Below are positions 1 to 64,000 of a stretch of 64,000 nt of DNA, one piece after another. The translations under genes were made by a program, and so were the position numbers. Origin of the DNA: Peptococcaceae bacterium CEB3. Its GTDB lineage: Bacteria > Bacillota > Desulfitobacteriia > Desulfitobacteriales > Desulfitobacteriaceae. Below the pieces are notes generated by a model, which was not told where the DNA came from, ran no database searches, and saw only the letters and a list, made by a program, of their open reading frames with translations. The stretch covers positions 1 through 64,000 of the forward strand of contig LDXJ01000047.1 of the NCBI GenBank assembly GCA_001029295.1, given 5' to 3'. Positions within the stretch are counted from its first letter, which is position 1; each line of letters begins with the position of its first letter.

Positions 1-43
1 CTTGCGTAAGCCCTTTAATCCGTACTTTCTGAGTAGCAAACAT
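1..43 (-). CDS. 5' end of an unidentified gene (cut by window edge)
   Basis: Only the first 14 codons are inside the window, reading MFATQKVRIKGLTQ on the minus strand. The start is supported by a strong GAGGGGGTG ribosome binding site about 8 bases before the ATG. Too little is visible to name a product. About 200 bases upstream lies an operator-like site shared with the IclR-type gene at 329, so this gene is probably a target of that regulator (inference). Confidence 0.5.
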   Translation of the reverse strand, partial: MFATQKVRIKGLTQ

Positions 44-248
44 TTCTTTTTCACCCCCTCGCTAGTGATCTTGGCCTTCTTCGTTTGCATGTCGTGTTTT
101 ATGATGACTGTTCGGCCATATTCTACCACAAAGGGAGGACAATAGTTTGAAATTCTTTGCGGAAGCGCTCTCATCCCCGGAATCGAATTCCGAGGTTTTC
201 CCGCGCACGTTCTATAATAATGAGATCTTGATTCTCCCACCAGCCATA

Positions 249-274
249 TGTTCCGTTAGCAGGAATACCGTTCC
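249..274. promoter_or_regulatory. Putative IclR operator ahead of the left-edge gene
   Basis: Three half-sites with the layout TGTTCC-N7-GGAATA-N2-GTTCC, followed by GCAA. The same layout recurs at 1176-1201 in front of the regulator's likely start. It contains the near-palindrome GGAATACCGTTCC. It lies between the divergently placed IclR gene end and the minus-strand gene at the window edge. Confidence 0.5.
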
Positions 275-328
275 GCAAATTGGGGACAGCAAGCCCCTTT
301 TCCCATGGCGCCGAAGGCTGCTGCTCTT

Positions 329-1099
329 TCACCCCGTGTATCCCAGTTTGGCGGAAATAGTTCCGGCAGCCTGTTTAACCAATTGGGTCAGGGTGCTTAA
401 AGTCTCAGGAGTGAAGCGGAAAGACGGTCCGCCGATTGTCAAGCCGGCAATCACCTCCTTGTATTCATCAAAAATAGGCGCGGCTAGAGCGGTAACCCCG
501 AGGTCGACTTCACCGACGGTGATGGCTATGCCCTGCGTGCGGATCTGAGCCAGTTCCTCCCGAAGTGCATCGGTTCGCATGAGTTGCAGATCACTGAGTC
601 TGAGCAGGCGTTCACTTTTCAGATATTGCTCAATAAATTCGGGGGACTGAAAGGCTAAGAGTACTTTTTTGGATGCGCCGCAATGCAGGGGCAAATTGTT
701 GCCGAGGGAGGTTTTCCAGGTGATGGCTTGGGTTCCTTCGACAATTTCAATGGCCACACCGGACATCCCGTCCCGAATGGTCAAGATTACCGATTCCCCC
801 GAAAGGTCGGCCAGATTCTGCATCACGGGACGAGAGACTTTGCCCAGTTTCATCTGGTTGGCGGCGATTCGCCCTAAGACCAGGACCTTGGGCCCCAATG
901 AGTATTTTTTTGTCACAGGGTCCGCTTCCACAAAGCCGTGGTGGAGGAGGGATGCCAGCAGACGGTGGATTACGCTCTTGGCAAGTCCGAATTCTTGGCT
1001 AAGCTCGGTGACCCCCCAGGTGGGTTTTTCGTTGGTAAAAGCGAGCAAAACCATCAAAGCTCTGTCTACTGTCTGTAAACGTTCTGATTCTCTCTCTAT
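329..1099 (-). CDS. IclR-family transcriptional regulator
   Basis: About 256 residues with the IclR layout: an N-terminal winged helix (the stretch around WGVTELSQEFGLAKSVIHR) and a C-terminal effector-binding domain (around LTIRDGMSGVAIEIVEG and the ALAAPIFDEY region). The open frame runs to 1240, but the extra 47 codons have no IclR similarity, and an operator-like repeat sits inside them at 1176-1201. No ATG, GTG or TTG occurs in frame between that operator and the helix-turn-helix. The best-placed start is an ATA at 1099-1097, eight bases after a GGGGGG ribosome binding site, which is either a rare AUA start or a mutated ATG. Family members bind small aromatic or carboxylic acids. The effector is not predictable here. 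Probable targets are itself and the gene at the left edge. Confidence 0.8.
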   Translation of the reverse strand: MERESERLQTVDRALMVLLAFTNEKPTWGVTELSQEFGLAKSVIHRLLASLLHHGFVEADPVTKKYSLGPKVLVLGRIAANQMKLGKVSRPVMQNLADLSGESVILTIRDGMSGVAIEIVEGTQAITWKTSLGNNLPLHCGASKKVLLAFQSPEFIEQYLKSERLLRLSDLQLMRTDALREELAQIRTQGIAITVGEVDLGVTALAAPIFDEYKEVIAGLTIGGPSFRFTPETLSTLTQLVKQAAGTISAKLGYTG

Positions 1100-1175
1100 G
1101 GTTATTTCCCCCCATACACGGATTTTGGCGGCGCAGATCCATGTTTCAGTTTGGGTTTCAGAGGTCTCCCCTCTC

Positions 1176-1201
1176 TGTTCCCGTAATAGGAACAATGTTC
1201 C
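1176..1201. promoter_or_regulatory. Putative IclR autoregulatory operator
   Basis: Layout TGTTCC-N7-GGAACA-N2-GTTCC, then GCAC: identical spacing to the site at 249-274. It includes the palindrome GGAACAATGTTCC (1189-1201). Its position about 77 bases upstream of the proposed ATA start fits autoregulation. Confidence 0.5.
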
Positions 1202-1203
1202 GC

Positions 1204-1525
1204 ACACCAAGATAATAGCAAATTTTCTCCTGAGAATCATCTATTTGCGGCTCAGTGGTTGAACTTAAGCCCTGGGTGGTGTGGATGCAGGTGCCGGCGG
1301 CGGGGACGGCAGCGGGAGCGGCGCTGCGGACGAAACGACAAAGGGTCTCGTCCACATAAGAGTGCTGGAAAGTGCAAGATAGCCACAGGACCTTGATCCA
1401 AAGGCGACGATATAACCCATCAATTGGTAATCGGATATCTCGAAAGGCCATGAATTCCCTCACTATTCTTCTGCGTGCTGCGTCCCACACGGGAATTAGC
1501 TAGCCAAATCCTTTTCTGCTTAGTT
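1204..1525. other. Intergenic stretch without a recognisable gene
   Basis: Upstream region of the IclR-type gene, up to the left end of the IS element. It has open frames on the minus strand but none has a ribosome binding site or a recognised domain. A promoter for the regulator should lie here. I cannot place its boxes with confidence. Confidence 0.4.
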
Positions 1526-1531
1526 CAATAG

Positions 1532-3496
1532 TGATTCCAGTGCAGAAACCCCCTGATTTTTTGGTCCAAAGGCAGGAATTGGCCCCTGGTATGCCGAATT
1601 GTACAGTATGACGGAGATATTATGAGGTATCTGGATATATTCTGTATATATGGTTATTTGAGGTGATTGTTGCCATGTTTAGAGAGAATACGTTACATAG
1701 ACAAGAGAAATTGTTTAATAATTTGAGTGGAATGGACCCCCGCTATAAAAAGAGACTGGAAGAAAGTTGGGCTGGACTGTTTTATAAGCATGTTTTTTGT
1801 CAGATTGACGAGAGGTTGTTTTCTCCTCTTTATTCGAGTGATAATGGACGTCCCAATTTTCCTATCAACATCTTGGTTGCGCTCGAAATCATCAAGCATT
1901 TGAAGAACTTTACGGATGAAGTGCTTTTTGATGCGTTTGCCTACGACTTTCAAATTTCCTACGCCTTGGGCCTACGTAATATCGGCGAACGTTATTTTGC
2001 ACGCAGAACCTTCTATGATTTTCGGGCCAGACTGTATCAATACACCTTGGAACACCCCAAGGAAGGAAGTGTGATCTTTCAACAGTTTGAAACACTCGTT
2101 CAGCACTTCATTGAAGTCGCTCAACTGGATACCGAGGAACAGAGAATGGATTCAACTCAGATTATGTCGAACATCAAGCGGGCTGGGCGACTCGCCTTGG
2201 CTTATGATGTTTTGCTTCAAGGAATCAAGGCATGTCCCTTAGAAATCCTTGGTTCTGAGTTTAAAGAGGTCTTAGATCCACATTACAAGACGAACCTTCT
2301 CTATAAATTGAAAGATACCGAAGCCTCGTCACGCCTGGAAAAACTCTTGAATTTAGGCGGTGAATTAAGCCAACTCGTAAAAGACAACTTGGAATTACAA
2401 GGGCGTCTAGAAATTCAAGTACTCGTTCGCTTTATAAAGGAACAAACGGTTCATGATGACGAACGTAACGTGTGGCTCGCGAAAGAAAATAAAGATATCA
2501 CCGCAAGTTCCCTTCAATCCGCTTTCGACGCAGAGGCAACATATCGGAAAAAGGCGGGCAAGAGTCACGTTGGCTTTGTGGTCAATCTCACCGAGACCTG
2601 CGCTGATAATAATCCTGTTCAAATTGTGACAGATTACCAAGTGGAGCCCAATAGCACAAGTGATGTTAAAATGGCCGGTGAGAGTCTCGAAAAACTCCAA
2701 GGAACAACTCCAATGAACGATCTTTACGTGGACGGTGGGTATTATAGCAGCGATCTCGTGAAAAAAGCGGAAGGACAGGGAGTTCAACTCCATTACACGG
2801 ATATGACGGGGCGGAACGTCACCTCGAACAAACTGCCTTATAACGTTTTTAATATTGAACACTTCGAAAGGATCTTGAGCTGTCCGAAATTGCAGGAACC
2901 CTTGCGGAGTAACTTTGATTCCAAGAGCGGCATCTTGAGCGCCCACTTTGACCTAAACGTCTGTACTCCATGTCCCTTAAAGGATCAATGTCCGGTCAAG
3001 TTTCAAAAAAGGGATACCGTATTGCGCGTCAGCCAGAAAAGCCTCATGGCCGAAAATACTCGTTTAATCCTGATGGATAAAAAGGATCGAAGCGAAAACG
3101 GTAGTAAACGGGCCGCTATCGAAGGAACCAATTCCGCTTTTAAACGGGCGCATGGAGCTGGGAAACTTAAAGTTAGAGGTTTAGTACGCTGTAGTTTGGT
3201 TATGGGCTTGAAAACGATCGCTCATAACTTCCACCAGATCGTTCGTTTCCTCCAAGGTGATACTCGTCAAAAGTGCAGAAAAAATGTAGACTTACACCAA
3301 GGGACACTTGCGACCATTTAGAGAAAATGACGGGTTGGAGAGAAGAAATACCTCCTCGCATAACGAAAATAGCGCTATTTTCTAAGAGTATTCCCTGATC
3401 TTGAGGAGCGCAGGATCTACAAGCTGGCAAAAGTCGTTTGGATGGGCAGTCAAATGGGAATGAGACTGCTATCTTTTAGACTTTTTGCAGTGAAAT
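1532..3496 (+). mobile_element. IS1182-family insertion sequence, apparently complete
   Basis: One transposase gene flanked by imperfect terminal inverted repeats: ATTCCAGTGCAGAAA on the left (from 1534) and, read on the opposite strand, ATTTCACTGCAAAAA at the right end (to 3496). The hexamer CAATAG directly repeats at 1526-1531 and 3497-3502 and may be the target duplication, though its exact length is uncertain because the repeat edges are fuzzy. The right end lies inside the 3' end of the radical SAM gene at 3476. A 3'-end remnant of a close relative lies at 8701-9080. Confidence 0.8.
1675..3321 (+). CDS. IS1182-family DDE transposase
   Basis: About 548 residues, full length for the family. 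The N-terminal DUF772-type region (FSPLYSSDNGRPNFPINILV) is followed by a DDE core (VDGGYYSSDLVKKAE, then ERSENGSKR/AIEGTNSAFKRAHGAGKLKVRGL near the C-terminus) and a zinc-like Cys cluster (VCTPCPLKDQCPVKF). The ATG at 1675 follows a GAGGTG box by 9 bases. It is preferred over the GTG at 1663. Function: cut-and-paste transposition of the element that carries it. The frame is intact, so the element may be active. Confidence 0.9.
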   Translation: MFRENTLHRQEKLFNNLSGMDPRYKKRLEESWAGLFYKHVFCQIDERLFSPLYSSDNGRPNFPINILVALEIIKHLKNFTDEVLFDAFAYDFQISYALGLRNIGERYFARRTFYDFRARLYQYTLEHPKEGSVIFQQFETLVQHFIEVAQLDTEEQRMDSTQIMSNIKRAGRLALAYDVLLQGIKACPLEILGSEFKEVLDPHYKTNLLYKLKDTEASSRLEKLLNLGGELSQLVKDNLELQGRLEIQVLVRFIKEQTVHDDERNVWLAKENKDITASSLQSAFDAEATYRKKAGKSHVGFVVNLTETCADNNPVQIVTDYQVEPNSTSDVKMAGESLEKLQGTTPMNDLYVDGGYYSSDLVKKAEGQGVQLHYTDMTGRNVTSNKLPYNVFNIEHFERILSCPKLQEPLRSNFDSKSGILSAHFDLNVCTPCPLKDQCPVKFQKRDTVLRVSQKSLMAENTRLILMDKKDRSENGSKRAAIEGTNSAFKRAHGAGKLKVRGLVRCSLVMGLKTIAHNFHQIVRFLQGDTRQKCRKNVDLHQGTLATI

Positions 3497-5047
3497 CAAT
3501 AGTATATTTCCTATTTTTGCTATAGCTCTCTCAACCCGTTCATCTGCTTGTTGATCCGTGAACAGTTGCTCTGCTTCGAGCGCCTTTAAGCTGTCTTCAA
3601 AGGTCTGCCGCAAAACGATGTTGGCTTCTTGGTCCTTTGCCCTGGCACCGATGGGCTCCATAAATTTTCCACTCCAGATCCCGGCCATCCTGTTAAAAAT
3701 GAAATTCGTTGTTTCTCGCATAATTTTAGCCAGAACCGCCACCTTCGGATCTTCAATTGAAGTCAGCCCCTCATAATCCAGGGAGGGATCGATTTTCAGA
3801 CGGCCTTCCTGTTCTAATTTGCGGTAAGCTAGGGTTCCTTTCAAAATAATTTGGTGATGGTAAAGAACGTTTGCCGTAACTATGAGGTTATTGAGCAAGT
3901 CGTTACGCATGAGAAATTCATAATTCGCGCGTACATCCGTCAGTGATGAATCCGGCTCAAACATTATAAATCCGATGTTGGGTTCAATCCCGTGCCGGCG
4001 CAGAATCTGGATGGCCCTCTCATTTTGGGCTACGGTGGTCATTTTGTTCAACCTTTTCAGAGATTCATCCCTGCCACTTTCTAATCCGATCAGGATATCA
4101 CGCAGACCCGCTGCAACTAGCACCCTGATCGTTTCATCGTGGATGTCGTTAACCCGGGCCTCGATGCCAAAATGCACATTTCGTGATTGCAGGAGTTCAG
4201 CCAAGCGTAACGCTCGCACCTGGCCTCTTTGACCCGGACCGAAAAAGTTGGGATCGGTAAAATAGAAATCTCGCTTTTCCCATTTGGCGATAATACTGTC
4301 TATCTCCTCGGCTATATTTTCCGGACTGCGCGCCCGCCAGCGCGCCGCCTGACCATAAAAAGAATTGATGTAACAAAAGGTGCACCCGCCATAACATCCC
4401 CGGCTTCCCATTAAGTTTACCTCAGGCAGACGAAACATGGCTTCCGTACGGACAGGAAAGGGAAGAGCATCCAGGTTTTCCATCGGTTCACGCCTCCGGC
4501 AAACCATTTTCCCGGACTCGTTTCGCAGAGCCAGACCGGATAGATCTCCGGAATTCGCGAGGTCGGAACTCTTTTCGTCATTAGCGAGTCCAGCTCTGTT
4601 TCTATGGAGAGTCCGGCTGGCAAATGCCTCAGAGAGTTCGGCAAAGGTGAGCTCTGGTTCGCCCAGGATGACTGAATCGATGGCCTGACATTTCGACAAA
4701 ATATCTTCGGGAGCCATCGTAGGATAAAACCCGTAAACCGTAACATATGAAGTGAGCTCCTTTGCTTTCGCCTGTTCCAGAAAAGCGAAGAGTGATGCAT
4801 CATTCTGCCAGTGATAGACCATGTTTACACCCAGAATATCTGGCTGGAAAACCTCGATCCTGTTTTCGATCTCCATGTAGGAAAGCCTATCGAGGTATCC
4901 CTCGACAATCTCCACCTCATGTCCTTTACTCTGAAGCATACCGGCGACATAACCGGTTAGCAAACAGGAGGAAAGGGGTGTATTGGCAATATCGTTACAC
5001 CGATCGACATTGAGAGCCCTGGGATGCTCCAATAAAAGGATTTTCAT
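3476..5047 (-). CDS. bzaE: B12-binding radical SAM protein, BzaE-like
   Basis: About 523 residues. The N-terminal 140 residues form a cobalamin-binding Rossmann domain (LLTGYVAGMLQSKGHEVEIV, then DILGVNMVYHW). The radical SAM core has the CX3CX2C cluster in GSRGCYGGCTFCYINS. It is last in a run of genes matching the known anaerobic benzimidazole order bzaB-cobT-bzaC-bzaD-bzaE. In that pathway BzaD and BzaE are needed for ring methylation of hydroxybenzimidazole intermediates toward dimethylbenzimidazole, the cobamide lower ligand. Start: ATG 5047, 9 bases after a GAGG box and just past the bzaD stop. The last six codons (ISLQKV) lie within the right end of the neighbouring IS, so the native C-terminus has been replaced. 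Other B12-radical SAM methylases look alike. The name rests mainly on context. Confidence 0.7.
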   Translation of the reverse strand: MKILLLEHPRALNVDRCNDIANTPLSSCLLTGYVAGMLQSKGHEVEIVEGYLDRLSYMEIENRIEVFQPDILGVNMVYHWQNDASLFAFLEQAKAKELTSYVTVYGFYPTMAPEDILSKCQAIDSVILGEPELTFAELSEAFASRTLHRNRAGLANDEKSSDLANSGDLSGLALRNESGKMVCRRREPMENLDALPFPVRTEAMFRLPEVNLMGSRGCYGGCTFCYINSFYGQAARWRARSPENIAEEIDSIIAKWEKRDFYFTDPNFFGPGQRGQVRALRLAELLQSRNVHFGIEARVNDIHDETIRVLVAAGLRDILIGLESGRDESLKRLNKMTTVAQNERAIQILRRHGIEPNIGFIMFEPDSSLTDVRANYEFLMRNDLLNNLIVTANVLYHHQIILKGTLAYRKLEQEGRLKIDPSLDYEGLTSIEDPKVAVLAKIMRETTNFIFNRMAGIWSGKFMEPIGARAKDQEANIVLRQTFEDSLKALEAEQLFTDQQADERVERAIAKIGNILLISLQKV

Positions 5048-5056
5048 CAAACTGCC

Positions 5057-5881
5057 TCACTTCCTTATTTCCTGCCACATGAAAACATTTTGGTCAAGAT
5101 GGAGTGTTTCAAGCCGATATCTTAAGGTTTCAAAAGGTTTAGGATTGTAATAAACCGGATACAGCAAATCCGTCTGTTCGTCAATCACTCCCTGCTCCTT
5201 GGCTATCTGCTCAATCGGCGTGCCGGGTAGAATCCGGATGTTATTCAAAACGACAGTGCCCAGATCTTTTTTAGGACTGTGTAGCTCATAGAGCCTGTCC
5301 AGAAGACTGATTCCTTTTTCAATGGTTCTTTTAGATTCTCCAGGAACGTTTACCATAAAATGATAGACACTCAATACATCGGTACGGGCGGTCAGACGGG
5401 CAGCTCTTAAAATGTCCGCTTCCACGAGGTGTTTGCGCAGTACATCCAGGGAGTCCATTGAAGAAAGGAGAGCCGGGAAAGATGTTTCCGCCTCTCCAAC
5501 AATCCCGTAATCAATCTCTGGCAGCTCCTGCAAAAGACGTTTCGGAAAAAGAGAAAATCCGGTTCCTCCGACAATCAGCCTGGCGTGAGGCCAAACCGCA
5601 GCAATCAGGCGAACGGTGACCACAAACGGCGGAATCAGCGAGCTGGTTTTGTTGGCTAGGGGATCGATATTGCGTAAGGAGAGCCCTACGACACCGGGTT
5701 GGAAGGTTAAAAGCTTCTCCTTTAGAGCTGCAAACGGATCCTGGGCCAGATTCATGTCCAGAATCTCAACCACGTGACCATAACCCTTGAGGACACTGGC
5801 AAGAGTAACGATGCCAATAGGATAAACTTTCTCCTGAGAAATCCCTTCAACCGAAGGGGTCTGGATCATTAAAACACGCAT
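5057..5881 (-). pseudogene. bzaD: BzaD-like B12-radical SAM protein lacking its radical SAM core
   Basis: The frame is open for 274 codons but the protein is about 170 residues shorter than its family. Residues 1-135 are a cobalamin-binding domain (YPIGIVTLASVLKGYGHVVE, then IDYGIVGEAETSFPALL). The sequence then jumps at about SSMDSLDVLRKH straight to the C-terminal part of a radical SAM barrel (FMVNVPGESKRTIEKGI). No CX3CX2C cluster exists anywhere, so no 4Fe-4S cluster for SAM cleavage can form. The likely cause is an in-frame internal deletion. It sits 9 bases downstream of bzaC and 9 bases upstream of bzaE. A ribosome binding site (GGAG) precedes the ATG. Probably non-functional as a methylase. 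A retained cobalamin-binding role cannot be excluded. Confidence 0.7.
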
Positions 5882-5890
5882 AATTTCATT

Positions 5891-7432
5891 TCACTCCAAT
5901 AGCAGCAAGGCAAAATACCTGACATAGTCGCCTTGCTGAGATAACGTTCTGAGGCTAAGCCCCGCTCGCCGCACAGTTTCATAGACATCAATACCCGCTC
6001 CCTCCATGGAGGGTCGGGCATCTCGCGTATTGCAGCATATCCCCTCCGTCGAGCAGGTCTCACAGAGGGCACAGGGTCCCGCCCAGTAGGCAAAAGCTTT
6101 GTAAAAACCAGCCTTAAAGGCTTGTTTCTCCGCCAACAAGACCTGGCGTTGGAAGCTCCTGGCCGGTGGCTCTCCTTCCAAAAGCGCTGCCAGGGTATAG
6201 TCTTGCAGTACCTCTCGAGTTTTTTGAGGGGAGGGACTGTTGGGCGGACAGTGAGGTTTCCCATAACGGTCACAGCCATATTGGCAACGAAGATCCGCCC
6301 AATTCGGGACATGAATGCGCATCGTGGGAACCAACACAACCTCTTTGAATCCCAAAGTCTTAATCCTGGCTTGCAAAAGGGCCTTGGCATCAAGACGGAG
6401 ACTTTCAAGGTTTTCGATCTTCTGAGCGGCAAAAATGACAGCCGTGTCTGTCGTCAGCGGCAGAAGCTCTGTCGTGGTGAGTCTTTGGCGGGCCAGTTCT
6501 TCCCGGACCCAGGTTTCGGAAAAAACTATCCCATTATAGGTATGGATGAACATGTTTAAGTCAAACAGACCGGCTTTTTCCGGATGGTGTTCAGAAAAGA
6601 AATCATGGACCAGTATAACTCCATCCGGTTTAAGACATCTGGCCGCTCTCTCCAGAACCGTCGGAATCTCGTCTTGTGAATAAGCATGCAGGATATTGGA
6701 AAGGATGACCAGATCAAAGCCTTCCTGAGCAAGAGGCCAAGGCTCTAAAATATTGGCTGGACAATAGGTCAAACGTTCCCCAAATCCTCGCTCGTCCATT
6801 ATCTCCCGTGTGTAGTCCAGCACGTGAGGCAGGTCAAGAAGTGTTGCCGTCAGTGCAGGAAAATGCTCCAGAAAACCGCCGGCCATGGCACCGGAACCCG
6901 CCCCGACATCGAGAATCTTCCCGGAAAGGGGTAGCCCCTCAAAAAAAGGAAGAATCTCGATAACCTTAATCTGAGCCACATTGTCCATCGCCTTGATATA
7001 TTTCCGCACACGACGGGCTAATAGTTCGGGATCTTCCTCTGGCGGACCATAGTAGGTCCTTTCGCCTGCCGCCAGGCTTTTAGCTAGATGTTGCCATCCG
7101 GTTTTGAGATACTTGCGCCACAGGATAGAGTCTCCCTGGTAATGGTTCTTACCTGTAACAAGATACTCACTGGCCAGTTTCGTGTTAAAATAGCGGGTCC
7201 CATTCCCAGTCAGTAACCCTAGGGCGCAGAGGGCTTGGAGAAACCGCTCCAGTCCCCTTTGGGCAACAGGCAGAGTGTTGACCAGCTCGAAAACGGTTTT
7301 TCCGCTCAGGTCGAGCTTGTCGAAAATTTCAAGTTCGACAGCCGTAAACAGAGTTTCGGAAAGCCAATACCCCGTGGCGAGGTCTTCCAAGTACTGAGGC
7401 CCGGCCTCCTGGGGATTATAATGAAATGTCAT
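5891..7432 (-). CDS. bzaC: BzaC-like SAM-dependent O-methyltransferase fused to a DUF2284 domain
   Basis: 513 residues, intact. Residues 1-90 resemble the dimerisation/winged-helix domain of plant-type O-methyltransferases. Residues about 160-330 are the methyltransferase fold with the SAM loop ILDVGAGSGAMAGGF. Residues about 355-513 match the DUF2284 putative metal-binding family, with cysteines in RCQYGCDRYGKPHCPPN and a cluster GPCALCETCSTEGICC. In the anaerobic benzimidazole pathway BzaC methylates the hydroxyl of 5-hydroxybenzimidazole to the methoxy form. The DUF2284 part suggests a bound metal or Fe-S cofactor of unknown role. The ATG overlaps the stop of the degraded cobT as ATGA, so the two were translationally coupled. 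The assignment depends on the operon context. By sequence alone it is a generic O-methyltransferase. Confidence 0.7.
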   Translation of the reverse strand: MTFHYNPQEAGPQYLEDLATGYWLSETLFTAVELEIFDKLDLSGKTVFELVNTLPVAQRGLERFLQALCALGLLTGNGTRYFNTKLASEYLVTGKNHYQGDSILWRKYLKTGWQHLAKSLAAGERTYYGPPEEDPELLARRVRKYIKAMDNVAQIKVIEILPFFEGLPLSGKILDVGAGSGAMAGGFLEHFPALTATLLDLPHVLDYTREIMDERGFGERLTYCPANILEPWPLAQEGFDLVILSNILHAYSQDEIPTVLERAARCLKPDGVILVHDFFSEHHPEKAGLFDLNMFIHTYNGIVFSETWVREELARQRLTTTELLPLTTDTAVIFAAQKIENLESLRLDAKALLQARIKTLGFKEVVLVPTMRIHVPNWADLRCQYGCDRYGKPHCPPNSPSPQKTREVLQDYTLAALLEGEPPARSFQRQVLLAEKQAFKAGFYKAFAYWAGPCALCETCSTEGICCNTRDARPSMEGAGIDVYETVRRAGLSLRTLSQQGDYVRYFALLLLE

Positions 7433-7757
7433 TCTCTCTTCACTCCAGACTCATCTCGGGTAACGCCGGCGTCCTCAAAGGTAAGCATTTTACCCATCCG
7501 TGGGTTACTTCCTGTGGAAAAGCACTTACTCCCTCGGCCACAACTCCATGGTTTCCCGCCATGGTCACGACAGTTTTTTCCTTCACAGACGGTTTGAGGG
7601 TCCGTTTGATCGCGGCCAACTGTTCCGCTAGGTTCAGGAGTTCCCCCAAACTTCCCCGGGGAATGGCTAAGTTGTTCAGGTGGTTTCTGGCCTTCAAGCG
7701 CCATTCACCGCTGACAGGCTTGATTCCGTGGATTGTTTCTGCTAAAGTCAACTCCAT
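7429..7757 (-). pseudogene. cobT: cobT remnant with large internal deletion
   Basis: CobT transfers phosphoribose from nicotinate mononucleotide to the benzimidazole lower ligand and is normally about 350 residues. Here the first about 95 residues are recognisable (KPRGSLG-type start region AIPRGSLGELLNLAEQLAAI, then VVTMAGNHGVVAEGVSAFPQEVT). The sequence then jumps to what looks like the C-terminal tail (MLTFEDAGVTRDESG) in another frame, which ends at 7429 in an ATGA overlap with bzaC. About 230 residues, including the catalytic glutamate region, are missing and the join is out of frame. ATG 7757 follows GGAGAGG by 9 bases. It cannot encode an active enzyme. Confidence 0.8.
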
Positions 7758-7796
7758 TTTTTGAAACCTCTCCAGCAATTATTTACGATCGCCCTG

Positions 7797-8700
7797 TTAC
7801 GAAACAATTCCATAATACTTGACCGCAACCTGGGCGGCGCAATCCGGTCCGCATACCGCACACGAGTGGTCGAGCGGCTTTAGTTTTTTCCGGATCCACG
7901 AAAAAGCTGATCTGGCGATCGATATCCAGGGCTACCCGGGCCCGCGCCATTTGCCTGTCTTTCTCCCAGGCTTCTTTGTTTGCCCGGGCAAGGTCTGCAG
8001 CATGCGCGGCAATCCGGGCTGCGGTCACCCGTTCTTTGACATCCTCTTCCGTCGGCAAGCCCAGACGCTCGGCCGAAGTCACATAACAGAGGAAGTCGGC
8101 ACCGGCTGCGCAGGCGAGAGCCCCACCAATGGCAGAAGTGATACGATTATAGCCCGGCGCTACATCGGTGGCAAGTGTACCGAGAATAAAGTAAGGCGCA
8201 CCGTTGCATAAACGTTCTGCATCTGGATCGTTGTTTCCACATGATGCTGACCACATTAGTAACCCTTCCGCTTCCCTGCAGCCGTTTGACAACATCCAAA
8301 TTGTAAGCACTATGAATGTCATGAAGTCCACACCATCCGCGGCTTGTTTTTCGATCGTCTCAAACATATCCTCAGCGGTCATCGCCACGATGCTGCCCCG
8401 GTTTTCTATCGCTCCGATAGCTGCCTGGTAAATCGGCACACTGCCAATGGCAATATTCGCCTTTTCGAGGCTAAAACGCCTCATGCCATCCACATTTCCA
8501 CCTGTGCTCAGATCCATTAAAGCATCGCACCCTGCTTCTTCAACAAAGGCCGGTTTCCGTTTTTCCGTGGACACGTCGTCCCGGTTACTGGCCGTGCCGA
8601 TTAACGCATTAACCTTGATCCGCAAGCCTTGTCCGATACCGCAGTAATTAAACTCTTTTCGGTTCACATTGTGGGGAATCACAATCTTGCCGGAGGCTAA
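7797..8700 (-). pseudogene. bzaB: BzaB/BzaF-type (ThiC-like) hydroxybenzimidazole synthase, truncated and frameshifted
   Basis: The frame carries strong ThiC-superfamily features: IVIPHNVNRKEFNYCGIGQG, KVNALIGTASNRDDVSTE, and GADFLCYVTSAERLGLP. BzaA/B/F proteins are ThiC paralogues that turn aminoimidazole ribotide into 5-hydroxybenzimidazole by radical SAM chemistry. The N-terminus is cut by an IS remnant near 8700, losing about 25 residues and the promoter. Near 7880 the reading frame is lost: the main frame runs on to a nonsense tail, while the next frame encodes the expected C-terminal cluster SCAVCGPDCAAQVAVKYYG and stops at 7797. The frameshift therefore separates the enzyme from its 4Fe-4S ligands. 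It is followed by cobT, as in known bza operons. Whether it derives from bzaB or the single-gene version bzaF cannot be settled here. Confidence 0.8.
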
Positions 8701-9080
8701 AAAAACCGTATTGCGCGTCAGCCAGAAAAGCCTCATGGCCGAAAATACTCGTTTAATCCTGATGGATAAAAAGGACCGAAGCGAAAACGGTAGTAAACGG
8801 GCCGCTTATTGAAGGAACCAATTCCGCGTTTAAGCGGGCGCATGGAGCTGGGAAACTTAAAGTTAGAGGTTTAGTACGCTGTAGTTTGGTCATGGGCTTG
8901 AAAACAATCGCTCATAGCTTCCATCAGATCGTTCGTTTGTTCCAGGGCGACCCTCGTCAAAAGTGCACAAAAAATGGAGACATACACCAAGGGATACTTG
9001 CGACCATTTAGAGAAATGACGGGTTGGAGACAAGAAATACCTCCTCGCACAAGGAAAATAGCGCTAGCACTGAAATCAAA
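8701..9080 (+). mobile_element. 3'-end remnant of the IS1182-type element
   Basis: From about 8704 this stretch is nearly identical to 3017-3378 of the complete copy, covering the last about 100 codons of the transposase and the non-coding end. It has an extra base in the GCTTATTGAAGG segment (GCTATCGAAGG in the intact copy), so the frame is broken. After AAAATAGCGCTA it jumps to GCACTGAAATC, the outer part of the right terminal repeat, so an internal piece of the end is also gone. The 5' two-thirds of the element is missing, together with the front of the bza operon. Confidence 0.85.
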
Positions 9081-9081
9081 C

Positions 9082-9846
9082 TTAAATACCATTATATTTT
9101 TTCCTAATCTCTAACCAGCTCTTACCCGTAAGAGCATCTACTGCCATTGGTGGAGCCTGGGCCGCATCCGTGCCATAAATTCCGTATTGGAAACTGTTTA
9201 CAAAGTCCGCAGTGACTCCACCACCGCCACCACAAACAAACGGTAATTCCAAACCCCGATAGCTTAACTCGTGCGAGATTCGTTCAAATGCGTTCATCGT
9301 CAAAGTTAGCCCAGCCGTTCCTGTTAACATGACCGGATGATATTTTTCCACTGCCGCCACGACCTCTTCAACTGGTACATCTTTACCAAGATCTATTACT
9401 TGGAAACCACTAGCACTTAACAAAGCATTAACAATTTTCTGACCTAGGTCATGCAGATCTCCCTCAGCAGTATGGGTAACAACCACTGCTTTTTTCCAAC
9501 CAGAATGACCCATCTTCGCTTCGCAAATTTCCAGACCAATCTGCATGGTATCGGAAGCAGCTAATGTCTGGGGAAGATAGTAAATCCGTTCTTCCCAGAG
9601 ATGACCAACCTTTTCCATGCCATTGATCAGTCCTTGCTCGATCACTTCTAGTGGCGGGTACTGTTTTAATGCTTCATTGACAACTTCCGAAATGTTTTCA
9701 CACTCCCCGGCTACTACTGTGTTTATAACGTCTTGTAAGGTACTCCGTGGTAATTTGGCATCACTTTTCGTCGGCGTAAAATCCCTATGCAAAGTATTTA
9801 AGTCGTAACGAATAAATACTTTTGAAGACTCTGGATATGGTCTCAC
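9082..9846 (-). CDS. mtaC: Methanol-type corrinoid protein, second MtaC
   Basis: 254 residues, close in sequence to the MtaC at 14067. The N-terminal helical cap (about 40-115, LINGMEKVGHLWEERIYYLPQ) is followed by a B12-binding domain with the D-x-H-x-x-G cobalt-ligand motif GDLHDLGQ (His132) and a glycine-rich nucleotide-tail site near CGGGGGV. It should carry the methyl group between a substrate methyltransferase and a second methyltransferase. It lies downstream of the sigma-54 activator on the same strand, separated by 188 bases, and has no partner MtaB beside it. The region after its stop is IS remnant, so a former neighbour may have been lost. The start ATG at 9846 is preceded by AGGTGAG. 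Confidence 0.85.
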   Translation of the reverse strand: MRPYPESSKVFIRYDLNTLHRDFTPTKSDAKLPRSTLQDVINTVVAGECENISEVVNEALKQYPPLEVIEQGLINGMEKVGHLWEERIYYLPQTLAASDTMQIGLEICEAKMGHSGWKKAVVVTHTAEGDLHDLGQKIVNALLSASGFQVIDLGKDVPVEEVVAAVEKYHPVMLTGTAGLTLTMNAFERISHELSYRGLELPFVCGGGGGVTADFVNSFQYGIYGTDAAQAPPMAVDALTGKSWLEIRKKYNGI

Positions 9847-10034
9847 CTGCTAGCCCCCTCTGTCTTTTAATCATCACCTTGATGAATTCTGTGAGTCGGA
9901 ATTGTTGTGACCTAAGCTTTTGTAGGTACTCCACAAACCCTGGGGCTCCATGGCCGTTCTCTAATTACCCAAAGTCAATTTACGAAGCCAGCACTCATTG
10001 CTACATTGCTAACTTGACGGACACGCTAACCAAT

Positions 10035-11969
10035 CTAGTTTTGGCGTAATTTTCGGTATAAAGTATTACGGCCTATACCCAAGATCTTGGCAGCATGGCT
10101 AACATTACCATTACACATGGTCAAAGTTTCACGAATCAGGTTGGCTTCATGTTGCCGCAAAACCATTCCCTGACCAGGATTAAGGAGTTTCAGCCGTTGA
10201 CTGGTTATTCGCTCTGGTAGATGTTGAGGCAACAAGAGACCACTCTCTGCCAAAAAGAGGGATTGTTCAACCACATTTTCCAGCTCTCTTACATTCCCTG
10301 GCCAATCATAGTTTTCCAAAGCAGCATAATATTCCTGTGAAACTTCTAAATTGCTTAGCCCAAGTCTTTTGCCTTTTGTCTCCACAAGGTAATTAGTTAA
10401 GGTACTAATATCACCCCTGCGCTGTCGCAAACTGGGTATTGTTAAGGAAATTACGTTCAGCCTGTAAAAAAGATCTAATCTAAAGTTCCCCCTCTCCACC
10501 TCTTTGGCTAGGTCTTTATGCGTAGCTGAGATAACCCTGGTATTGATCGGGATAGTGCGTTCACCGCCAATTCTGGTAACTCGTCTTTCCTGCAAAACCC
10601 TCAATAAGCTAGCCTGTATTTCGAGCGGCATGTCCCCAATTTCATCCAGAAAGATGGTTCCACCACTGCATAACTCAAATTTACCTGGACGTCCGCCACG
10701 ACGTGCCCCAGTAAAGGACCCTTCCTCATACCCAAAAAGCTCACTTTCGACCAGCTCCCTGGGGATAGCGGCGCAGTTAATAACCACAAAAGGTCCGTTT
10801 TTGCGGGCACTGAAATTGTGGATAGCTTGGGCAAAAAGTTCTTTACCTGTTCCGCTTTCCCCTTCTAGTAAGACCGTACTCCCGCTTCGCGCAACTCTTT
10901 TAGCTCTACTAATTATGCCGAGCAGCTTATCATCTGAACCGATGATATCGTCGAATGTTAAGCTTGCTTCAGCGCCGACAATACTGTTCACCAGTTTGTG
11001 AACAGTATTGATCCCCCGTAAAGTGGCTATAACACCATCAGCTGAACCATCAGCAGTGATAAAAGGTTTGCCGTTCATGGTAAACCTACGACGGTCACGA
11101 CCATTTTCCCAAACCACCTCCCGTTCGGCGATAATCCGACCATTCTTTAAGACATCCAAAAGAAGAAAGTTTTCTCCAAAAACTTCTTTGGCCAAGTGAC
11201 CAAGACAATTTTCCGGGTTAAGACCAAGGATTTTGCCGCCAACAGAATTTAAATTTATAATTAAACCTTCTCTGTTAATGTGAATTAGGCCTTCAGACAT
11301 GGTTTCTATAATTGTTTTGACATGATCATAAGCTAGCGCCAGCTCACTGACTGCATTATTATACAATGATTGATTTTCAATGGCCCGAACTGCCGCTACC
11401 ACCATCCCTAGACTGTGCGGATGATAGTCCTCGTAAATACCAAATAGTGCTAGTACCCCTAACAATTCTTTGGTTGGTCCCAAAAAAGGCGCTGCCGCCC
11501 CGGTTAAATCATGAAAGACACGGCAGTAGTGCTCAGTTGCGAAAACCTCTAAAGGTTTTTTTTCAATGAGCGCCAGACCTATGGCATTGGTGCCCATTGA
11601 GATTTCGCTCCAATCTACTCCTACAACCAAACCCCGGTGTTTTACCTTTTGCTTCACTACCGGATCACCCAAAACCTCTACCAGCACTCCGAGGTTGTCA
11701 GCTAAAACAACCAAGAAGTTAGAACCCCTTATAAAGTTATACAAATGATGCATAAAAGGTTTACTAAGCGTAATGAGTCCTTGCTGTTGATCAGCAAATA
11801 TTTCTCGCTGATTAAGTAATTGACTAACTTGAGCATAAGGATTAAGCTGTCGTTCCCAACAGCGTTGCCATGAATTCGCTACTGTTTCTCCTACAACATA
11901 GGGTTCTATTTCAGAGATTTCAATAAATTGGGACCAAGCCTTTTTAATTCTTTCTGCTTTTTGCCTCAT
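10035..11969 (-). CDS. Sigma-54-dependent transcriptional activator (AcoR/GAF-PAS type)
   Basis: 644 residues. Order: N-terminal region typical of AcoR-type activators (VANSWQRCWER), GAF-like domain (about 75-200), PAS domain (about 225-310), AAA+ sigma-54 interaction domain (Walker A GESGTGKE, the sigma-54 contact loop as GSFTGA, Walker B GTIFLDEIGD) and a C-terminal Fis-type helix-turn-helix (NVSHAAKILGIGRNTLYRKL). It is divergent from mtaB, whose promoter has -24/-12 elements and upstream palindromes, so control of the methanol genes is the obvious role. The GAF or PAS domain probably senses a small ligand, perhaps methanol, a corrinoid state or a folate-level signal (inference). GSFTGA in place of GAFTGA is a natural variant seen in other activators. 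Confidence 0.92.
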   Translation of the reverse strand: MRQKAERIKKAWSQFIEISEIEPYVVGETVANSWQRCWERQLNPYAQVSQLLNQREIFADQQQGLITLSKPFMHHLYNFIRGSNFLVVLADNLGVLVEVLGDPVVKQKVKHRGLVVGVDWSEISMGTNAIGLALIEKKPLEVFATEHYCRVFHDLTGAAAPFLGPTKELLGVLALFGIYEDYHPHSLGMVVAAVRAIENQSLYNNAVSELALAYDHVKTIIETMSEGLIHINREGLIINLNSVGGKILGLNPENCLGHLAKEVFGENFLLLDVLKNGRIIAEREVVWENGRDRRRFTMNGKPFITADGSADGVIATLRGINTVHKLVNSIVGAEASLTFDDIIGSDDKLLGIISRAKRVARSGSTVLLEGESGTGKELFAQAIHNFSARKNGPFVVINCAAIPRELVESELFGYEEGSFTGARRGGRPGKFELCSGGTIFLDEIGDMPLEIQASLLRVLQERRVTRIGGERTIPINTRVISATHKDLAKEVERGNFRLDLFYRLNVISLTIPSLRQRRGDISTLTNYLVETKGKRLGLSNLEVSQEYYAALENYDWPGNVRELENVVEQSLFLAESGLLLPQHLPERITSQRLKLLNPGQGMVLRQHEANLIRETLTMCNGNVSHAAKILGIGRNTLYRKLRQN

Positions 11970-12386
11970 TTTGACACACCGCTCTTGTTTAAAAATCAGT
12001 ACTCGATCCTAATAGAGTCAGGCTACAGAATAAGATAACAGCAGATCTACTTGTAATATTTAATATTTAAAAGATAGTTACTTTTCTGTCCATTAATGAA
12101 ACGGGGGCACGAGCACTGCAATGTTGTTACATTAACGCAACAGTATTCACCGGGGTAAAAAAGGATATGACCTATCCGGACACGTGTAATGAATTAGGAC
12201 AGATCCAGTGTTCGGAAGGCATTTTGAAGTGTACGATGGGTTTGATACAGCATTTATTGTACTGGCTTCGCGCATTTTAGTCAAGGGCATTGATTAATTA
12301 GTAGCCGAAGATAAGTCAGAAGCAAAAGTTTGTCCGGTTTTGGTCGCGTAAACAGCACCAAATTGTGGTGTTCCAATATGGATAGA
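11970..12386. other. Long divergent intergenic region, no gene assigned
   Basis: It holds the unplaced promoter of the sigma-54 activator. An inverted repeat TGTTG...CAACA occurs near 12122-12142. Around 12210-12352 a plus-strand frame reads without obvious noise (FGRHFEVYDGFDTAFIVL...) but contains stops and no start, so it may be a decayed gene fragment. I do not recognise it. Confidence 0.4.
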
Positions 12387-12403
12387 TGTTCTATATTAGA
12401 ACA
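12387..12403. promoter_or_regulatory. Upstream activator site 1 (perfect 17-bp palindrome)
   Basis: TGTTCTATATTAGAACA is a perfect palindrome about 135 bases before the -24/-12 promoter of mtaB. It shares the arms TGTTC/GAACA and the overall 17-bp length with site 2. It is the likely binding site of the divergent sigma-54 activator. Confidence 0.6.
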
Positions 12404-12451
12404 GTTGTGACAAACATAGACTAGTCAGGCGATTAGGTGGGGATTTGTTGA

Positions 12452-12476
12452 AGGGTGTTCCATCGCGGAACACCCT
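12452..12476. promoter_or_regulatory. Upstream activator site 2 (palindrome with 10-bp arms)
   Basis: Arms AGGGTGTTCC and GGAACACCCT flank a 5-base centre. The core TGTTCC-N5-GGAACA matches site 1 in spacing. It lies about 60 bases upstream of the -24 element, a typical position for an enhancer bound by a sigma-54 activator. Confidence 0.65.
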
Positions 12477-12535
12477 GTGATTTTTGCACTAAGGCTAGGA
12501 CATGATTTACAATGAGTTCAGTCAATTTAGAGTAT

Positions 12536-12551
12536 TGGCACATAATTTGCA
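12536..12551 (+). promoter_or_regulatory. Sigma-54 (-24/-12) promoter of the mtaB operon
   Basis: TGGCACATAATTTGCA matches the consensus TGGCAC-N5-TTGCA exactly, including the invariant GG and GC with correct spacing. It lies 114 bases before the mtaB start codon and downstream of two palindromes. This makes the operon dependent on RpoN and an activator ATPase. Confidence 0.88.
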
Positions 12552-12664
12552 ATACTAGAGACATAGGACTGTCATTTAATAATCAAGGGGGGTGCTATAA
12601 AAGTTGAGCTAAAGACCATCAAACCTGAAGGGTTAAGCCAAAAAATGTTTGAGGAGATGAGACA

Positions 12665-14038
12665 ATGCCAAGGTATGACAAAATGGCTTATGCCAGTGCA
12701 AGCGAATTGATATTCGGTTCTGCCAAATATCCGGTAACCTATGGACGGGATTTTTCGGTTGGCGCAGGTTATGTTTATCCTGAATTAGTTCCCCACCCGC
12801 GGCCGGGCAGTGAAAAATCGCAAAAGTCACTTGTTAAGGAATATGAGAAAATGGTGGTTGACGTTCTTGACCGCTGTGTCGCCATTGGAATTCCGGGCAT
12901 TCAAATTGAGCTCGAACACGTGTATCAGATGACTAAGAACCCGGAGTGGGGTGGTGAAATTGCCGCCCAAACAAAGCGGCTGATGGAGGATTATTATCGT
13001 AAGTATGGATTAAAAAGCGCCATTCGGGCGACAATCGCCGACTATCGCAAACCCGATGAAGAAAAAGTCTGGGACTCCGATGCCCTGAAAGTTATGCTTC
13101 AAGCTTTTGAAGCGAGTGCAGCCGGTGGAGCGGATAACATCTCTATCGAGAGCGTCGGCGGAAAAGAAGTCACCGATTACACGATCGTCCGTCAGGATAT
13201 CCGCGGTGTGTTGTTTGGCATCGGTGTCTTAGGTAGCTTGGATATGGAACACATGTGGTCAAAAATTGTCGGGATTGCCAACAAATATGGAGTTACCCCA
13301 GGCGGAGATACCAACTGTGCCCAGGCCAATGTAGCCATGTTCATGGCGGGCGGTTATCAAGACCGATCCGTACCCCATACTTTTGCCGCATTGACACGGG
13401 CAATTGCAGCACCACGCTCCCTAGTTGCGTATGAACAGGGGGCTAAAGGACCGAGCAAAGACTGCAGTTATGAAGATCCCATTATTAAGGCCATCAGCGG
13501 TGTGCCAATCGCGATGGAAGGAAAAACCTGCGCCTGTGCGCACAGTGACTTATTAGGTAACTTGGTTATGGCCTGCTGTGACCTGTGGAGCAACGAGGCG
13601 GTGGAATACCATGACATGTTCGGAGGAACTACAGCGGCTGTATTTACCGAAATTCTTGGCTATGATGTGGCCTTGATGAACTCGGCGATTGAATTGGGTA
13701 AGGCTAAAGATTTACAAGAGATGATGGTTGCCTCCGATAAATATCGGGATATGCACGGGTTTATTTTGGCCCCGGACAACGCTTATAAGATTGGTCAGGC
13801 CATCGTGTCCAATCCCCAATCCTATTATGCTCGGGCCAGGGCGGCCGCCGTCAAGGCCGGCGAACTTATGCAACAAGATAGCATGTTGCTCATGTCTTCC
13901 TTCGAACGGGAAGCCCTTAATTCTGCTATGCGGACGCTGGAGACCTTGCCTGACAAAGAGGATGACTTTATTGCCGAGTGTGTCGAAATATACAAGAAAC
14001 AAGTCAAAGGTTTCGAACCGAAGAATTACGGGCTGTAA
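12665..14038 (+). CDS. mtaB: Methanol:corrinoid methyltransferase MtaB
   Basis: 457 residues, the usual MtaB length. MtaB splits the C-O bond of methanol using zinc and passes the methyl to Co(I) of MtaC. The zinc ligands of the Methanosarcina barkeri enzyme (Glu164, Cys220, Cys269) line up here as Glu162 (NISIESVGG), Cys218 (GGDTNCAQAN) and Cys267 (SKDCSYED), all with an offset of two. The conserved start KMAY...FGSAKYPV and GAGYVYPE are present. GAGGAG lies 8 bases before the ATG. First gene of an operon with mtaC 28 bases downstream. Driven by the sigma-54 promoter at 12536. High similarity to the methanol-specific family makes methanol the best substrate guess. Related enzymes for other small methyl compounds exist. 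Confidence 0.95.
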   Translation: MPRYDKMAYASASELIFGSAKYPVTYGRDFSVGAGYVYPELVPHPRPGSEKSQKSLVKEYEKMVVDVLDRCVAIGIPGIQIELEHVYQMTKNPEWGGEIAAQTKRLMEDYYRKYGLKSAIRATIADYRKPDEEKVWDSDALKVMLQAFEASAAGGADNISIESVGGKEVTDYTIVRQDIRGVLFGIGVLGSLDMEHMWSKIVGIANKYGVTPGGDTNCAQANVAMFMAGGYQDRSVPHTFAALTRAIAAPRSLVAYEQGAKGPSKDCSYEDPIIKAISGVPIAMEGKTCACAHSDLLGNLVMACCDLWSNEAVEYHDMFGGTTAAVFTEILGYDVALMNSAIELGKAKDLQEMMVASDKYRDMHGFILAPDNAYKIGQAIVSNPQSYYARARAAAVKAGELMQQDSMLLMSSFEREALNSAMRTLETLPDKEDDFIAECVEIYKKQVKGFEPKNYGL

Positions 14039-14066
14039 CGGCTCGGGATAAGGAGGGATGAATAGG

Positions 14067-14819
14067 ATGAGTACTGCCTTAGAGAGTTATGCTAGAATTT
14101 TGATACGATATGATTTGGTTGGGGCTGCTGAAGTTCGGGAAATTAAAGCAACCGCCAAGGATTCAACTCTGCAGGAAATTATGCAGTGTGTCATTGATGG
14201 TGACTCCGATGCGATTGGATCGTTAGTTAAAAATGCTTTAAAGACAATGGATCCTATGAAGGTGATTAATGAGGCATTGATCAAAGGAATGGGTGAGGTC
14301 AGTCGTCTGTGGGCCGAAGGTACTTATTACTTGCCCCAAGTCATGGTAGCCTCTGATGCGATGTTGGAAGGAATTGACCTTTGTGAAGCGAGACTGGGTA
14401 AGAAAATGGAGAAGAAAGGGGTTGTGGTCACCCATACGGCCGAGGGCGATATCCATGATTTAGGGCAAAAAATTGTTAATGCTCTCCTAAGAGCAAACGG
14501 TTATGAAGTTGTGGACCTTGGCAAAGATGTGCCGGTAGATGATGTGGTGGCGGCAGTCAAAAAATATGAGCCATTGATGGTCACGGGTACAGCTCTGATG
14601 ACCACCACCATGACCGCCTTTGAGAAGATTTCCAACCGGTTGAGTGCCGCGAACATCAACATACCCTTCGTATGTGGTGGTGGCGCAGTCTCTAATGAAT
14701 ACGTAACCAGCTATAAGTATGGGGTATTTGGTAAGGATGCCCAGCAAGCCCCGCAGATGGTGACCGACATATCAGATGGGGCTAGTTGGCAGGACCTACG
14801 GGAGCGGTATAACAATTAA
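14067..14819 (+). CDS. mtaC: Methanol corrinoid protein MtaC
   Basis: 250 residues. The N-terminal helical domain (about 35-110) precedes a cobalamin-binding domain with the motif GDIHDLGQ, where His130 should be the lower cobalt ligand. A glycine-rich segment FVCGGGAVS near residue 212 fits the nucleotide loop. It accepts the methyl from MtaB and donates it to a second methyltransferase. An upstream ATG at 14058 directly abuts the AAGGAGGG box, so ATG 14067, 9 bases after the box, is the better start. It is followed by a stable hairpin and then the G3E GTPase gene. Confidence 0.93.
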   Translation: MSTALESYARILIRYDLVGAAEVREIKATAKDSTLQEIMQCVIDGDSDAIGSLVKNALKTMDPMKVINEALIKGMGEVSRLWAEGTYYLPQVMVASDAMLEGIDLCEARLGKKMEKKGVVVTHTAEGDIHDLGQKIVNALLRANGYEVVDLGKDVPVDDVVAAVKKYEPLMVTGTALMTTTMTAFEKISNRLSAANINIPFVCGGGAVSNEYVTSYKYGVFGKDAQQAPQMVTDISDGASWQDLRERYNN

Positions 14820-14825
14820 GGGCGG

Positions 14826-14891
14826 GTAACCATATCGAAGCTTGGGGTCGGTAGACGTCTGACTCCGGCCCCTAAAGCTCTACTTGGTTAC
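14826..14891 (+). other. Intercistronic stem-loop between mtaC and the G3E GTPase gene
   Basis: Outer arms GTAACC (14826) and GGTTAC (14886) enclose an inner stem AGCTTGGGGTCGG (14839) with CCGGCCCCTAAAGCT (14865), allowing one G-U pair and a bulge. No U-run follows, so it is more likely an mRNA-stabilising or processing hairpin that sets mtaBC expression apart than a terminator. Confidence 0.5.
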
Positions 14892-14903
14892 GGAGGTTGC
14901 GCT

Positions 14904-15836
14904 GTGAAGGTTGAACTTGTCGGTGGTTTTCTCGGTGTCGGAAAAACAACCTTAATCAAAGGATTAATCGAACACTGGTCTGGCAGGGAAAAATTGGCTG
15001 TACTTGTTAACGAATTTGGTGAGGTCGGGATTGACGGGACTCTTCTGGCCGGGCGGGGAACGGAAGTAGTGGAATTAGCCAGCGGTTGTATTTGTTGTAC
15101 TCTTAACGCCGATTTAAAAGCCCAGGTTTCCGACATTGCCCTGACTTATCAGCCGGAGCACCTGTTAATTGAGCCAACGGGAATAGCCACAACTAAAAGC
15201 ATTCTGAATATTTTAGGAAGTTTAAGCCTGGAGAAGTTTATTACGGCTATTCGTGTGACTTTGCTTTTAGATGGCCTTTCTTATGGATCGGATTCAAGAT
15301 TATTTTCCTTCATCGACAGTCAGATTGCTTTAGCCGACCTAGTTGTGTTAAACAAAAGCGACCTGGTTCTGCCGCAAGTGATTAGTGAAATAAGACATCG
15401 AGTCGCAAGTATTAATCCCCAGGCCAAGATTATTCAAGCTAAATACGGACGAGAAGCTATCGAAGCCATGGTGAATGATGACCGTGAACCTGTAGATGTC
15501 AAAACTATGCCGAATGCGAATGAGGATGATACAATCCTGTTTACAGACTACCAATCCCTAGGCGTGACATGGCAAGGCGTTGTGACGCAGGAACGGTTAC
15601 TGAAGCTGTTTGACAAGTTCAAGGACCGCGACTTAGGAGAGATTATGCGGGCCAAAGGATTCTTCTTAACTGATGAGGATAGGTGGATAGTTCTGGATTT
15701 TGTGCAGGGACAGATTTATCAAGAGTGGTCGGAGGGGAAGAGTTATAGCGAAAGTCGACTGACGGTTATCGGGAAGGAATTAAGACGAGATTTGATTGAT
15801 ACAGCTATTGAGGCATGTCGGCTGATAGAGGGGTGA
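14904..15836 (+). CDS. G3E-family (CobW-like) GTPase
   Basis: 310 residues. P-loop GGFLGVGKTT at residues 8-17, the metal-binding CXCC motif in SGCICCTL, GTPase specificity motif NKSDL, and a C-terminal CobW_C-like domain. G3E GTPases insert metals or cofactors into client proteins (UreG, HypB, MeaB, CobW, zinc chaperones). Its place directly after mtaBC suggests loading of zinc into MtaB or handling of the corrinoid of MtaC (inference). The GTG start has CGGAGG 7 bases upstream. A broken paralogue lies at 26047. It overlaps no neighbour but the next gene starts 10 bases after it. Confidence 0.85.
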   Translation: MKVELVGGFLGVGKTTLIKGLIEHWSGREKLAVLVNEFGEVGIDGTLLAGRGTEVVELASGCICCTLNADLKAQVSDIALTYQPEHLLIEPTGIATTKSILNILGSLSLEKFITAIRVTLLLDGLSYGSDSRLFSFIDSQIALADLVVLNKSDLVLPQVISEIRHRVASINPQAKIIQAKYGREAIEAMVNDDREPVDVKTMPNANEDDTILFTDYQSLGVTWQGVVTQERLLKLFDKFKDRDLGEIMRAKGFFLTDEDRWIVLDFVQGQIYQEWSEGKSYSESRLTVIGKELRRDLIDTAIEACRLIEG

Positions 15837-15846
15837 CTAAAGCCTT

Positions 15847-17475
15847 ATGAAAAAACTTGGAGTTGCTCTTGACTTAGGGACGAGCGGGCTACGCGGGCAG
15901 GTCATCGACCTTGACACGGGACAGATTCTTAAAACAGCGATCACGGCTCGGCATCCTCTACCTGGAGCTAACGTGATGGATCATCTAAATTATGTAATTG
16001 ATGCCGGCATGAATACAGCCCATCGCATTCTCTTGGATGCCGTTAATCAGGTTTTGGATGCATTGGGTGCGTGTGGTCCAGAAATGGCGCGTCTTGCGGT
16101 CTGTGGTAATCCAATCCAGCTTTCGCTGTTCGAAGGGATTGAGGTAAGGGATCTGGCCTATGCCGGTAAAAGGAAAAAGGAGGCTATGGGAATTACGGCA
16201 CCCGACAGGAACGGCAGATTGGTCTTGGCGGGTCGGATTGAAGGACTTAACATTCCGGCAACCGCCGAAGTAGTTATTCCACCGGCCGTTGCCCATGAGA
16301 TTGGTGCCGATGCCTTAGCAATGATGCTGAAGTCCGGGATGTTGGAACGGCAGGAAATGGCTCTAGTAACCGATTATGGTACCAATGCCGAGATGGCATT
16401 AAAGATTGGCGGGCACATCATTACAGGTTCCTGTGCAGCCGGACCCGCATTGGAGGGGCAGCATATCCAGTCCGGTATGCTGGCGGGACCGGGGGCCATT
16501 TCCGACATTAACCCAAGCGGCAAAAATTACACAGTCTCAGTATTGAATCACAGTATGCTCAGTGAAACGGTCGTGGAATCCGATCTAATTACCGGGATAG
16601 CCCAACGGGTGACTGCCGGTAGTATCAAAGGAATTACTGGTACTGGAGTGATTGCGCTAATTGACCAGGCGAATAGTAGTGGTTATATTCAGCTCCCTGG
16701 CATTAAGACAAGTGACCACCTTTTACATCTCACCGATGATGTTAGGTTTAGTGAAAAGGACTTGAGCGAGGCCGGAAAAGCAATTGGCGCTATCAGAGCG
16801 GGGTATATCGCTTTAAGTAAGGCTGCTGGTATTGAGGTTGAGCAGATCGAGGTAGCGTACATGGCAGGGGCGTCGGGAACCTATGTTGATGCGATTAAAG
16901 CGCAACGGATTGGTTTGGTACCTCCCTCTGTGAGAAAAGTCTACCAGATCGGGAATACTTCGCTGGCTTTAGCCGGGGATTTAGTCCTGAAGCCGGAAGG
17001 ACTTGAGGAACTGAAAAAGTTAGCCGTCAGCTTACGTGCCACCCACTGCATGTTTGGTGATTACGAACCGTTCTCGCAAGCTTATCTATTGGAACTTGCC
17101 TATTGGGATGAAGGGATGCCGCGTGACTTATATCTACGTTTTAGTCGCAAACAAGGCTTGTCTCCGCTTCCAGAGTTTAGCCAGAAGGCTGAAGTGGTGA
17201 AATGGCACAAGCGGGACATTCCTGAACTGGGTACGTATGGTCTAACGGTGATCGAAAGGGTTGGCTTAGAGCGTCGCCACGCGTTCTCAGGATGTTTAGG
17301 TTGTGGAGTCTGTACAACTGTGTGCCCAGAAAAAGCATTGTCGTTAGAGGCGTCGGACAAAGAGGGATTTTGTCTCCTCTTACGGTTTGACCTTTGTAAT
17401 GGTACCGCCTGCCTGCGCTGCGAACGGGCTTGCCCTGTAAAAGTTTATCGCTTTGCGGATTTAGGTGTGAACTAA
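15847..17475 (+). CDS. RamA-like corrinoid reductive activator (ASKHA ATPase with C-terminal ferredoxin)
   Basis: 542 residues. An actin-like ATPase fold of the DUF4445/RACo group begins at residue 5 (VALDLGTSGLRGQVIDL), with further motifs DYGTNAEMAL, GSCAAGPALEGQ and AYMAGASGTYV. The C-terminal about 70 residues contain two 4Fe-4S ferredoxin motifs: CLGCGVCTTVCP and CNGTACLRCERACP. This layout is that of RamA of methanogens, which uses ATP to reduce Co(II) corrinoid proteins back to active Co(I). Most bacterial activators (RACo) have an N-terminal 2Fe-2S domain instead, as in the gene at 19533. The likely clients are the MtaC proteins. The ribosome binding site is weak. Confidence 0.85.
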   Translation: MKKLGVALDLGTSGLRGQVIDLDTGQILKTAITARHPLPGANVMDHLNYVIDAGMNTAHRILLDAVNQVLDALGACGPEMARLAVCGNPIQLSLFEGIEVRDLAYAGKRKKEAMGITAPDRNGRLVLAGRIEGLNIPATAEVVIPPAVAHEIGADALAMMLKSGMLERQEMALVTDYGTNAEMALKIGGHIITGSCAAGPALEGQHIQSGMLAGPGAISDINPSGKNYTVSVLNHSMLSETVVESDLITGIAQRVTAGSIKGITGTGVIALIDQANSSGYIQLPGIKTSDHLLHLTDDVRFSEKDLSEAGKAIGAIRAGYIALSKAAGIEVEQIEVAYMAGASGTYVDAIKAQRIGLVPPSVRKVYQIGNTSLALAGDLVLKPEGLEELKKLAVSLRATHCMFGDYEPFSQAYLLELAYWDEGMPRDLYLRFSRKQGLSPLPEFSQKAEVVKWHKRDIPELGTYGLTVIERVGLERRHAFSGCLGCGVCTTVCPEKALSLEASDKEGFCLLLRFDLCNGTACLRCERACPVKVYRFADLGVN

Positions 17476-17572
17476 AGATCTTAGTTATTCTAATTTCTGA
17501 AATAGTGAGTTTTACATTGCTCTTGGTTGTTGGGGATAAAGCAATTTCATAAAAAATGGGGGGAATAATGAT

Positions 17573-18595
17573 ATGCATACAATGACTAGTCGCGAAAGAT
17601 TCATGGCGGCCTTAAACGGTCAATCGGTAGATCGGTTGCCAGTGATCAGTGTCTGTCAGCACGCAACTTATGACCAGATGGAACAACTGAATAGTGCCTG
17701 GCCCGATGCCTTTCATGATGCAAAACTAATGGCGAAATTGGCTAGTGGAGGGCAGTCAATCCTTGGTTTTGATGCTGTAAGAGTTCCATTCTGCCAGACT
17801 CATGAAGCGGAGGCTTTTGGGGCCGTATTAAAATATGGTGGTAAATTAGGGTTACCCAGCGTTGATATACATCCGTATCATATTGGTGATACAATCGATT
17901 TCCCGGCTGATTTTCTAAGCAAAGGGCGTATACCGGCGTTACTGGAAGCTATCCGGATCCTAAAACGTGATGTGGGTGACCAAGTTATTGTGATGGGAGG
18001 TATTATTGGCGCGTTCAGCATTGCCAGTTTGTTGTTTGGTGTTACGGATTATCTCAAGGCAAGTTTCAAGAAACCTAGCGATCTCGTTCCTTATATTGAG
18101 TTATGTGAACGTGCCGGCACCACTTTGGCCAAAGCAATGATCGAAGCTGGCGCAGATGTGATTGTTGTGGAGGACATGGTGGCTTCGATGGATATGATTA
18201 GTCCTAAGATCTACCGTACCTTGGCGTGGGAATACGAAAAGGACCAGGTTGAAGCGCTGAGTGTGCCAACGATCATCCATATCTGCGGCAAGACGGATCC
18301 TATTATTGTAGACATTGCGAAAACCGGCTGTGCGGCCATTAGTGTTGAGACCACGGTAAACATCCCGAAAGCGTTGGAGAACCTCCAATCCGAAGGGCTC
18401 ACAACCCCGTTAATTGGGGGGGTCGACCCTGTGAAAACCCTGTTCACAGGTCAACCGGAAGACGTTAAATATGAAGTCAGAAATGCGATTGCTGAAGGAT
18501 TATCCATGATTTCTCCCGGATGTTCCGTACCACCGGCTACAAGAACAGCCAACTTAAGGGCAATGGTTGATACGGCTAAAGAGTATCAAGCTTAG
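17573..18595 (+). CDS. MtaA/CmuA-type methyltransferase (uroporphyrinogen decarboxylase fold)
   Basis: 340 residues with the UroD fold. The zinc site of methylcobamide methyltransferases is conserved: His236 and Cys238 in IIHICGKTD and Cys317 in SPGCSVPP, matching His237, Cys239 and Cys316 of Methanosarcina MtaA. Such proteins either take the methyl off a methylated corrinoid or act as substrate-specific demethylases. Bacteria lack coenzyme M in this role, so the acceptor here may be tetrahydrofolate or a thiol, or the protein may be a first-step enzyme for another methyl donor. GGGGGG lies 9 bases before the ATG. Confidence 0.85.
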   Translation: MHTMTSRERFMAALNGQSVDRLPVISVCQHATYDQMEQLNSAWPDAFHDAKLMAKLASGGQSILGFDAVRVPFCQTHEAEAFGAVLKYGGKLGLPSVDIHPYHIGDTIDFPADFLSKGRIPALLEAIRILKRDVGDQVIVMGGIIGAFSIASLLFGVTDYLKASFKKPSDLVPYIELCERAGTTLAKAMIEAGADVIVVEDMVASMDMISPKIYRTLAWEYEKDQVEALSVPTIIHICGKTDPIIVDIAKTGCAAISVETTVNIPKALENLQSEGLTTPLIGGVDPVKTLFTGQPEDVKYEVRNAIAEGLSMISPGCSVPPATRTANLRAMVDTAKEYQA

Positions 18596-18696
18596 GCGAA
18601 GACGGTAACGACAGGGGAGGTAGCCAAAAAACGGTTGTACTTTGAGAGGGCTTAGGCAATGGTATTGGGCATAGCAAGTTGTTAAAACATAGCCAG

Positions 18697-18732
18697 GTGG
18701 CTGGGTAATTTATTACACAATTATTTAGCCAC
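18697..18732 (+). other. Stem-loop between the MtaA-like gene and corrinoid protein gene
   Basis: Arms GTGGCT and AGCCAC with A/T-rich partial pairing between. No clear U-run. It may separate the mta operon from the following one. The 213-base gap around it may hold a promoter that I cannot place. Confidence 0.3.
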
Positions 18733-18808
18733 AGAACAAGGATAATTTACTGATGCATTTTCGGAGTAACGTACCAAAAAAATATTTAAAACGAAGGAGT
18801 GGGTTACA

Positions 18809-19459
18809 ATGTCCCAAGCAATTCTTGATCAACTCAAAGAAGGAGTTGTCAACTACGACGAGGAGGCGGTCATAACCGCGGCCAATGAAGCCTTAGCCCA
18901 AGAAATGGATGCTCATTCGGCAATTTTCGACGGTCTGGTACCGGGCATGGTTGAAGTAGGTCGCCTGTACGAAGAGCAAGAGTATTTTGTCCCGGAAATG
19001 CTAATGTGCGCAGACGCCATGTATGCCGGTCTGAACATTCTGAAACCCCACATGAAGAAGAAAGAGGGGTCCGCGAATGGGGTAGTTGTGATGGGCGTTG
19101 TCCAGGGCGATGTCCATGATATTGGCAAGAATATCGTACGCATGATGTTCGATGCGTCTGGCTTCGAGGTTCATGACCTCGGACGGGACGTGCCTCTGGA
19201 CAAGTTTGTTGAAGAACAACTGAAGACCGATTCTAATCTGGTTTGTCTGTCGGCTATGATGACCACGACTATGGTAGGTATGAAAGAAATAATCGAGAAA
19301 ATCAAGGAAAAGAATCCCAAGTGTAAGATAATGATCGGCGGAGCCCCAGTGACCGAGGATATTGCATCGCGTTGGGGTGCGGATGGGTACGCCCGTGATG
19401 CCAACAACGCGCTGAAAGACGCCATCAATATGATCAGTTCTCTGAAAAGCATTTCGTAA
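18809..19459 (+). CDS. Corrinoid protein (MttC/MtgC-type methyl carrier)
   Basis: 216 residues. N-terminal cap domain with the family pattern IFDGLVPGMVEVGRLYEEQEYFVPEMLMCADAM (about 39-71), then a B12-binding domain with GDVHDIGKN, where His103 would bind cobalt. It belongs to the group serving methylamine, glycine betaine and O-demethylase systems rather than the methanol-specific MtaC group. The ribosome binding site GAAGGAG lies 10 bases before the ATG. It opens a second gene set with the activator at 19533, the MtaA-like gene at 21726 and the MtrH-like gene at 22854. Confidence 0.9.
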   Translation: MSQAILDQLKEGVVNYDEEAVITAANEALAQEMDAHSAIFDGLVPGMVEVGRLYEEQEYFVPEMLMCADAMYAGLNILKPHMKKKEGSANGVVVMGVVQGDVHDIGKNIVRMMFDASGFEVHDLGRDVPLDKFVEEQLKTDSNLVCLSAMMTTTMVGMKEIIEKIKEKNPKCKIMIGGAPVTEDIASRWGADGYARDANNALKDAINMISSLKSIS

Positions 19460-19532
19460 TCAAGATTTCAGGCGATTGGTTCAAGATTGCTGAAATATAA
19501 GAACTTCAAGCATATCTGAAGGAGGGAAAGCA

Positions 19533-21506
19533 TTGGAATACAACGTCATTTTCCAACCATCTGGCAGGCGAGGCAAAGTCACAGGCGGCAAAACAATCTT
19601 GCAGGCGTCCCACGATCTTGGTGTCGATATCGAATCGGTTTGTGGAGCATCCAAGGTTTGCGGTAAATGCAAAGTGAAGATTGAAGAGGGTTATTTCCAA
19701 AAGTTTGGTATTGAGTCTCGTGTTAGTCATCTCAGCCCACTGACCAGCCAGGAAGAGAAATATATGGAGTCCAAGGAAATCAAAGAGAATTACCGCTTTG
19801 CCTGTGCCACGGAAATTCATGGAGATATCTTAGTCTTCGTGCCAGAAGAAAGTCGGGGCGCGCAGCAAATCGTGCTGGAGACAGGGAAGGAACGGGTCTT
19901 CATCATAGACCCGGCCGTGCGCAAATACTATGTCGAGTTAGACCCTGCAACCTTGGAAGACCACAGAGGTGACTTTGAGCGACTCTGTATGGGCTTGCGT
20001 GCCAAATATCCACAACTTCCGGAGAACCTAGCCATTGACTACTTTTTGCTACAGAAATTGCCACCAGTTTTACGGAGCGAGAAGTGGAAAGTTACTGTCA
20101 CCATCTGGCAGAGTCGAGAGATAATTAATGTCGAGGCAGGCTTTAATGAAAAAATTGTCGGAGTAGGCATCGATATCGGCACTACCACTCTCGCAGCTTA
20201 CTTATGTGACTTGCGTACGGGCAAAGTATTGAGTAAGAAATCAATGATGAACCCCCAGGTGCGGTACGGCGAAGACGTACTCTCAAGGATTAGCTATGCG
20301 ATGATGGAAGATAACGGTTTAGAAAAAATGCACAACACGATCATCGAAAGTATTAACATCCTGATCGGGAAAATGACCGCAGAAGTGGGCCTGATACCGC
20401 AGGATTTACAGGAAGTTGTGCTAGTTTTCAATACAGTCATGCACCACATCGCCTTAAACATCGATCCCAAGTTCATGGGCCGTTCTCCCTTCGCCCCCGC
20501 GATAAAGCATTCCTTGGATATCAAGGCCAGGGATCTAAAAATAGAGGTCAATCCCAGTGCTAACGTTCACGTCCTGCCGATCGAAGCCGGCTTCGTCGGA
20601 GCAGACAACGTGGCGGTTCTGATTGCCGAGGAGCCTTACAATCAAGAAGAAATGCGCTTAATTATCGACATAGGAACTAACGGAGAAATTGATGTTGGTA
20701 ATAAGAACCAAATGCTCTCCACCTCCTGTGCCACCGGTCCAGCCCTAGAGGGAGCCCAGATAAAGTTCGGAATGCGGGCCGCACCAGGCGCTATCGAATG
20801 CATCCAGATCGACACCGAGACGTTGGAACCACGCTACAAAGTTATCGGTAGCGATGTCTGGTACCCGGAGAATAGAAATCCTGGAGCCAAAGGACTTTGC
20901 GGTTCAGGCATTATCGACGCGATCGCAGAACTGTTTAAAGCTGGCATCATCGGAACGAGCGGTCGCTTTAACGGAGGTATGGAGGCTTTCCCGCGTGTCC
21001 GCAAAGGGGCAGATGGAAAAATGGAATATGTCATCTGTTGGGCATCCGAAACCTCGATTGACCAGGACATTTCCATCACCATCTCCGACGTGCGGGCTGT
21101 CCAGTTAGCCAAGTCCGCCCTCTACGTGGGGGCAAAATATCTGATGGAGAAACTGGGAATCGAAAAAATAGACAGTGTTACTCTAGCTGGGGCATTTGGT
21201 TCATATATCAACCGCGAAAGCGCATTGCTAATCGGTATGTTTCCGGATTGTAATCTGGAAAGGGTCACAGCGGTCGGCAACGCAGCAGGAGACGGAGCGC
21301 AGATCGCTCTTCTTAATAAGGAAAAACGCGTTGAAGCAGATCGGGTTGCCCGAGAAGTTTATTTTGTCGAAACTGCAGTAGAATCAGATTTTCAAAAGCG
21401 TTTTTCCGACGCTATGGCTTTCCCACACAGCCATGACCTCTTCCCGAGCATCCAGCATATCCTAGATCAAATTCCTAAGCGGGGGAAACGGCTAACCGCC
21501 CGCTGA
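19533..21506 (+). CDS. RACo-type reductive activator of corrinoid proteins
   Basis: 657 residues. Residues 1-95 are a plant-type 2Fe-2S ferredoxin with Cys37, Cys43, Cys46 and Cys91 (VCGASKVCGKC and FACATE). A linker and middle domain follow, then an ASKHA ATPase (VGVGIDIGTTTLAAYLCDL near 205, LIIDIGTNGEIDVG, SCATGPALEGAQI, LAGAFGSYIN). RACo proteins couple ATP hydrolysis to reduction of inactive Co(II). The TTG start is preceded by AAGGAGG with 7-base spacing. It follows the corrinoid protein gene by 73 bases and probably serves it. Length is normal for the family. Confidence 0.92.
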   Translation: MEYNVIFQPSGRRGKVTGGKTILQASHDLGVDIESVCGASKVCGKCKVKIEEGYFQKFGIESRVSHLSPLTSQEEKYMESKEIKENYRFACATEIHGDILVFVPEESRGAQQIVLETGKERVFIIDPAVRKYYVELDPATLEDHRGDFERLCMGLRAKYPQLPENLAIDYFLLQKLPPVLRSEKWKVTVTIWQSREIINVEAGFNEKIVGVGIDIGTTTLAAYLCDLRTGKVLSKKSMMNPQVRYGEDVLSRISYAMMEDNGLEKMHNTIIESINILIGKMTAEVGLIPQDLQEVVLVFNTVMHHIALNIDPKFMGRSPFAPAIKHSLDIKARDLKIEVNPSANVHVLPIEAGFVGADNVAVLIAEEPYNQEEMRLIIDIGTNGEIDVGNKNQMLSTSCATGPALEGAQIKFGMRAAPGAIECIQIDTETLEPRYKVIGSDVWYPENRNPGAKGLCGSGIIDAIAELFKAGIIGTSGRFNGGMEAFPRVRKGADGKMEYVICWASETSIDQDISITISDVRAVQLAKSALYVGAKYLMEKLGIEKIDSVTLAGAFGSYINRESALLIGMFPDCNLERVTAVGNAAGDGAQIALLNKEKRVEADRVAREVYFVETAVESDFQKRFSDAMAFPHSHDLFPSIQHILDQIPKRGKRLTAR

Positions 21507-21725
21507 AATCTAGACATCACAAGTTAAAAACCAAGGATTTGGTATTTAGGAATTGTTAATTCGCGCGATTTCGAACTAACTAAACCCTGAAAGCATGTAT
21601 CACAAATTAGGTATCATCTGCAATGCCGAAAATACCAATGTCAATAAGAAAAAGGAAAATTTAGCATGATTGATGCAAAAAAGAAAGACGTACTGATAAG
21701 GGATAGTAATAAGGAGAGATGTGTA

Positions 21726-22781
21726 ATGCTGTCACTGACACCACGGGAAAGAGTACTTAATCTATTTGCTGGTAAAGAAGTGGATCGCCCTGCCTGCTAT
21801 AGCGGTATGGGCAATGTAACTACAGCTGCGCTGGAAGAAATGGGATGTAAGTTCCAGGAACTCCATGGAGATGCCGCAAAAATGGCCCGTGCAGGGGCCA
21901 GTTCCTATCGGTTGTTTGGTTATGAGAGCGCGGTCATTCCCTTCGACCTCTGTGTGGAAGCTGAAGCCTTAGGATGCGCGATGAATCCCTATGACGAAGT
22001 AGAACAACTTCTCTATCCAACAATCAAGGAGAAAATTATTCACAGTGAGGAGGAGATCACTACGTTTCCGATTCCGGCCGATCTATTGGAGCGGGGGCGC
22101 ATCAATGTCATTTGTGAGGCCATCCGCTTGCTGAAACAGGATGTCGGCCAAGAAGTAGCTGTCGGTACCTATCTCCTGGGGCCTTTTACGCTTGCCGGCC
22201 AACTGATGGACCTCAACGACCTATTTAAGCTTACCTTTAAAAAACCGGATAAAGTCAATGCCATGCTGGATCGCTTAGCCGATGTCCAGATTGGCATTGG
22301 TAAGAAATTTTACGAGGCGGGAGCAGACTATATTTCTGTGCGGGAGATGGGCGCTACGACCGATGTCCTAAGTCCTAAGACTTTTGACAAAGTTATTGCA
22401 CCTCACCTGAAAAAGATATTTGCTGGCTTACCCGGAAATAATATCCTGCATATTTGTGGAGGAACCAATAGTGTTATCAAGATCATGAATGAATGTGGTG
22501 CTGGTGCCCTGAGCATTGAATTCAAAAATGATATGGTCAAGACACGGACGGAAATTGGTTCGGGTCCGCTGGTTTTCGGGCAAGTCGATGCTTATAACGT
22601 CCTTGTCACAGGGAAATCTGACGATGTGGTTAAAGGTGTTCTGGCCAGTTTGGATGCAGGAGTTGATGCGGTCTGGCCTGGTTGTGACATTTGGCCTACA
22701 GCACCACTGGAAAATCTGAGGGCCATGGTTGAAACTGTCAAAGAACATGGTGCTAATCGGTGGGCGCGTAAAAAAGGCTAA
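21726..22781 (+). CDS. MtaA/CmuA-type methyltransferase (UroD fold), second copy
   Basis: 351 residues from ATG 21726, which follows AAGGAGAG by 7 bases. The frame is open upstream to 21666, but that leader is not family-like. Zinc ligands are His242 and Cys244 (ILHICGGTN) and Cys320 (VWPGCDIWP). It differs clearly from the copy at 17573, so the two probably act on different partners. Sitting between a RACo gene and an MtrH-type gene, it could be the substrate-specific methyltransferase of a second, unidentified methyl donor, with MtrH-type protein as the second step (inference). Confidence 0.85.
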   Translation: MLSLTPRERVLNLFAGKEVDRPACYSGMGNVTTAALEEMGCKFQELHGDAAKMARAGASSYRLFGYESAVIPFDLCVEAEALGCAMNPYDEVEQLLYPTIKEKIIHSEEEITTFPIPADLLERGRINVICEAIRLLKQDVGQEVAVGTYLLGPFTLAGQLMDLNDLFKLTFKKPDKVNAMLDRLADVQIGIGKKFYEAGADYISVREMGATTDVLSPKTFDKVIAPHLKKIFAGLPGNNILHICGGTNSVIKIMNECGAGALSIEFKNDMVKTRTEIGSGPLVFGQVDAYNVLVTGKSDDVVKGVLASLDAGVDAVWPGCDIWPTAPLENLRAMVETVKEHGANRWARKKG

Positions 22782-22853
22782 AGTTCTCTAAATACAGTGG
22801 AAAGACCCTGCGGTACCTAATAAGCCCAACGAAAATTGTGGATGGTGATAAAA

Positions 22854-23831
22854 ATGTTTACTCTAAAAGGAGAACAAAAAGTTTGTCAAATCGGACCCTT
22901 CAAGATAGGAGGACCATTTGGCGAAAACCCGCCGTTGCTGATCTCTTCGATGTTCCACAACGGAGACAGAATTTTGGAAAGCCGTAAAGATCATAAATTC
23001 GATCACGCCAAGGCAGCGGAATTTATAAAAGTGCAGGCCCGACTTTCGGCTCAAACGGGGATACCTGCATTGGTGGCGATGGTAGCCAGTTCGACCGAAG
23101 AAATGAAATATTATATTGACTTTTTCACAGACCAGAGTGATCTTCCCTTCGGCATAGATATGTGGGTCCAAAAGCCCCGCCTCGAAGCTATGGAATACGT
23201 TGCCGCCAGAGGCATGGTAGAACGTGTACTCTACAACAGTATTACTCCTTGGGACAAGGATATTCCAGACCAAGTGAGGGCACTCCGGGAAATTGGAGTC
23301 AAGCATGTTGTAGTACAAGCTTTTGATGAGAACAACCAAATGCCATCCGGTCGTCTGAGTGCCTTTGAAAAGTTGATGGAACAAGTCAGTCAAGGGGAGT
23401 TCCGAACTATTCTGGTTGATACAGCAGCCATGAACCTTCCGGCTACCGCGTTTTCCTGTTTGGGAAATAAACTGATAAAGGAAAAATACGGCTGGCCAAC
23501 GGGAGTAGCTTCGTCCAATGGTACATTTATGTGGAAGGAAGCCAGAGAAATGTGGGGGCAAACCGGTTTTGCCGGAATGGATGCTGCAGGTCAAGCCCTC
23601 TCGGCCCTGCTGTGGAGTGATTTTATCTTTTATGGTCCAATAACTGTCGCACCGAGAATTTTCCCGGCGATTGTTTCGGCATCTCTCTTCCAAGCGACCC
23701 TGTCTTTCGAAGAAACGAAACATTTGCCAAAAAACGAAAATCATCCTATTTACAACTACTTCCAGAAGTTTGCCTCTAGTTTAGGCGGCAAGGAACAAAT
23801 TGAACTAGTGCATGGAGGAAGTGCTCAGTAA
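22854..23831 (+). CDS. MtrH-family methyltransferase
   Basis: 325 residues matching the tetrahydromethanopterin S-methyltransferase subunit H family: a TIM-barrel pterin-binding methyltransferase. Recognisable segments are KVCQIGPFKIGGPFGENPP at the start and LVDTAAMNLPATAF and WPTGVASSNGTFMW in the middle. In bacteria lacking methanopterin such proteins move methyl groups between corrinoid proteins and tetrahydrofolate. It would thus feed methyl groups into the Wood-Ljungdahl pathway. ATG 22854 is chosen over 22836 because the first six codons are not family-like. It overlaps the longest version of the next gene. Confidence 0.88.
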   Translation: MFTLKGEQKVCQIGPFKIGGPFGENPPLLISSMFHNGDRILESRKDHKFDHAKAAEFIKVQARLSAQTGIPALVAMVASSTEEMKYYIDFFTDQSDLPFGIDMWVQKPRLEAMEYVAARGMVERVLYNSITPWDKDIPDQVRALREIGVKHVVVQAFDENNQMPSGRLSAFEKLMEQVSQGEFRTILVDTAAMNLPATAFSCLGNKLIKEKYGWPTGVASSNGTFMWKEAREMWGQTGFAGMDAAGQALSALLWSDFIFYGPITVAPRIFPAIVSASLFQATLSFEETKHLPKNENHPIYNYFQKFASSLGGKEQIELVHGGSAQ

Positions 23832-23874
23832 CAGGAAAACAGGGTATTGTGCGAGGCTTGTGGGGTGCTTGCGT

Positions 23875-24579
23875 ATGGGAAGACAGGTGCAATCATCTCT
23901 GGATAACCTGGATTCAGTCGACCTCATGGAACAGCTCAAGGGATGGGGGGCTGAAATCGTCGGCATAGGTGATGTCAGGCTTGGTTTGCCCTCGGACTTA
24001 AAGGGTCTGTCCACGGCGATCTCCCTTGGTCTAATTCATCCGGAGCAGTCTCCGAAGGAGGAAAACCAATTCTATGAATACCGCTATCCAGAAATAGACC
24101 TGAGAATCGAATATATTCAGAAAATGATGACTAGACAGCTCCATGCTAACGGATGGCGCTTTTTGGCAATCCCCTCGGACACTAGTAGGCGCGAGAACAG
24201 ACTAATTTCCAAGATTTATCCCCTCTTTCCCCATAAGACAGCCGCGACTTGTTCCGGTCTGGGTTGGATAGGCAAGAGCGGCTTGTTGGTCCATCCTCAG
24301 TACGGGCCACGGGTAAGTTGGGCAACAGTTTTAACCAATGCGCCATACCGTGCCACCGGAAAACCCTATATCCGCGGTCAGTGCGGACAATGTAACGCCT
24401 GTGTTCGTGCCTGTCCGGCTGGGGCAATATCTGGACAGGAGTGGAGAAGGGGTTCTAATTATGAAACAATGGTGGACATTGTTTCCTGTGCGCAACAGCT
24501 TGAGCTTAACCGGGCCGTTGTAGGCGATCTCGCCTGTGGCCGCTGCATCGAGGCCTGCTGGCGCGGTCACCGTTCTTAA
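23875..24579 (+). CDS. Iron-sulfur protein with QueG-like double 4Fe-4S domain
   Basis: About 234 residues from ATG 23875. The frame also opens at ATG 23812, inside the MtrH gene, and the true start is uncertain. The C-terminal half carries CGQCNACVRACP and a second set CAQQ...CGRCIEACW, the tandem 4Fe-4S pattern of epoxyqueuosine reductase (QueG) and reductive dehalogenases. The middle (AATCSGLGWIGKSGLLVHP) matches the same family. QueG itself is longer and binds cobalamin. Here the placement among corrinoid enzymes suggests electron transfer to a corrinoid protein or activator rather than tRNA modification (inference). Confidence 0.75.
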   Translation: MGRQVQSSLDNLDSVDLMEQLKGWGAEIVGIGDVRLGLPSDLKGLSTAISLGLIHPEQSPKEENQFYEYRYPEIDLRIEYIQKMMTRQLHANGWRFLAIPSDTSRRENRLISKIYPLFPHKTAATCSGLGWIGKSGLLVHPQYGPRVSWATVLTNAPYRATGKPYIRGQCGQCNACVRACPAGAISGQEWRRGSNYETMVDIVSCAQQLELNRAVVGDLACGRCIEACWRGHRS

Positions 24580-24660
24580 GTTTAAACGACGACGGGCCGA
24601 TGCACTTGTATCTGCTCGTTCGTCGGTCTCTATCACATATTGGAACGAGGTAATTTGAAA

Positions 24661-24984
24661 ATGACCAAAGTCAAAGTCCTGGCTGGTGCCTGTGGTTTTA
24701 CAACGATGATCGATGTAATAAAATTAGATCGTAGTAAGGTAGAAATTTCCGTCGACAGTCCTTGTGAAATGGTTCAGGCATTCAGTCATTCCCTGCCGAG
24801 TCCGCTTCAGTGGATGAAAGTATTTGCGAAAGTGAAGGACTCGTTGGTTTTTGAAGCCACTCATGACAACTTAAAGCATAGTGATTGTCCTGTTCCTGTC
24901 GCCTTGATCAAAGCCGTTATGGTGGAAATGGGCGCAATGTTGCCCAAAGACGCTACCATTGTTTTTATAAAGGAGGACTGTTAA
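24661..24984 (+). CDS. Small conserved protein of the methyltransferase locus, copy 1
   Basis: 107 residues, no membrane segment. It begins TKVKVLAGACGFTTMI and contains LKHSDCPVPVALIKAVMVEMGAMLPKD. A paralogue with the same two cysteine motifs (GACGF and HTDCPVP) lies at 25211. The conserved cysteines suggest metal binding or thiol chemistry. I recall similar small proteins beside corrinoid methyltransferase genes in related bacteria but cannot name a function. ATG 24661 follows GAGGT by 9 bases. Confidence 0.75.
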   Translation: MTKVKVLAGACGFTTMIDVIKLDRSKVEISVDSPCEMVQAFSHSLPSPLQWMKVFAKVKDSLVFEATHDNLKHSDCPVPVALIKAVMVEMGAMLPKDATIVFIKEDC

Positions 24985-25043
24985 TCTCCCTTACCTGGCA
25001 CTGTAAAAAAAGAGAGTTATGATTGTTTAAATTAGCACTATGG

Positions 25044-25140
25044 ATTCCAGTGCAAAAAGTATCGTTGCGTAGTTGACTATGGTGTTGGTGAAGGGAGCAT
25101 CATTCCCAGGTACAGGCGCTCGCAACTTTTTGCACACTAG
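25044..25140. mobile_element. MITE-like or solo-end relic of the IS1182-type element
   Basis: A 97-bp segment bounded by ATTCCAGTGCAAAAAGT on the left and, on the opposite strand, CTAGTGTGCAAAAAGT at the right, closely matching the ends of the element at 1532-3496. Inside, TTGCG and CGCAA extend the inverted repeat. The internal sequence is not from the transposase. It separates the two small paralogous genes. Confidence 0.6.
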
Positions 25141-25177
25141 ATGTAGTAGCTCGCACGCATTAATAGTTTGCACTAAA

Positions 25178-25192
25178 TGGAATAATGTTCCA
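25178..25192. promoter_or_regulatory. Operator-like palindrome before small-protein copy 2
   Basis: TGGAATAATGTTCCA is an inverted repeat ending 19 bases before the start codon at 25211 and resembles the IclR-type half-sites at the left of the window (GGAAYA-N2-GTTCC). It may be chance or a real repressor site overlapping the translation start region. Confidence 0.3.
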
Positions 25193-25210
25193 TCGGAGGT
25201 GGAAGCATCG

Positions 25211-25552
25211 TTGACGAAGGTTAAGGTCTTTGCGGGGGCCTGTGGCTTCACTAGCGTAATCAAAGCGCAGTCATGGGGACCAACCACCGTTAAAGTTGGC
25301 ATTGTTTCAGCTTGTAAGATGTTGAGGGGCATGAACGAAGATCTGGGTCTAATGGACTGGACCAAAGGCATTTTTAATAAGGTTACTGAATCAGTAATTT
25401 ATCGGTCTGCAGGGGAACATCTAAAACATACCGATTGCCCGGTCCCTTGTGCGATTATCAAAGCTATCCAGGTTGAGATTGGTGCCGCGGTTCCAAAAAA
25501 TGTAGAAATTAAAATTGAAAAGTTCAATAATGACCCGGATAATGTAGAATAA
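25211..25552 (+). CDS. Small conserved protein of the methyltransferase locus, copy 2
   Basis: 113 residues from TTG 25211, which follows GGAGGTGG by 8 bases. The longer open frame to 25073 runs back into mobile DNA. It shares TKVKVFAGACGF at the start and LKHTDCPVPCAIIKAIQVEIGAAVPK with the copy at 24661, so the pair arose by duplication or divergent acquisition. The second copy has one more cysteine (PVPCA). Function unknown. Confidence 0.72.
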   Translation: MTKVKVFAGACGFTSVIKAQSWGPTTVKVGIVSACKMLRGMNEDLGLMDWTKGIFNKVTESVIYRSAGEHLKHTDCPVPCAIIKAIQVEIGAAVPKNVEIKIEKFNNDPDNVE

Positions 25553-25619
25553 CAATCAGATAAAACGAGATATTCGGCAGCATTCTGCAAAGACGCGATT
25601 GTTTAGAAAAAGTTGGCCA

Positions 25620-26022
25620 ATGTTAAAGAAAATAGAGACCATATTCAAAATCAAATATTCAGTAGCCTCAGCGTCTGGGCTCTCCCCTTAAAAAGAGGCT
25701 AGAGAGGAGCTTGGCTGGAATATTGTGTCAGAACGTATTTGGTCAAATTGGCGATGAATTGTTCACGCCTCGTTATTGTAGTGACAATGGACAGCCAGTT
25801 TGTCGAAGCCGCGAAGCTGAGCTTACGAACTGAGAATGAATTTTACGCTGCTTATGGACAATATTCAATGGGCCGGCAGGCTGGCCCTTGCTCATGACGC
25901 CTTGCTCAAAGGGAACAATGACTGTCCGGCGGAACTCCTTGGTCCTTCGCTCAAAGAGGTACTTGAACCGGACTACTAAAACAAGATCCTCTATAGGCCA
26001 AAAAACTGATCAAGATCCGGCC
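25620..26022 (+). mobile_element. Decayed IS1182-family transposase fragment
   Basis: Frames in this stretch match the first third of the transposase at 1675 with many changes. Examples are FGQIGDELFTPRYCSDNGQP against FCQIDERLFSPLYSSDNGRP, and AGRLALAHDALLKG followed by LLGPSLKEVLEPDY against AGRLALAYDVLLQG and ILGSEFKEVLDPHY. Frameshifts, stops and a deletion of about 60 codons break it. It is a more distant relative than the copies at 1532 and 8701. Confidence 0.8.
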
Positions 26023-26046
26023 AGATTTCAGGGGAGGATGCTAACT

Positions 26047-26938
26047 GTGAAAATTACTATTTTATGCGGTTTTCTGGGTGCAGGTAAAACGACGCTTCTT
26101 CAACGTATTTTACAGGGAAACCTAGAGAAAACAGCCGTTTTAGTCAACGAATTCGGCCAGGTTGGCATCGATGGCGCGCTTCTATTTGTTTCCACCCCTG
26201 TCGATATTCTCGAACTGCCAAACGGTTGCATTTGCTGTTCGCTCCAACATGATCTATTGGAAGGCGTAAAAGAAATTTGGCGACGCTATTGAGCCATCAG
26301 GACTGTCTGCTCCCTCCTCCATAGTTTCGATGCTTCAAGATCCAGAAATTGCGAACTGGGCAGAACTAACTGCCGTTATCGGAATACTAGACGGCCCGTC
26401 CTTTTTAGATGACTGGAATTCGGGGAACTTGGGCAACTTTTTCCAGGACCAAGTAGCCAATTCCGACGTGATCCTAATTAACAAAACGGACCTAATGTCA
26501 GATAATCTACTCCAGGAAACCATCAAAAAAGTGACCACGCTTAACCTTGTTGCCCCAATTATTCCTACCCAATTCTGTACGGCGGAACTCCCACCAGTTA
26601 TGGGGCATCTAACTGGAGCACACCATCATTTCCGAACCGATTTGGATTCTATGTCCATATCCATATCCTGGGAGGTATCGTATGGAAAGCTATCTGTCTT
26701 GCCTGGCCGACTGGAGCAAGGATCTTTTGGCAATATAGTGCGTGCCAAAGGTATTATACGAACCGAACGAGGTTGGGTGAATTTTGATTATATTAACGGG
26801 AGATGGAATATGGTTTTTTATCCAGAGCATCTAGACAAGGGCAAGGCTGTCTTTATTGGCGATGATTTGAATAAGTCTTTACTAACGGAATATTTTAGCA
26901 CTTTAGTCGAGGTGTCCAGCTGTGAGCTACGGCAGTAA
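26047..26938 (+). pseudogene. Second G3E (CobW-like) GTPase gene, broken by a small deletion and frameshift
   Basis: The first part reads CGFLGAGKTT (P-loop), VNEFGQVGIDG and NGCICCSL, as in the copy at 14904, then stops at 26290-26292 just after EIWRRY. From 26288 the next frame continues with IEPSGLSAPSS and NKTDL to 26938. In the intact paralogue about six residues (QPEHLL) lie between the two parts, so a deletion of roughly 19 bases explains both the gap and the shift. GTG 26047 follows GGGGAGG by 9 bases. If this is not an assembly error the protein is dead, although both halves are otherwise well preserved, which points to recent loss. Confidence 0.8.
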
Positions 26939-27698
26939 AATAAGAGAATTCCGCAAAGAACGAGGCTTGACTTTAAGCCAACTTGCCGAAAAGGCTGATA
27001 TTTCACCTTCCTATTTAAGTGGCATCGAACGTGGTGTAAAAAAGGCTTCCCTAAATGTGCTGAATAAGTTAAGTGGAGCCGTTAATATACCCGTTTCCTA
27101 CTTGGTAGGGGAAAATATACCCGGCGTCCAAGATGACGGCTACCGTATTCACCTCATTCGTAACGCCCGTGGGCTTACGGTCGAAGAACTGGCGGAAATC
27201 AGCGATTTGCCCAGCAACGTCATAACTGGGTTTGAGGAAGGTAGTCGGAAGTTAAGCTTACCGGATATGGAAAAGCTCTGCGATGCTCTCAACGTGGATG
27301 TTAGCTATTTACTTAGCCGAGGCAAAAAGAAATATAAACTAAGTGAACGACTGCGCTCGATTCGCGAAGCTCAGGGCATGACTGTTACCTTATTGGCCGA
27401 TAAGGCAGGCGTTTCTCCTGGCTTTATCAGTCAACTCGAAAATAACCTGACAATGCCTTCTTTTGAGAGTCTGGAAGCAATTGCCCGGGCCATGGGCATA
27501 GCCTCTTCCTATATATGGATAGAGAAGGAGGATTTAGAGGAACTTCTAGCCAGATTAAGTCCCGATGTGCTGGAACTGCTGAGCGATACCAACGTCCAGA
27601 CTGTACTGCGTATGATCAGCGATTTTGATGGTAGTGAATTAAAATATCTTCTCAAATACATAGAATTTTTTAAACGGCACCGGAATTTGTTACGATGA
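26922..27698 (+). CDS. Triple XRE-type helix-turn-helix regulator
   Basis: 258 residues with three successive Cro/CI helix-turn-helix domains: residues 5-62 (IREFRKERGLTLSQLAEKAD), about 70-128 (LIRNARGLTVEELAEISD) and about 142-200 (LRSIREAQGMTVTLLADKAG). A 55-residue tail follows. The GTG start overlaps the end of the G3E gene by 17 bases, so they were translationally coupled. Three stacked XRE domains are uncommon and suggest binding to an extended or composite site. Its neighbours make corrinoid or methyl-substrate control plausible (inference). Confidence 0.88.
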   Translation: MSYGSKIREFRKERGLTLSQLAEKADISPSYLSGIERGVKKASLNVLNKLSGAVNIPVSYLVGENIPGVQDDGYRIHLIRNARGLTVEELAEISDLPSNVITGFEEGSRKLSLPDMEKLCDALNVDVSYLLSRGKKKYKLSERLRSIREAQGMTVTLLADKAGVSPGFISQLENNLTMPSFESLEAIARAMGIASSYIWIEKEDLEELLARLSPDVLELLSDTNVQTVLRMISDFDGSELKYLLKYIEFFKRHRNLLR

Positions 27699-27799
27699 TA
27701 CCTCGTTATCTATGATTCCATCAAATGAGTGGTTCGTGTTTGTTATGGCCATTGGAAAAAATGTTTAAGAGTGTTAGCAATGGAGAGGGAGGATGCTCG

Positions 27800-28483
27800 T
27801 TGGATAAGAAACCAGAAATTCATCAAATTCTAGCCAGACTTCGTCAAACTGTAATTAGGTTTGATACACCGGGTGTCAGGGAAATTTGTCAGGATGTCCT
27901 TGAAGGAAATTATAACGCCCACAGTTGTATTTTTGACGGTTTAGTGTCCGGGATGGAAGAAGTGGGCCGCCTTTACGAGAATGGGGAATATTATGTGCCG
28001 GAGATGCTCCTGTGTGCTGATACATTTTATGCTGGGTTGGATTTGTTGCGACCCAGGCTGGAAGCTCAGAAACAGGAAATACTGATCAAAGAGACGGGAA
28101 AGGTAATTATTGGCGTCGTATCCGGCGATATTCACGATATTGGTAAAAATATTGTACGGATGATGTTTGATATTGCTGGCTTAAAAGTCTGGGATTTAGG
28201 CCGGGATGTTTCCCTGGAGCTATTTATCAGGGAGCAAGAAAAGCGTAACGCTGATATAATGTGTCTTTCTTCAATGATGTCTACCACAACATTGGAAATC
28301 AAACATGCCATCCGCCAGTTGAAAGAACGTTTTCCCAATCTAAAGATCTTGGTGGGTGGTGCACCTCTGAATGAGGTCTTAGCTCATCGCTGGGGAGCAG
28401 ATGGTTATGCAAATGATGCAACGAATGCCGTTAAGGAAGCAATTAAAATAATTAGCCATGTAAGAAAATATAGGGTAATATAA
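27800..28483 (+). CDS. Corrinoid protein, fourth methyl carrier of the island
   Basis: 227 residues from TTG 27800, which has GGGAGG 8 bases upstream. The open frame back to 27725 is not family-like. It matches the protein at 18809 in both halves: IFDGLVSGMEEVGRLYENGEYYVPEM in the cap and GDIHDIGKNIVRMMFD in the B12-binding domain with the cobalt-ligand histidine. It stands alone after the XRE regulator, with no methyltransferase I gene nearby, so its donor enzyme must be elsewhere or lost. Confidence 0.88.
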   Translation: MDKKPEIHQILARLRQTVIRFDTPGVREICQDVLEGNYNAHSCIFDGLVSGMEEVGRLYENGEYYVPEMLLCADTFYAGLDLLRPRLEAQKQEILIKETGKVIIGVVSGDIHDIGKNIVRMMFDIAGLKVWDLGRDVSLELFIREQEKRNADIMCLSSMMSTTTLEIKHAIRQLKERFPNLKILVGGAPLNEVLAHRWGADGYANDATNAVKEAIKIISHVRKYRVI

Positions 28484-28769
28484 TGTAAAATGCAGAAAAA
28501 TGAGCTGGCCTACGAACGAGTGTGCTATTGGAGTCTCTGCATCAAACTACGTAAGCATACACTTATGTAAGCTCAAATATGGCAAAAAACCGTTGGCAAC
28601 CGGCCCGTTGATGTGATGCACCGCCCCTGCGGCGTGAAACATGCCATAGGGAGCGTGTCCTATCCTGCTCGATCAGTTGTCCGAACTAATGATATAGTTG
28701 TTGGTTGTGCGACTGTGCGGCTACGCGGAAAGAGGTGCAGCCACAGAGGAACACAAAGAAGCTATTCTG
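28484..28769. other. Intergenic stretch with no recognisable gene
   Basis: No start with a ribosome binding site and no recognised protein signature in any frame. It joins the last corrinoid gene to a decayed ATPase fragment and looks like eroded DNA. Confidence 0.4.
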
Positions 28770-28965
28770 AGCGAAGCACGGACCAAATATAAACAAGATA
28801 CGGTGGCGGCCATGGCGGAAGAATTTAGATTCCTCCCGCACAGAGGAAATGGACGCCTTCTGGAAGTTCATCGGACATACTCTGAATTCAGACTTTGACA
28901 TTACGGTCTTCGATACTGCTCCGACCCGGCATACCTTGCGCCTGTCGGAACTGCCCTTGGATTGA
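28770..28965 (+). pseudogene. Fragment of an ArsA-family ATPase gene
   Basis: One frame reads YKQDTVAAMAEEF and then, after a frameshift near 28838, TEEMDAFWKFIGHTLNSDF followed by VFDTAPTRHTLRLSELP. This corresponds to the SPCTEE and DTAPTGHTLRLL segments of ArsA-type anion-pump and cofactor ATPases. The normally invariant Gly of PTGHT is Arg here. The P-loop end and the C-terminal half are absent. It is a dead remnant. Confidence 0.65.
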
Positions 28966-29346
28966 GCAGCCAGATGGAATCCAAGGCGGGAGCCGGGACG
29001 GAAGTGAGTGCAGGGGAACGGGCCCAGCAGGCGCCATTTCAGGCGGCGATTGAGCCCTTGCCGGATCCTGAGGTTACCACTTTGGCATCGCTTACGCCGG
29101 AGAATATCCTGAAACGGTATTGCGGAGCCCGGAACCGGATCTATCAGTGGATTTTTGTTGTAGGATGGTTTAGTGTCTAGAGAATCCGAACTCATAAAGG
29201 GCTGACAATGACAAGACAAAGTTGGAAATCAGGGATAAAGAGTCTTTGCTGCTTATGAGAGCCTTCAATTGACATAATATTGAAGATCATCTATCCCATG
29301 AAAAAAGAAAAAATCATGCTTCAGCTCTGGGAAAGACGCTTAGCCC
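28966..29346. other. Degenerate stretch before the tRNA gene
   Basis: A short plus-strand frame (to 29180) and a minus-strand frame are open but lack ribosome binding sites and recognised domains. An inverted repeat CTTCAAT...ATTGAAG lies near 29265-29287. Nothing further is supportable. Confidence 0.35.
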
Positions 29347-29375
29347 TTGACAAACGCGGCCTATTTTAGTAAATT
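29347..29375 (+). promoter_or_regulatory. Probable sigma-A promoter of the tRNA gene
   Basis: TTGACA (29347) and TAAATT (29370) are separated by 17 bases and lie 30 bases before the mature tRNA 5' end. Confidence 0.5.
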
Positions 29376-29404
29376 ATTTAAGTGAGTTAAACACTTACTA
29401 AGAA

Positions 29405-29480
29405 GCGCTCGTAGCTCAGTGGATAGAGTGACGGTTTCCGAGGCCGGAGGTCGCAGGTTCAAATCCTGCCGGGCGCACCA
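29405..29480 (+). tRNA. tRNA-Arg (anticodon CCG)
   Basis: A 76-base cloverleaf can be folded by eye. The acceptor stem is GCGCTCG with CGGGCGC (one G-U pair), the D stem GCTC/GAGT, the anticodon loop TTCCGAG with anticodon CCG, and the T arm GCAGG-TTCAAAT-CCTGC. The 3' ACCA is encoded and the discriminator is A. It reads the arginine codon CGG. The top pair of the anticodon stem (A27-G43) is mismatched. It marks the switch from the mobile, A/T-richer region to core-like DNA. No integrase gene or repeated 3' end was seen in the window. Confidence 0.95.
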
Positions 29481-29523
29481 CATTGTTAGGGATTTGTCTA
29501 TAGGTATCTTTTGAAGAAGCTGT

Positions 29524-29560
29524 CGGTCTTTCTGAGAATAAGGTCAGAAAGACCGTTTTT
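29524..29560 (+). terminator. Rho-independent terminator after tRNA-Arg
   Basis: Arms CGGTCTTTCTGA and TCAGAAAGACCG, perfect 12-bp stem, 8-base loop, followed by TTTTT. Confidence 0.9.
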
Positions 29561-29599
29561 CGTAATTAATAAAGATTGCTGTGGCAAGGGGGATCAAGG

Positions 29600-30469
29600 T
29601 TGTTGCGGCAGAGGTTGAGAAACGCTTTTCCCTGGAAAACACTTGAGTACTTTTTAGGGGTCACTTTTGGGGCCGTTGTCGTAGGGATTAGTATGAATAC
29701 CTTTATTATTCCCAACCGGATCGCCGACGGCGGAGTGACGGGAATAGCGATCATCCTGCACTATCTGTATCACTGGCCGGTGGGTTGGGTCGTCTTCATT
29801 TTGAATGTTCCCCTCTTCGTGCTGGGTTTAAAATTAGTCGGGAGGAAGTTCTTGATTCTGAGTTTTTGGGGCGTGGCGCTCTTGTCTTTGACTTTGCAAG
29901 TCACGACCCACATGCCGGTGTTGACGAAAGATACCCTCCTGTCCGCTATTTTCGGCGGTGTTCTGACCGGGGTGGGGATGGGGGTTATCTTTCGGTCCCG
30001 GGGGTCTTTAGGGGGAACAGACATTTTGGCGGTGTTTCTCAGTCGCACGACACCGCTCAGTGTGGGTCAAATTCTTCTCGGTATGGATGCCCTCATTTTT
30101 ACGGCGACGGCCATACTCTTTCGCCCGGAAGCCGCCATGTATGCGGCAATCTATATGTTTATCGCCACCCGGGTTATTGATCTTGTCCAGGAAGGGATGA
30201 GTCATTCCAAGGCAGTGATGGTAGTTACCGAAGAACCCGGTGCTGTGGCCCAGGAAATCATGGCAAAACTGGGGAGGGGGGTCACTCTCTTTCAGGCGGA
30301 AGGAGCCTATTCCGGCGAAGCGAAAAAGGTTGTTTACTGTGTTGTCGGCCGCACAGAATTGACCCAGGTCAAAGAAATTGTCCGGCGACTTGACCCCAAG
30401 GCTTTTTTGACGGTTTCGGAAGTTCCGGAAGTCGTGGGCGAAGGGTTTGCGTCCTGGAAAGGGCATTGA
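29600..30469 (+). CDS. YitT-family membrane protein
   Basis: About 289 residues. Five or six hydrophobic segments (for example FLGVTFGAVVVGISMNTFII and VGWVVFILNVPLFVLGL) form the YitT membrane domain. The motif RIADGGVTGIAIIL and FRSRGSLGGTDILAV are typical. The last about 90 residues are a soluble DUF2179 domain. The transported or bound substrate is unknown. TTG 29600 follows GGGGGATCAAGG. TTG 29576 also fits the frame but lacks a ribosome binding site. Confidence 0.88.
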   Translation: MLRQRLRNAFPWKTLEYFLGVTFGAVVVGISMNTFIIPNRIADGGVTGIAIILHYLYHWPVGWVVFILNVPLFVLGLKLVGRKFLILSFWGVALLSLTLQVTTHMPVLTKDTLLSAIFGGVLTGVGMGVIFRSRGSLGGTDILAVFLSRTTPLSVGQILLGMDALIFTATAILFRPEAAMYAAIYMFIATRVIDLVQEGMSHSKAVMVVTEEPGAVAQEIMAKLGRGVTLFQAEGAYSGEAKKVVYCVVGRTELTQVKEIVRRLDPKAFLTVSEVPEVVGEGFASWKGH

Positions 30470-30517
30470 GGGTTGACCCGTCGCAAGGACAATGCTTGAG
30501 TGAGCCAAAGCGGATCT

Positions 30518-31363
30518 TTACGGGGAGGGCACCCCGGACCGGGTTTTGTCAGCGTTTCCCGCCGGTGTGATGTCTGCATTGGGAGGGTTGCCGTTTTCTT
30601 TAAGGTTGCTCTCCGGTGGCCAGGTGCCGTTGGCTTCGGATAAAAGTTGGCCGATCGGCATCAAAGTATATCCTTTGGCTTTTAAGGCTTTGATGACTTC
30701 CGGCAAAGCTTTGATCGTGTCGGGAGCGGAATCGGAGGCGTGAAAGAGGATGATCGAACCGGGCTTGACGCCAGCGCCGGGGCGGATGCCATTCAGTACA
30801 TTGTTGACGACGGCGGCCGGACCGGGCCGTTTCCAGTCCAGGGAGTCGACGCTCCATTGAATGACCCGGTAGCCCTGGCGATCGGCGACACTGATGACTT
30901 TGTTGTCATAGGCTCCGTTGGGAACACGGATGAGGCGGACTTTTTGGCCGGAGATTTGTTCCAGAACGGCTTGAGCCGAGGTGATCTCCTTGGCGATTTC
31001 CTCAGGGCTCAGGGTATTTAAATCAATATGCCGGTTGCCGTGGGAGCCGATCTCATCACCATCAGCCACCATGCGTTTGACCAATTCGGGATGTTTTGCC
31101 GCCCAGGGACTGGAGAGGAAGAATGTGGCATGCACGCCTTCTTGTTTCAGTATATCCAGGATCGGAAGGGCGGTTTTTTCTCCCCAACTGATATCAAAGG
31201 TAAGGCCGACGGCCTTGGTGGTCACATTCGCGGAATAAATCGGCTTGAGTTTCCCGGAAAAAACCGAGATGACATTGTCGCGATAAGCCAGAAAGACAAA
31301 AAGCAGAACTCCCCAGAGGACGAGGTTGCGCCAGGGCGGGCGGCGCATAATGATGACTTTCAT
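30518..31363 (-). CDS. Polysaccharide deacetylase, PdaB-like
   Basis: 281 residues. An N-terminal membrane anchor (LVLWGVLLFVFLAY, about 12-26) precedes a NodB deacetylase domain with the catalytic aspartate in LTFDISWGEK, the metal-binding HGNRHIDL pair and the RVPNGAYD and ILFHASD motifs. In Bacillus the PdaB family is needed to keep spore peptidoglycan intact, making this a probable sporulation gene. The proline- and asparagine-rich tail after residue 245 is extra. Start ATG 31363 has GGAGGAG 8 bases upstream. Convergent with the YitT gene. Confidence 0.88.
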   Translation of the reverse strand: MKVIIMRRPPWRNLVLWGVLLFVFLAYRDNVISVFSGKLKPIYSANVTTKAVGLTFDISWGEKTALPILDILKQEGVHATFFLSSPWAAKHPELVKRMVADGDEIGSHGNRHIDLNTLSPEEIAKEITSAQAVLEQISGQKVRLIRVPNGAYDNKVISVADRQGYRVIQWSVDSLDWKRPGPAAVVNNVLNGIRPGAGVKPGSIILFHASDSAPDTIKALPEVIKALKAKGYTLMPIGQLLSEANGTWPPESNLKENGNPPNADITPAGNADKTRSGVPSP

Positions 31364-31543
31364 CGGGCACTCCTCCCTTCGCCTAAAACATATTCAGAGT
31401 GCCCACAGTTCATGACCCGCTCGGGACTCGGCGGTACCTAAGCAATTGTTCCAAGCGCGCCGATTCCCGGTTGCATGATTCTTGGCAAGAACCGGCGTGT
31501 TCCGCTTAGACGGGAGTCTTTCGCTGACTGCTAAGTGCAATAA

Positions 31544-31569
31544 AAAAACACCCTCTTGAGGGTGTTTTT
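31544..31569. terminator. Bidirectional terminator
   Basis: AAAAACACCCTC and GAGGGTGTTTTT form a stem with a two-base centre, with A- and T-runs on either side. It lies just past the stop of the minus-strand membrane protein gene. Confidence 0.8.
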
Positions 31570-31657
31570 CCTTCGAGATATATCATTGCGCACGTGAAAT
31601 CAGTGTATAACGTGGCTTTGCATCTTTCATAAAACAATGGAGGCGGCGCAAAAAGTC

Positions 31658-31912
31658 TTAACGCCTGGAACGATGACCGAAGATAAAATGATAAAGGTCA
31701 AAGCGGAAGAGAAGTTTGAGCAAGAAATGTGCCACAATAACGACAAGGGCAATGAAGGCGACCACTTTGACGATGGCAAAAACAAGCGCAAGGAGCCAGA
31801 AAAAGACTTTGCCCAAAACAAAAATAGACAGGAGGAGCGCAACGATCAAGATACAGATTTTCAGCGCCGTTATCCAGTAGTTAGAAGGCTCGGTTGAGCG
31901 GTACGCGTTCAC
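31658..31912 (-). CDS. Small membrane protein of unknown function
   Basis: 84 residues, largely hydrophobic: two long segments (ICILIVALLLSIFVLGKVFF and VAFIALVVIVAHFLLKLLF) end in a basic tail GHRSRR. The GTG start is preceded by GAGGAGGTG at 7 bases and the gene ends before a strong terminator, so it is a real transcription unit. No family recognised. Confidence 0.7.
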   Translation of the reverse strand: MNAYRSTEPSNYWITALKICILIVALLLSIFVLGKVFFWLLALVFAIVKVVAFIALVVIVAHFLLKLLFRFDLYHFIFGHRSRR

Positions 31913-32054
31913 GGTGATACACCTCCTCAGTTAACAGATTACCACATTTCGACTCAGGTGTCTAGATTCCAAGCTTTCTTGAGTTAAAGCTCGTCTTGTG
32001 CCCAAAAAGCGTCCCTCGCATATGCTGAAGCAGACGCGGAGGGGATGGTACGCG

Positions 32055-33329
32055 ATGGATGAACAGCTACTGGGCTTTTGGCGCCGTGTAATGGATGAAG
32101 GGACCCGCCGTTTGGGCCGGGCAGAGTATCAAGAGGCGGAAAGTTTTTTTCAACAGGGGGCGTCTACGGCTGAGCGGCTGGGAGCCCCGGAGGTCCTGGC
32201 TTTTTCCGTCCGCTTGCTGGCGACCGTTCGGGTGAAACTGGGGGAGTTGGAAAGTGCCGAAACGGGGTTTAGCCGGGCCTTGGAAATCTGTCAAAACGTG
32301 GACAACGCCAAGGGCATGGCTGAAGCTTGGGCCGGCTTAGCCAGCGTTGCTTTCGGCAGGGGTGCGTTTGCCCAAGCCGTGCGGTATTATGAACAGGCAA
32401 TTTCTGTATATCCGCCTGCTTCTCCCCCTCTAAGGCTGGGCATGTTGTACTCCGATTTGGGTCAGGCCTACGCTCTTCTCGAACTTTGGGAGAAGGCGCT
32501 GAGGGCTTATGATCGGGCCCAGGACCTGTGTCACCGTCACGGTTATCCCAAGGGGGAGGGGGAGCTGAAGGTACTTATGGGGGAAATTTGCTATCGCCGC
32601 GGTGAGAAGAAAAAAGCGGAGGATTGGTTCAAGGAGGCGTGCCGGATTTTTGCCGCCCTGGGCGATCCGGCCACTCTGGCCAATGCCCTGCAATATATGG
32701 CTTTCATATATTATGACCAAAACCGGATGAAGCCTGCCGAAGAAATCTTGCGCAGGGCTATTGCCCTGTGGCTGCTGTGCGACATGCCGGCGGAGGCCAG
32801 TGAATCCTGTTATTTCCTAAGTAAAATCGAACAGAATCTGGGCACCGGCGGCGAGGCAGAGGCGTACATAGAACTTTCCATTAAGCTGTATGAGAAAGAG
32901 GATATCGGCTTGGCTTTGCGCTATCAAAGTCTCGCCGGCATTGCCTTGACGGATCTGGAACTGGTCAAGGCGGAAAAGTATTTCTTGCAAGCGCTGAACC
33001 TGTTCCGAGTTCTCGGGGATGAGAATAAGGCAGGGGAGATCTTTCAGACTTTAGCCGTGCTCGCCGACCTCGACGGGCGCCAGACAGAGGCTCGGGGTTA
33101 CCATGAGAAAGCGATAGAGGCATTGTCAGCGGCGGGCTCTTTGGCGGTGGAAGCAAGGCAGGGTCTTGCCCTCTTTTATGAAAAGCATCATAATTACCGC
33201 AAAGCCCTAGAGACCTTCTGGACGGCTTTACAAATGGCCCGTGAAAGCGGTTTGGACAGTGAGGAGCTGGAAACGGGCATCCAGCGCGTTTCACGCCTGC
33301 TGCGCAAGAAAGGAAGAGGTACATGGTGA
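32055..33329 (+). CDS. Tetratricopeptide-repeat protein
   Basis: About 424 residues made almost wholly of TPR-like helical pairs (for example AEYQEAESFFQQGASTAERLG, GAFAQAVRYYEQAISVYPP, LWEKALRAYDRAQDLCHRHG). No signal peptide, enzyme domain or DNA-binding domain. TPR scaffolds mediate protein contacts, and Rap/PlcR-like regulators share this fold. ATG 32055 follows GGAGGGG by 11 bases. The next gene starts 129 bases downstream. Confidence 0.8.
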   Translation: MDEQLLGFWRRVMDEGTRRLGRAEYQEAESFFQQGASTAERLGAPEVLAFSVRLLATVRVKLGELESAETGFSRALEICQNVDNAKGMAEAWAGLASVAFGRGAFAQAVRYYEQAISVYPPASPPLRLGMLYSDLGQAYALLELWEKALRAYDRAQDLCHRHGYPKGEGELKVLMGEICYRRGEKKKAEDWFKEACRIFAALGDPATLANALQYMAFIYYDQNRMKPAEEILRRAIALWLLCDMPAEASESCYFLSKIEQNLGTGGEAEAYIELSIKLYEKEDIGLALRYQSLAGIALTDLELVKAEKYFLQALNLFRVLGDENKAGEIFQTLAVLADLDGRQTEARGYHEKAIEALSAAGSLAVEARQGLALFYEKHHNYRKALETFWTALQMARESGLDSEELETGIQRVSRLLRKKGRGTW

Positions 33330-33457
33330 GAAGTGGAGCTTCGGGAAATGTTCTGAAAGTACTAGGAAGATAGGTCATTTTCCGGTAAAATTAAGAAAAC
33401 GGCAGGATAAAGCGACTGCAGGGGTAACTTTATTGTTGAGGGGTGGGGGGTAGACCA

Positions 33458-33901
33458 GTGGGGAAGGTCAAGGAAAACACTTTGCGCAAAGTGGAAGACT
33501 TTTTTGTCCGGGAAACTGCGATGCGCGGCAGTTCCGAGATTCAAGTCACGATGGAGGATTTGCGCAGGGAAACTAAGCTCTCTTTAGTGACGATCTATAA
33601 GGCTATCGACGACTTAATAGACGGCGGAAAACTGACGGTGACCGACACGGGAACGCGCCGCTCGCCCAGGATGTACCGTTATCGGTCTTCGCCAAGCCCA
33701 GAAGGACCCAGGATTAACGCAGGGGAAATGGCCGAGGTGGTCAAAGCGTTGGAAGAATTGGTGCACGAACTGGCGGTCAAGGATCAGGTGATTGAAGCTT
33801 TGCGCGCGAAACTGACAGCGTTGGAGTCGCAGGAATCCCAGGTTCTTTATAGGCTGAGGGTTAGCGAGGATACGGAAGTTATTGTGCGCAGAAAATCTTA
33901 A
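33458..33901 (+). CDS. Helix-turn-helix protein with C-terminal coiled coil
   Basis: 147 residues. Residues 1-65 look like a winged helix (VTMEDLRRETKLSLVTIYKAIDDLIDGGKLTVTD). Residues about 90-130 are a likely coiled coil (AEVVKALEELVHELAVKDQVIEALRAKLTALE). This is the layout of small dimeric regulators. GTG 33458 is preceded by GGGGTGGGGGG at 7 bases. Target unknown. Confidence 0.7.
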   Translation: MGKVKENTLRKVEDFFVRETAMRGSSEIQVTMEDLRRETKLSLVTIYKAIDDLIDGGKLTVTDTGTRRSPRMYRYRSSPSPEGPRINAGEMAEVVKALEELVHELAVKDQVIEALRAKLTALESQESQVLYRLRVSEDTEVIVRRKS

Positions 33902-33989
33902 AGGGCGGGGTATCATACGCCAATATATGCTATACTAATACTATAGACGGGCAATGATGTTTCGGACATTATGATTCTGGAGGGATAAC

Positions 33990-34520
33990 GTGCGCGAAGA
34001 GGATTCGGTCGTACTGGAATGCTTGGAGGATGTCCATTATGCCTTGGCGGAAGCCCTCAAGCGGATCGGCAAAGTGCGCACGGTCCATGTCGCCATGCTG
34101 GAAAATACCCTGGCCGACCTGCGCAGCCTCCGCCGGACGATTGAGGAGGTTTCTCCACCGGCCCGCCTGATTGTGGAGCATCTTTTGGAAGCGTGGCTGA
34201 ACGGTTGGCTGGTGGCCTTGGAGACAGAGTCCCTCAGGCTGGGCTACGTCAGAGTACGTTCGGTGAAAGTGGAGCCATTTGGCAACATTTGCGTATCTCT
34301 GGGCGATTTGGACATTACCTGGCGGGACGGAAGTGTTTCCTACTATTTTTATCCAGACAAAGTCGAATTGCGGGCAGCGGATGAAAAGTCGGGCATTAAG
34401 TTTTTCTTTGCCTTGGCTTTTGCGATGCAGAACGTGAGGAAGTTTCCCGATCTTCCTGGTTCGCCTCAGGTGGCTTATATTCATCCGCAAATGGAACAAT
34501 GGATCAAGAAGGTGTTGTAA
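33990..34520 (+). CDS. Conserved hypothetical cytoplasmic protein
   Basis: 176 residues, no membrane segment, no recognised motif. An N-terminal helical half is followed by a beta-rich half (YVRVRSVKVEPFGNICVSLGDLDITW). The GTG start has CTGGAGGG at 8 bases. Its stop codon directly abuts the start of the corrinoid adenosyltransferase gene, so the two are co-translated and may share a role. Confidence 0.65.
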   Translation: MREEDSVVLECLEDVHYALAEALKRIGKVRTVHVAMLENTLADLRSLRRTIEEVSPPARLIVEHLLEAWLNGWLVALETESLRLGYVRVRSVKVEPFGNICVSLGDLDITWRDGSVSYYFYPDKVELRAADEKSGIKFFFALAFAMQNVRKFPDLPGSPQVAYIHPQMEQWIKKVL

Positions 34521-35054
34521 GTGTCTCATTTAAAACAGGGATTGGTTCAGTTGTATACGGGGAATAGTAAGGGAAAGACGACGGCAGCTTTTGGCTTGGC
34601 CGTACGGGCTGTTGGTCACGGTTTTCATGTCTGCATTATTCAATTCATGAAAGGCCGAGACGATTCCGGGGAACTGGCCGGCCTCAAACGCCTGGAACCG
34701 GAATGCTGCCTGGAGCACTTTGGCACAGCCGGCTGGGTGAGGAAAGGGCAGGCGTCCGCCGAAGACATCCGGGAAGCCCGGCGGGCCTGGATCAGAGCGG
34801 TGGGAGTTGTCATGTCCGGCGAATGGGACATTGTCATCTTGGATGAAGTTGTCAATGCTATATGGTCAGAGCTCTTGCCCGAAGAGGAGATACTTCACCT
34901 CTTAGGGCAGAAACCGGACCATGTCGAGGTCGTTCTTACCGGGCGGAATGCCTCGGAGGCTCTGATAGCCGCGGCCGATCTAGTGACCGAGATGGTTCAG
35001 ATCAAACATCCGTATGAGAAAGGCATATCAGCGCGAGAAGGCATAGAATTTTAA
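34521..35054 (+). CDS. cobO: Cob(I)yrinic acid a,c-diamide adenosyltransferase (CobA/BtuR type)
   Basis: 177 residues. The ATP-binding P-loop YTGNSKGKTTAAFGLAVRAVG at residues 12-32 and the VILDEVVNAI segment are diagnostic of the CobA/CobO/BtuR family, which adenosylates reduced corrinoids. The GTG start immediately follows the upstream stop codon. Relevant to the corrinoid enzymes of the left half, although methyl-carrier proteins need only a non-adenosylated cobamide. Confidence 0.92.
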   Translation: MSHLKQGLVQLYTGNSKGKTTAAFGLAVRAVGHGFHVCIIQFMKGRDDSGELAGLKRLEPECCLEHFGTAGWVRKGQASAEDIREARRAWIRAVGVVMSGEWDIVILDEVVNAIWSELLPEEEILHLLGQKPDHVEVVLTGRNASEALIAAADLVTEMVQIKHPYEKGISAREGIEF

Positions 35055-35276
35055 GCGGCTCTCGTTCACATAACTGTTGGCGGGGGCGTATATGCTATAG
35101 CCATAGACAGGTCGTGCAGGAGACATACCAGGATGCGGACAGCCCATGACATAGACATGACACGCCGTGGACATGCTATGCTAAAATACGCCGTGCCCGG
35201 GGTACATCAGATCGCTATGGGTGTTATATTTTACCCGGTGGCAAGTGCCGGGGTTTAAAAGGGGGATACATAGGCC

Positions 35277-36602
35277 TTGGTGACGAAAGAAGATGTCTTA
35301 AAAGAATCCGCGGAAAAAGGGGTAAAATTCATTCGGCTCCAGTTTACGGATATTTTCGGTGTTTTGAAAAACGTGGCCATTACTGTGGAACAGTTGGAGA
35401 AGGCCTTGGAAGGAGAACTCATGTTTGACGGTTCTTCCATCGAAGGTTTTGTTCGCATCGAAGAATCGGATATGTATCTGCGCCCCGACCCCGATACTTT
35501 TGTCGTTTTTCCCTGGCGGCCCAAGGAAGGGGCGGTAGCCCGCTTGATTTGCGATGTTTACAATCCCAACGGAACACCGTTTGCGGGAGACCCCCGCAAC
35601 GCGTTAAGACGGGTCTTGGCTGAGGCGGCCGAAATGGGCTATTCTCTCAATGTGGGTCCCGAACTGGAGTTTTTCCTTTTTCACACAGACAATGAGGGAC
35701 GGCCGACGACCATTACCCATGACCGCGCCAGCTATTTCGACCTGACGCCGGTGGACCTTGGTGAAAACGCACGGCGGGATATGGTGTTGACCTTGGAACA
35801 ACTGGGTTTTGAGATCGAGGCTTCCCACCATGAAGTGGCCCCAGGTCAGCACGAAATTGATTTTAAATATTCAGATGCCCTGGACATTGCGGACAAGGTT
35901 GAAACCTTTCGTTTTGTCGTGCGCACAGTGGCCCAGCAGCATGGCCTTTACGCGACTTTTATGCCCAAACCGATTCAGGGAATTAACGGTTCTGGCATGC
36001 ATTCCAACCAATCGCTTTTCAGCAAGGGAAAGAACGCTTTTTATGACGCCCAAGGGCCCTTGGAGCTTTCCCCGACTGCCTACTACTATATAGCGGGTTT
36101 GTTGAAACATGCCCGGTCTTACACCGCCATCACGAATCCCACGATCAATTCTTACAAACGGCTGGTTCCCGGTTATGAGGCCCCGTGCTATATCGCCTGG
36201 TCGGGACGGAACCGTTCGCCCTTAATCCGGATCCCGGCGAAACGCGGTTCTTCAACTCGGATTGAGTTGCGCAGCCCGGATCCCTCAGGCAACCCGTATT
36301 TGTCATTGGCGGTTCAGTTGAAAGCGGGTTTGGACGGAATCAAGCGCCGGCTGACCCCTCCCGCCGCCGTCGACTTGAATATTTTTGCCATGAATGCGGA
36401 GGAGCGTCTGGCTCACGGGATCGATGCCCTGCCAGCCAGCTTGGAAGAAGCCCTGGCTGAGTTGAGCAAGGACAGCGTTATGAAAGATGCCTTGGGTGAA
36501 CACATTTATCAACGCTTTACGGAAGCCAAGATGAAGGAATGGGACAGTTACCGCTTGGCCGTGCATCAGTGGGAAATTGACGAATATCTGGCGACCTATT
36601 GA
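35277..36602 (+). CDS. glnA: Glutamine synthetase, type I
   Basis: 441 residues, the size of the GSI-alpha subgroup of Gram-positives. Motifs: FDGSSIEGF (residues about 51-59), [31 protein letters not shown], and the [25 protein letters not shown] catalytic region. No adenylylation tyrosine segment is apparent. It makes glutamine from glutamate, ammonia and ATP. The start is TTG 35277 or GTG 35280. AAAAGGGGG is upstream. No riboswitch or GlnR box was recognised in the 221-base leader. Confidence 0.93.
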
Positions 36603-36722
36603 TCTTCACCCCGCGGCCGGATACCAGACATATTCAGATATATATTGTATACCGCTGAGCGAAGGTATTGCCAGAAAAAGCGGGATGTGTTATCTTAATA
36701 TCAGGCTTGAAGGGGAGCAATG

Positions 36723-36770
36723 GTGCTCTCAAAAGATCCGGGGGATCTTTTGAGAGCACTTATTTGTTTT
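36723..36770 (+). terminator. Terminator between the two glutamine synthetase genes
   Basis: A perfect 17-bp stem (36723-36739 with 36743-36759) has a GGG loop and is followed by TTATTTGTTTT. It should stop glnA transcription or act as an attenuator for the type III gene 68 bases further on. Confidence 0.85.
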
Positions 36771-36837
36771 AAAAGGCTAATTATGCCAAAAATGGCGCAA
36801 GATTCAAGCATAATGAGGTGAAAGGGGATACGCAGGC

Positions 36838-38925
36838 ATGGACCTTTTTGGAGTGAATGTTTTTAATGATTCGGCTATGAAAGAACGCTTGCCTAAGAAT
36901 ACTTACAAGGCTTTGCGCCGGACGATTGACGAGGGCCTTGCCCTTGATCCAAGTGTGGCGGAAGTGGTCGCGAACGCGATGAAGGATTGGGCCATCGAAA
37001 AAGGGGCTACTCATTTTACCCATTGGTTTCAGCCCATGACCGGCCTTACGGCGGAGAAGCACGATTCGTTCATTTCGCCGACATCGGACGGCCGGGTCAT
37101 TATGGAATTTTCTGGCAAGGAGTTGATCAAAGGGGAACCGGATGCTTCTTCATTTCCCAGTGGGGGGATTCGGGCCACCTTTGAGGCGCGCGGCTATACG
37201 GCTTGGGATGCCACCAGTCCGGCATTTCTTAAAGAGGACGAGGGAGGCGTCGTCTTGTGCATTCCCACCGCCTTCTGTGCCTACACCGGAGAAGCGTTGG
37301 ACAAAAAGACGCCCTTGCTGCGTTCGATGGAAGCTCTGTCCAAACAAGCCCTGCGCATTCTGCGTATCTTTGGCAATACGGCCAGCAAGCAGGTCAAGAG
37401 CACGGTTGGTCCAGAACAAGAGTATTTTCTGATAGACAAAAAGTTTTATGAACAACGTTTGGACCTTCTTTTGACGGGACGCACGCTTTTCGGGGCTTCG
37501 GCACCGAAGGGGCAGGAAATGGAGGACCATTATTTCGGCAGCATCAAAGAACGGATCTCGCGATTTATGAAAGATTTAAATACCGAACTGTGGAAGCTGG
37601 GTATTCCGGCTAAGACTCAGCACAAAGAGGTAGCCCCGGCCCAGTACGAGATTGCGCCGGTTTTCGAAACGACTAACATTGCCACTGACCACAATCAACT
37701 CGTGATGGATACCTTGCAAAAGGTTGCTCTCAGACACGACTTGGTCTGCTTGCTGCATGAAAAACCGTTTGCCGGTGTTAACGGATCGGGCAAGCACAAC
37801 AACTGGTCTATGAGCACGGATGATGGGCTGAACTTGCTGGACCCGGGACGTACACCTCATGACAATGCCCAATTTCTTACTTTTCTCTGCGCCGTCATTA
37901 AGGCGGTCGACGAGTATGCCGACGTACTCAGGGTCGCGGCGGCCAATCCCGGCAATGATCACCGCTTGGGTGCGAATGAGGCTCCGCCCGCGATTATCTC
38001 TATCTTCTTGGGCGAACAGTTGAGCGATGTTTTTGCCCAACTGGGCAACGGCGGACCGAAAAGTTCGAAACAGGGAGGTCACCTCACCATAGGAGTTACG
38101 ACTCTTCCCACTTTAGCCAAGGACTCCACAGACCGCAACCGGACCTCGCCCTTCGCTTTCACCGGAAACAAATTCGAATTTCGCATGGTGCCCTCGTCCC
38201 TCTCGATTTCCGGGCCGAACATTGTGCTCAACACGATCGTGGCGGAAGCCCTGGCCCAAATTGCCGACCGGCTGGAAAAGGCGTCCGACTTCCGGGTTGA
38301 ACTCGCCCTGATCCTGAAAGAGATCGTGAATGAACATGGGCGGGTCGTCTTTGACGGCAACAATTACTCGGATGACTGGATCGCCGAGGCGGAACGGCGC
38401 GGTTTGCCCAACATCCGTTCCACAGTGGAAGCGATCCCTGTCTTAATCAGTGACAAAACGGTTGCCCTTTATGAGAAACACGGTGTGTTTTCACGGGTCG
38501 AATTGCATTCCCGTTACGAAATCCTCTTGGAGCAGTATGCCAAACACCTAAATATTGAGGCTCAAACGATGATCCACATGGCCAAACGTCAGATGCTGCC
38601 GGCCGGGATGAAATATGCGGCGGAATTGGCGCAGGGTATCGGAGCGATTAAGGCGGTTTCCAATGTGCCGGTTTCTGTCCAAGAAGATAAACTGCGGGAG
38701 GTTTCGGCAGTCCTCGCTTTGATTCAGAAGAGATTATCTGAGTTGGAACAAGCCTGTGAAGAGGCAAAATCCGTTGCGGACGCCTACGAGCAAGGGGTCT
38801 TTTACAGGGATGTGGTCTTTAAAGCCATGGGATCCTTGCGGGAGGATGTGGACCGCTTGGAGATGCAGGTGGACGCCGGGCTCTGGCCATTGCCGACTTA
38901 TGCCGAGATGCTCTTCTTGCTGTGA
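36838..38925 (+). CDS. glnN: Glutamine synthetase, type III
   Basis: 695 residues, the large GSIII class. Motifs: [53 protein letters not shown] and FEFRMVPSS. Same reaction as glnA. Many clostridia and cyanobacteria use GSIII under nitrogen limitation. It lies in the same orientation as glnA with a strong terminator-like hairpin between, so the two can be controlled separately. The start ATG 36838 has GAAAGGGG upstream. Confidence 0.93.
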
Positions 38926-39288
38926 GTTCCATGTGGGTTTTCGGGTTATTGTACCAAAGGTCCGAATAGCAGGTCGGGATAGTCGGGGACCGCGGGTATT
39001 TGTTTGGGATAGGCGGAATGCAAGGACTTGTCAGATGTGCGCACGGTTTTGGGGGGCCGGGTTCGAACGGCCCTCCCCGCGGGGGCACGCTGAGTGCGAC
39101 GTGGCTCTGCATGCAAAGATGCATCTAACCTCTGGGCTTTCCGCTGCGGGAGTGGGCAGAAGTGAGATGTTCACCCATAATAAAGGTTTAGAATTGCGCA
39201 AACTTTCTCTGGATCTTTAATGGGCGGTATGGTAAAATCAAATCAAGAAAGAGCAAAAAATCACTTTCACATGAAGGGAGGTTTGATT
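38926..39288. other. Intergenic region after glnN
   Basis: Contains a GC-rich hairpin around GGGGGCCGGGTTCGAACGGCCC (about 39052-39074), which resembles a T-arm but has no tRNA around it, and a short GCATGC...GCATC repeat near 39110. No gene is supportable. Confidence 0.4.
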
Positions 39289-39498
39289 ATGTTGGCTGTG
39301 AAGAGGGACACCCAGAGTTCCCCGACCTTTCGCAGGCGAAGCCGCTTTCAAGTCGGGGACAGGGTTATCACCTGCAACTGCCGCCTCGGTACGGTGGTGA
39401 GGACCGACAGGGATGAGTTAGGGGAATATGTCGTGGTGCGCCTGGATATCCTGCCCGGTGAATTTGCCTACGACCCTTGGGATGTGGAAAAAGTTTGA
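39289..39498 (+). CDS. Small conserved protein, SH3-like fold suspected
   Basis: 69 residues from ATG 39289, which has GGGAGG 7 bases upstream. The open frame back to 39220 lacks a ribosome binding site. The sequence RRRSRFQVGDRVITCNCRLGTVVRTDRD and VVVRLD reads like a small beta-barrel of the DUF/SH3 type found in nucleic-acid or protein binding. Function unknown. Confidence 0.7.
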   Translation: MLAVKRDTQSSPTFRRRSRFQVGDRVITCNCRLGTVVRTDRDELGEYVVVRLDILPGEFAYDPWDVEKV

Positions 39499-39590
39499 TG
39501 CTTCTCCCGCGCGTATGATAAGGCGGACGTTTTCTTGTTAGGCATTTGAAAGACTTGAAAGATAATTTGGTTCGGTGGAAGGGGTCAGCA

Positions 39591-39624
39591 GAGGACACTT
39601 TGTGAAGGTGTTCTCTTTTTCTTT
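39591..39624 (+). terminator. Terminator after the small SH3-like gene
   Basis: GAGGACAC pairs with GTGTTCTC across a 9-base loop and is followed by TTTTTCTTTT. Confidence 0.75.
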
Positions 39625-40043
39625 TATAGGATCAGTATTACTTTGACACAGTTGGTGATATCGGCTTAGCAACTGCAAGGAGAGCAAGTACTTTTCCTCA
39701 CTGCTTTGATACAGTTGGCGATGCGGGAGGGAACAGGGAGTAGGGGGGAGAAGAGGCGGGCCCAGACGGAGGAGGCCGCAGGGCGAGAGACGAGCCAGCC
39801 GGAGGAGGCGGCAGAGCGCGAGGCGGGCCCAGACGGGTTGGGAGAGCGGATGGGCAGGAATATTGGGGTTTTAGGGAAATTTGTGCCGCAGAAGGCCGAA
39901 GGACGGGCCGCGGGAGAAAAAAACCGCGGCTTTTTGGGTTTAAAAGGCAGGCGGAAGGTCTGGGCAATGTCTCATCTCCTGGGGAAAAGCATATAGTTAA
40001 GTATGGCCGTGACTTGTTAAGGAAAAGCGAAAGGGGGGCTATC
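39625..40043. other. Purine-rich leader region of prkA with a direct repeat
   Basis: A near-repeat TTTGAYACAGTTGGYGAT occurs at about 39642 and 39704. From 39730 to 39850 the plus strand is strongly purine-rich. An open frame of 96 codons (39706-39996) is present but its composition reflects the purine bias and it has no ribosome binding site. The prkA promoter should lie here. Confidence 0.4.
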
Positions 40044-41945
40044 ATGGAAGTCATTCAATGGTTGAGAGACTATCGGGAAAGCGAAGCCAGTTTGGCTTGG
40101 CAGGGAACTTTTGCCGAATACCTGCCGCTGGTTACGCAGAACCCTCATCTTGCCATGCATGCCCATGCACGAATTTATGAGATGATCCGCAGTGCTGGTA
40201 TAGAGACTGGCGGCCCGTACAAGAAGTACAAGTTTTTTAACCAGGAGCTTTTTGGGCTGGATAAGACTCTGGATAAGTTAGTTGAAGATTATTTTCATTC
40301 GGCTGCCAAACGCTTGGATGTACGGAAACGCATTCTCCTGCTCATGGGGCCTGTCAGCGGCGGCAAGTCCACGATCGTCGCTTTGCTCAAACGGGGCTTG
40401 GAGGACTTTTCCCGCACGGCGAACGGTGCGGTGTATGCCATCGACGGCTGTCCTATGCATGAAGATCCTCTGCACCTTGTGCCGCTGACTCTGCGCCCGA
40501 AGTTTGAAGAAGCCTACGGCATAAAAATCGAAGGGAATCTTTGTCCGGTCTGCCGTCTTCGCCTTGAGGAGGAATTCGGGGGAGAGGTCGAGAAAGTCCC
40601 GGTCAAACGTATTGCGTTTTCAGAAGAGGAACGAGTCGGTATCGGCACTTTTACTCCCTCAGACCCCAAGTCCCAGGACATTGCCGACCTGACGGGAAGC
40701 ATTGATTTCTCGACCATCACGGAGTATGGGTCAGAATCGGACCCCAGGGCGTACCGTTTTGACGGGGAGTTGAACAAAGCCAACCGTGGTTTGATGGAAT
40801 TCCAGGAGATGCTGAAATCCGATGAGAAGTTCCTCTGGAATCTGCTGAGCTTGTCCCAGGAGGGGAACTTCAAGGCCGGGCGTTTTGCCTTGATCTCGGC
40901 GGACGAACTGGTTGTCGCCCATACGAATGAGAATGAATACCGGGCTTTTGTATCCAACAAGAAGAATGAGGCGCTCCAATCCCGGATTATCGTTCTGCCC
41001 ATCCCCTACAACTTGAAGGTGTCTGAGGAGGTCAAGATTTACGAGAAGCTGATTCGGCAAAGTGATCTCTCATCCGTTCATTTGGCACCCCACGGCCTCT
41101 GGACAGCTTCGGTCTTCAGTATTCTTTCCCGCATGAAACCTTCGAAAAAGCAGGGCATGGATCTGGTGAAAAAGCTGCGCCTTTACGATGGGGAAGATGT
41201 GGAAGGGTTTAACCAGAAGGACCTGAGAGACCTCACGCAGGAAGGGGACGACGAGGGCGAGGGTATGAGCGGCGTCGATCCGCGCTATGTGATTAATCGC
41301 ATCTCTACCGCCTTGATTCGGGATGAGCATTCCTGTATCAACGCCTTGGATATTCTGCGGGCGCTGAAAGATGGTTTGTCTCAGCACACTTCCATCACCA
41401 AAGAGGAGAAAGAGAACCTGGTCAACCTGATCGCGGTGGCGCGCAAAGAGTATGATGAAGTGGCCAAAAAAGAAGTGCAGAAGGCCTTTGTTTATGCCTA
41501 TGAGGAGTCCGCCAAATCCCTGCTCAACAATTACTTGGACAATGTAGAGGCCTTTTGCAACTCGTCCAAGTTGACAGACCCTATTACCGGCGAAGAACTG
41601 GACCCTGACGAGCAATTGATGCGCAGCATTGAGGAACAAATCGGAGTTTCGGAAAATGCCAAGAAGGCCTTTCGGGAAGAAATTCTTATTCGCATTTCCA
41701 TGTTCGCCCGCAAGGGCAAGGCTTTCCAATATTCATCCCACGAACGGCTGAAAGAAGCGATTGAGAAAAAGATGTTTGCCGACCTAAAGGACATTGTCAA
41801 AGTGACGACATCCGTGACCCATCCCGACCAAGAGCAGCTCAGGCGAATCAATGACGTAACAGACCGCCTCATCAGCCAACATGGCTACTGCCCGATTTGC
41901 GCCAACGAGATTGTCAAATATGTCGGTTCCCTTCTCAATCGTTAG
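40044..41945 (+). CDS. prkA: PrkA serine protein kinase / AAA+ ATPase
   Basis: 633 residues, equal in length to Bacillus subtilis PrkA. An N-terminal AAA domain with P-loop GPVSGGKST (about residues 104-112) and the C-terminal PrkA kinase domain are present. ATG 40044 follows AAAGGGGGG by 7 bases. In spore formers PrkA works in the mother cell during sporulation. In proteobacteria it acts with YeaH and YcgB. Here it heads the same trio, prkA-yhbH-spoVR, in one tight operon closed by a terminator at 44755. Confidence 0.95.
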   Translation: MEVIQWLRDYRESEASLAWQGTFAEYLPLVTQNPHLAMHAHARIYEMIRSAGIETGGPYKKYKFFNQELFGLDKTLDKLVEDYFHSAAKRLDVRKRILLLMGPVSGGKSTIVALLKRGLEDFSRTANGAVYAIDGCPMHEDPLHLVPLTLRPKFEEAYGIKIEGNLCPVCRLRLEEEFGGEVEKVPVKRIAFSEEERVGIGTFTPSDPKSQDIADLTGSIDFSTITEYGSESDPRAYRFDGELNKANRGLMEFQEMLKSDEKFLWNLLSLSQEGNFKAGRFALISADELVVAHTNENEYRAFVSNKKNEALQSRIIVLPIPYNLKVSEEVKIYEKLIRQSDLSSVHLAPHGLWTASVFSILSRMKPSKKQGMDLVKKLRLYDGEDVEGFNQKDLRDLTQEGDDEGEGMSGVDPRYVINRISTALIRDEHSCINALDILRALKDGLSQHTSITKEEKENLVNLIAVARKEYDEVAKKEVQKAFVYAYEESAKSLLNNYLDNVEAFCNSSKLTDPITGEELDPDEQLMRSIEEQIGVSENAKKAFREEILIRISMFARKGKAFQYSSHERLKEAIEKKMFADLKDIVKVTTSVTHPDQEQLRRINDVTDRLISQHGYCPICANEIVKYVGSLLNR

Positions 41946-41959
41946 TGAGGTGGAAACGG

Positions 41960-43297
41960 GTGAGCGACGAGATTATTGTGAATCGTGAGGATTGGAGCCT
42001 GCAACGCAAGGGGTACCTTGACCAGAGCCGGCATAAAGAAAAAGTCCAGGAGGCCGTCAAGCAGCAGCTGGGGGATCTGATCGTGGATGAAAGCATCATT
42101 CTGAGTGACGGGAAGAAAGCGATCAAGATCCCCATGCGATCCTTGGAAGAGTTCCGTTTTCGTTACGATTACAACAAGAAGAAAAATACCGGCCAGAGCA
42201 CCGAAAAAGTGTCGCCGGGGGACATTCTGGGCCGGGAAGCGACGAAAGGGAAAGGGAACGGGAATGAAAGCGGCGCCGGAGAGGAGCCGGGTATCGACAT
42301 CTACGAAGCCGAAATCACTTATGACGACTTGGCAGAGATCCTGTTCGAAGAACTGAGACTGCCCAATTTGGACGACAAAAAGCGGCCCAAGATTTCCCAT
42401 GACCGCCCGGAGTTCAACGATGTGCGTAAGACAGGTTTAATGGCCAACGTGGACAAAAAACGCACCCTGCTGGAAAGCATTAAGCGGCAGGCGCGTGAAA
42501 GCCACGGGTTAGGCAGCGGGCGAGGGTCCGAAGGCGACGACCCGCGGGAGTCCGGGAGCTCCCTGCAAGGGCTTGGGGCTGAGCCGCGGGGAGCCGGGAG
42601 CAACTCACAGGAGTCCGGGAGCTCCCTGCAGGAGTTAGGGGGTGAGCCGCGGGGCTCCGCAAGTAACCTGCAGGGGTCTGAGAGCGACCCGGCGGTTGTC
42701 CCGGTTGAGCCCAAGCGCAATCTGCGCATCACGCCGGAAGACCTTCGCTTTAAGACCTGGGAGACGCGGCCCAATTTCGAAACCAATGCCGTGATCCTGG
42801 CTATGATGGACACTTCCGGTTCGATGGGACAATTTGAGAAGTATATTTCCCGCACATTTTTTTTCTGGATGGTCCGTTTTCTGCGCACGAAATACAAGAA
42901 CGTTGAGATGCGTTTTCTCGCTCACCATACGGAGGCGAAAGAAGTGAGCGAAGAAGAGTTTTTCACACGGGGGGAGAGCGGAGGCACGCGTTGCTCGTCT
43001 GTTTATAAGCTGGCTTTGGACCTGATCGAGGCGGATTATCCCCCGGCCCATTACAATATCTATCCCGTGCATTTTACTGACGGAGACAATATCGGTTCGG
43101 ACAATGCTCGGGCGCTCAGCCTCATGCAGCAATTGGTGGACGCCAGCCGGATCGTGGGTTACGGGGAAATATTGCGGACACATTACTCCAGTACTCTGAT
43201 GGCAACCCTGAAGCGGATTACGGACCCCAAATTGCGGCTGGTAACGATCAGGGACCGCAATGAGGTCTATACGGCGCTGAAAACGGTCTTCTCCTGA
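41960..43297 (+). CDS. yhbH: YhbH/YeaH-type DUF444 protein
   Basis: About 445 residues from GTG 41960. DUF444 family: N-terminal NREDWSLQRKGYLDQSRHKEKV, C-terminal von Willebrand A-like part with the MIDAS-type motif MMDTSGSMGQFEKY. It is about 50 residues longer than Bacillus YhbH, because residues about 175-250 are a low-complexity Ser/Gly/Glu/Leu linker encoded by a 63-bp tandem repeat. It acts with PrkA in sporulation or stress response (known for the family). GAGG lies 10 bases upstream. Confidence 0.9.
   Translation: MSDEIIVNREDWSLQRKGYLDQSRHKEKVQEAVKQQLGDLIVDESIILSDGKKAIKIPMRSLEEFRFRYDYNKKKNTGQSTEKVSPGDILGREATKGKGNGNESGAGEEPGIDIYEAEITYDDLAEILFEELRLPNLDDKKRPKISHDRPEFNDVRKTGLMANVDKKRTLLESIKRQARESHGLGSGRGSEGDDPRESGSSLQGLGAEPRGAGSNSQESGSSLQELGGEPRGSASNLQGSESDPAVVPVEPKRNLRITPEDLRFKTWETRPNFETNAVILAMMDTSGSMGQFEKYISRTFFFWMVRFLRTKYKNVEMRFLAHHTEAKEVSEEEFFTRGESGGTRCSSVYKLALDLIEADYPPAHYNIYPVHFTDGDNIGSDNARALSLMQQLVDASRIVGYGEILRTHYSSTLMATLKRITDPKLRLVTIRDRNEVYTALKTVFS
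42548..42673 (+). repeat. 63-bp tandem repeat inside yhbH
   Basis: Two in-frame 63-bp units start at 42548 and 42611 with GAGTCCGGGAGCTCCCTGCA. Each encodes ESGSSLQ...LG.EPRG...SN.Q. Further weaker half-units flank them. They fall in the linker between the N-terminal part and the VWA-like domain. Confidence 0.85.
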
Positions 43298-43322
43298 CGG
43301 GGGCTCGGAAAGGAGAGAGTGA

Positions 43323-44693
43323 ATGGACGAGGAAAGCAGGGAACTCAGCCGGATCGCCCGTGAAATCGCGGATGTGGCGAAAGGTATGGGGTTGGATTTT
43401 TATCCGGTCCATTTCGAGATTTGTCCGCCCGAAACGCTCTATACTTTTGGGGCTTACGGTATGCCGGTGCGTTTCACCCACTGGAGCTTCGGCAAAGCTT
43501 TTTATCGGCTCAAGATGCAGTATGACCTTAACCTGAGCCGGATTTACGAATTGGTCATAAACTCCGACCCCGCCTATGCTTTTTTGCTGGAAGGCAACAA
43601 GCTGGTGCAAAATAAGTTGGTCATCGGGCATGTCTATGCCCATGTCGATTTCTTTAAGAACAACCACTATTTCAGCCGGACGCCCAAAGACATGGTTGAG
43701 CGCATGGCAGCCCACGCTGAACAGATCCGTGAGTATGAAACCCGGTATGGCCGGGACAAGGTGGAACAAACGCTCGACGCGGTCCTCTCCATCCAGGAAC
43801 ATGTGGATTTTCGCTCTCACATCGCCCGGCGTCCGGAGAACAAGGGAAAAAGACCCAAGACGAGCCGGACGCGATCTTCATTTATAGAGAAGTATGCCGA
43901 CCTTTTTCCCGAAGATCAGACGGAAGAAGCTAAAGACACGAAGAGCCGGAGAGAAGCGGAGGATTTGGTCGGATACCTGATTATGAGGGCTCCGGGGATT
44001 GAACCTTGGCAACGGGATATTCTGAGCATGGTTCGGGCGGAGTCTCTTTATTTCTATCCGCAAATTGAAACCAAAATCATCAATGAGGGATGGGCCTCTT
44101 TCTGGCACGCCAAAATTATGCGGGAGATTCAACTCAGCGCAGGCGAGTCCTTGGATTTTGCCGTTATGCACAGCCAGGTACTGCAGCCCGCGCGCTTCTC
44201 ATTAAACCCGTATTACTTGGGCTATAAGATATGGGAAAGTTTGGAGAAGGAAATGGGGCTTGACGCGCTGTTCGAACTGCGCGAGGTGGAAAATGATCTC
44301 TCTTTCGTGCGCAATTATTTGGACCGGGAATTGGTGGAAGAGCTTAATCTGTTCAATTTCCGCAAAGTTGGGGCACATTGGCAAGTTACGGACACGGATT
44401 GGGAAAAGGTGCGCGATACTTTGGTACAGGGACTTGTTCATGGCGGGCATCCGCGCATGGTGGTCAGTGACGGGGATTATGAAGGCCGGGGGGCTCTGAA
44501 AATCAGGCATTGCCACGAGGGGCTGGATCTCGACCTTGTCTATCTGGAAAAGACTTTGGCTCACGTGCAATTCCTATGGCAGAAGCCGGTCTATTTAGAG
44601 ACGGTTCTGGATGGGAAAAAGGTTGTTTTTGAATGTGACAATGGGCTTGTTACCAGGCATCAAGTGGGGGAGGAGGGAGAAAAGAAAACCTAG
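43323..44693 (+). CDS. spoVR: SpoVR-family protein
   Basis: 456 residues. Begins with the family pattern GLDFYPVHFEICPPETLYTFGAYGMPVRFTHWSFGK and includes NSDPAYAFLLEGN, VYAHVDFFKNN and INEGWASFWHAKIM. In Bacillus SpoVR affects spore cortex formation. In enterobacteria its homologue YcgB is co-expressed with PrkA and YeaH. The AAGGAGAG box is 8 bases before the ATG. Third gene of the operon. Confidence 0.93.
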   Translation: MDEESRELSRIAREIADVAKGMGLDFYPVHFEICPPETLYTFGAYGMPVRFTHWSFGKAFYRLKMQYDLNLSRIYELVINSDPAYAFLLEGNKLVQNKLVIGHVYAHVDFFKNNHYFSRTPKDMVERMAAHAEQIREYETRYGRDKVEQTLDAVLSIQEHVDFRSHIARRPENKGKRPKTSRTRSSFIEKYADLFPEDQTEEAKDTKSRREAEDLVGYLIMRAPGIEPWQRDILSMVRAESLYFYPQIETKIINEGWASFWHAKIMREIQLSAGESLDFAVMHSQVLQPARFSLNPYYLGYKIWESLEKEMGLDALFELREVENDLSFVRNYLDRELVEELNLFNFRKVGAHWQVTDTDWEKVRDTLVQGLVHGGHPRMVVSDGDYEGRGALKIRHCHEGLDLDLVYLEKTLAHVQFLWQKPVYLETVLDGKKVVFECDNGLVTRHQVGEEGEKKT

Positions 44694-44754
44694 GGAGCGA
44701 CTGAAGCCGGCTCGAAGCCCGACGACCGTTTGGCAGGGCACGGCAACACAGGGC

Positions 44755-44803
44755 AAAGTGGTCTTCCTCAACCCCCAACGGGGGAAAGGAAGACTTTTCT
44801 TTA
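44755..44803 (+). terminator. Terminator of the prkA-yhbH-spoVR operon
   Basis: AAAGTGGTCTTCCT and AGGAAGACTTTTCTTT form the lower stem, with CCCCC and GGGGG forming the upper stem around AAC. Confidence 0.75.
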
Positions 44804-44830
44804 GGGCGTGGGGAGGATTTTCAGTGCCGG

Positions 44831-44891
44831 AGAGAGAATCTTTTAGAGAGAATCCTTTAGAGAGAATCTTTTAAGGAAGAGAGAATCTTTC
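44831..44891 (+). repeat. 14-bp tandem repeat in the spoVR-MBL gap
   Basis: Three contiguous copies of AGAGAGAATCTTTT (44831, 44845, 44859; one base differs in the middle copy) and a fourth at 44878 after a 5-base spacer. Confidence 0.85.
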
Positions 44892-45024
44892 AAGAGTGAG
44901 ATCGGCTCTGGGAACGGTCTAAGGCGGGAGAACAAAAATCCCGCGAGTCCGTAAAACCTGCGAGTATCGGTACCGCTGTGCCTTCAGGTCCTGCCCCTTG
45001 ATCCCGGGTTTTGAGGAGGATAGT

Positions 45025-45921
45025 ATGCGAACGCACAAACTCAATGAACGCGTTTTTTTATTTATGGATGACGGACACCACCATGAGAATGTCGTGGTTA
45101 TTTGGACCCACTCAGGCCCTGTGGTTGTGGACTCTTTTCGTTTTCCCAGCCAGTTTCAAGCGGTTGAGGAGCACATGCGGGAAAGGGGGTATGCCCGGCC
45201 CCTGGCCCAAATCTTCACCCACTGGCACCCGAATCACATAATGGGAAATCGGAATTTGGCCGAAACTCGCGTCTTGGCCCACCGGCTGACCTGGGAGTTC
45301 ATGCTGGGCGGCCGTCTGGCGGGACAACTGGGCCAAGAGGAATTACTCTGGGTACGAGGGGGCGGTCTGCCGGGGCCCGAAGACGGGAAGATTTTTGAGA
45401 AGGAGTTAAACTTAACCATAGGCGGCATGGGTTTGCGCTTATTGCATGTGGCCGGCCATACGGCGGATTCAACCATCGTGCATATTCCGGAATATCGTTT
45501 AGTCATCGCGGGGGATAATCTGGTCGGTCCGGAAGTTGAGTTTTTCTTTCCCAGCGGTCCCACACGCAAGCGTACCCCGCAATTGGATGCGCTGGCTCTG
45601 GTTTACCGGCGCATACGCCTTCTGGTGCCAAAGATCGTCGTCCCCGGTCACGGCTGGGTACTGCCGCCGGAGGAGATGCTTTCGCTCAATGAGCACCGCT
45701 TGAAAAGTGTTCTCAGGCGCAGCGCCGAAATTGCCCAGAGGTTGTTGGCGTGGTCGGAAAGCGGCGGGCCGGAGGGTTTTAATGAATATTTAATCAAGAC
45801 GTGGTTGAGTCAGGCCAATGCCTGCGTTACGATGGATGAGCAGGAGGCGCTCAAAGAAAGTGTCGGCCGGGTTTTAAACCAACTCGGTGAGGCCTTTGCG
45901 CATGGGGTTATGCGCGAGTAG
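45025..45921 (+). CDS. Metallo-beta-lactamase-fold hydrolase
   Basis: About 298 residues. The metal motif appears as THWHPNHIMGN, a variant of HXHXDH in which Asn and His replace Asp-His spacing. Later ligands are in HVAGHTADSTIVHIPE, AGDNLVG and VPGHGWVLPP. Members cleave glyoxalase-type thioesters, lactones and similar bonds. The substrate is unknown. ATG 45025 follows GAGGAGG by 5 to 6 bases. The frame from 44998 is less likely. Confidence 0.85.
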   Translation: MRTHKLNERVFLFMDDGHHHENVVVIWTHSGPVVVDSFRFPSQFQAVEEHMRERGYARPLAQIFTHWHPNHIMGNRNLAETRVLAHRLTWEFMLGGRLAGQLGQEELLWVRGGGLPGPEDGKIFEKELNLTIGGMGLRLLHVAGHTADSTIVHIPEYRLVIAGDNLVGPEVEFFFPSGPTRKRTPQLDALALVYRRIRLLVPKIVVPGHGWVLPPEEMLSLNEHRLKSVLRRSAEIAQRLLAWSESGGPEGFNEYLIKTWLSQANACVTMDEQEALKESVGRVLNQLGEAFAHGVMRE

Positions 45922-46023
45922 GTATGGCGCGCCTGAGGGGAATGTGATAAAATCAGCGTGGTTCTCTCTGCCGGCAGACAGTTGCCGGGGTAAGCGGGAG
46001 GGCGCGTCGTTGGGGGGACGGAT

Positions 46024-46635
46024 TTGGCAAATTTGATTGCGTATCTGGGAACGTTTGTGATTGGAGTCATATCCACACTGGGTTATGCCGGAGTCTTTGT
46101 GGCCATGGCTCTGGAAAGCGCCTGCATTCCTTTGCCCAGTGAAATTATCCTGCCTTTTACGGGCTATATGGTTTTTTTGGGACGGTTTGGGCTCTGGCAG
46201 GCTACGCTGGCCGCCACCCTGGGCAACCTCTTTGGGGCCATGGTTGCCTATTATGTGGGGGTTTGGGGTGGACGGCCCTTTCTTAGGCGCTATGGACGCT
46301 ACTTTTTTTTCAATGAGCGTGAATTCGCCGGGACCGAGAGAATGTTTGCCCGGCATGGGGAAATCACGGTTTTCCTAGGGCGGGTGCTGCCTGTTGTGCG
46401 CACCTTCATTTCTCTGCCGGCGGGAATAGCCCGCATGAACCCGCTCAAAGTGGCGCTCTATTCCCTCTTGGGGGCGCTTCCCTGGTGTTTTTTGCTGATT
46501 CTGATCGGGGAAAGGCTGGGAGCTAAGTGGAATGCTTTAAAACCTCTCTTTCACCGCTTTGACCTTCTGATCGGGGCCTTCGTCGTTTTCGGTCTGGCCT
46601 TTTGGATTTGGCGGCATGTGCGGAGGAGAAACTAA
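46024..46635 (+). CDS. DedA-family membrane protein, copy 1
   Basis: 203 residues. SNARE-associated (VTT) DedA domain with the typical start YAGVFVAMALESACIPLPSEIILPFTGY and the GRVLPVVRTFISLPAGIARM segment. Four or five membrane segments. DedA proteins flip phospholipids such as undecaprenyl phosphate or phosphatidylethanolamine across the membrane. The TTG start has GGGGGG upstream. Confidence 0.9.
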   Translation: MANLIAYLGTFVIGVISTLGYAGVFVAMALESACIPLPSEIILPFTGYMVFLGRFGLWQATLAATLGNLFGAMVAYYVGVWGGRPFLRRYGRYFFFNEREFAGTERMFARHGEITVFLGRVLPVVRTFISLPAGIARMNPLKVALYSLLGALPWCFLLILIGERLGAKWNALKPLFHRFDLLIGAFVVFGLAFWIWRHVRRRN

Positions 46636-46655
46636 AGAGGTCTGACGAGCGGACG

Positions 46656-46730
46656 CGGCGGGACAAGGAGCGCGGGTATCCGGCGGGACAAGGAGCACGG
46701 ATATCGGGCGGGACAAGGAGTGCGGATATC
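46656..46730 (+). repeat. 25-bp tandem repeat between the dedA-like genes
   Basis: Three contiguous 25-bp copies start at 46656, 46681 and 46706. Each contains GGCGGGACAAGGAG, so each carries a ribosome-binding-site-like AAGGAG. It ends 20 bases before the GTG start of the next gene. Confidence 0.85.
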
Positions 46731-46749
46731 GAGCGAGGAGGAAAGTGCG

Positions 46750-47361
46750 GTGCACGGTCTGGAGCATATCGTCTATTCGATCATCTATCATTACCGCTAT
46801 GCCGGCTTGTTTGTGCTCCTCTCCTTGGGTATGCTCGGTATACCGGTGCCGGACGAGTTTCTGATGACGTTCAGCGGTTTTCAAACCACGGTGGGACACA
46901 TGGCTTTCGGCGAGACACTGGTCTTGGCTTCCCTCGGGAGCTTCGTCGGCATGAATTTGAGTTATTGGATTGGCAGGGTTCTCGGCATTCCTTTCCTCCG
47001 CAAAATTACTCCCTGGCTGCATATGAACGAGAAACGAGTCGCCCGGGCCGAGCATTGGTTTAACAAGTACGGTGATCGGCTCATCGTGGTAGGATATTTT
47101 TTCCCGGGATTTCGCCACTTCATAGCCTACTTTGCCGGCATGAGCGAAGTTTTTTACGGAAGGTACGCGGTACTGACAGGTATCGGTGCGCTCCTCTGGT
47201 CCGCGGCTTTCATTTCCTTGGGACGCGTGCTCGGGGTGCACTGGAGAATGATCACCGCTCTTTTACACCGCTACCTGGTCAGCGGTGCTTTGCTTTTGGC
47301 ACTGATCGTCATCCTCATCTATATTTTCAGCGTGAGACGGGGCAAGGCGGATTTGGATTAG
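46750..47361 (+). CDS. DedA-family membrane protein, copy 2
   Basis: 203 residues. DedA (VTT) domain with RYAGLFVLLSLGMLGIPVPDEFLMTFSGF and the GYFFPGFRHFIAYFAGMSE segment, plus a hydrophobic C-terminal helix (LLLALIVILIYIFSV). It differs enough from copy 1 that the pair is not a recent duplication. GTG 46750 follows GAGGAGG. The open frame to 46720 runs into the tandem repeat. Confidence 0.9.
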   Translation: MHGLEHIVYSIIYHYRYAGLFVLLSLGMLGIPVPDEFLMTFSGFQTTVGHMAFGETLVLASLGSFVGMNLSYWIGRVLGIPFLRKITPWLHMNEKRVARAEHWFNKYGDRLIVVGYFFPGFRHFIAYFAGMSEVFYGRYAVLTGIGALLWSAAFISLGRVLGVHWRMITALLHRYLVSGALLLALIVILIYIFSVRRGKADLD

Positions 47362-47398
47362 AGCCGGGTTAGCGTACACGCATTCAAGGAGGATATCT

Positions 47399-48307
47399 AT
47401 GCTCGATCTCCTCAAACTTTTCACTCAGGTCGTGGAAGAGCAAAGCTTCACTTCCACTGCCCGCCACTTGGGGGTCAGCCAACCGGCTGTCTCCAATCAA
47501 ATGCGGGCTCTGGAGGACAAACTCGGGGTCAAATTGCTCTTGCGCCGGGGCAAAGCCTTAGTCCTAACGGCGGAGGGAGAAATTGTTTTGCGCCAGGCCC
47601 GGCGGATTCTGGACGACTGGGACGAACTTATGGAGCAGATTGGGACGGCCAACCCGGAATTTGCCGGGCTTGTGCGCTTGGGAGCTTCCCAGATCCCGGG
47701 GGAATATCTCTTACCCGCACTCTTGGCAGACTTTCAACACGAATTTGCCAAGGTTCAGCTTAAGCTTGTGGTCGGAGACAGCCTGGAAATGGCAAATAAG
47801 GTTGCGGAACGGGAAGTTGATTTCGCCGTCGTGGGTTCCACCTTTGACAGCGAAAAGCTGGCTTCGGAATTCTGGCAATGGGATGAATTGATGCTGGTTT
47901 TGCCGGAACGCCACCCGTTGGCCGGGCAAAGGGAGATCCGGCTGTCCGATCTTCTGCCCTATCCCATGATTGTCCGGGAAGAAGGGTCGGGCCATCGGCG
48001 GGCTTTGGAAGAGACCCTGGCGGGGTTGGGCCTTTCCTTGCCGGACTTTCGCATCAGTTTGGAGGCTGGCAGTATTGAGGCGATCAAAAACTCCGTCCGG
48101 GCGGCTCTCGGTTATTCGTTTATCTCCCGCTCCGCTTTGGGGGTTGCCCCGGAAGGGGTGAGAGTGTGCCGCTTGCAAGACGTGAATATCAGGCGCGGTT
48201 TTTACTTGGTCACTCGACGCAATAAGTCCTTACCCGTTTCTTCCCAGGCTTGTTATACCCGAATCAGAGATTACAGTAAACAGAACGCGGTGCGTATCAA
48301 GGACTGA
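47399..48307 (+). CDS. LysR-family transcriptional regulator
   Basis: 302 residues. N-terminal winged helix (LLKLFTQVVEEQSFTSTARHLGVSQPAVSNQMRALE, residues 4-39) and a periplasmic-binding-like effector domain. The pattern resembles the CysL/CysB-like branch. AAGGAGG lies 7 bases before the ATG. No divergent partner gene is present, so the target is not apparent. It may control the following DnaA-like gene or the upstream dedA gene. Confidence 0.9.
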   Translation: MLDLLKLFTQVVEEQSFTSTARHLGVSQPAVSNQMRALEDKLGVKLLLRRGKALVLTAEGEIVLRQARRILDDWDELMEQIGTANPEFAGLVRLGASQIPGEYLLPALLADFQHEFAKVQLKLVVGDSLEMANKVAEREVDFAVVGSTFDSEKLASEFWQWDELMLVLPERHPLAGQREIRLSDLLPYPMIVREEGSGHRRALEETLAGLGLSLPDFRISLEAGSIEAIKNSVRAALGYSFISRSALGVAPEGVRVCRLQDVNIRRGFYLVTRRNKSLPVSSQACYTRIRDYSKQNAVRIKD

Positions 48308-48388
48308 ATACCGAATACCGGACACAGAACACCCAACGCAAAACATTGAGCGTCTGACGTCGAACATAGGTCCGACGGGAGGAAAGTC

Positions 48389-49378
48389 ATGAAGTTCTTT
48401 GTCAGCGATTTCAATTTCTCGGCCTGGCAAGCGGTTAAGGGCTTTACTCCGGAAAAGTGGCCTCAGGTCACCCTGCTCTACGGGCCTCCGGGAACCGGCA
48501 AGAGCACCCTTTTGCGCCTGTTCTACCGGCGCGCTGTGCGAACCGACCGGGGTTCTGTGTTGGTTGACGCCCGCAGGTTTGCCCGGGACTATGCCTTGGC
48601 GGCTCAGGAAAGCACATTGGGGCGTTTCCGTCGGTATTACCGAACCGCTCCTTATCTCTTCCTCGATGATCTTCAGGTGCTCACCGGCAAGAAGAAGACC
48701 ATTGAGGAACTTCTGCATACTTTTGAACATAGGCTGGAGTACGAATATAAGGTTTTTCTGACGCTGGAGTCTGCGAAGCCCGATCTGGAGTTTTTGGGGC
48801 GAAGGCTGGCCTCGCGTTTACTGAGCGGACTTACTTTACCGTTGTATCAGCCCAAGCCGGGGGAAATCAGGGATTTTATCAGGGGCGATTTAGCCCAAAG
48901 GCTGGCAGTAGTCGAGCCGGCGCTCGTCGACGGCTTGACGGAACGGGCGGTCAACCTGACTGAGGCTAAGAACCTGATTCGGGAATTCACCGTCTACATC
49001 GATCAGACGGCGGCCGCTTTCACCCTGGAGAGTTTCCGGGAGTTTTGGCAAATGTGGGAGTGCCGGCAGGAAGCGGCACCCGTCCCCCGGAATGTCATTC
49101 GGGTGGCGTCGCAGGTTACCGGCATTCCGGCGGAAGAAATTTTGGGTTCCAGGCGCGTGGCCCCGCTGGTAGAGGCCAGGCACTTGGCTATGTATGCGGT
49201 CAGGGAAATCTGTGGTTCCGGCTACGCCGAGATCGGACGGATTTTCGGCAAGGAACATGGAGCGGTGATCCGGGCCTGTCGTTCCGTTGCGGTTAAGCTG
49301 GAGGAGAACCAAGACCTGAGAGAAAGATTTAGGCACATAGACAAAGCATTTTCATCTTCCGGGCCGGATGGAGGTTGA
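48389..49378 (+). CDS. DnaA-related AAA+ protein
   Basis: 329 residues. Residues about 25-150 are a AAA+ module with Walker A LLYGPPGTGKSTL and Walker B YLFLDDLQVL, as in DnaA and DnaC. Residues about 255-320 match DnaA domain IV (LAMYAVREICGSGYAEIGRIFGKEHGAVIRACRSV), but the DnaA signature normally read as DHTTV is EHGAV. DnaA domain I is absent. It is therefore a DnaA paralogue or Hda-like protein with a DNA-binding end, possibly regulating initiation or transcription. GGGAGG is 9 bases before the ATG. Confidence 0.8.
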   Translation: MKFFVSDFNFSAWQAVKGFTPEKWPQVTLLYGPPGTGKSTLLRLFYRRAVRTDRGSVLVDARRFARDYALAAQESTLGRFRRYYRTAPYLFLDDLQVLTGKKKTIEELLHTFEHRLEYEYKVFLTLESAKPDLEFLGRRLASRLLSGLTLPLYQPKPGEIRDFIRGDLAQRLAVVEPALVDGLTERAVNLTEAKNLIREFTVYIDQTAAAFTLESFREFWQMWECRQEAAPVPRNVIRVASQVTGIPAEEILGSRRVAPLVEARHLAMYAVREICGSGYAEIGRIFGKEHGAVIRACRSVAVKLEENQDLRERFRHIDKAFSSSGPDGG

Positions 49379-49417
49379 CGAAGCGGAAAAAAGGTGATAG
49401 ATTGTGCTTGACAAATT

Positions 49418-49572
49418 CTTCGTTAGGTGAGGCTTCTACACAGACACAGGCCGCTGCCCGGAAAGGTCGAGAGACGCTAACGGGTTAACAGGTATTACCG
49501 GATTAAGGTTTTACTTAACGTGGCTGGGAACAATCTCTAGCTGTGTACGTGCTAAAACTCAGACGAGTGGGG
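49418..49572 (+). ncRNA. M-box (ykoK) magnesium riboswitch aptamer
   Basis: The conserved M-box blocks appear in order: CTTCGTTAGGTGAGGCT, CAGGCCGCTGCCCGGAAA, GTCGAGAGACGC, CGGGTTAACAGG, TTACCGGATTAAGG, ACTTAACGTGGCTGGG and GTGCTAAAACTCAGACGAGTGG. Long-range pairing of the 5' GTTAGGTGAGG with the 3' blocks is as in the family. It senses Mg2+ and normally turns off Mg2+ transporter genes. Downstream is a MgtE_N/CBS protein gene. Confidence 0.93.
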
Positions 49573-49619
49573 AAAGGCTGGGCAAGTCGGGGTTGGCCTT
49601 TCGAAGGCTGATTTTTTTT
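49573..49619 (+). terminator. M-box expression platform: terminator and competing antiterminator
   Basis: GCCTT-TCG-AAGGC (49596-49608) precedes a run of eight T. AAAGGC at 49573 can pair with GCCTTT at 49596 instead, which would break the terminator. This fits Mg2+-induced termination. Confidence 0.7.
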
Positions 49620-49802
49620 AGCTCCGTTCGGTCTGTGGGGGGAAAACCTGATGGGCCCATGATGGCCGAACTGCACCAGTCGGTATATTGAGCGAAAACG
49701 GAACGGCCGGGAGACGGATTGCACGAACGGGAGGTGGTTTAATGGACGCTGGTCCTGAACGAAGTAATTTAACATTAAACCACCGAAACGGGAGTGATCA
49801 GA
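49620..49802. other. Leader between the M-box terminator and the MgtE_N gene
   Basis: 183 bases without a gene. A short frame near 49688 is open but overlaps the start of the true gene in another frame and has no family match. Confidence 0.4.
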
Positions 49803-51041
49803 ATGGAGTTGTTGACCGATCTTTACGTGAGCGAACTCATCGGCAAGCCTGTTATGGACCGGGGCGGGCGCCGGCTCGGGAAGGTCCGGGATATTGTGGT
49901 GGAGCGGGAGTCCTTGTTTCCCTTGGTTCGGGGCTTGGTGGTAGGCAAGAAGGGGGATTTCAAAAAGATTCCCTGGCCGGATATCTATTTATTAAGCCGT
50001 AAGTTTGTGGCCTTACAAGTGGCGGCGGCGGACGTACACTATGAGCCCGTGGCGGAGGACGCCTATCGTACCAGTATGATCTTGGACCAGCAAATTGTGG
50101 ATATCAACGGGGCGAAAGTCGTGCGGGTCAACGATATCAAGCTGGCGGGAGACGGAAATGACGCTCATATCGTGTCGGTCGACGTCGGGGTGGCGGGCTT
50201 GATCCGCAGATTTTTGGCCGGCCGCTTGGGTGGAGAACAGAGCGGCAAATGGGTGAGACCGCAGCTGATACGCTGGGATGTTTTGCAACCCCTGCCCAAA
50301 GAAGGGGAACACCTGGCCCTTAAAGTGTCCGCGGATAAGCTGGCCAAGATGCATCCCGTCGATTTAGCCGATATTGTGGAGAACCTGAGCCATCACGAGC
50401 GGCGGGAGCTCTTCGAACAGTTGGATCCTGAAGTGGCCGCGGACACTTTGGCCGAAGTGGAGATGGACGTTCAGATTTCCATCCTCAAAGGTTTGGACAA
50501 AGAGCGGGCTGCCGATATATTGGAAGAGATGGAGCAGGACGAGGCCGTGGACCTGCTCTCGGAATTGACGGATGAGGATTCCGATCAATTGCTGAACCTG
50601 ATGGATCACGAGGAAGCTTCCGATCTGCGAGGACTTCTCGAGTATGAGGAAGGGACGGCCGGAAGCATGATGACTACGGATTTCCTGGCTTTTGCGGAAG
50701 AGCTGACCTGTGACGCGGTGATCGAGCGCCTGCGTGAATTGGCCCCTGACGCGGATTATGTGTATTATCTGTACGTGATCGATGGCCTGGGTCGGCTGAG
50801 CGGAGTGGTGTCTTTGCGTGAACTTATTGTCAGCCGGCCTGAGCGGAAGATCGGGGAAATCATGCGCAGAAGGGTCATATCCGTGACGGCGGAGGAGGAG
50901 GAAAAACAGATCCGCCGCCTGTTCACCAAATACAGCCTTTTGGCTCTGCCGGTAGTGGATGATGCCGGCAAGCTGTTAGGAATCATTACGGTTGACGACG
51001 TCCTGTCCTTGCCGATCAACAGCCGTGGCCTTAAAATGTAA
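49803..51041 (+). CDS. Soluble PRC-barrel / MgtE_N / CBS-pair protein
   Basis: 412 residues. Residues about 8-75 and 90-160 read like PRC-barrel domains (GRRLGKVRDIVVERESLFPLVRGLVVGKKG). Residues about 185-285 are the MgtE N-terminal superhelical domain (LVDIVENLSHHERRELFEQLD pattern). Residues about 290-412 are two CBS domains (MMTTDFLAFAEELTCDAVIERL and MRRRVISVTAEEEEKQIRRLF). No membrane segments follow, unlike real MgtE channels. It may sense Mg2+ or a nucleotide and control a transporter. Its control by an M-box supports a magnesium role. ATG 49803 follows GGGAG by 7 bases. Confidence 0.88.
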   Translation: MELLTDLYVSELIGKPVMDRGGRRLGKVRDIVVERESLFPLVRGLVVGKKGDFKKIPWPDIYLLSRKFVALQVAAADVHYEPVAEDAYRTSMILDQQIVDINGAKVVRVNDIKLAGDGNDAHIVSVDVGVAGLIRRFLAGRLGGEQSGKWVRPQLIRWDVLQPLPKEGEHLALKVSADKLAKMHPVDLADIVENLSHHERRELFEQLDPEVAADTLAEVEMDVQISILKGLDKERAADILEEMEQDEAVDLLSELTDEDSDQLLNLMDHEEASDLRGLLEYEEGTAGSMMTTDFLAFAEELTCDAVIERLRELAPDADYVYYLYVIDGLGRLSGVVSLRELIVSRPERKIGEIMRRRVISVTAEEEEKQIRRLFTKYSLLALPVVDDAGKLLGIITVDDVLSLPINSRGLKM

Positions 51042-51100
51042 GGGAGAGCGTTGTCAATGGAGCGGAAAGTTGCGCTCAAACTAAGCAGGGAGTGACGAGA

Positions 51101-52072
51101 ATGGCGGAAGAAGTTAAAAGGATAGCCGTCTTGACCAGCGGCGGGGATGCCCCGGGAATGAATGCCGCAATCCGGGCTGTTGTGCGTAAGGGTATCTATC
51201 ACGGCCTGACTGTTTACGGTGTGGAGCGGGGATATGAAGGGCTTATTCACGGGGAATTTCGCGAAATGAGCCTCGGGTCTGTGGCGGACATCATCCACAG
51301 AGGGGGTACGATTCTGAGGACGGCCCGTTCCAAGGAAATGCTGACGCCGGAAGGGCAGGCTGCCGCCGTGGCGCAACTGCGCGAGCGAGGAATAGACGCT
51401 TTGGTCGTCATTGGCGGAGACGGGTCGTTTAGGGGCGCTCAAGCTCTCGCCGCCTTGGGGATCAAGATCGTCGGCATCCCCGGAACCATCGATAATGATA
51501 TCCCGGGCACGGACCTGACAATCGGTTTCGATACGGCCATCAATACGGTGGTTGACGCGGTCAGTAAAATCCGGGATACAGCCACTTCCCACGAGAGGAC
51601 ATTTTTGGTGGAAGTGATGGGGCGGACCTGCGGCAACATCGCCCTTCAGGCCGGCCTGGCCTGTGGGGCCGAATCCATTCTGGTGCCGGAGATTCCTTTC
51701 GATTTGGACGACGTAGTCGCCAAACTGCGCCGGGGGCATGAACGGGGAAAACATCACAGTATTATTCTCCTGGCGGAAGGGGTCGGAGGAGCTTATGAAA
51801 TGGGCGAACAACTGCGCACCCGTTCGGGTTTTGAGACGAGGGTGACGATTCTCGGTCATCTGCAGCGAGGCGGCAATCCCAGCGCGCTCGACGCCGTGAT
51901 CGCTTCGGCGATGGGGGGAAAAGCGGTGGACGTTCTCCTGAGGGGGGAGACGGATCAAATGACCGCTTATGTGAATCAGGAAGTCATTGCCTGTCCGATT
52001 GAGGTGGCTTACGGTCCCCGCCCGGCTTTTAATACGATCCTGTATGATCTGGCTGAACAATTGTCAATCTAA
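51101..52072 (+). CDS. pfkA: 6-phosphofructokinase
   Basis: 323 residues. ATP-PFK motifs: TSGGDAPGMNAAIRAVVRK, IGGDGSFRGAQAL, GIPGTIDNDIPGTDLTIGFDTA and LGHLQRGGNPSALDAV. It phosphorylates fructose 6-phosphate in glycolysis. ATG 51101 has AGGGAG about 8 bases upstream. The open frame to 51092 is a few codons longer without support. Followed by pgi 80 bases on. Confidence 0.96.
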   Translation: MAEEVKRIAVLTSGGDAPGMNAAIRAVVRKGIYHGLTVYGVERGYEGLIHGEFREMSLGSVADIIHRGGTILRTARSKEMLTPEGQAAAVAQLRERGIDALVVIGGDGSFRGAQALAALGIKIVGIPGTIDNDIPGTDLTIGFDTAINTVVDAVSKIRDTATSHERTFLVEVMGRTCGNIALQAGLACGAESILVPEIPFDLDDVVAKLRRGHERGKHHSIILLAEGVGGAYEMGEQLRTRSGFETRVTILGHLQRGGNPSALDAVIASAMGGKAVDVLLRGETDQMTAYVNQEVIACPIEVAYGPRPAFNTILYDLAEQLSI

Positions 52073-52152
52073 AGGCAAGGGCCTGAGGCTTGATTTCTAT
52101 CTATTAGGCAAGGGCCCGATGCCGATTTCTATTATTGCAAGGGGGACTGTAT

Positions 52153-53559
52153 ATGCCTGCCGCGGAGGATTTTCTCAAAATCGATTATACCGGGGTCATG
52201 AGAGGAGAGCACCATGCTCAAGGTTGGACGGAGGAAGATTTGTCTGCCTTGGAATCCGGTTTGAATGCGGCTCAGAATGCGCTCGAAGAGCGGAGAAAAA
52301 CGGGAGGCCTGGATTTTTCCCTCCTGCTCGGCGAAATGAGCGAGGAAGCGGCGGAGATCCGCGCTTTCGCCGATTCTCTCAGAGACAAAATTGACAACTT
52401 CGTGGTTTTGGGCATCGGCGGTTCGGCGCTCGGCCCTCAAGCCGTGCATCTTGCCCTAAACCCCTATTATTTCAATGAATTGCCTGTTCAAAAACGCCGG
52501 CGGCCGCGCCTTTACGTCCTGGACAACATTGATCCAAGCCGGTTTGCGCACTTGTTGGACATGCTTGATTTACATAAAACAGTGTTCAACGTAATCACGA
52601 AGTCCGGCAGTACTTCGGAAACCATGGCCCAGTTTTTGATCGTTCGGGAAAAGCTGCGGCAAGTGTGCGGTGCCGATTATCCGAACCACATTGTGGTCAC
52701 GACCGATCAAGAAAAAGGGAACCTCCTGCCCATTGCCCGCAAGGAGGGGTACCATTGTTTTGTCATTCCGGCCGGGGTCGGCGGGCGTTTTTCCGAGCTG
52801 ACTCCGGTGGGACTTTTGCCGGCGGCCGTCTGCGGTATCGACATCGGGGAACTGTTGGCCGGGGCCTTGGCCATGGACCGGAGGATTCGGGAGAGCCGGG
52901 GGATAACGGTTAATCCGGCCCAGTTGATGGCGGGTACAAGCCACTTGGCTTGGCGGCAGGGCAAAAATATTTCCGTATTTATGCCTTACGCGGACAGCCT
53001 TAAAATCATGGCGGATTGGTATGCCCAACTTTGGGCGGAAAGCTTGGGCAAGCGCCTGAATCGTGAGGGGCGGGAAGTCTGGCTTGGGCAGACTCCGGTC
53101 AAGGCCTTGGGTGTGACGGACCAGCATTCCCAGGTTCAGCTCTACGCGGAGGGGCCGGACGACAAAATGTTTACTTTTGTCAGTGTGGAGCGCCTGCATC
53201 CCGATGTGCCGATTCCGACCGACGAGAGCCTGCCCGAGAGCGTCCGGTTCCTCGGCGGGCATACTTTGGGCGAACTTCTGGCCGCGGAAGAACGGGCCAC
53301 AGAATACGCCTTGACCTTGGCCGGCCGTCTGCACCGCCGGATCATCCTGCCTGAGGTCAACCCGTATTACCTGGGTCAGCTTCTGCTCCTGTTGGAGTGG
53401 GAAACCGCTTATATGGGGGAACTGCTCAATATCAACGCGTTTGACCAGCCTGGGGTCGAAGAGGGCAAGCGGGGGACGTATGCCTTAATGGGACGTCCGG
53501 GTTTTGAGGAAAAACGCGGGGCGATTGAAGGGATGGGCGAAGGCCGCTACATCGTTTGA
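52153..53559 (+). CDS. pgi: Glucose-6-phosphate isomerase
   Basis: 468 residues. FVVLGIGGSALGPQAV, TKSGSTSETMAQFL, GVGGRFSELTPVGLLPAAV and the C-terminal EWETAYMGELLNINAFDQPGVEEGK segments are diagnostic. Interconverts glucose 6-phosphate and fructose 6-phosphate. It pairs functionally with pfkA. ATG 52153 follows AAGGGGGA at 9 bases. A terminator follows at 53638. Confidence 0.95.
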   Translation: MPAAEDFLKIDYTGVMRGEHHAQGWTEEDLSALESGLNAAQNALEERRKTGGLDFSLLLGEMSEEAAEIRAFADSLRDKIDNFVVLGIGGSALGPQAVHLALNPYYFNELPVQKRRRPRLYVLDNIDPSRFAHLLDMLDLHKTVFNVITKSGSTSETMAQFLIVREKLRQVCGADYPNHIVVTTDQEKGNLLPIARKEGYHCFVIPAGVGGRFSELTPVGLLPAAVCGIDIGELLAGALAMDRRIRESRGITVNPAQLMAGTSHLAWRQGKNISVFMPYADSLKIMADWYAQLWAESLGKRLNREGREVWLGQTPVKALGVTDQHSQVQLYAEGPDDKMFTFVSVERLHPDVPIPTDESLPESVRFLGGHTLGELLAAEERATEYALTLAGRLHRRIILPEVNPYYLGQLLLLLEWETAYMGELLNINAFDQPGVEEGKRGTYALMGRPGFEEKRGAIEGMGEGRYIV

Positions 53560-53637
53560 GCGGCTCAATCCGGCACAGCGGGGAAAATTACCAAGAACCT
53601 GCCACATTTAGGTTTGCGGAGTTTGAGTTATAACGCC

Positions 53638-53670
53638 AAAGTAGCCCGATGCTGAGGGCTACTTTTCCTT
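53638..53670 (+). terminator. Terminator after pgi
   Basis: AAAGTAGCCC and GGGCTACTTT, 10-bp perfect stem with 8-base loop, followed by TCCTTTTCC. Confidence 0.8.
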
Positions 53671-53722
53671 TTCCGTTCATGCCAAATTCACAAGTCGTTC
53701 ATGGCACGGTCGCAAGTGTGCT

Positions 53723-53742
53723 CTATACTTATACCCATAGAC
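53723..53742. promoter_or_regulatory. Recurring CTATACTWATAC...ATAGAC motif
   Basis: CTATACTTATACCCATAGAC. A close match lies at 33930-33948 (before the gene at 33990) and a shortened form at 35094-35108 (before glnA). It may be a promoter box or regulator site. Function is not established. Confidence 0.35.
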
Positions 53743-53822
53743 CCGCATGACAGATGCTTCCCCGGCTCCCAAGCCGCCGTGAGGGCACGTCAATCCGGAT
53801 TAAATCAAAGGAGGACACACTT

Positions 53823-54401
53823 ATGAAAAAGACGGCAAAGATGTTATCAGTGGCTGGTGGCAGCGTGGTTCTGGTGATTGGGCTCATGGCTTTACCCGCC
53901 TTGGCTTCAGGTTCTGCGCCGGCTGGCGCTTCCGGCTCGGGGTGGTTCAGTCAAATGCGTACATTCATGGGTCAAGGGTTCACACCGGCCCAACATCAGC
54001 AACTCATGAATTCCGGCGCCATGCAGAAACTCCATAATTCCGCGGCTATGCAGCAGGCCATGCAAACAGGGAACATCAGCCAGATGGAAGCGTTGATGAA
54101 TTCTGACCCCGCTTTAAAAGCACAAGTCGGGCAAAGTACGATCAACCGGATGGACCAATTTATGAACGGCGTAAAGCCTGCCGCCGCAACCCAAATGCCG
54201 GTTGGGGGCCGGACCTCCATTCAAGCGCCGGCCTCAGCCCAGCCGTCAGTTAGGCCAGCGTCCGGCGCAATGTCGCCCGCGGTCGGTCCCAGTGTCACTC
54301 AGAGCAGCTACCGGGGCAGGCCGGGGCAAATGATGGGGGGCCGGTCTCTGGGAGAGGGAGGCTCCATGATGGGTTCGTCAGTTTATGGTATGAACCGCTG
54401 A
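53823..54401 (+). CDS. Secreted Met/Gln/Ser/Pro-rich protein of unknown function
   Basis: 192 residues from ATG 53823, which follows AAAGGAGG by 7 bases. A clear signal peptide (MKKTAK basic start, hydrophobic core VVLVIGLMALPALA, cleavage after ALA) is followed by a helical region rich in Gln, Met and Asn with repeated MNSGAMQ/MNSDPA-type motifs and a disordered Pro/Ser/Gly tail ending in MMGG and MGSS segments. The tail's methionines could bind copper or other soft metals (inference). No enzyme motif. Confidence 0.75.
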   Translation: MKKTAKMLSVAGGSVVLVIGLMALPALASGSAPAGASGSGWFSQMRTFMGQGFTPAQHQQLMNSGAMQKLHNSAAMQQAMQTGNISQMEALMNSDPALKAQVGQSTINRMDQFMNGVKPAAATQMPVGGRTSIQAPASAQPSVRPASGAMSPAVGPSVTQSSYRGRPGQMMGGRSLGEGGSMMGSSVYGMNR

Positions 54402-54460
54402 GATTATGAAGGCCTTAGGGCGGCACGGACGGTGCTTCCTGTGCCGCTCGAACCTTGCCG

Positions 54461-54511
54461 CTTCCGGAACAGTGACGCTTCCGGAACAGTGACGCTTCTG
54501 GAACAGTGATG
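54461..54511 (+). repeat. 17-bp tandem repeat after the secreted protein gene
   Basis: Copies of CTTCCGGAACAGTGACG begin at 54461, 54478 and 54495 (the third with one change). A decayed fourth follows. Each holds a GTTCC-like core. Confidence 0.85.
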
Positions 54512-54562
54512 CATCTCGAGTGGTGACGCTTCCTTAGCGGCGATTCTTCCCCAGCCGTGACG

Positions 54563-54607
54563 AAAGGATGTCGGCCGAGTCAAAGACTCGGCCGACATCC
54601 TTTTCTT
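54563..54607 (+). terminator. Very strong terminator
   Basis: A perfect 19-bp stem (54563-54581 with 54585-54603), AAA loop, then TTTTCTTT. It ends the transcription unit of the secreted protein. The remainder of the gap to 54827 shows nothing recognisable. Confidence 0.92.
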
Positions 54608-54827
54608 TACGCTTCGCCGACCAAACGAATTTTGCCTCCTGGGAATAAGGGATGAAACCGGGGGCAAACTCTTACTAGAGGCGTTCCGTCTGCGCCGGGC
54701 CGAAGCTGAGTCTGCCGGAGAAGCCCTGCGTCTACGCAGGCAAATTCCACTGTCTGCGCTCACTCCGCAATAGTGCTTTATGATTTTTGCGGTTTGTCGC
54801 GGACGGAAGCGAGAAATGAGGTGCGGG

Positions 54828-55577
54828 ATGAAAGTTTGGCCGTCTTTATTGACCGTCGCTATTTTGGCCATAATCGCCTGGCTTGGGGCAGGGGTTTTGC
54901 GGCTTTATGCCGTGTTTGGCATAGGGATACCCTACTTGGCTTTTATAATATTTGCCATTGGCTTTGTCAATCGCCTCTTAAAGTCAGGGCGTTCGTCTCG
55001 GCCTTCTATGGCCGCTACGGGCGACCGGGGTGGGCCGGAGAACTCGTCGGCCAGGCGGTGGAGAAGGCTCTTCAGGGAAATACTTTTTTTCCGGTTTTTC
55101 TTTGACGGTCTCAATGTAACCAAATGGCTGTGGCTGGTCTCCTTTATTTTTTACGGTTCGCTGCTGGTTATTGCTTTACGGCATTTGCGCTTGTTTTTAA
55201 ATCGGGTGCCCGCCTGGATTCAGGGATTGACAAGCTTGGACAGTCTCACTCAAATCGGCTTTCCCCACACTTTTGTTTATATCACAGATATTTTGATTCT
55301 GCTGGCTCTCGCTTACGCTTTTGTCCGTCTCTTCCTTGCTGCCTCGGTTAAGGAAATGTCCCCCGCCTTTGACTGGCTGCCGCTTTTCCTGCTCCTCGGC
55401 AGTGTTTTGTCGGGGATTGTCATGTACTACTTCCTCAAAGTGGATATCGTAAGTGTGAAGGAGTTTACGGTTGGGTTGGTAACTTTGAAGCCGTTTATCC
55501 TGAGAAGCGTCGGCAGCATCTTCTATGTTCATATTTTTCTCGTCAGCAGTATGTTTGTCTATCTTGTGCTGGAGTAA
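54828..55577 (+). CDS. dsrM: DsrM-like membrane cytochrome b subunit, C-terminally short
   Basis: About 249 residues, five hydrophobic segments of the NarI/DsrM type (for example YLAFIIFAIGFVNRLL and WLWLVSFIFYGSLLVIALRHLRLFLN). The pairs RHLRLF, FLILG-like FLLLGSVLSG, YFLKVDIVSVKE and FYVHIFLV match DsrM of sulfate reducers. Normal DsrM is about 330 residues and continues past the last membrane segment. Here the gene stops at VYLVLE. ATG 54828 follows GAGGTG. DsrM passes electrons from menaquinol to DsrK. No dsrK is nearby, so the partner must be elsewhere or the gene does another job. Confidence 0.75.
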   Translation: MKVWPSLLTVAILAIIAWLGAGVLRLYAVFGIGIPYLAFIIFAIGFVNRLLKSGRSSRPSMAATGDRGGPENSSARRWRRLFREILFFRFFFDGLNVTKWLWLVSFIFYGSLLVIALRHLRLFLNRVPAWIQGLTSLDSLTQIGFPHTFVYITDILILLALAYAFVRLFLAASVKEMSPAFDWLPLFLLLGSVLSGIVMYYFLKVDIVSVKEFTVGLVTLKPFILRSVGSIFYVHIFLVSSMFVYLVLE

Positions 55578-55740
55578 GGGGACGCACGTTACCGGTTCTC
55601 CGGGGGTTAAGGCCGGCCGGGTGGGACGGCATACCCGCAAGCGGGGACACTGCCGACCGGCCCCGCGCAGATTAGCGGCGGTCCGTTGAACGTACACCTT
55701 CTCCCGCAATGAGCGGGTGCCCCTTCTCATGCTATGGACG

Positions 55741-55825
55741 CGTCTGGGTCTAGAGAACGTCTGGGTCTAGAGAACGTCTGAGTCTAAAGAACGTCTGAGT
55801 CTAAGGAACGTCTGAGTCTAAGGAA
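55741..55825 (+). repeat. 17-bp tandem repeat upstream of the dsrJ-like gene
   Basis: Five contiguous 17-bp copies of CGTCTGRGTCTARRGAA at 55741, 55758, 55775, 55792 and 55809. The last copies end in AAGGAA and run directly into the ribosome binding site AAAGGAG. Confidence 0.88.
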
Positions 55826-55840
55826 AAGGAGTGCCGGAGG

Positions 55841-56242
55841 ATGATCTATGGCAAAAAAATCTACGTGGGGATTTTCCTATTTCTGATCCTGCTGATTTCT
55901 CCTTTTCTCGCCAATATTGGCGAAGCAAATGCCCCGCCCGCGCCATCGCTGAATACCCCGGTTATCAACGCCCTGGCGGTCAAACAATGCATAGAACCGG
56001 CGGAATTTATGAGAGTGTATCATATGCAATTGCTGAACCAGTGGCGCGACGAAGCGGTACGCCAAGGAAAATATGTCTACGTTAGCAGCACGGGCAAAAA
56101 GTATCGTATAAGTCTGGAAAATACCTGTCTAAAGTGTCATTCCAACGAAGAGAAATTTTGTCAGAGATGCCATACCTACGCCGGGGTCAAGATTTACTGC
56201 TGGGAATGCCATCTGAAAGGGCAGACTCCGGCAGGCCATTGA
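55841..56242 (+). CDS. dsrJ: DsrJ-like triheme cytochrome c
   Basis: 133 residues. An N-terminal signal anchor (VGIFLFLILLISPFLANIG) precedes the DsrJ pattern CIEPAEFMRVYHMQLLNQWRDEAVRQG. Three heme c sites follow: CLKCH, CQRCH and CWECH. DsrJ is the periplasmic or extracytoplasmic triheme subunit of the DsrMKJOP complex of sulfate reducers. The cysteine and the FMRxxHM block are characteristic for its unusual His/Cys heme. Start ATG 55841 has AAAGGAG at 9 bases. It follows the dsrM-like gene but dsrK, dsrO and dsrP are absent. Confidence 0.85.
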   Translation: MIYGKKIYVGIFLFLILLISPFLANIGEANAPPAPSLNTPVINALAVKQCIEPAEFMRVYHMQLLNQWRDEAVRQGKYVYVSSTGKKYRISLENTCLKCHSNEEKFCQRCHTYAGVKIYCWECHLKGQTPAGH

Positions 56243-56365
56243 AAGCGGTGAGGTTGCTCCGGGAAGCTCAGATGATGTGGGGTAAGACGGATAGGTGTGC
56301 TTAAGAGAGAGCGGTTGGCAGGATTTCTCCCCTTCTGGTCGAATTCAAGAAGGGAGGTGGAAGGA

Positions 56366-58468
56366 ATGGAACCGCTTTTTGCGTTGGATATCGGCACAAG
56401 GGTCGTCATAGGTCTCTTGATCGTCAAAGAGGGTGACGAATATCAAATATCGGCGAGCGCTCGCACCGAACACCGTCAGCGCGCCATGTACGACGGGCAG
56501 GTGCATGATGTCGATGAGGTGGCCCAGGCGGTTCGACGGGTGAAAGAAGAGCTGGAAGAGCGCACAGGGAGTCGCCTGCGGGAGGTCGCTGTGGCGGCCG
56601 CAGGAAGGGCCCTGCGCACAGAGACGGCCGAAAGCGAACGACGGGAGATGTTCCCGATCCGATGGGAGCGGGAGGACGCCTTGGCGCTGGAGATGGAGGC
56701 GGTCCGACTGGCTCTGCGCAAGATGGGCCATGGCGAAGGCGAGGGCTGGGCGCCTTATCACTGTGTCGGCTATGACACGGTTACCCAGTGGCTGGAAGGG
56801 GAACCAATCGGCAGTTTGGCGGGGCAGAGGGGGAAAAGTGCCAAGGTCACGGTGATCGCGACCTTTTTGCCCCGGACTGTCGTCGACGGTTTGGTGGCGG
56901 TGCTGGATAGGGCCGGCTTGGTGATGGGGAGCCTGACCCTGGAGCCGATTGCCGCCGGGCAGGTGGCGATTCCTGCCGACATGCGCCGGCTTAACCTGGC
57001 CTTGGTTGACGTCGGGGCCGGAACAGCGGATATCGCCTTGACGAAAAACGGCGCCTTTTTTGCTTACGGTATGGTGCCCATGGCGGGGGATGAAGTGACA
57101 GAGGCGCTCTGCGCCCAGTATCTGCTCGATTTCCAGACGGGGGAGAGCGTTAAGCGGCAGTTGACTCAAAAAAAGGCCGTGGCCTTTGCCGATTTTTTCG
57201 GCCGGAAGATGAGAGTTGCCGGAGACGTCCTCAGGCATTCTTTTGAGCCGACTGTGGCCAAGCTGGCCGAAAAGATCAGCGAAGAAATTATTACTTTAAA
57301 CCAGAGTCCGCCCCAGGCGATTATTTTGATCGGCGGAGGCAGCTTAACCCCCGGCTTGCCCGAAAAGTTGGCGGAGAAAATGGGTCTGCCGCCGACCCGG
57401 GTGGGACTGAAACTCAGGGAGCACCTCAGTTACGTCAAAGGGACCGAAGTGCCGCCGGGGCCTGAAGGAATTACTCCGATCGGGATAGGAGTCGCGGCCT
57501 TTGAAGGCAGAGGGCTGCATTATTATACCGTTACGGTCAACGGCCATCAGGTTCCCATTTTTGAACTGGAACTGGCGACCGTGGCAGAGGCGCTCTTGGC
57601 GGCCGGGGTTCATCCGGCGGCTTTCTTGGGTCGGCCCGGACGGGCTCTGACGTATGAGATCAACGGGGAGATGAAGGTTATCAAAGGGGAGTTGGGCCGG
57701 CCGGCCCGAATTGTGCTCAATGGGCGTGAGAGCCGTCTGGAGGCAACCGTGGCAGCGGGAGACGCGATCGAGTTTACCCCCGGCCAGGCAGGGCTGGATG
57801 CCAAGGTATCTATGGCCCAAATCTTGCCAGACGGAGCGAGCAAGAAGATTTTTTGGCAGGGGCGGGAGGAGGATTTTGGCCCCCAACTCTTCCTTAACGG
57901 TCACCCGGCGCTCCTCACGGAGGAAGTACCCGATGGGGCTAAATTTGTCTATTTTGCCAATGAGGATTTGTTCAGCTTGCTGCGGCAGAAAGGATACCAG
58001 CCGGAAGAGGGGCGGTCCTTGCGGGTACGGGTCAACGGTCAAGAGCGGAGGGTGGAACGTTCCGTCCGGGTCATTTTAAACGGGGCTGTAGTGCGGGAAA
58101 ACCGGCCCCTGGTTGCGGGTGACCGGGTTGAGCCGGCGGAGGAGGAAATCCCGCTTTCAGCTTTGGGCCTGGAAAGTGGGACCTTGCCCTTTTATGTCAA
58201 CGGTGAAGCAGTCCTTTACAAACCCCCGGAGCCCGCGGTCTTTTGGCGGGACAGGCGGTTGTCCCCAGACACGGTGCTCAAGGAAGGGATGGACTTGCAC
58301 ACAGAGGTCCTTATGCCCATTTTGTCCGAGGTGCTCGCCCAAAGCGTGGTGCCGCCGCAAGTGCCGCCCGGTTCCAGACTCTCCCTGACGGTCAATGGGC
58401 GGGAGGCGGAATTTACAACCGTACTCCACCCCGGTGACCGGGTAAACATCGTCTGGCAACAAACCTGA
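56366..58468 (+). CDS. FtsA-like actin-fold protein with long C-terminal extension
   Basis: About 700 residues. Residues 1-380 form an ASKHA domain of the FtsA/PilM group: FALDIGTRVVIGLLI (phosphate 1), ALVDVGAGTADIALTKNG (phosphate 2), IILIGGGSLTPGLPEKL (adenosine). FtsA is about 420 residues. The extra 300 residues comprise repeated small beta units (YTVTVNGHQVPIFELEL, RIVLNGRESRLEATVAAGD, RVILNGAVVRENRPLVAGD, LSLTVNGREAEFTTVLHPGD). ATG 56366 follows GGGAGGTGG at 6 bases. Probably a cell-division or envelope ATPase found in spore formers. The true role is unknown. Confidence 0.85.
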   Translation: MEPLFALDIGTRVVIGLLIVKEGDEYQISASARTEHRQRAMYDGQVHDVDEVAQAVRRVKEELEERTGSRLREVAVAAAGRALRTETAESERREMFPIRWEREDALALEMEAVRLALRKMGHGEGEGWAPYHCVGYDTVTQWLEGEPIGSLAGQRGKSAKVTVIATFLPRTVVDGLVAVLDRAGLVMGSLTLEPIAAGQVAIPADMRRLNLALVDVGAGTADIALTKNGAFFAYGMVPMAGDEVTEALCAQYLLDFQTGESVKRQLTQKKAVAFADFFGRKMRVAGDVLRHSFEPTVAKLAEKISEEIITLNQSPPQAIILIGGGSLTPGLPEKLAEKMGLPPTRVGLKLREHLSYVKGTEVPPGPEGITPIGIGVAAFEGRGLHYYTVTVNGHQVPIFELELATVAEALLAAGVHPAAFLGRPGRALTYEINGEMKVIKGELGRPARIVLNGRESRLEATVAAGDAIEFTPGQAGLDAKVSMAQILPDGASKKIFWQGREEDFGPQLFLNGHPALLTEEVPDGAKFVYFANEDLFSLLRQKGYQPEEGRSLRVRVNGQERRVERSVRVILNGAVVRENRPLVAGDRVEPAEEEIPLSALGLESGTLPFYVNGEAVLYKPPEPAVFWRDRRLSPDTVLKEGMDLHTEVLMPILSEVLAQSVVPPQVPPGSRLSLTVNGREAEFTTVLHPGDRVNIVWQQT

Positions 58469-58537
58469 GCCCGAAAATGTCGCCTTCGCCGCGACCATGG
58501 AGAGGTTCAGAAAGGCAAATGCGCGTGAGGCCGCTCC

Positions 58538-59908
58538 TCAAAGGCTCTGGCCGTATCGCTGCAGGCGGCTGTAAAGGGTTGCCCGGGTAATCCCCAAAAT
58601 CCTGGCGGCCTTAGATTTGTTCCCTTTGGCTTGGCCCAGGACCTCCAGAAGCCTCTGCTTTTCCGGGTCTTCCCGGTCGGGCGCCGCGGCCGGGGAGAAA
58701 AGCGGGAGGGGAAAAGGGGTGTCTGTTTCGTCAAACCGGGGTAAAGCGAGGTCGGCCGGCAGAATCGTGTCACCTTCGCTCAGGATCACCGCGCGTTCGA
58801 TGACATTGCGCAACTCGCGCAGGTTTCCCGGCCAATCGTATTCCATGAGCAGGTTGAGAGCGGCCGGATTGAGCCGAGGAGCGGGTTTTCCGTACTGAAG
58901 GGCAAGCTGTTGAATCAGAAATTCTGTGATGGCGGGAATGTCTTCCGGCCGCCGGCGCAGGGGAGGGATGCGCAGACTGATGACATTGAGGCGGAAGTAG
59001 AGGTCGCGGCGAAAGGAGCCCCTCTTCATCATCTCTTCCAGCGAACGGTTGGTGGCCGCTAAAATACGCGCTTCCAGGCGCAGAGGGGAGGTTCCGCCCA
59101 GACGGTAATAGGACTGCTCCTGCAGGATCCGCAGGAGTTTTACCTGCAAATCGAGGGCCAGGTCGCCGATTTCATCAAGGAAGAGAGTTCCCCTTTTGGC
59201 CAAGGTCAGTTTCCCCGGGTAGCCTTTTGGTTCCGCCCCGGTGAAAGCGCCCCGCTCATAACCGAACAACTCGCTCTCAAAGAGGGCCGCCGGGATGGCG
59301 CCGCAATTGAGGGCGACGAAAGGTCCTTGATGGTAGGGCGAGGCGGCGTGAATCGCCCGGGCAAACAATTCTTTGCCCACGCCGCTCTCTCCGGTGATGA
59401 GTACGGTGGCATCGGTCGAGGCCACTTTTTGGGCCATGCGGATAGCCCCTTGAATTGCGGAGCTTCCCCCCTGGATATGATCGAAAGCACCGCTGGGGCC
59501 GTGGTTCTTAACCGCTTTTTCCAAACGTTCCAGATTGAAATTGGCCGCGGTCAAATCATTATAAAGATTAATGAGTTGCGTAATGTCTTGTTCGCTCGCC
59601 ATCGCTCCGAGAAGTTCGCCGTTTTGGAAGATCGGCTGGGCATTAATCAAGACATGGCGGTCTCCCCGGGGGCGATGATAAGAGCGGTATACCGGCTGTC
59701 CGGTTTCCAGGACAGTGAGCACGACCAGGTCGTCTTTGCGGAAGAAGTCACGCAAAGGCCGCCCTAGGATCTCGTTTTCAGGGATGCCGTAGAGCTCAGT
59801 GGCGACAGCGTTCCAATGGGTCACAAGTCCCCGGACATCCACCCCGGTGACGGCGACCGGAACAATATCCAATAAAGCTTTGAGATAGGGAACTGAATCT
59901 TGCGACAT
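58538..59908 (-). CDS. Sigma-54-dependent activator with PAS domain
   Basis: 456 residues. A PAS domain (about 8-120, [26 protein letters not shown]), AAA+ domain (Walker [15 protein letters not shown] loop, [10 protein letters not shown]) and Fis-type helix-turn-helix at the end ([20 protein letters not shown]). Divergent from the proline dehydrogenase gene, whose promoter is -24/-12 with a 30-bp palindrome upstream. It therefore probably activates proline use in response to proline or a redox cue sensed by the PAS domain. Similar to the RocR-like/PrdR-like group by context only. Confidence 0.9.
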
Positions 59909-59968
59909 TTCGGCTGACCACCTGTTCTCTTTTTGAGGTTTCTAAGCACAATTTAGCATAACGGAGTG

Positions 59969-60015
59969 AAACTGTCTAGACAATTGTCTAGACAGTTTTA
60001 GCATGTGTCTAGACA
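59969..60015. promoter_or_regulatory. Activator binding region with 30-bp palindrome and third half-site
   Basis: TGTCTAGACA occurs three times: 59973, 59985 and 60006. The first two, with flanking AAAC and GTTT, form a perfect 30-bp palindrome (59969-59998). It lies 160 to 200 bases upstream of the -24/-12 promoter of the proline genes and about 60 bases before the activator's start, so it can serve both enhancement and autoregulation. Confidence 0.7.
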
Positions 60016-60173
60016 ATTCGCTCCGGGTGCCGCGTGTTTGAGGGGGCTTCAGCGGGATTTCTGGGCGGGGTGCGGCCTATTGTCCCTGTACTCTGCTTCG
60101 GTAGGGTAGACTCTATCTCCAACCGGTCTTTTTAAGGACCGTGTCGGAATCCAAGTCTTTTTTCTTTTGGATT

Positions 60174-60189
60174 TGGCACGGATTTTGCT
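60174..60189 (+). promoter_or_regulatory. Sigma-54 (-24/-12) promoter of the proline genes
   Basis: TGGCACGGATTTTGCT matches TGGCAC-N5-TTGCW with both invariant dinucleotides. It lies 87 bases upstream of the proline dehydrogenase start. Confidence 0.88.
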
Positions 60190-60275
60190 ATGTATTGAGA
60201 AATGGGGCGCCGCACCGGTTTCTTAACCCTCTGGCGGCAGGCTCCGGTGATGAGAAGCAAAATGGGGGGGGAAAC

Positions 60276-61181
60276 ATGGAAGCAACGCGCACTTTTTTCT
60301 TAGCCATGGCCAAAAGCCGTCCGGCCAGAAACATGGCAGCGAAGTATGGCTTGCGTTTCGGAGCAAAGCGTTTTGTCGCCGGGGAGACACTGACGGACGC
60401 TCTGGAGCAGATAAAACGGTTAAACCGGGAGGGGATTGCGGCTACGCTGGATCGTTTGGGCGAGTTCGTCAGTACCCGGGAAGAAGCGGAGCGGGCCGCG
60501 GGCTGGTCTTTGGAAACCCTGGACGGAATCGCTCGCGGCGGCGTCGAGTCGCATCTTTCACTCAAGCTGACTCAATTGGGGCTGGACCTCGGTGCGGGAA
60601 TCTGTGAGGAGAATTTACAGCAAATTCTGACCCGCGCGGCCCAACATAAGATTTTTGTCCGTATCGACATGGAAGATTTCCCGCGTTGTCAGGCCACGAT
60701 CGATCTTTTTCAAAAAATGCGCCGCGAGTTTCCCTCAACGGGTTTGGTACTGCAGTCTTACCTTTATCGTTCGGAACAAGATGTTTTGGACTTAAAGGCC
60801 AATCTCCGCCTGGTCAAAGGAGCTTACAAGGAGCCCGCGAGTGTCGCCTTCCCGGAAAAGACCAAGGTAGACGACAATTTGCTTCGCCTGGTCCGGCTGC
60901 AGTTGGACAATGGCTGGTATGTCGGTGTTGCTTCACATGACGAAAAGATCATCACCGCTACGAAAGATTATGTGCGAGAGCACCACATTGACAAGGACCG
61001 CTTTGAGTTCCAGATGCTCTATGGGATTAAGACGGAAGTGCAGAAAAAGCTGGCCCAGGAAGGATACAAGGTGCGGGTTTACGTGCCCTACGGCACGGAT
61101 TGGTATGGTTATTTTATGCGCCGCTTGGCGGAACGTCCGGCCAATGTTTGGTTTATAGTCAAGAACTTTTTTAAGAAATAA
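60276..61181 (+). CDS. Proline dehydrogenase
   Basis: 301 residues, the single-domain bacterial PutA/PRODH type. RFVAGETLTDALEQIKRLNREGIAATLDRLGE, the IFVRIDMEDFPR strand, LRLVKGAYKEPASVAFPEK and the FAD site around LYGIKTEVQKKL, VRVYVPYGTDWYGYFMRRLAERPANVWF fit the family. Oxidises proline to pyrroline-5-carboxylate with FAD, feeding quinone. ATG 60276 follows a long G-run. It is 81 bases before the next step's gene and shares the sigma-54 promoter. Confidence 0.92.
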   Translation: MEATRTFFLAMAKSRPARNMAAKYGLRFGAKRFVAGETLTDALEQIKRLNREGIAATLDRLGEFVSTREEAERAAGWSLETLDGIARGGVESHLSLKLTQLGLDLGAGICEENLQQILTRAAQHKIFVRIDMEDFPRCQATIDLFQKMRREFPSTGLVLQSYLYRSEQDVLDLKANLRLVKGAYKEPASVAFPEKTKVDDNLLRLVRLQLDNGWYVGVASHDEKIITATKDYVREHHIDKDRFEFQMLYGIKTEVQKKLAQEGYKVRVYVPYGTDWYGYFMRRLAERPANVWFIVKNFFKK

Positions 61182-61262
61182 CCTCAGAACGCGGGTTATG
61201 TGTGACTATTCAGCGCTCCTGGCAACTATTTGAAATTGTACTGAAAGAGGAGGAAATATATC

Positions 61263-62807
61263 ATGATGGTACCGTTTGTCAATGAAGCCTTGGTCGATTT
61301 TCGGCAGGAAGGCAACCGGGAAAAGATGAGAGAGGCTTTGGCCTCGGTCAAAGCGGAGTTCGGCCGGGAATACCCACTGGTTATCGGCGGGGAAAGGATT
61401 TGGACGGAGGGAAAGATCCGTTCCAATAATCCGAGCCAAAAGGACGAGGTCGTGGGATACGTAGCTAAAGCCGGGCGGGCGGAGGTCGAGCAGGCCCTGG
61501 CCGCGGCCGCGCATGCTTGGGGTTCGTGGCAAAAGACCGATCCGGCGGCCAGGGCAGCGGTCTTGTTTAAAGCGGCGGCTTTGTTGCGCCAGCGCAAATT
61601 TGAGTTCTCAGCCTGGATGGTTTATGAGGAAGGTAAGAACTGGGTGGAGGCGGATGCCGATACCGCCGAAGCGATCGATTTCATGGAGTATTACGGGCGC
61701 GAGATGGTGCGTCTGTCGCTGTCCCAACCCTCGACCCCCCTGGCGGGAGAGGACAACCGCCTGACTTACATTCCTTTGGGAGTGGGGGCAGTCATTGCTC
61801 CTTGGAATTTTCCCTTGGCCATTTTGCTGGGGATGACTACGGCGGCTATCGTCGCGGGCAACACGGTCTTGCTCAAACCGGCCAGCACCGCTCCAGTCAT
61901 TGCCTATAAAGCGGTGGAACTCCTGGCCGAGGCGGGACTTCCGGCCGGGGTCGTCAACTACATTCCCGGGGACGGAGAGGAGATCGGCGATTATTTGGTC
62001 AGCCATCCGCAAATTCGTTTCGTTTCGTTCACAGGCTCGCGGGCCGTGGGGCTGCGTATTAACGAACTGGCGGCCAAGCCTAACGCCGGGCAGATCTGGG
62101 TCAAACGGGTCGTGGCTGAAATGGGGGGCAAGGATGCCGTTTTGGTGGATGAGGATGCGGACTTAGACGCGGCGGCCGAAGGGATAGTGGCGTCCGCGTT
62201 CGGGTTTCAGGGGCAAAAGTGTTCAGCCGGCTCGCGGGCTATTGTTCACGAAAAAGTTTATGATGCTTTGACTGAAAAAATCGTGGCGCGCGCCAGGGCT
62301 TTGGAACAAGGTCCCGCCGACGCCAACTTTGCCTCGGGTCCTGTGATTGACGCGCAAGCGCTGGAAAAAGTATTGAACTATATAGAGATCGGGAAAAAAG
62401 AAGGAAAACTCCTGCTCGGGGGAGAGATTGGGGCTCCGGAGGGATATTATGTCTGTCCGACGATTTTCGGGGATGTGCCGCCTCAGGCCAGGATCGCCCA
62501 AGAGGAGATTTTCGGACCGGTCTTGGCACTGATTAAAGCGAGAGATTTCGCGGAAGGTTTGGAGATTTTCAACGGCACGGAATATGGCTTGACCGGGTCT
62601 CTTTACGCCACCAAGAGGGAGCACTTGGAAATAGCCAGACAGGAGATGCACGCGGGTAATCTCTACTTTAACCGGAAGTGTACCGGCGCGCTGGTCGGGG
62701 CTCATCCTTTCGGAGGGTTCAATATGTCTGGAACGGATTCGAAAGCGGGGGGGCCGGACTACCTTCTGCTTTTCACCCAGGCCAAATCCGTTTCCGAGAA
62801 GTTTTAG
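61263..62807 (+). CDS. rocA: 1-Pyrroline-5-carboxylate dehydrogenase (glutamate semialdehyde dehydrogenase)
   Basis: 514 residues. Aldehyde dehydrogenase fold with GVGAVIAPWNFPLAIL, catalytic Glu in VAEMGGKDAVLVDEDAD, catalytic Cys in GFQGQKCSAGSRAI, and EIFGPVLA near the end. The family branch matches RocA/PutC. Converts the semialdehyde of glutamate to glutamate with NAD+. Together with the upstream gene it completes proline to glutamate. Two ATG codons stand at the start, with GAGGAGG upstream. Confidence 0.94.
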   Translation: MMVPFVNEALVDFRQEGNREKMREALASVKAEFGREYPLVIGGERIWTEGKIRSNNPSQKDEVVGYVAKAGRAEVEQALAAAAHAWGSWQKTDPAARAAVLFKAAALLRQRKFEFSAWMVYEEGKNWVEADADTAEAIDFMEYYGREMVRLSLSQPSTPLAGEDNRLTYIPLGVGAVIAPWNFPLAILLGMTTAAIVAGNTVLLKPASTAPVIAYKAVELLAEAGLPAGVVNYIPGDGEEIGDYLVSHPQIRFVSFTGSRAVGLRINELAAKPNAGQIWVKRVVAEMGGKDAVLVDEDADLDAAAEGIVASAFGFQGQKCSAGSRAIVHEKVYDALTEKIVARARALEQGPADANFASGPVIDAQALEKVLNYIEIGKKEGKLLLGGEIGAPEGYYVCPTIFGDVPPQARIAQEEIFGPVLALIKARDFAEGLEIFNGTEYGLTGSLYATKREHLEIARQEMHAGNLYFNRKCTGALVGAHPFGGFNMSGTDSKAGGPDYLLLFTQAKSVSEKF

Positions 62808-62888
62808 GCTGGAGGGTCTCTGGGCCCAGAGCAAGAAAACTTGACTGCCGGCGCCATCGCCTGAGTGAGCAATCGTGGCAATAAAAAA

Positions 62889-62907
62889 TCCCCATCGGTG
62901 ATGGGGA
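62889..62907. terminator. Hairpin after the proline genes
   Basis: TCCCCATC pairs with GATGGGGA around GGT. The T-run lies on the minus strand (AAAAAA precedes it on the plus strand), so it looks better as a minus-strand terminator than as a plus-strand one. No minus-strand gene ends here. Confidence 0.4.
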
Positions 62908-63136
62908 AGGGGCCGTTAGGCCCGGGTGGAAAAGGGTAGAGGAGTGTTTGAATAGAGTATACGCGCGAGTGAAGTTTTTGTCAGGGAAAATGTGCCCAAA
63001 GGTTTAATTTCGGTTGTGAACGGTTGTTTTCTCCCTGGGATTGACTGTCTCCCCGCGCCAAACCCCTGGGCAACACCCGTAGTCAAGCCGCGGCGCGGCT
63101 TAACGCCGCAGCGTCCGCGGGCGCGGACGAAAAAAC

Positions 63137-63164
63137 TTGACAAACCCTTCAGAGACCATAGAAT
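63137..63164 (+). promoter_or_regulatory. Sigma-A promoter of the small membrane protein gene
   Basis: TTGACA (63137) and TAGAAT (63159) with 16-base spacing, 20 bases before the start codon at 63185. Confidence 0.55.
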
Positions 63165-63184
63165 GGTAATGGAGGTGTGATGTG

Positions 63185-63376
63185 ATGCTGAATTTGGTTG
63201 TAGGCCTTGTCGCCCTTTTGGCCTTGGTTTTTGTGGTCTTATCGGACTTCTGGACCGGCAAACATTCCCGCTATTTCGAGTCGGTCCAAAAACCCAGCGG
63301 CAAGCAGGAACGCAATCCCGTTATCCCCGATGCTTCCGGCCATGATGACTGGTTTCACAAACTCAATTCGCTCTAG
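63185..63376 (+). CDS. Small single-span membrane protein
   Basis: 63 residues from ATG 63185, 8 bases after GGAGGT (GTG 63182 also possible). One hydrophobic segment (LVVGLVALLALVFVVLSDFW) is followed by a polar tail. It has its own promoter and terminator. No family recognised. Confidence 0.7.
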   Translation: MLNLVVGLVALLALVFVVLSDFWTGKHSRYFESVQKPSGKQERNPVIPDASGHDDWFHKLNSL

Positions 63377-63385
63377 GGGTTTTCG

Positions 63386-63414
63386 GCCTGATACCTAGCG
63401 GTATCAGGCTTTTT
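63386..63414 (+). terminator. Terminator after the small membrane protein gene
   Basis: GCCTGATACC and GGTATCAGGC, loop TAGC, followed by TTTTT. Confidence 0.92.
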
Positions 63415-63452
63415 CCACGTGCGCCAAATCCGTACCTAGGGAGGGCTTAAAC

Positions 63453-64000
63453 ATGGATTCACACATGCCGTTGGAGGGCCTGAAGGTCATCGACTGCGCC
63501 ACTATGATGGCGGCGCCGTGGGCGGCCACCTACCTGGCAGACTACGGGGCCGAGGTTTTGAAGATTGAACATCCCAAAACCGGAGATCAGTCGCGTAAGT
63601 TCGGCGCCGTTAAAGATGGGGTCGGCATTTTCTGGAAGACGCTTTCGCGCAACAAAAAATGCATTACCTTGAATCTTAATTCGGGACGGGGCAAGGAATT
63701 GTTTCTGCGGCTTGTCCGGGACGCGGATATCCTGATCGAGAATTTCCGGCCGGGGACGCTGGAAAAATGGGGTTTGGGCTGGGGAGAATTGGAAAGGGTC
63801 AATCCGCGTCTAATCATGTTGCGGGTTACCGGCTTCGGCCAAGAGGGTCCTTATGCCCGGCGGGGCGGCTTCGGTACCATCGCTGAGGGGATGAGTGGTT
63901 TCGCTTCCATGAACGGCTATCCGGACGGCCCGCCCACTTTGCCGCCGATTCCTTTGGCAGACGGTGTCACGGGGATTTACGCGGCGATGGCGCTAATGAT
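63453..64000 (+). CDS. CaiB/BaiF-family CoA-transferase, N-terminal part
   Basis: 182 residues are visible and the gene runs off the window. Class III CoA-transferase motifs: PLEGLKVIDCATMMAAPWAATYLADYGAEVLKIEHP, NKKCITLNLNSGRGKELFLRL, ADILIENFRPGTLEKWGLG and RVTGFGQEGPYARRGGFGTIAEGMSG. The catalytic aspartate (usually near residue 169) falls near the end of the visible part. Transfers CoA between a free acid and an acyl-CoA. Substrate unknown. ATG 63453 follows AGGGAGGG by 8 bases. Confidence 0.9.
   Translation, partial: MDSHMPLEGLKVIDCATMMAAPWAATYLADYGAEVLKIEHPKTGDQSRKFGAVKDGVGIFWKTLSRNKKCITLNLNSGRGKELFLRLVRDADILIENFRPGTLEKWGLGWGELERVNPRLIMLRVTGFGQEGPYARRGGFGTIAEGMSGFASMNGYPDGPPTLPPIPLADGVTGIYAAMALM

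Follow-up and report, generated by a model that had tools for sequence, protein, structure and literature searches.

Predicted sigma-54 control of the mta methanol operon of Peptococcaceae bacterium CEB3 by a DhaR-like activator through TGTTCC-N5-GGAACA palindromes

The methanol (mta) operon of Peptococcaceae bacterium CEB3 is likely, with a probability of roughly 0.87 as judged from sequence comparison, to be under sigma-54 control exerted by a divergently encoded enhancer-binding activator, provisionally named MtaR, through palindromic TGTTCC-N5-GGAACA sites. The operon lies in positions 1 to 64,000 of contig LDXJ01000047.1 (forward strand; assembly GCA_001029295.1), and this whole stretch of 64,000 nucleotides is referred to here as the window. 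In the proposed mechanism, sigma-54 RNA polymerase would transcribe mtaB, mtaC, a cobW-like gene, ramA and mtaA from a promoter at 12535-12551, with a start near 12562. The DhaR/AcoR-like MtaR would bind the palindromes, which number three (a tandem pair and a single site, two of them strong in the window), and, looping the DNA and hydrolysing ATP, would open the promoter when methanol is usable. What was seen or computed is that the sites exist, are rare and occur together with the activator and mtaB across lineages; from this we infer the binding, the looping and methanol as the inducing condition.

The first gene of the operon, mtaB (12665-14038, plus strand), encodes a methanol:corrinoid methyltransferase (PF12176, 710 bits). 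Against the NCBIfam model of methanogen MtaB the protein scores 718.6 bits, 1.4 bits short of the cut-off of 720, so methanol as its substrate is to be read as a strong family assignment from sequence and not as proof. The genes that follow on the same strand are mtaC (14058-14819), for the catalytic corrinoid protein as recognized by domain and family profiles and by its place in the tree; a gene conserved in the operon for a CobW/HypB/UreG-type GTPase (14904-15836); ramA (15847-17475), for the reductive activator of the corrinoid protein (TIGR04270, above cut-off); and mtaA (17573-18595), for the second methyltransferase (TIGR01463, above cut-off). The same enzymes are represented by MtaBC of Methanosarcina and mtaABC of acetogens, and MtaB and MtaC of the window fall in families built on methanogen proteins. 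After mtaA, the stretch 18809-23831 (plus strand) encodes a further corrinoid protein, an AcsV-like activator, a second MtaA-like protein and an MtrH/MtgA-type methyltransferase; the cluster including this stretch may handle more than one methyl donor.

The predicted sigma-54 promoter of the operon (TTGGCACATAATTTGCA, 12535-12551, plus strand; predicted transcription start about 12562) is located 130 bp before mtaB. A consensus -24/-12 promoter had been claimed in a preliminary description of this DNA, and the match is indeed exact over the TGGCAYRN4TTGC core; the TGGC-N8-TGC element, with GG and GC at their fixed spacing, is present in it. The 5.3-Mb genome contains 29 copies of the strict 17-mer TTGGCAYRNNNNTTGCW (TTGGCAYRN4TTGCW) and none of the reversed-pattern control, and it encodes rpoN (PF04552, 197 bits, above cut-off). 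Relaxed scans of the window that allowed two mismatches gave no excess over shuffles for either the promoter or the palindrome pattern, so the weight is placed on exact matches only. Chance as the origin of the promoter and palindromes was rejected by the whole-genome counts and by an unbiased palindrome scan against shuffles. A riboswitch or cobalamin leader before mtaB was rejected too: an Rfam scan of the window detected no riboswitch at the mta control region, and its sole matches, a tRNA and an M-box, are situated elsewhere. The M-box (magnesium) riboswitch is found at 49412-49578 (plus strand, 142 bits).

Exact TGTTC-N7-GAACA has two matches only in the window, at 12387-12403 and 12456-12472 (17 bp each), which bears out the two palindromes with TGTTC/GAACA arms described earlier. 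The first candidate enhancer site, TGTTCTATATTAGAACA (12387-12403, plus strand), is centred at about -167, and the second, at about -98, has the core TGTTCCATCGCGGAACA (12456-12472) inside a perfect repeat with 10-bp arms that spans 12452-12476 (AGGGTGTTCCATCGCGGAACACCCT, plus strand). The positions of -85 and -150 once assigned to them hold as distances to the -12 element (-86 and -155) and do not hold when counted from the predicted start. The only two matches to TGTTCYN5RGAACA in the 5.3-Mb genome are these palindromes, which lie 69 bp apart; the reversed control has none. A degenerate distal copy, TGTTCCAATATGGATAG (12369-12385, plus strand; 9 of 12 arm positions), stands 18 bp before the site at 12387-12403. 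Scored by itself it does not exceed control windows or chance, and it is counted as a candidate site because the 18-bp tandem spacing recurs in the related loci L013, L014, L073 and L094.

The repeat at 12452-12476 also scores as a terminator-like hairpin and weak sigma-70-like hexamers lie nearby, as would be expected if it were a terminator or attenuator and the operon were driven by an ordinary sigma-70 promoter. This explanation is considered highly improbable, since the hairpin has no plus-strand gene ahead of it to terminate and precedes the predicted start, its arms carry the conserved TGTTCC motif, no Rfam riboswitch coincides with it, and the sigma-70-like matches number 3, about what shuffles give (1.9 expected).

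The putative activator MtaR (10035-11969, minus strand) contains GAF, PAS, Sigma54_activat and HTH_8 domains according to Pfam; the AAA+ domain matches PF00158 with 230 bits, and the HTH_8 match, a Fis-type helix-turn-helix (HTH), is at the C-terminus. In the alignment of the activators, the Walker A motif GxSGTGKE is invariant, and the loop of the sigma-54 interaction domain, present in all 13, reads GSFTGA in the window and GAFTGA in the 12 orthologues. No receiver domain was found in MtaR by Pfam, and thus there is no sign of two-component control. NtrC-type enhancer sites, TGCACC-N5-GGTGCA, resemble the mta palindromes in their 17-bp length, 6-bp arms, 5-bp spacer and Fis-type HTH; the mta unit differs from them in its arms, TGTTCC/GGAACA, and in an activator in which that receiver domain is not seen.

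The MtaR orthologues form their own clade among the enhancer-binding proteins (EBPs; SH-aLRT 97), and MtaR scores below the cut-offs of all the named NCBIfam equivalogs shown, including PrdR and DhaR (NF008485; 396.9 bits, cut-off 551). The sensor half (27-320) superposes on DhaR(N) of Escherichia coli (Z 27.3, rmsd 2.3, 286/291 residues, 20% identity); its best structural matches are the DhaR-DhaL and DhaR-DhaK complexes, and phmmer matches it to DhaR with E 1e-13. Because the AAA+ domain is poorly modelled (much of 381-500 has pLDDT 27-60), interpretation of the structure is limited to the sensor half. The preliminary description was right about a divergent sigma-54 activator, but its term 'AcoR-type' is loose: the GAF-PAS-AAA+-HTH layout is that of AcoR, the adjacent motif-bearing target is mtaB and not aco, and the nearest solved structure, by sequence as well as by fold, is DhaR.

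Organisms with an MtaB relative of 66-91% identity include Desulfosporosinus sp. I2, Thermincola, Desulfotruncus, Desulfocucumis and Dethiobacter. The comparison comprised 13 loci with mtaB, an MtaR orthologue and the full upstream region, namely the window and 12 others. L078 was left out of the site comparison for its short upstream sequence, and MtaB homologues that are 36% identical, from other members of the family, were left out for their different neighbourhood (a second type of corrinoid protein upstream and a divergent CobW-like gene); the class of G062 is represented by one genome in the search. In the 12 other loci, the genes for the MtaR orthologue (47-57% identical) and for a spare MtaC-like corrinoid protein, MtaC', immediately precede mtaB in the same orientation, whereas in the window this pair is inverted and divergent from mtaB, which means that the two genes were kept together through rearrangement. 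In Desulfosporosinus sp. I2 (L081, contig G029:C134), an MtaR orthologue (81%) occupies the opposite end of the mta contig instead of a place upstream of mtaB, so gene order around the unit is labile within the family; a sigma-54-type site precedes mtaB there too.

Each of the 13 activator-bearing loci has a sigma-54-type site 130-212 bp before mtaB, with 0-3 mismatches over 13 fixed positions, and in each of them this site outscores all control segments of its own locus. Usually two to three TGTTCC-N5-GGAACA-like sites are also present before mtaB. At L010 and L012, which have an orthologous mtaB with no activator nearby, neither the sigma-54 promoter nor the palindromes were found. This co-occurrence with the activator in relatives, together with the absence from the two loci, supports the original suggestion of a sigma-54 unit for the methanol genes. 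It had been called a complete control unit, and comparison does tie the promoter, the palindromes and the activator together; the third site and the spare corrinoid gene had been missed.

The unbiased palindrome scan covered all 5-bp arms with spacers of 0-12 in 10 non-redundant upstream regions, and at its top were GTTCC/5 and TGTTC/7, which are nested and both equal to TGTTCC-N5-GGAACA. With one mismatch allowed, GTTCC/5 was present in 7 of the 10 loci, against a mean of 0.06 loci and a maximum of 1 in 200 shuffles, in which the best of all arms never rose above 6 loci. In the common layout, 17-25 bp separate the first two sites and a third follows after another 44-90 bp, the spacings being 18 and 69 bp in the window, 18 and 70 in L014, 18 and 67 in L013, 18 and 54 in L073, and 18 and 53 in L094. 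Two loci were examined after the motif had been fixed: L079 has sites at -336, -315 and -263 with the sigma-54 site at -169, and L094 has sites at -262, -244 and -191 with the sigma-54 site at -121. Counted against sigma-54 control by MtaR are the weak palindrome sites of L005, L009 and L015, the degenerate promoter of L015 (GTGGCACAAATATTGAT, in which the GC of the -12 element is lost), and the loop of the window protein, GSFTGA instead of GAFTGA.

The palindromes could be bound by a regulator other than MtaR: another sigma-54 activator, or a factor outside the sigma-54 class, such as GlnR/TnrA, that recognises a 17-bp TGT-N11-ACA site. The genome encodes dozens of further sigma-54 activators, which is counted against the attribution to MtaR, and the GlnR box, TGTNA-N7-TNACA, has the same geometry as the palindromes. 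Such a regulator is nevertheless judged improbable: across lineages the motif accompanies the MtaR gene and mtaB, and it is missing where MtaR is missing, the fifth arm base is C and not the A of the GlnR box, and a nitrogen regulator would be expected to have sites at several genomic places, whereas the exact pattern is found at the mta locus only.

Several known systems can be set beside the mta unit. In AcoR and the Clostridiales sigma-54 regulons (PMC6615313), a one-component activator likewise adjoins a single target operon, and several palindromes lie 100-250 bp before a TTGGCAT-N5-TTGCT promoter; unlike the mta unit, the groups in Table 1 of that paper are without methanol or corrinoid methyltransferase targets, and the word 'methanol' is absent from its text. 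Sigma-54 control of trimethylamine:corrinoid methyltransferase (MttB) genes was predicted in Clostridia (PMC12316311). That case shares with the mta unit a corrinoid methyltransferase gene under predicted sigma-54 control, but it concerns the MttB family and a genome-scale motif prediction, with methanol and mtaB unmentioned. For mtaACB of Moorella thermoacetica, the promoter proposed is ATCGAT-N12-ATTAAT and not of the -24/-12 type (PMC13391211). For Desulfotomaculum kuznetsovii and Moorella, induction of mta proteins or transcripts by methanol has been described, and a term search of these papers for a regulator gave no match.

The gene behind that of MtaR encodes MtaC' (9082-9846, minus strand), which has a pair of B12-binding domains and is separated from catalytic MtaC as a clade of 13 rows (support 96/93). 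It falls outside the MtaC group and lacks the CGGGAV loop of MtaC. An extra Gly206 (CGGGGGV vs CGGGAV), Leu180 (vs Met) and Gly210 (vs Ala) are found in 13/13 MtaC' and 0/17 MtaC proteins; these signature positions fall in the conserved loops of the B12-binding fold, as known for MetH-type domains. In each of the 78 genome pairs, MtaC' shows lower conservation than MtaC. A profile search of 398 genomes of the phylum was positive for MtaC' in 10, where each gene adjoins the activator and none occurs away from it; in all of these except the window's own genome it lies directly before mtaB. A general 'EBP plus corrinoid protein' arrangement was rejected, as 0/19 of the best EBP paralogues of the genome have an MtaC-like gene within 1.5 kb. 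Downstream of MtaC', at 5057-8736 (minus strand), there are BzaB-like and BzaD-like genes (B12 lower-ligand synthesis), which cover 317/426 and 274/438 family positions, respectively, in two matching stretches each, as if internally deleted.

DhaR of Escherichia coli/Klebsiella has the same GAF-PAS-AAA+-Fis layout and sensor fold as MtaR, and its gene also stands beside the controlled metabolic genes with homologues of enzyme subunits at hand; it differs in having kinase-subunit partners in place of a candidate corrinoid partner, and in its target. According to a passage of PMC5890353 that cites Bachler et al. (2005), binding of DhaL-ADP activates DhaR, whose activity is lost when DhaK is bound. 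Because the sensor half of MtaR has the DhaR fold and DhaR is switched by docked DhaL or DhaK, docking of MtaC' is proposed by analogy as a second layer of control, outside the probability given for the sigma-54 unit. MtaC' would be a dedicated corrinoid co-regulator and methanol sensor that docks on the GAF-PAS half of MtaR, passing on methyl acceptance or the state of its cobalt and so reporting methanol or the methylation/redox state of the metal. In its favour are the strict linkage of the MtaC' gene to that of the activator and the clade and signature of MtaC'. This proposal is tentative, and we would put it at somewhat less than even odds.

Similar odds are given to the explanation that the GAF-PAS half of MtaR itself detects methanol or a metabolite, the sigma-54 unit being right and MtaC' being a second catalytic corrinoid protein, e.g., a basal primer of the pathway. 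AcoR-type GAF-PAS activators bind small molecules and would be expected to have the same fold as the DhaR sensor, and that this fold is common to activators sensing small molecules is counted against docking. A catalytic role of MtaC' is favoured by the D-x-H-x-x-G motif, kept invariant together with the cobalt-ligand His132, and by its best structural match, MtaC in the MtaBC complex (2i2x). Against that role stand its separate clade, its own signature at the B12-binding loops, its lower conservation relative to MtaC and its constant place beside the activator.

If docking of MtaC' is true, methanol would be sensed via a look-alike of a pathway intermediate and not by binding methanol. Methanol is a very small, poorly distinctive molecule, and a spare B12 protein suggests sensing through methyl-transfer chemistry. 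The switching-on of corrinoid-dependent methanol use in anaerobic bacteria is little described in the open-access papers searched. Sigma-54 control by MtaR would provide a concrete regulator, motif and promoter for methanol use, conserved across lineages that include Desulfitobacteriaceae, Thermincola, Desulfotruncus and Dethiobacter, and the motif could guide the search for methanol-responsive operons in genomes that lack annotation. The regulon appears to be new and of a known kind, and the mode of sensing is possibly new, as judged from an open-access search in which silence is no proof of novelty.

Other sigma-54-related features were observed in the window and the genome. A weak second Sigma54_DBD match (G000:C13:9366-9587; 20.9 bits, below cut-off) has two in-frame stops and lies near an activator-like match and a strict sigma-54 site (9544-9560); it is perhaps a broken gene or a chance match. 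In the window, an exact TGGCAYRN4TTGC occurs at 31720-31734 (minus strand), about 360 bp before a sporulation-type polysaccharide deacetylase gene (30518-31363). A second sigma-54 unit is found at 58538-61181, where the strict site TTGGCACGGATTTTGCT (60173-60189) precedes a proline dehydrogenase match and a divergent sigma-54 activator is encoded beside it at 58538-59908.
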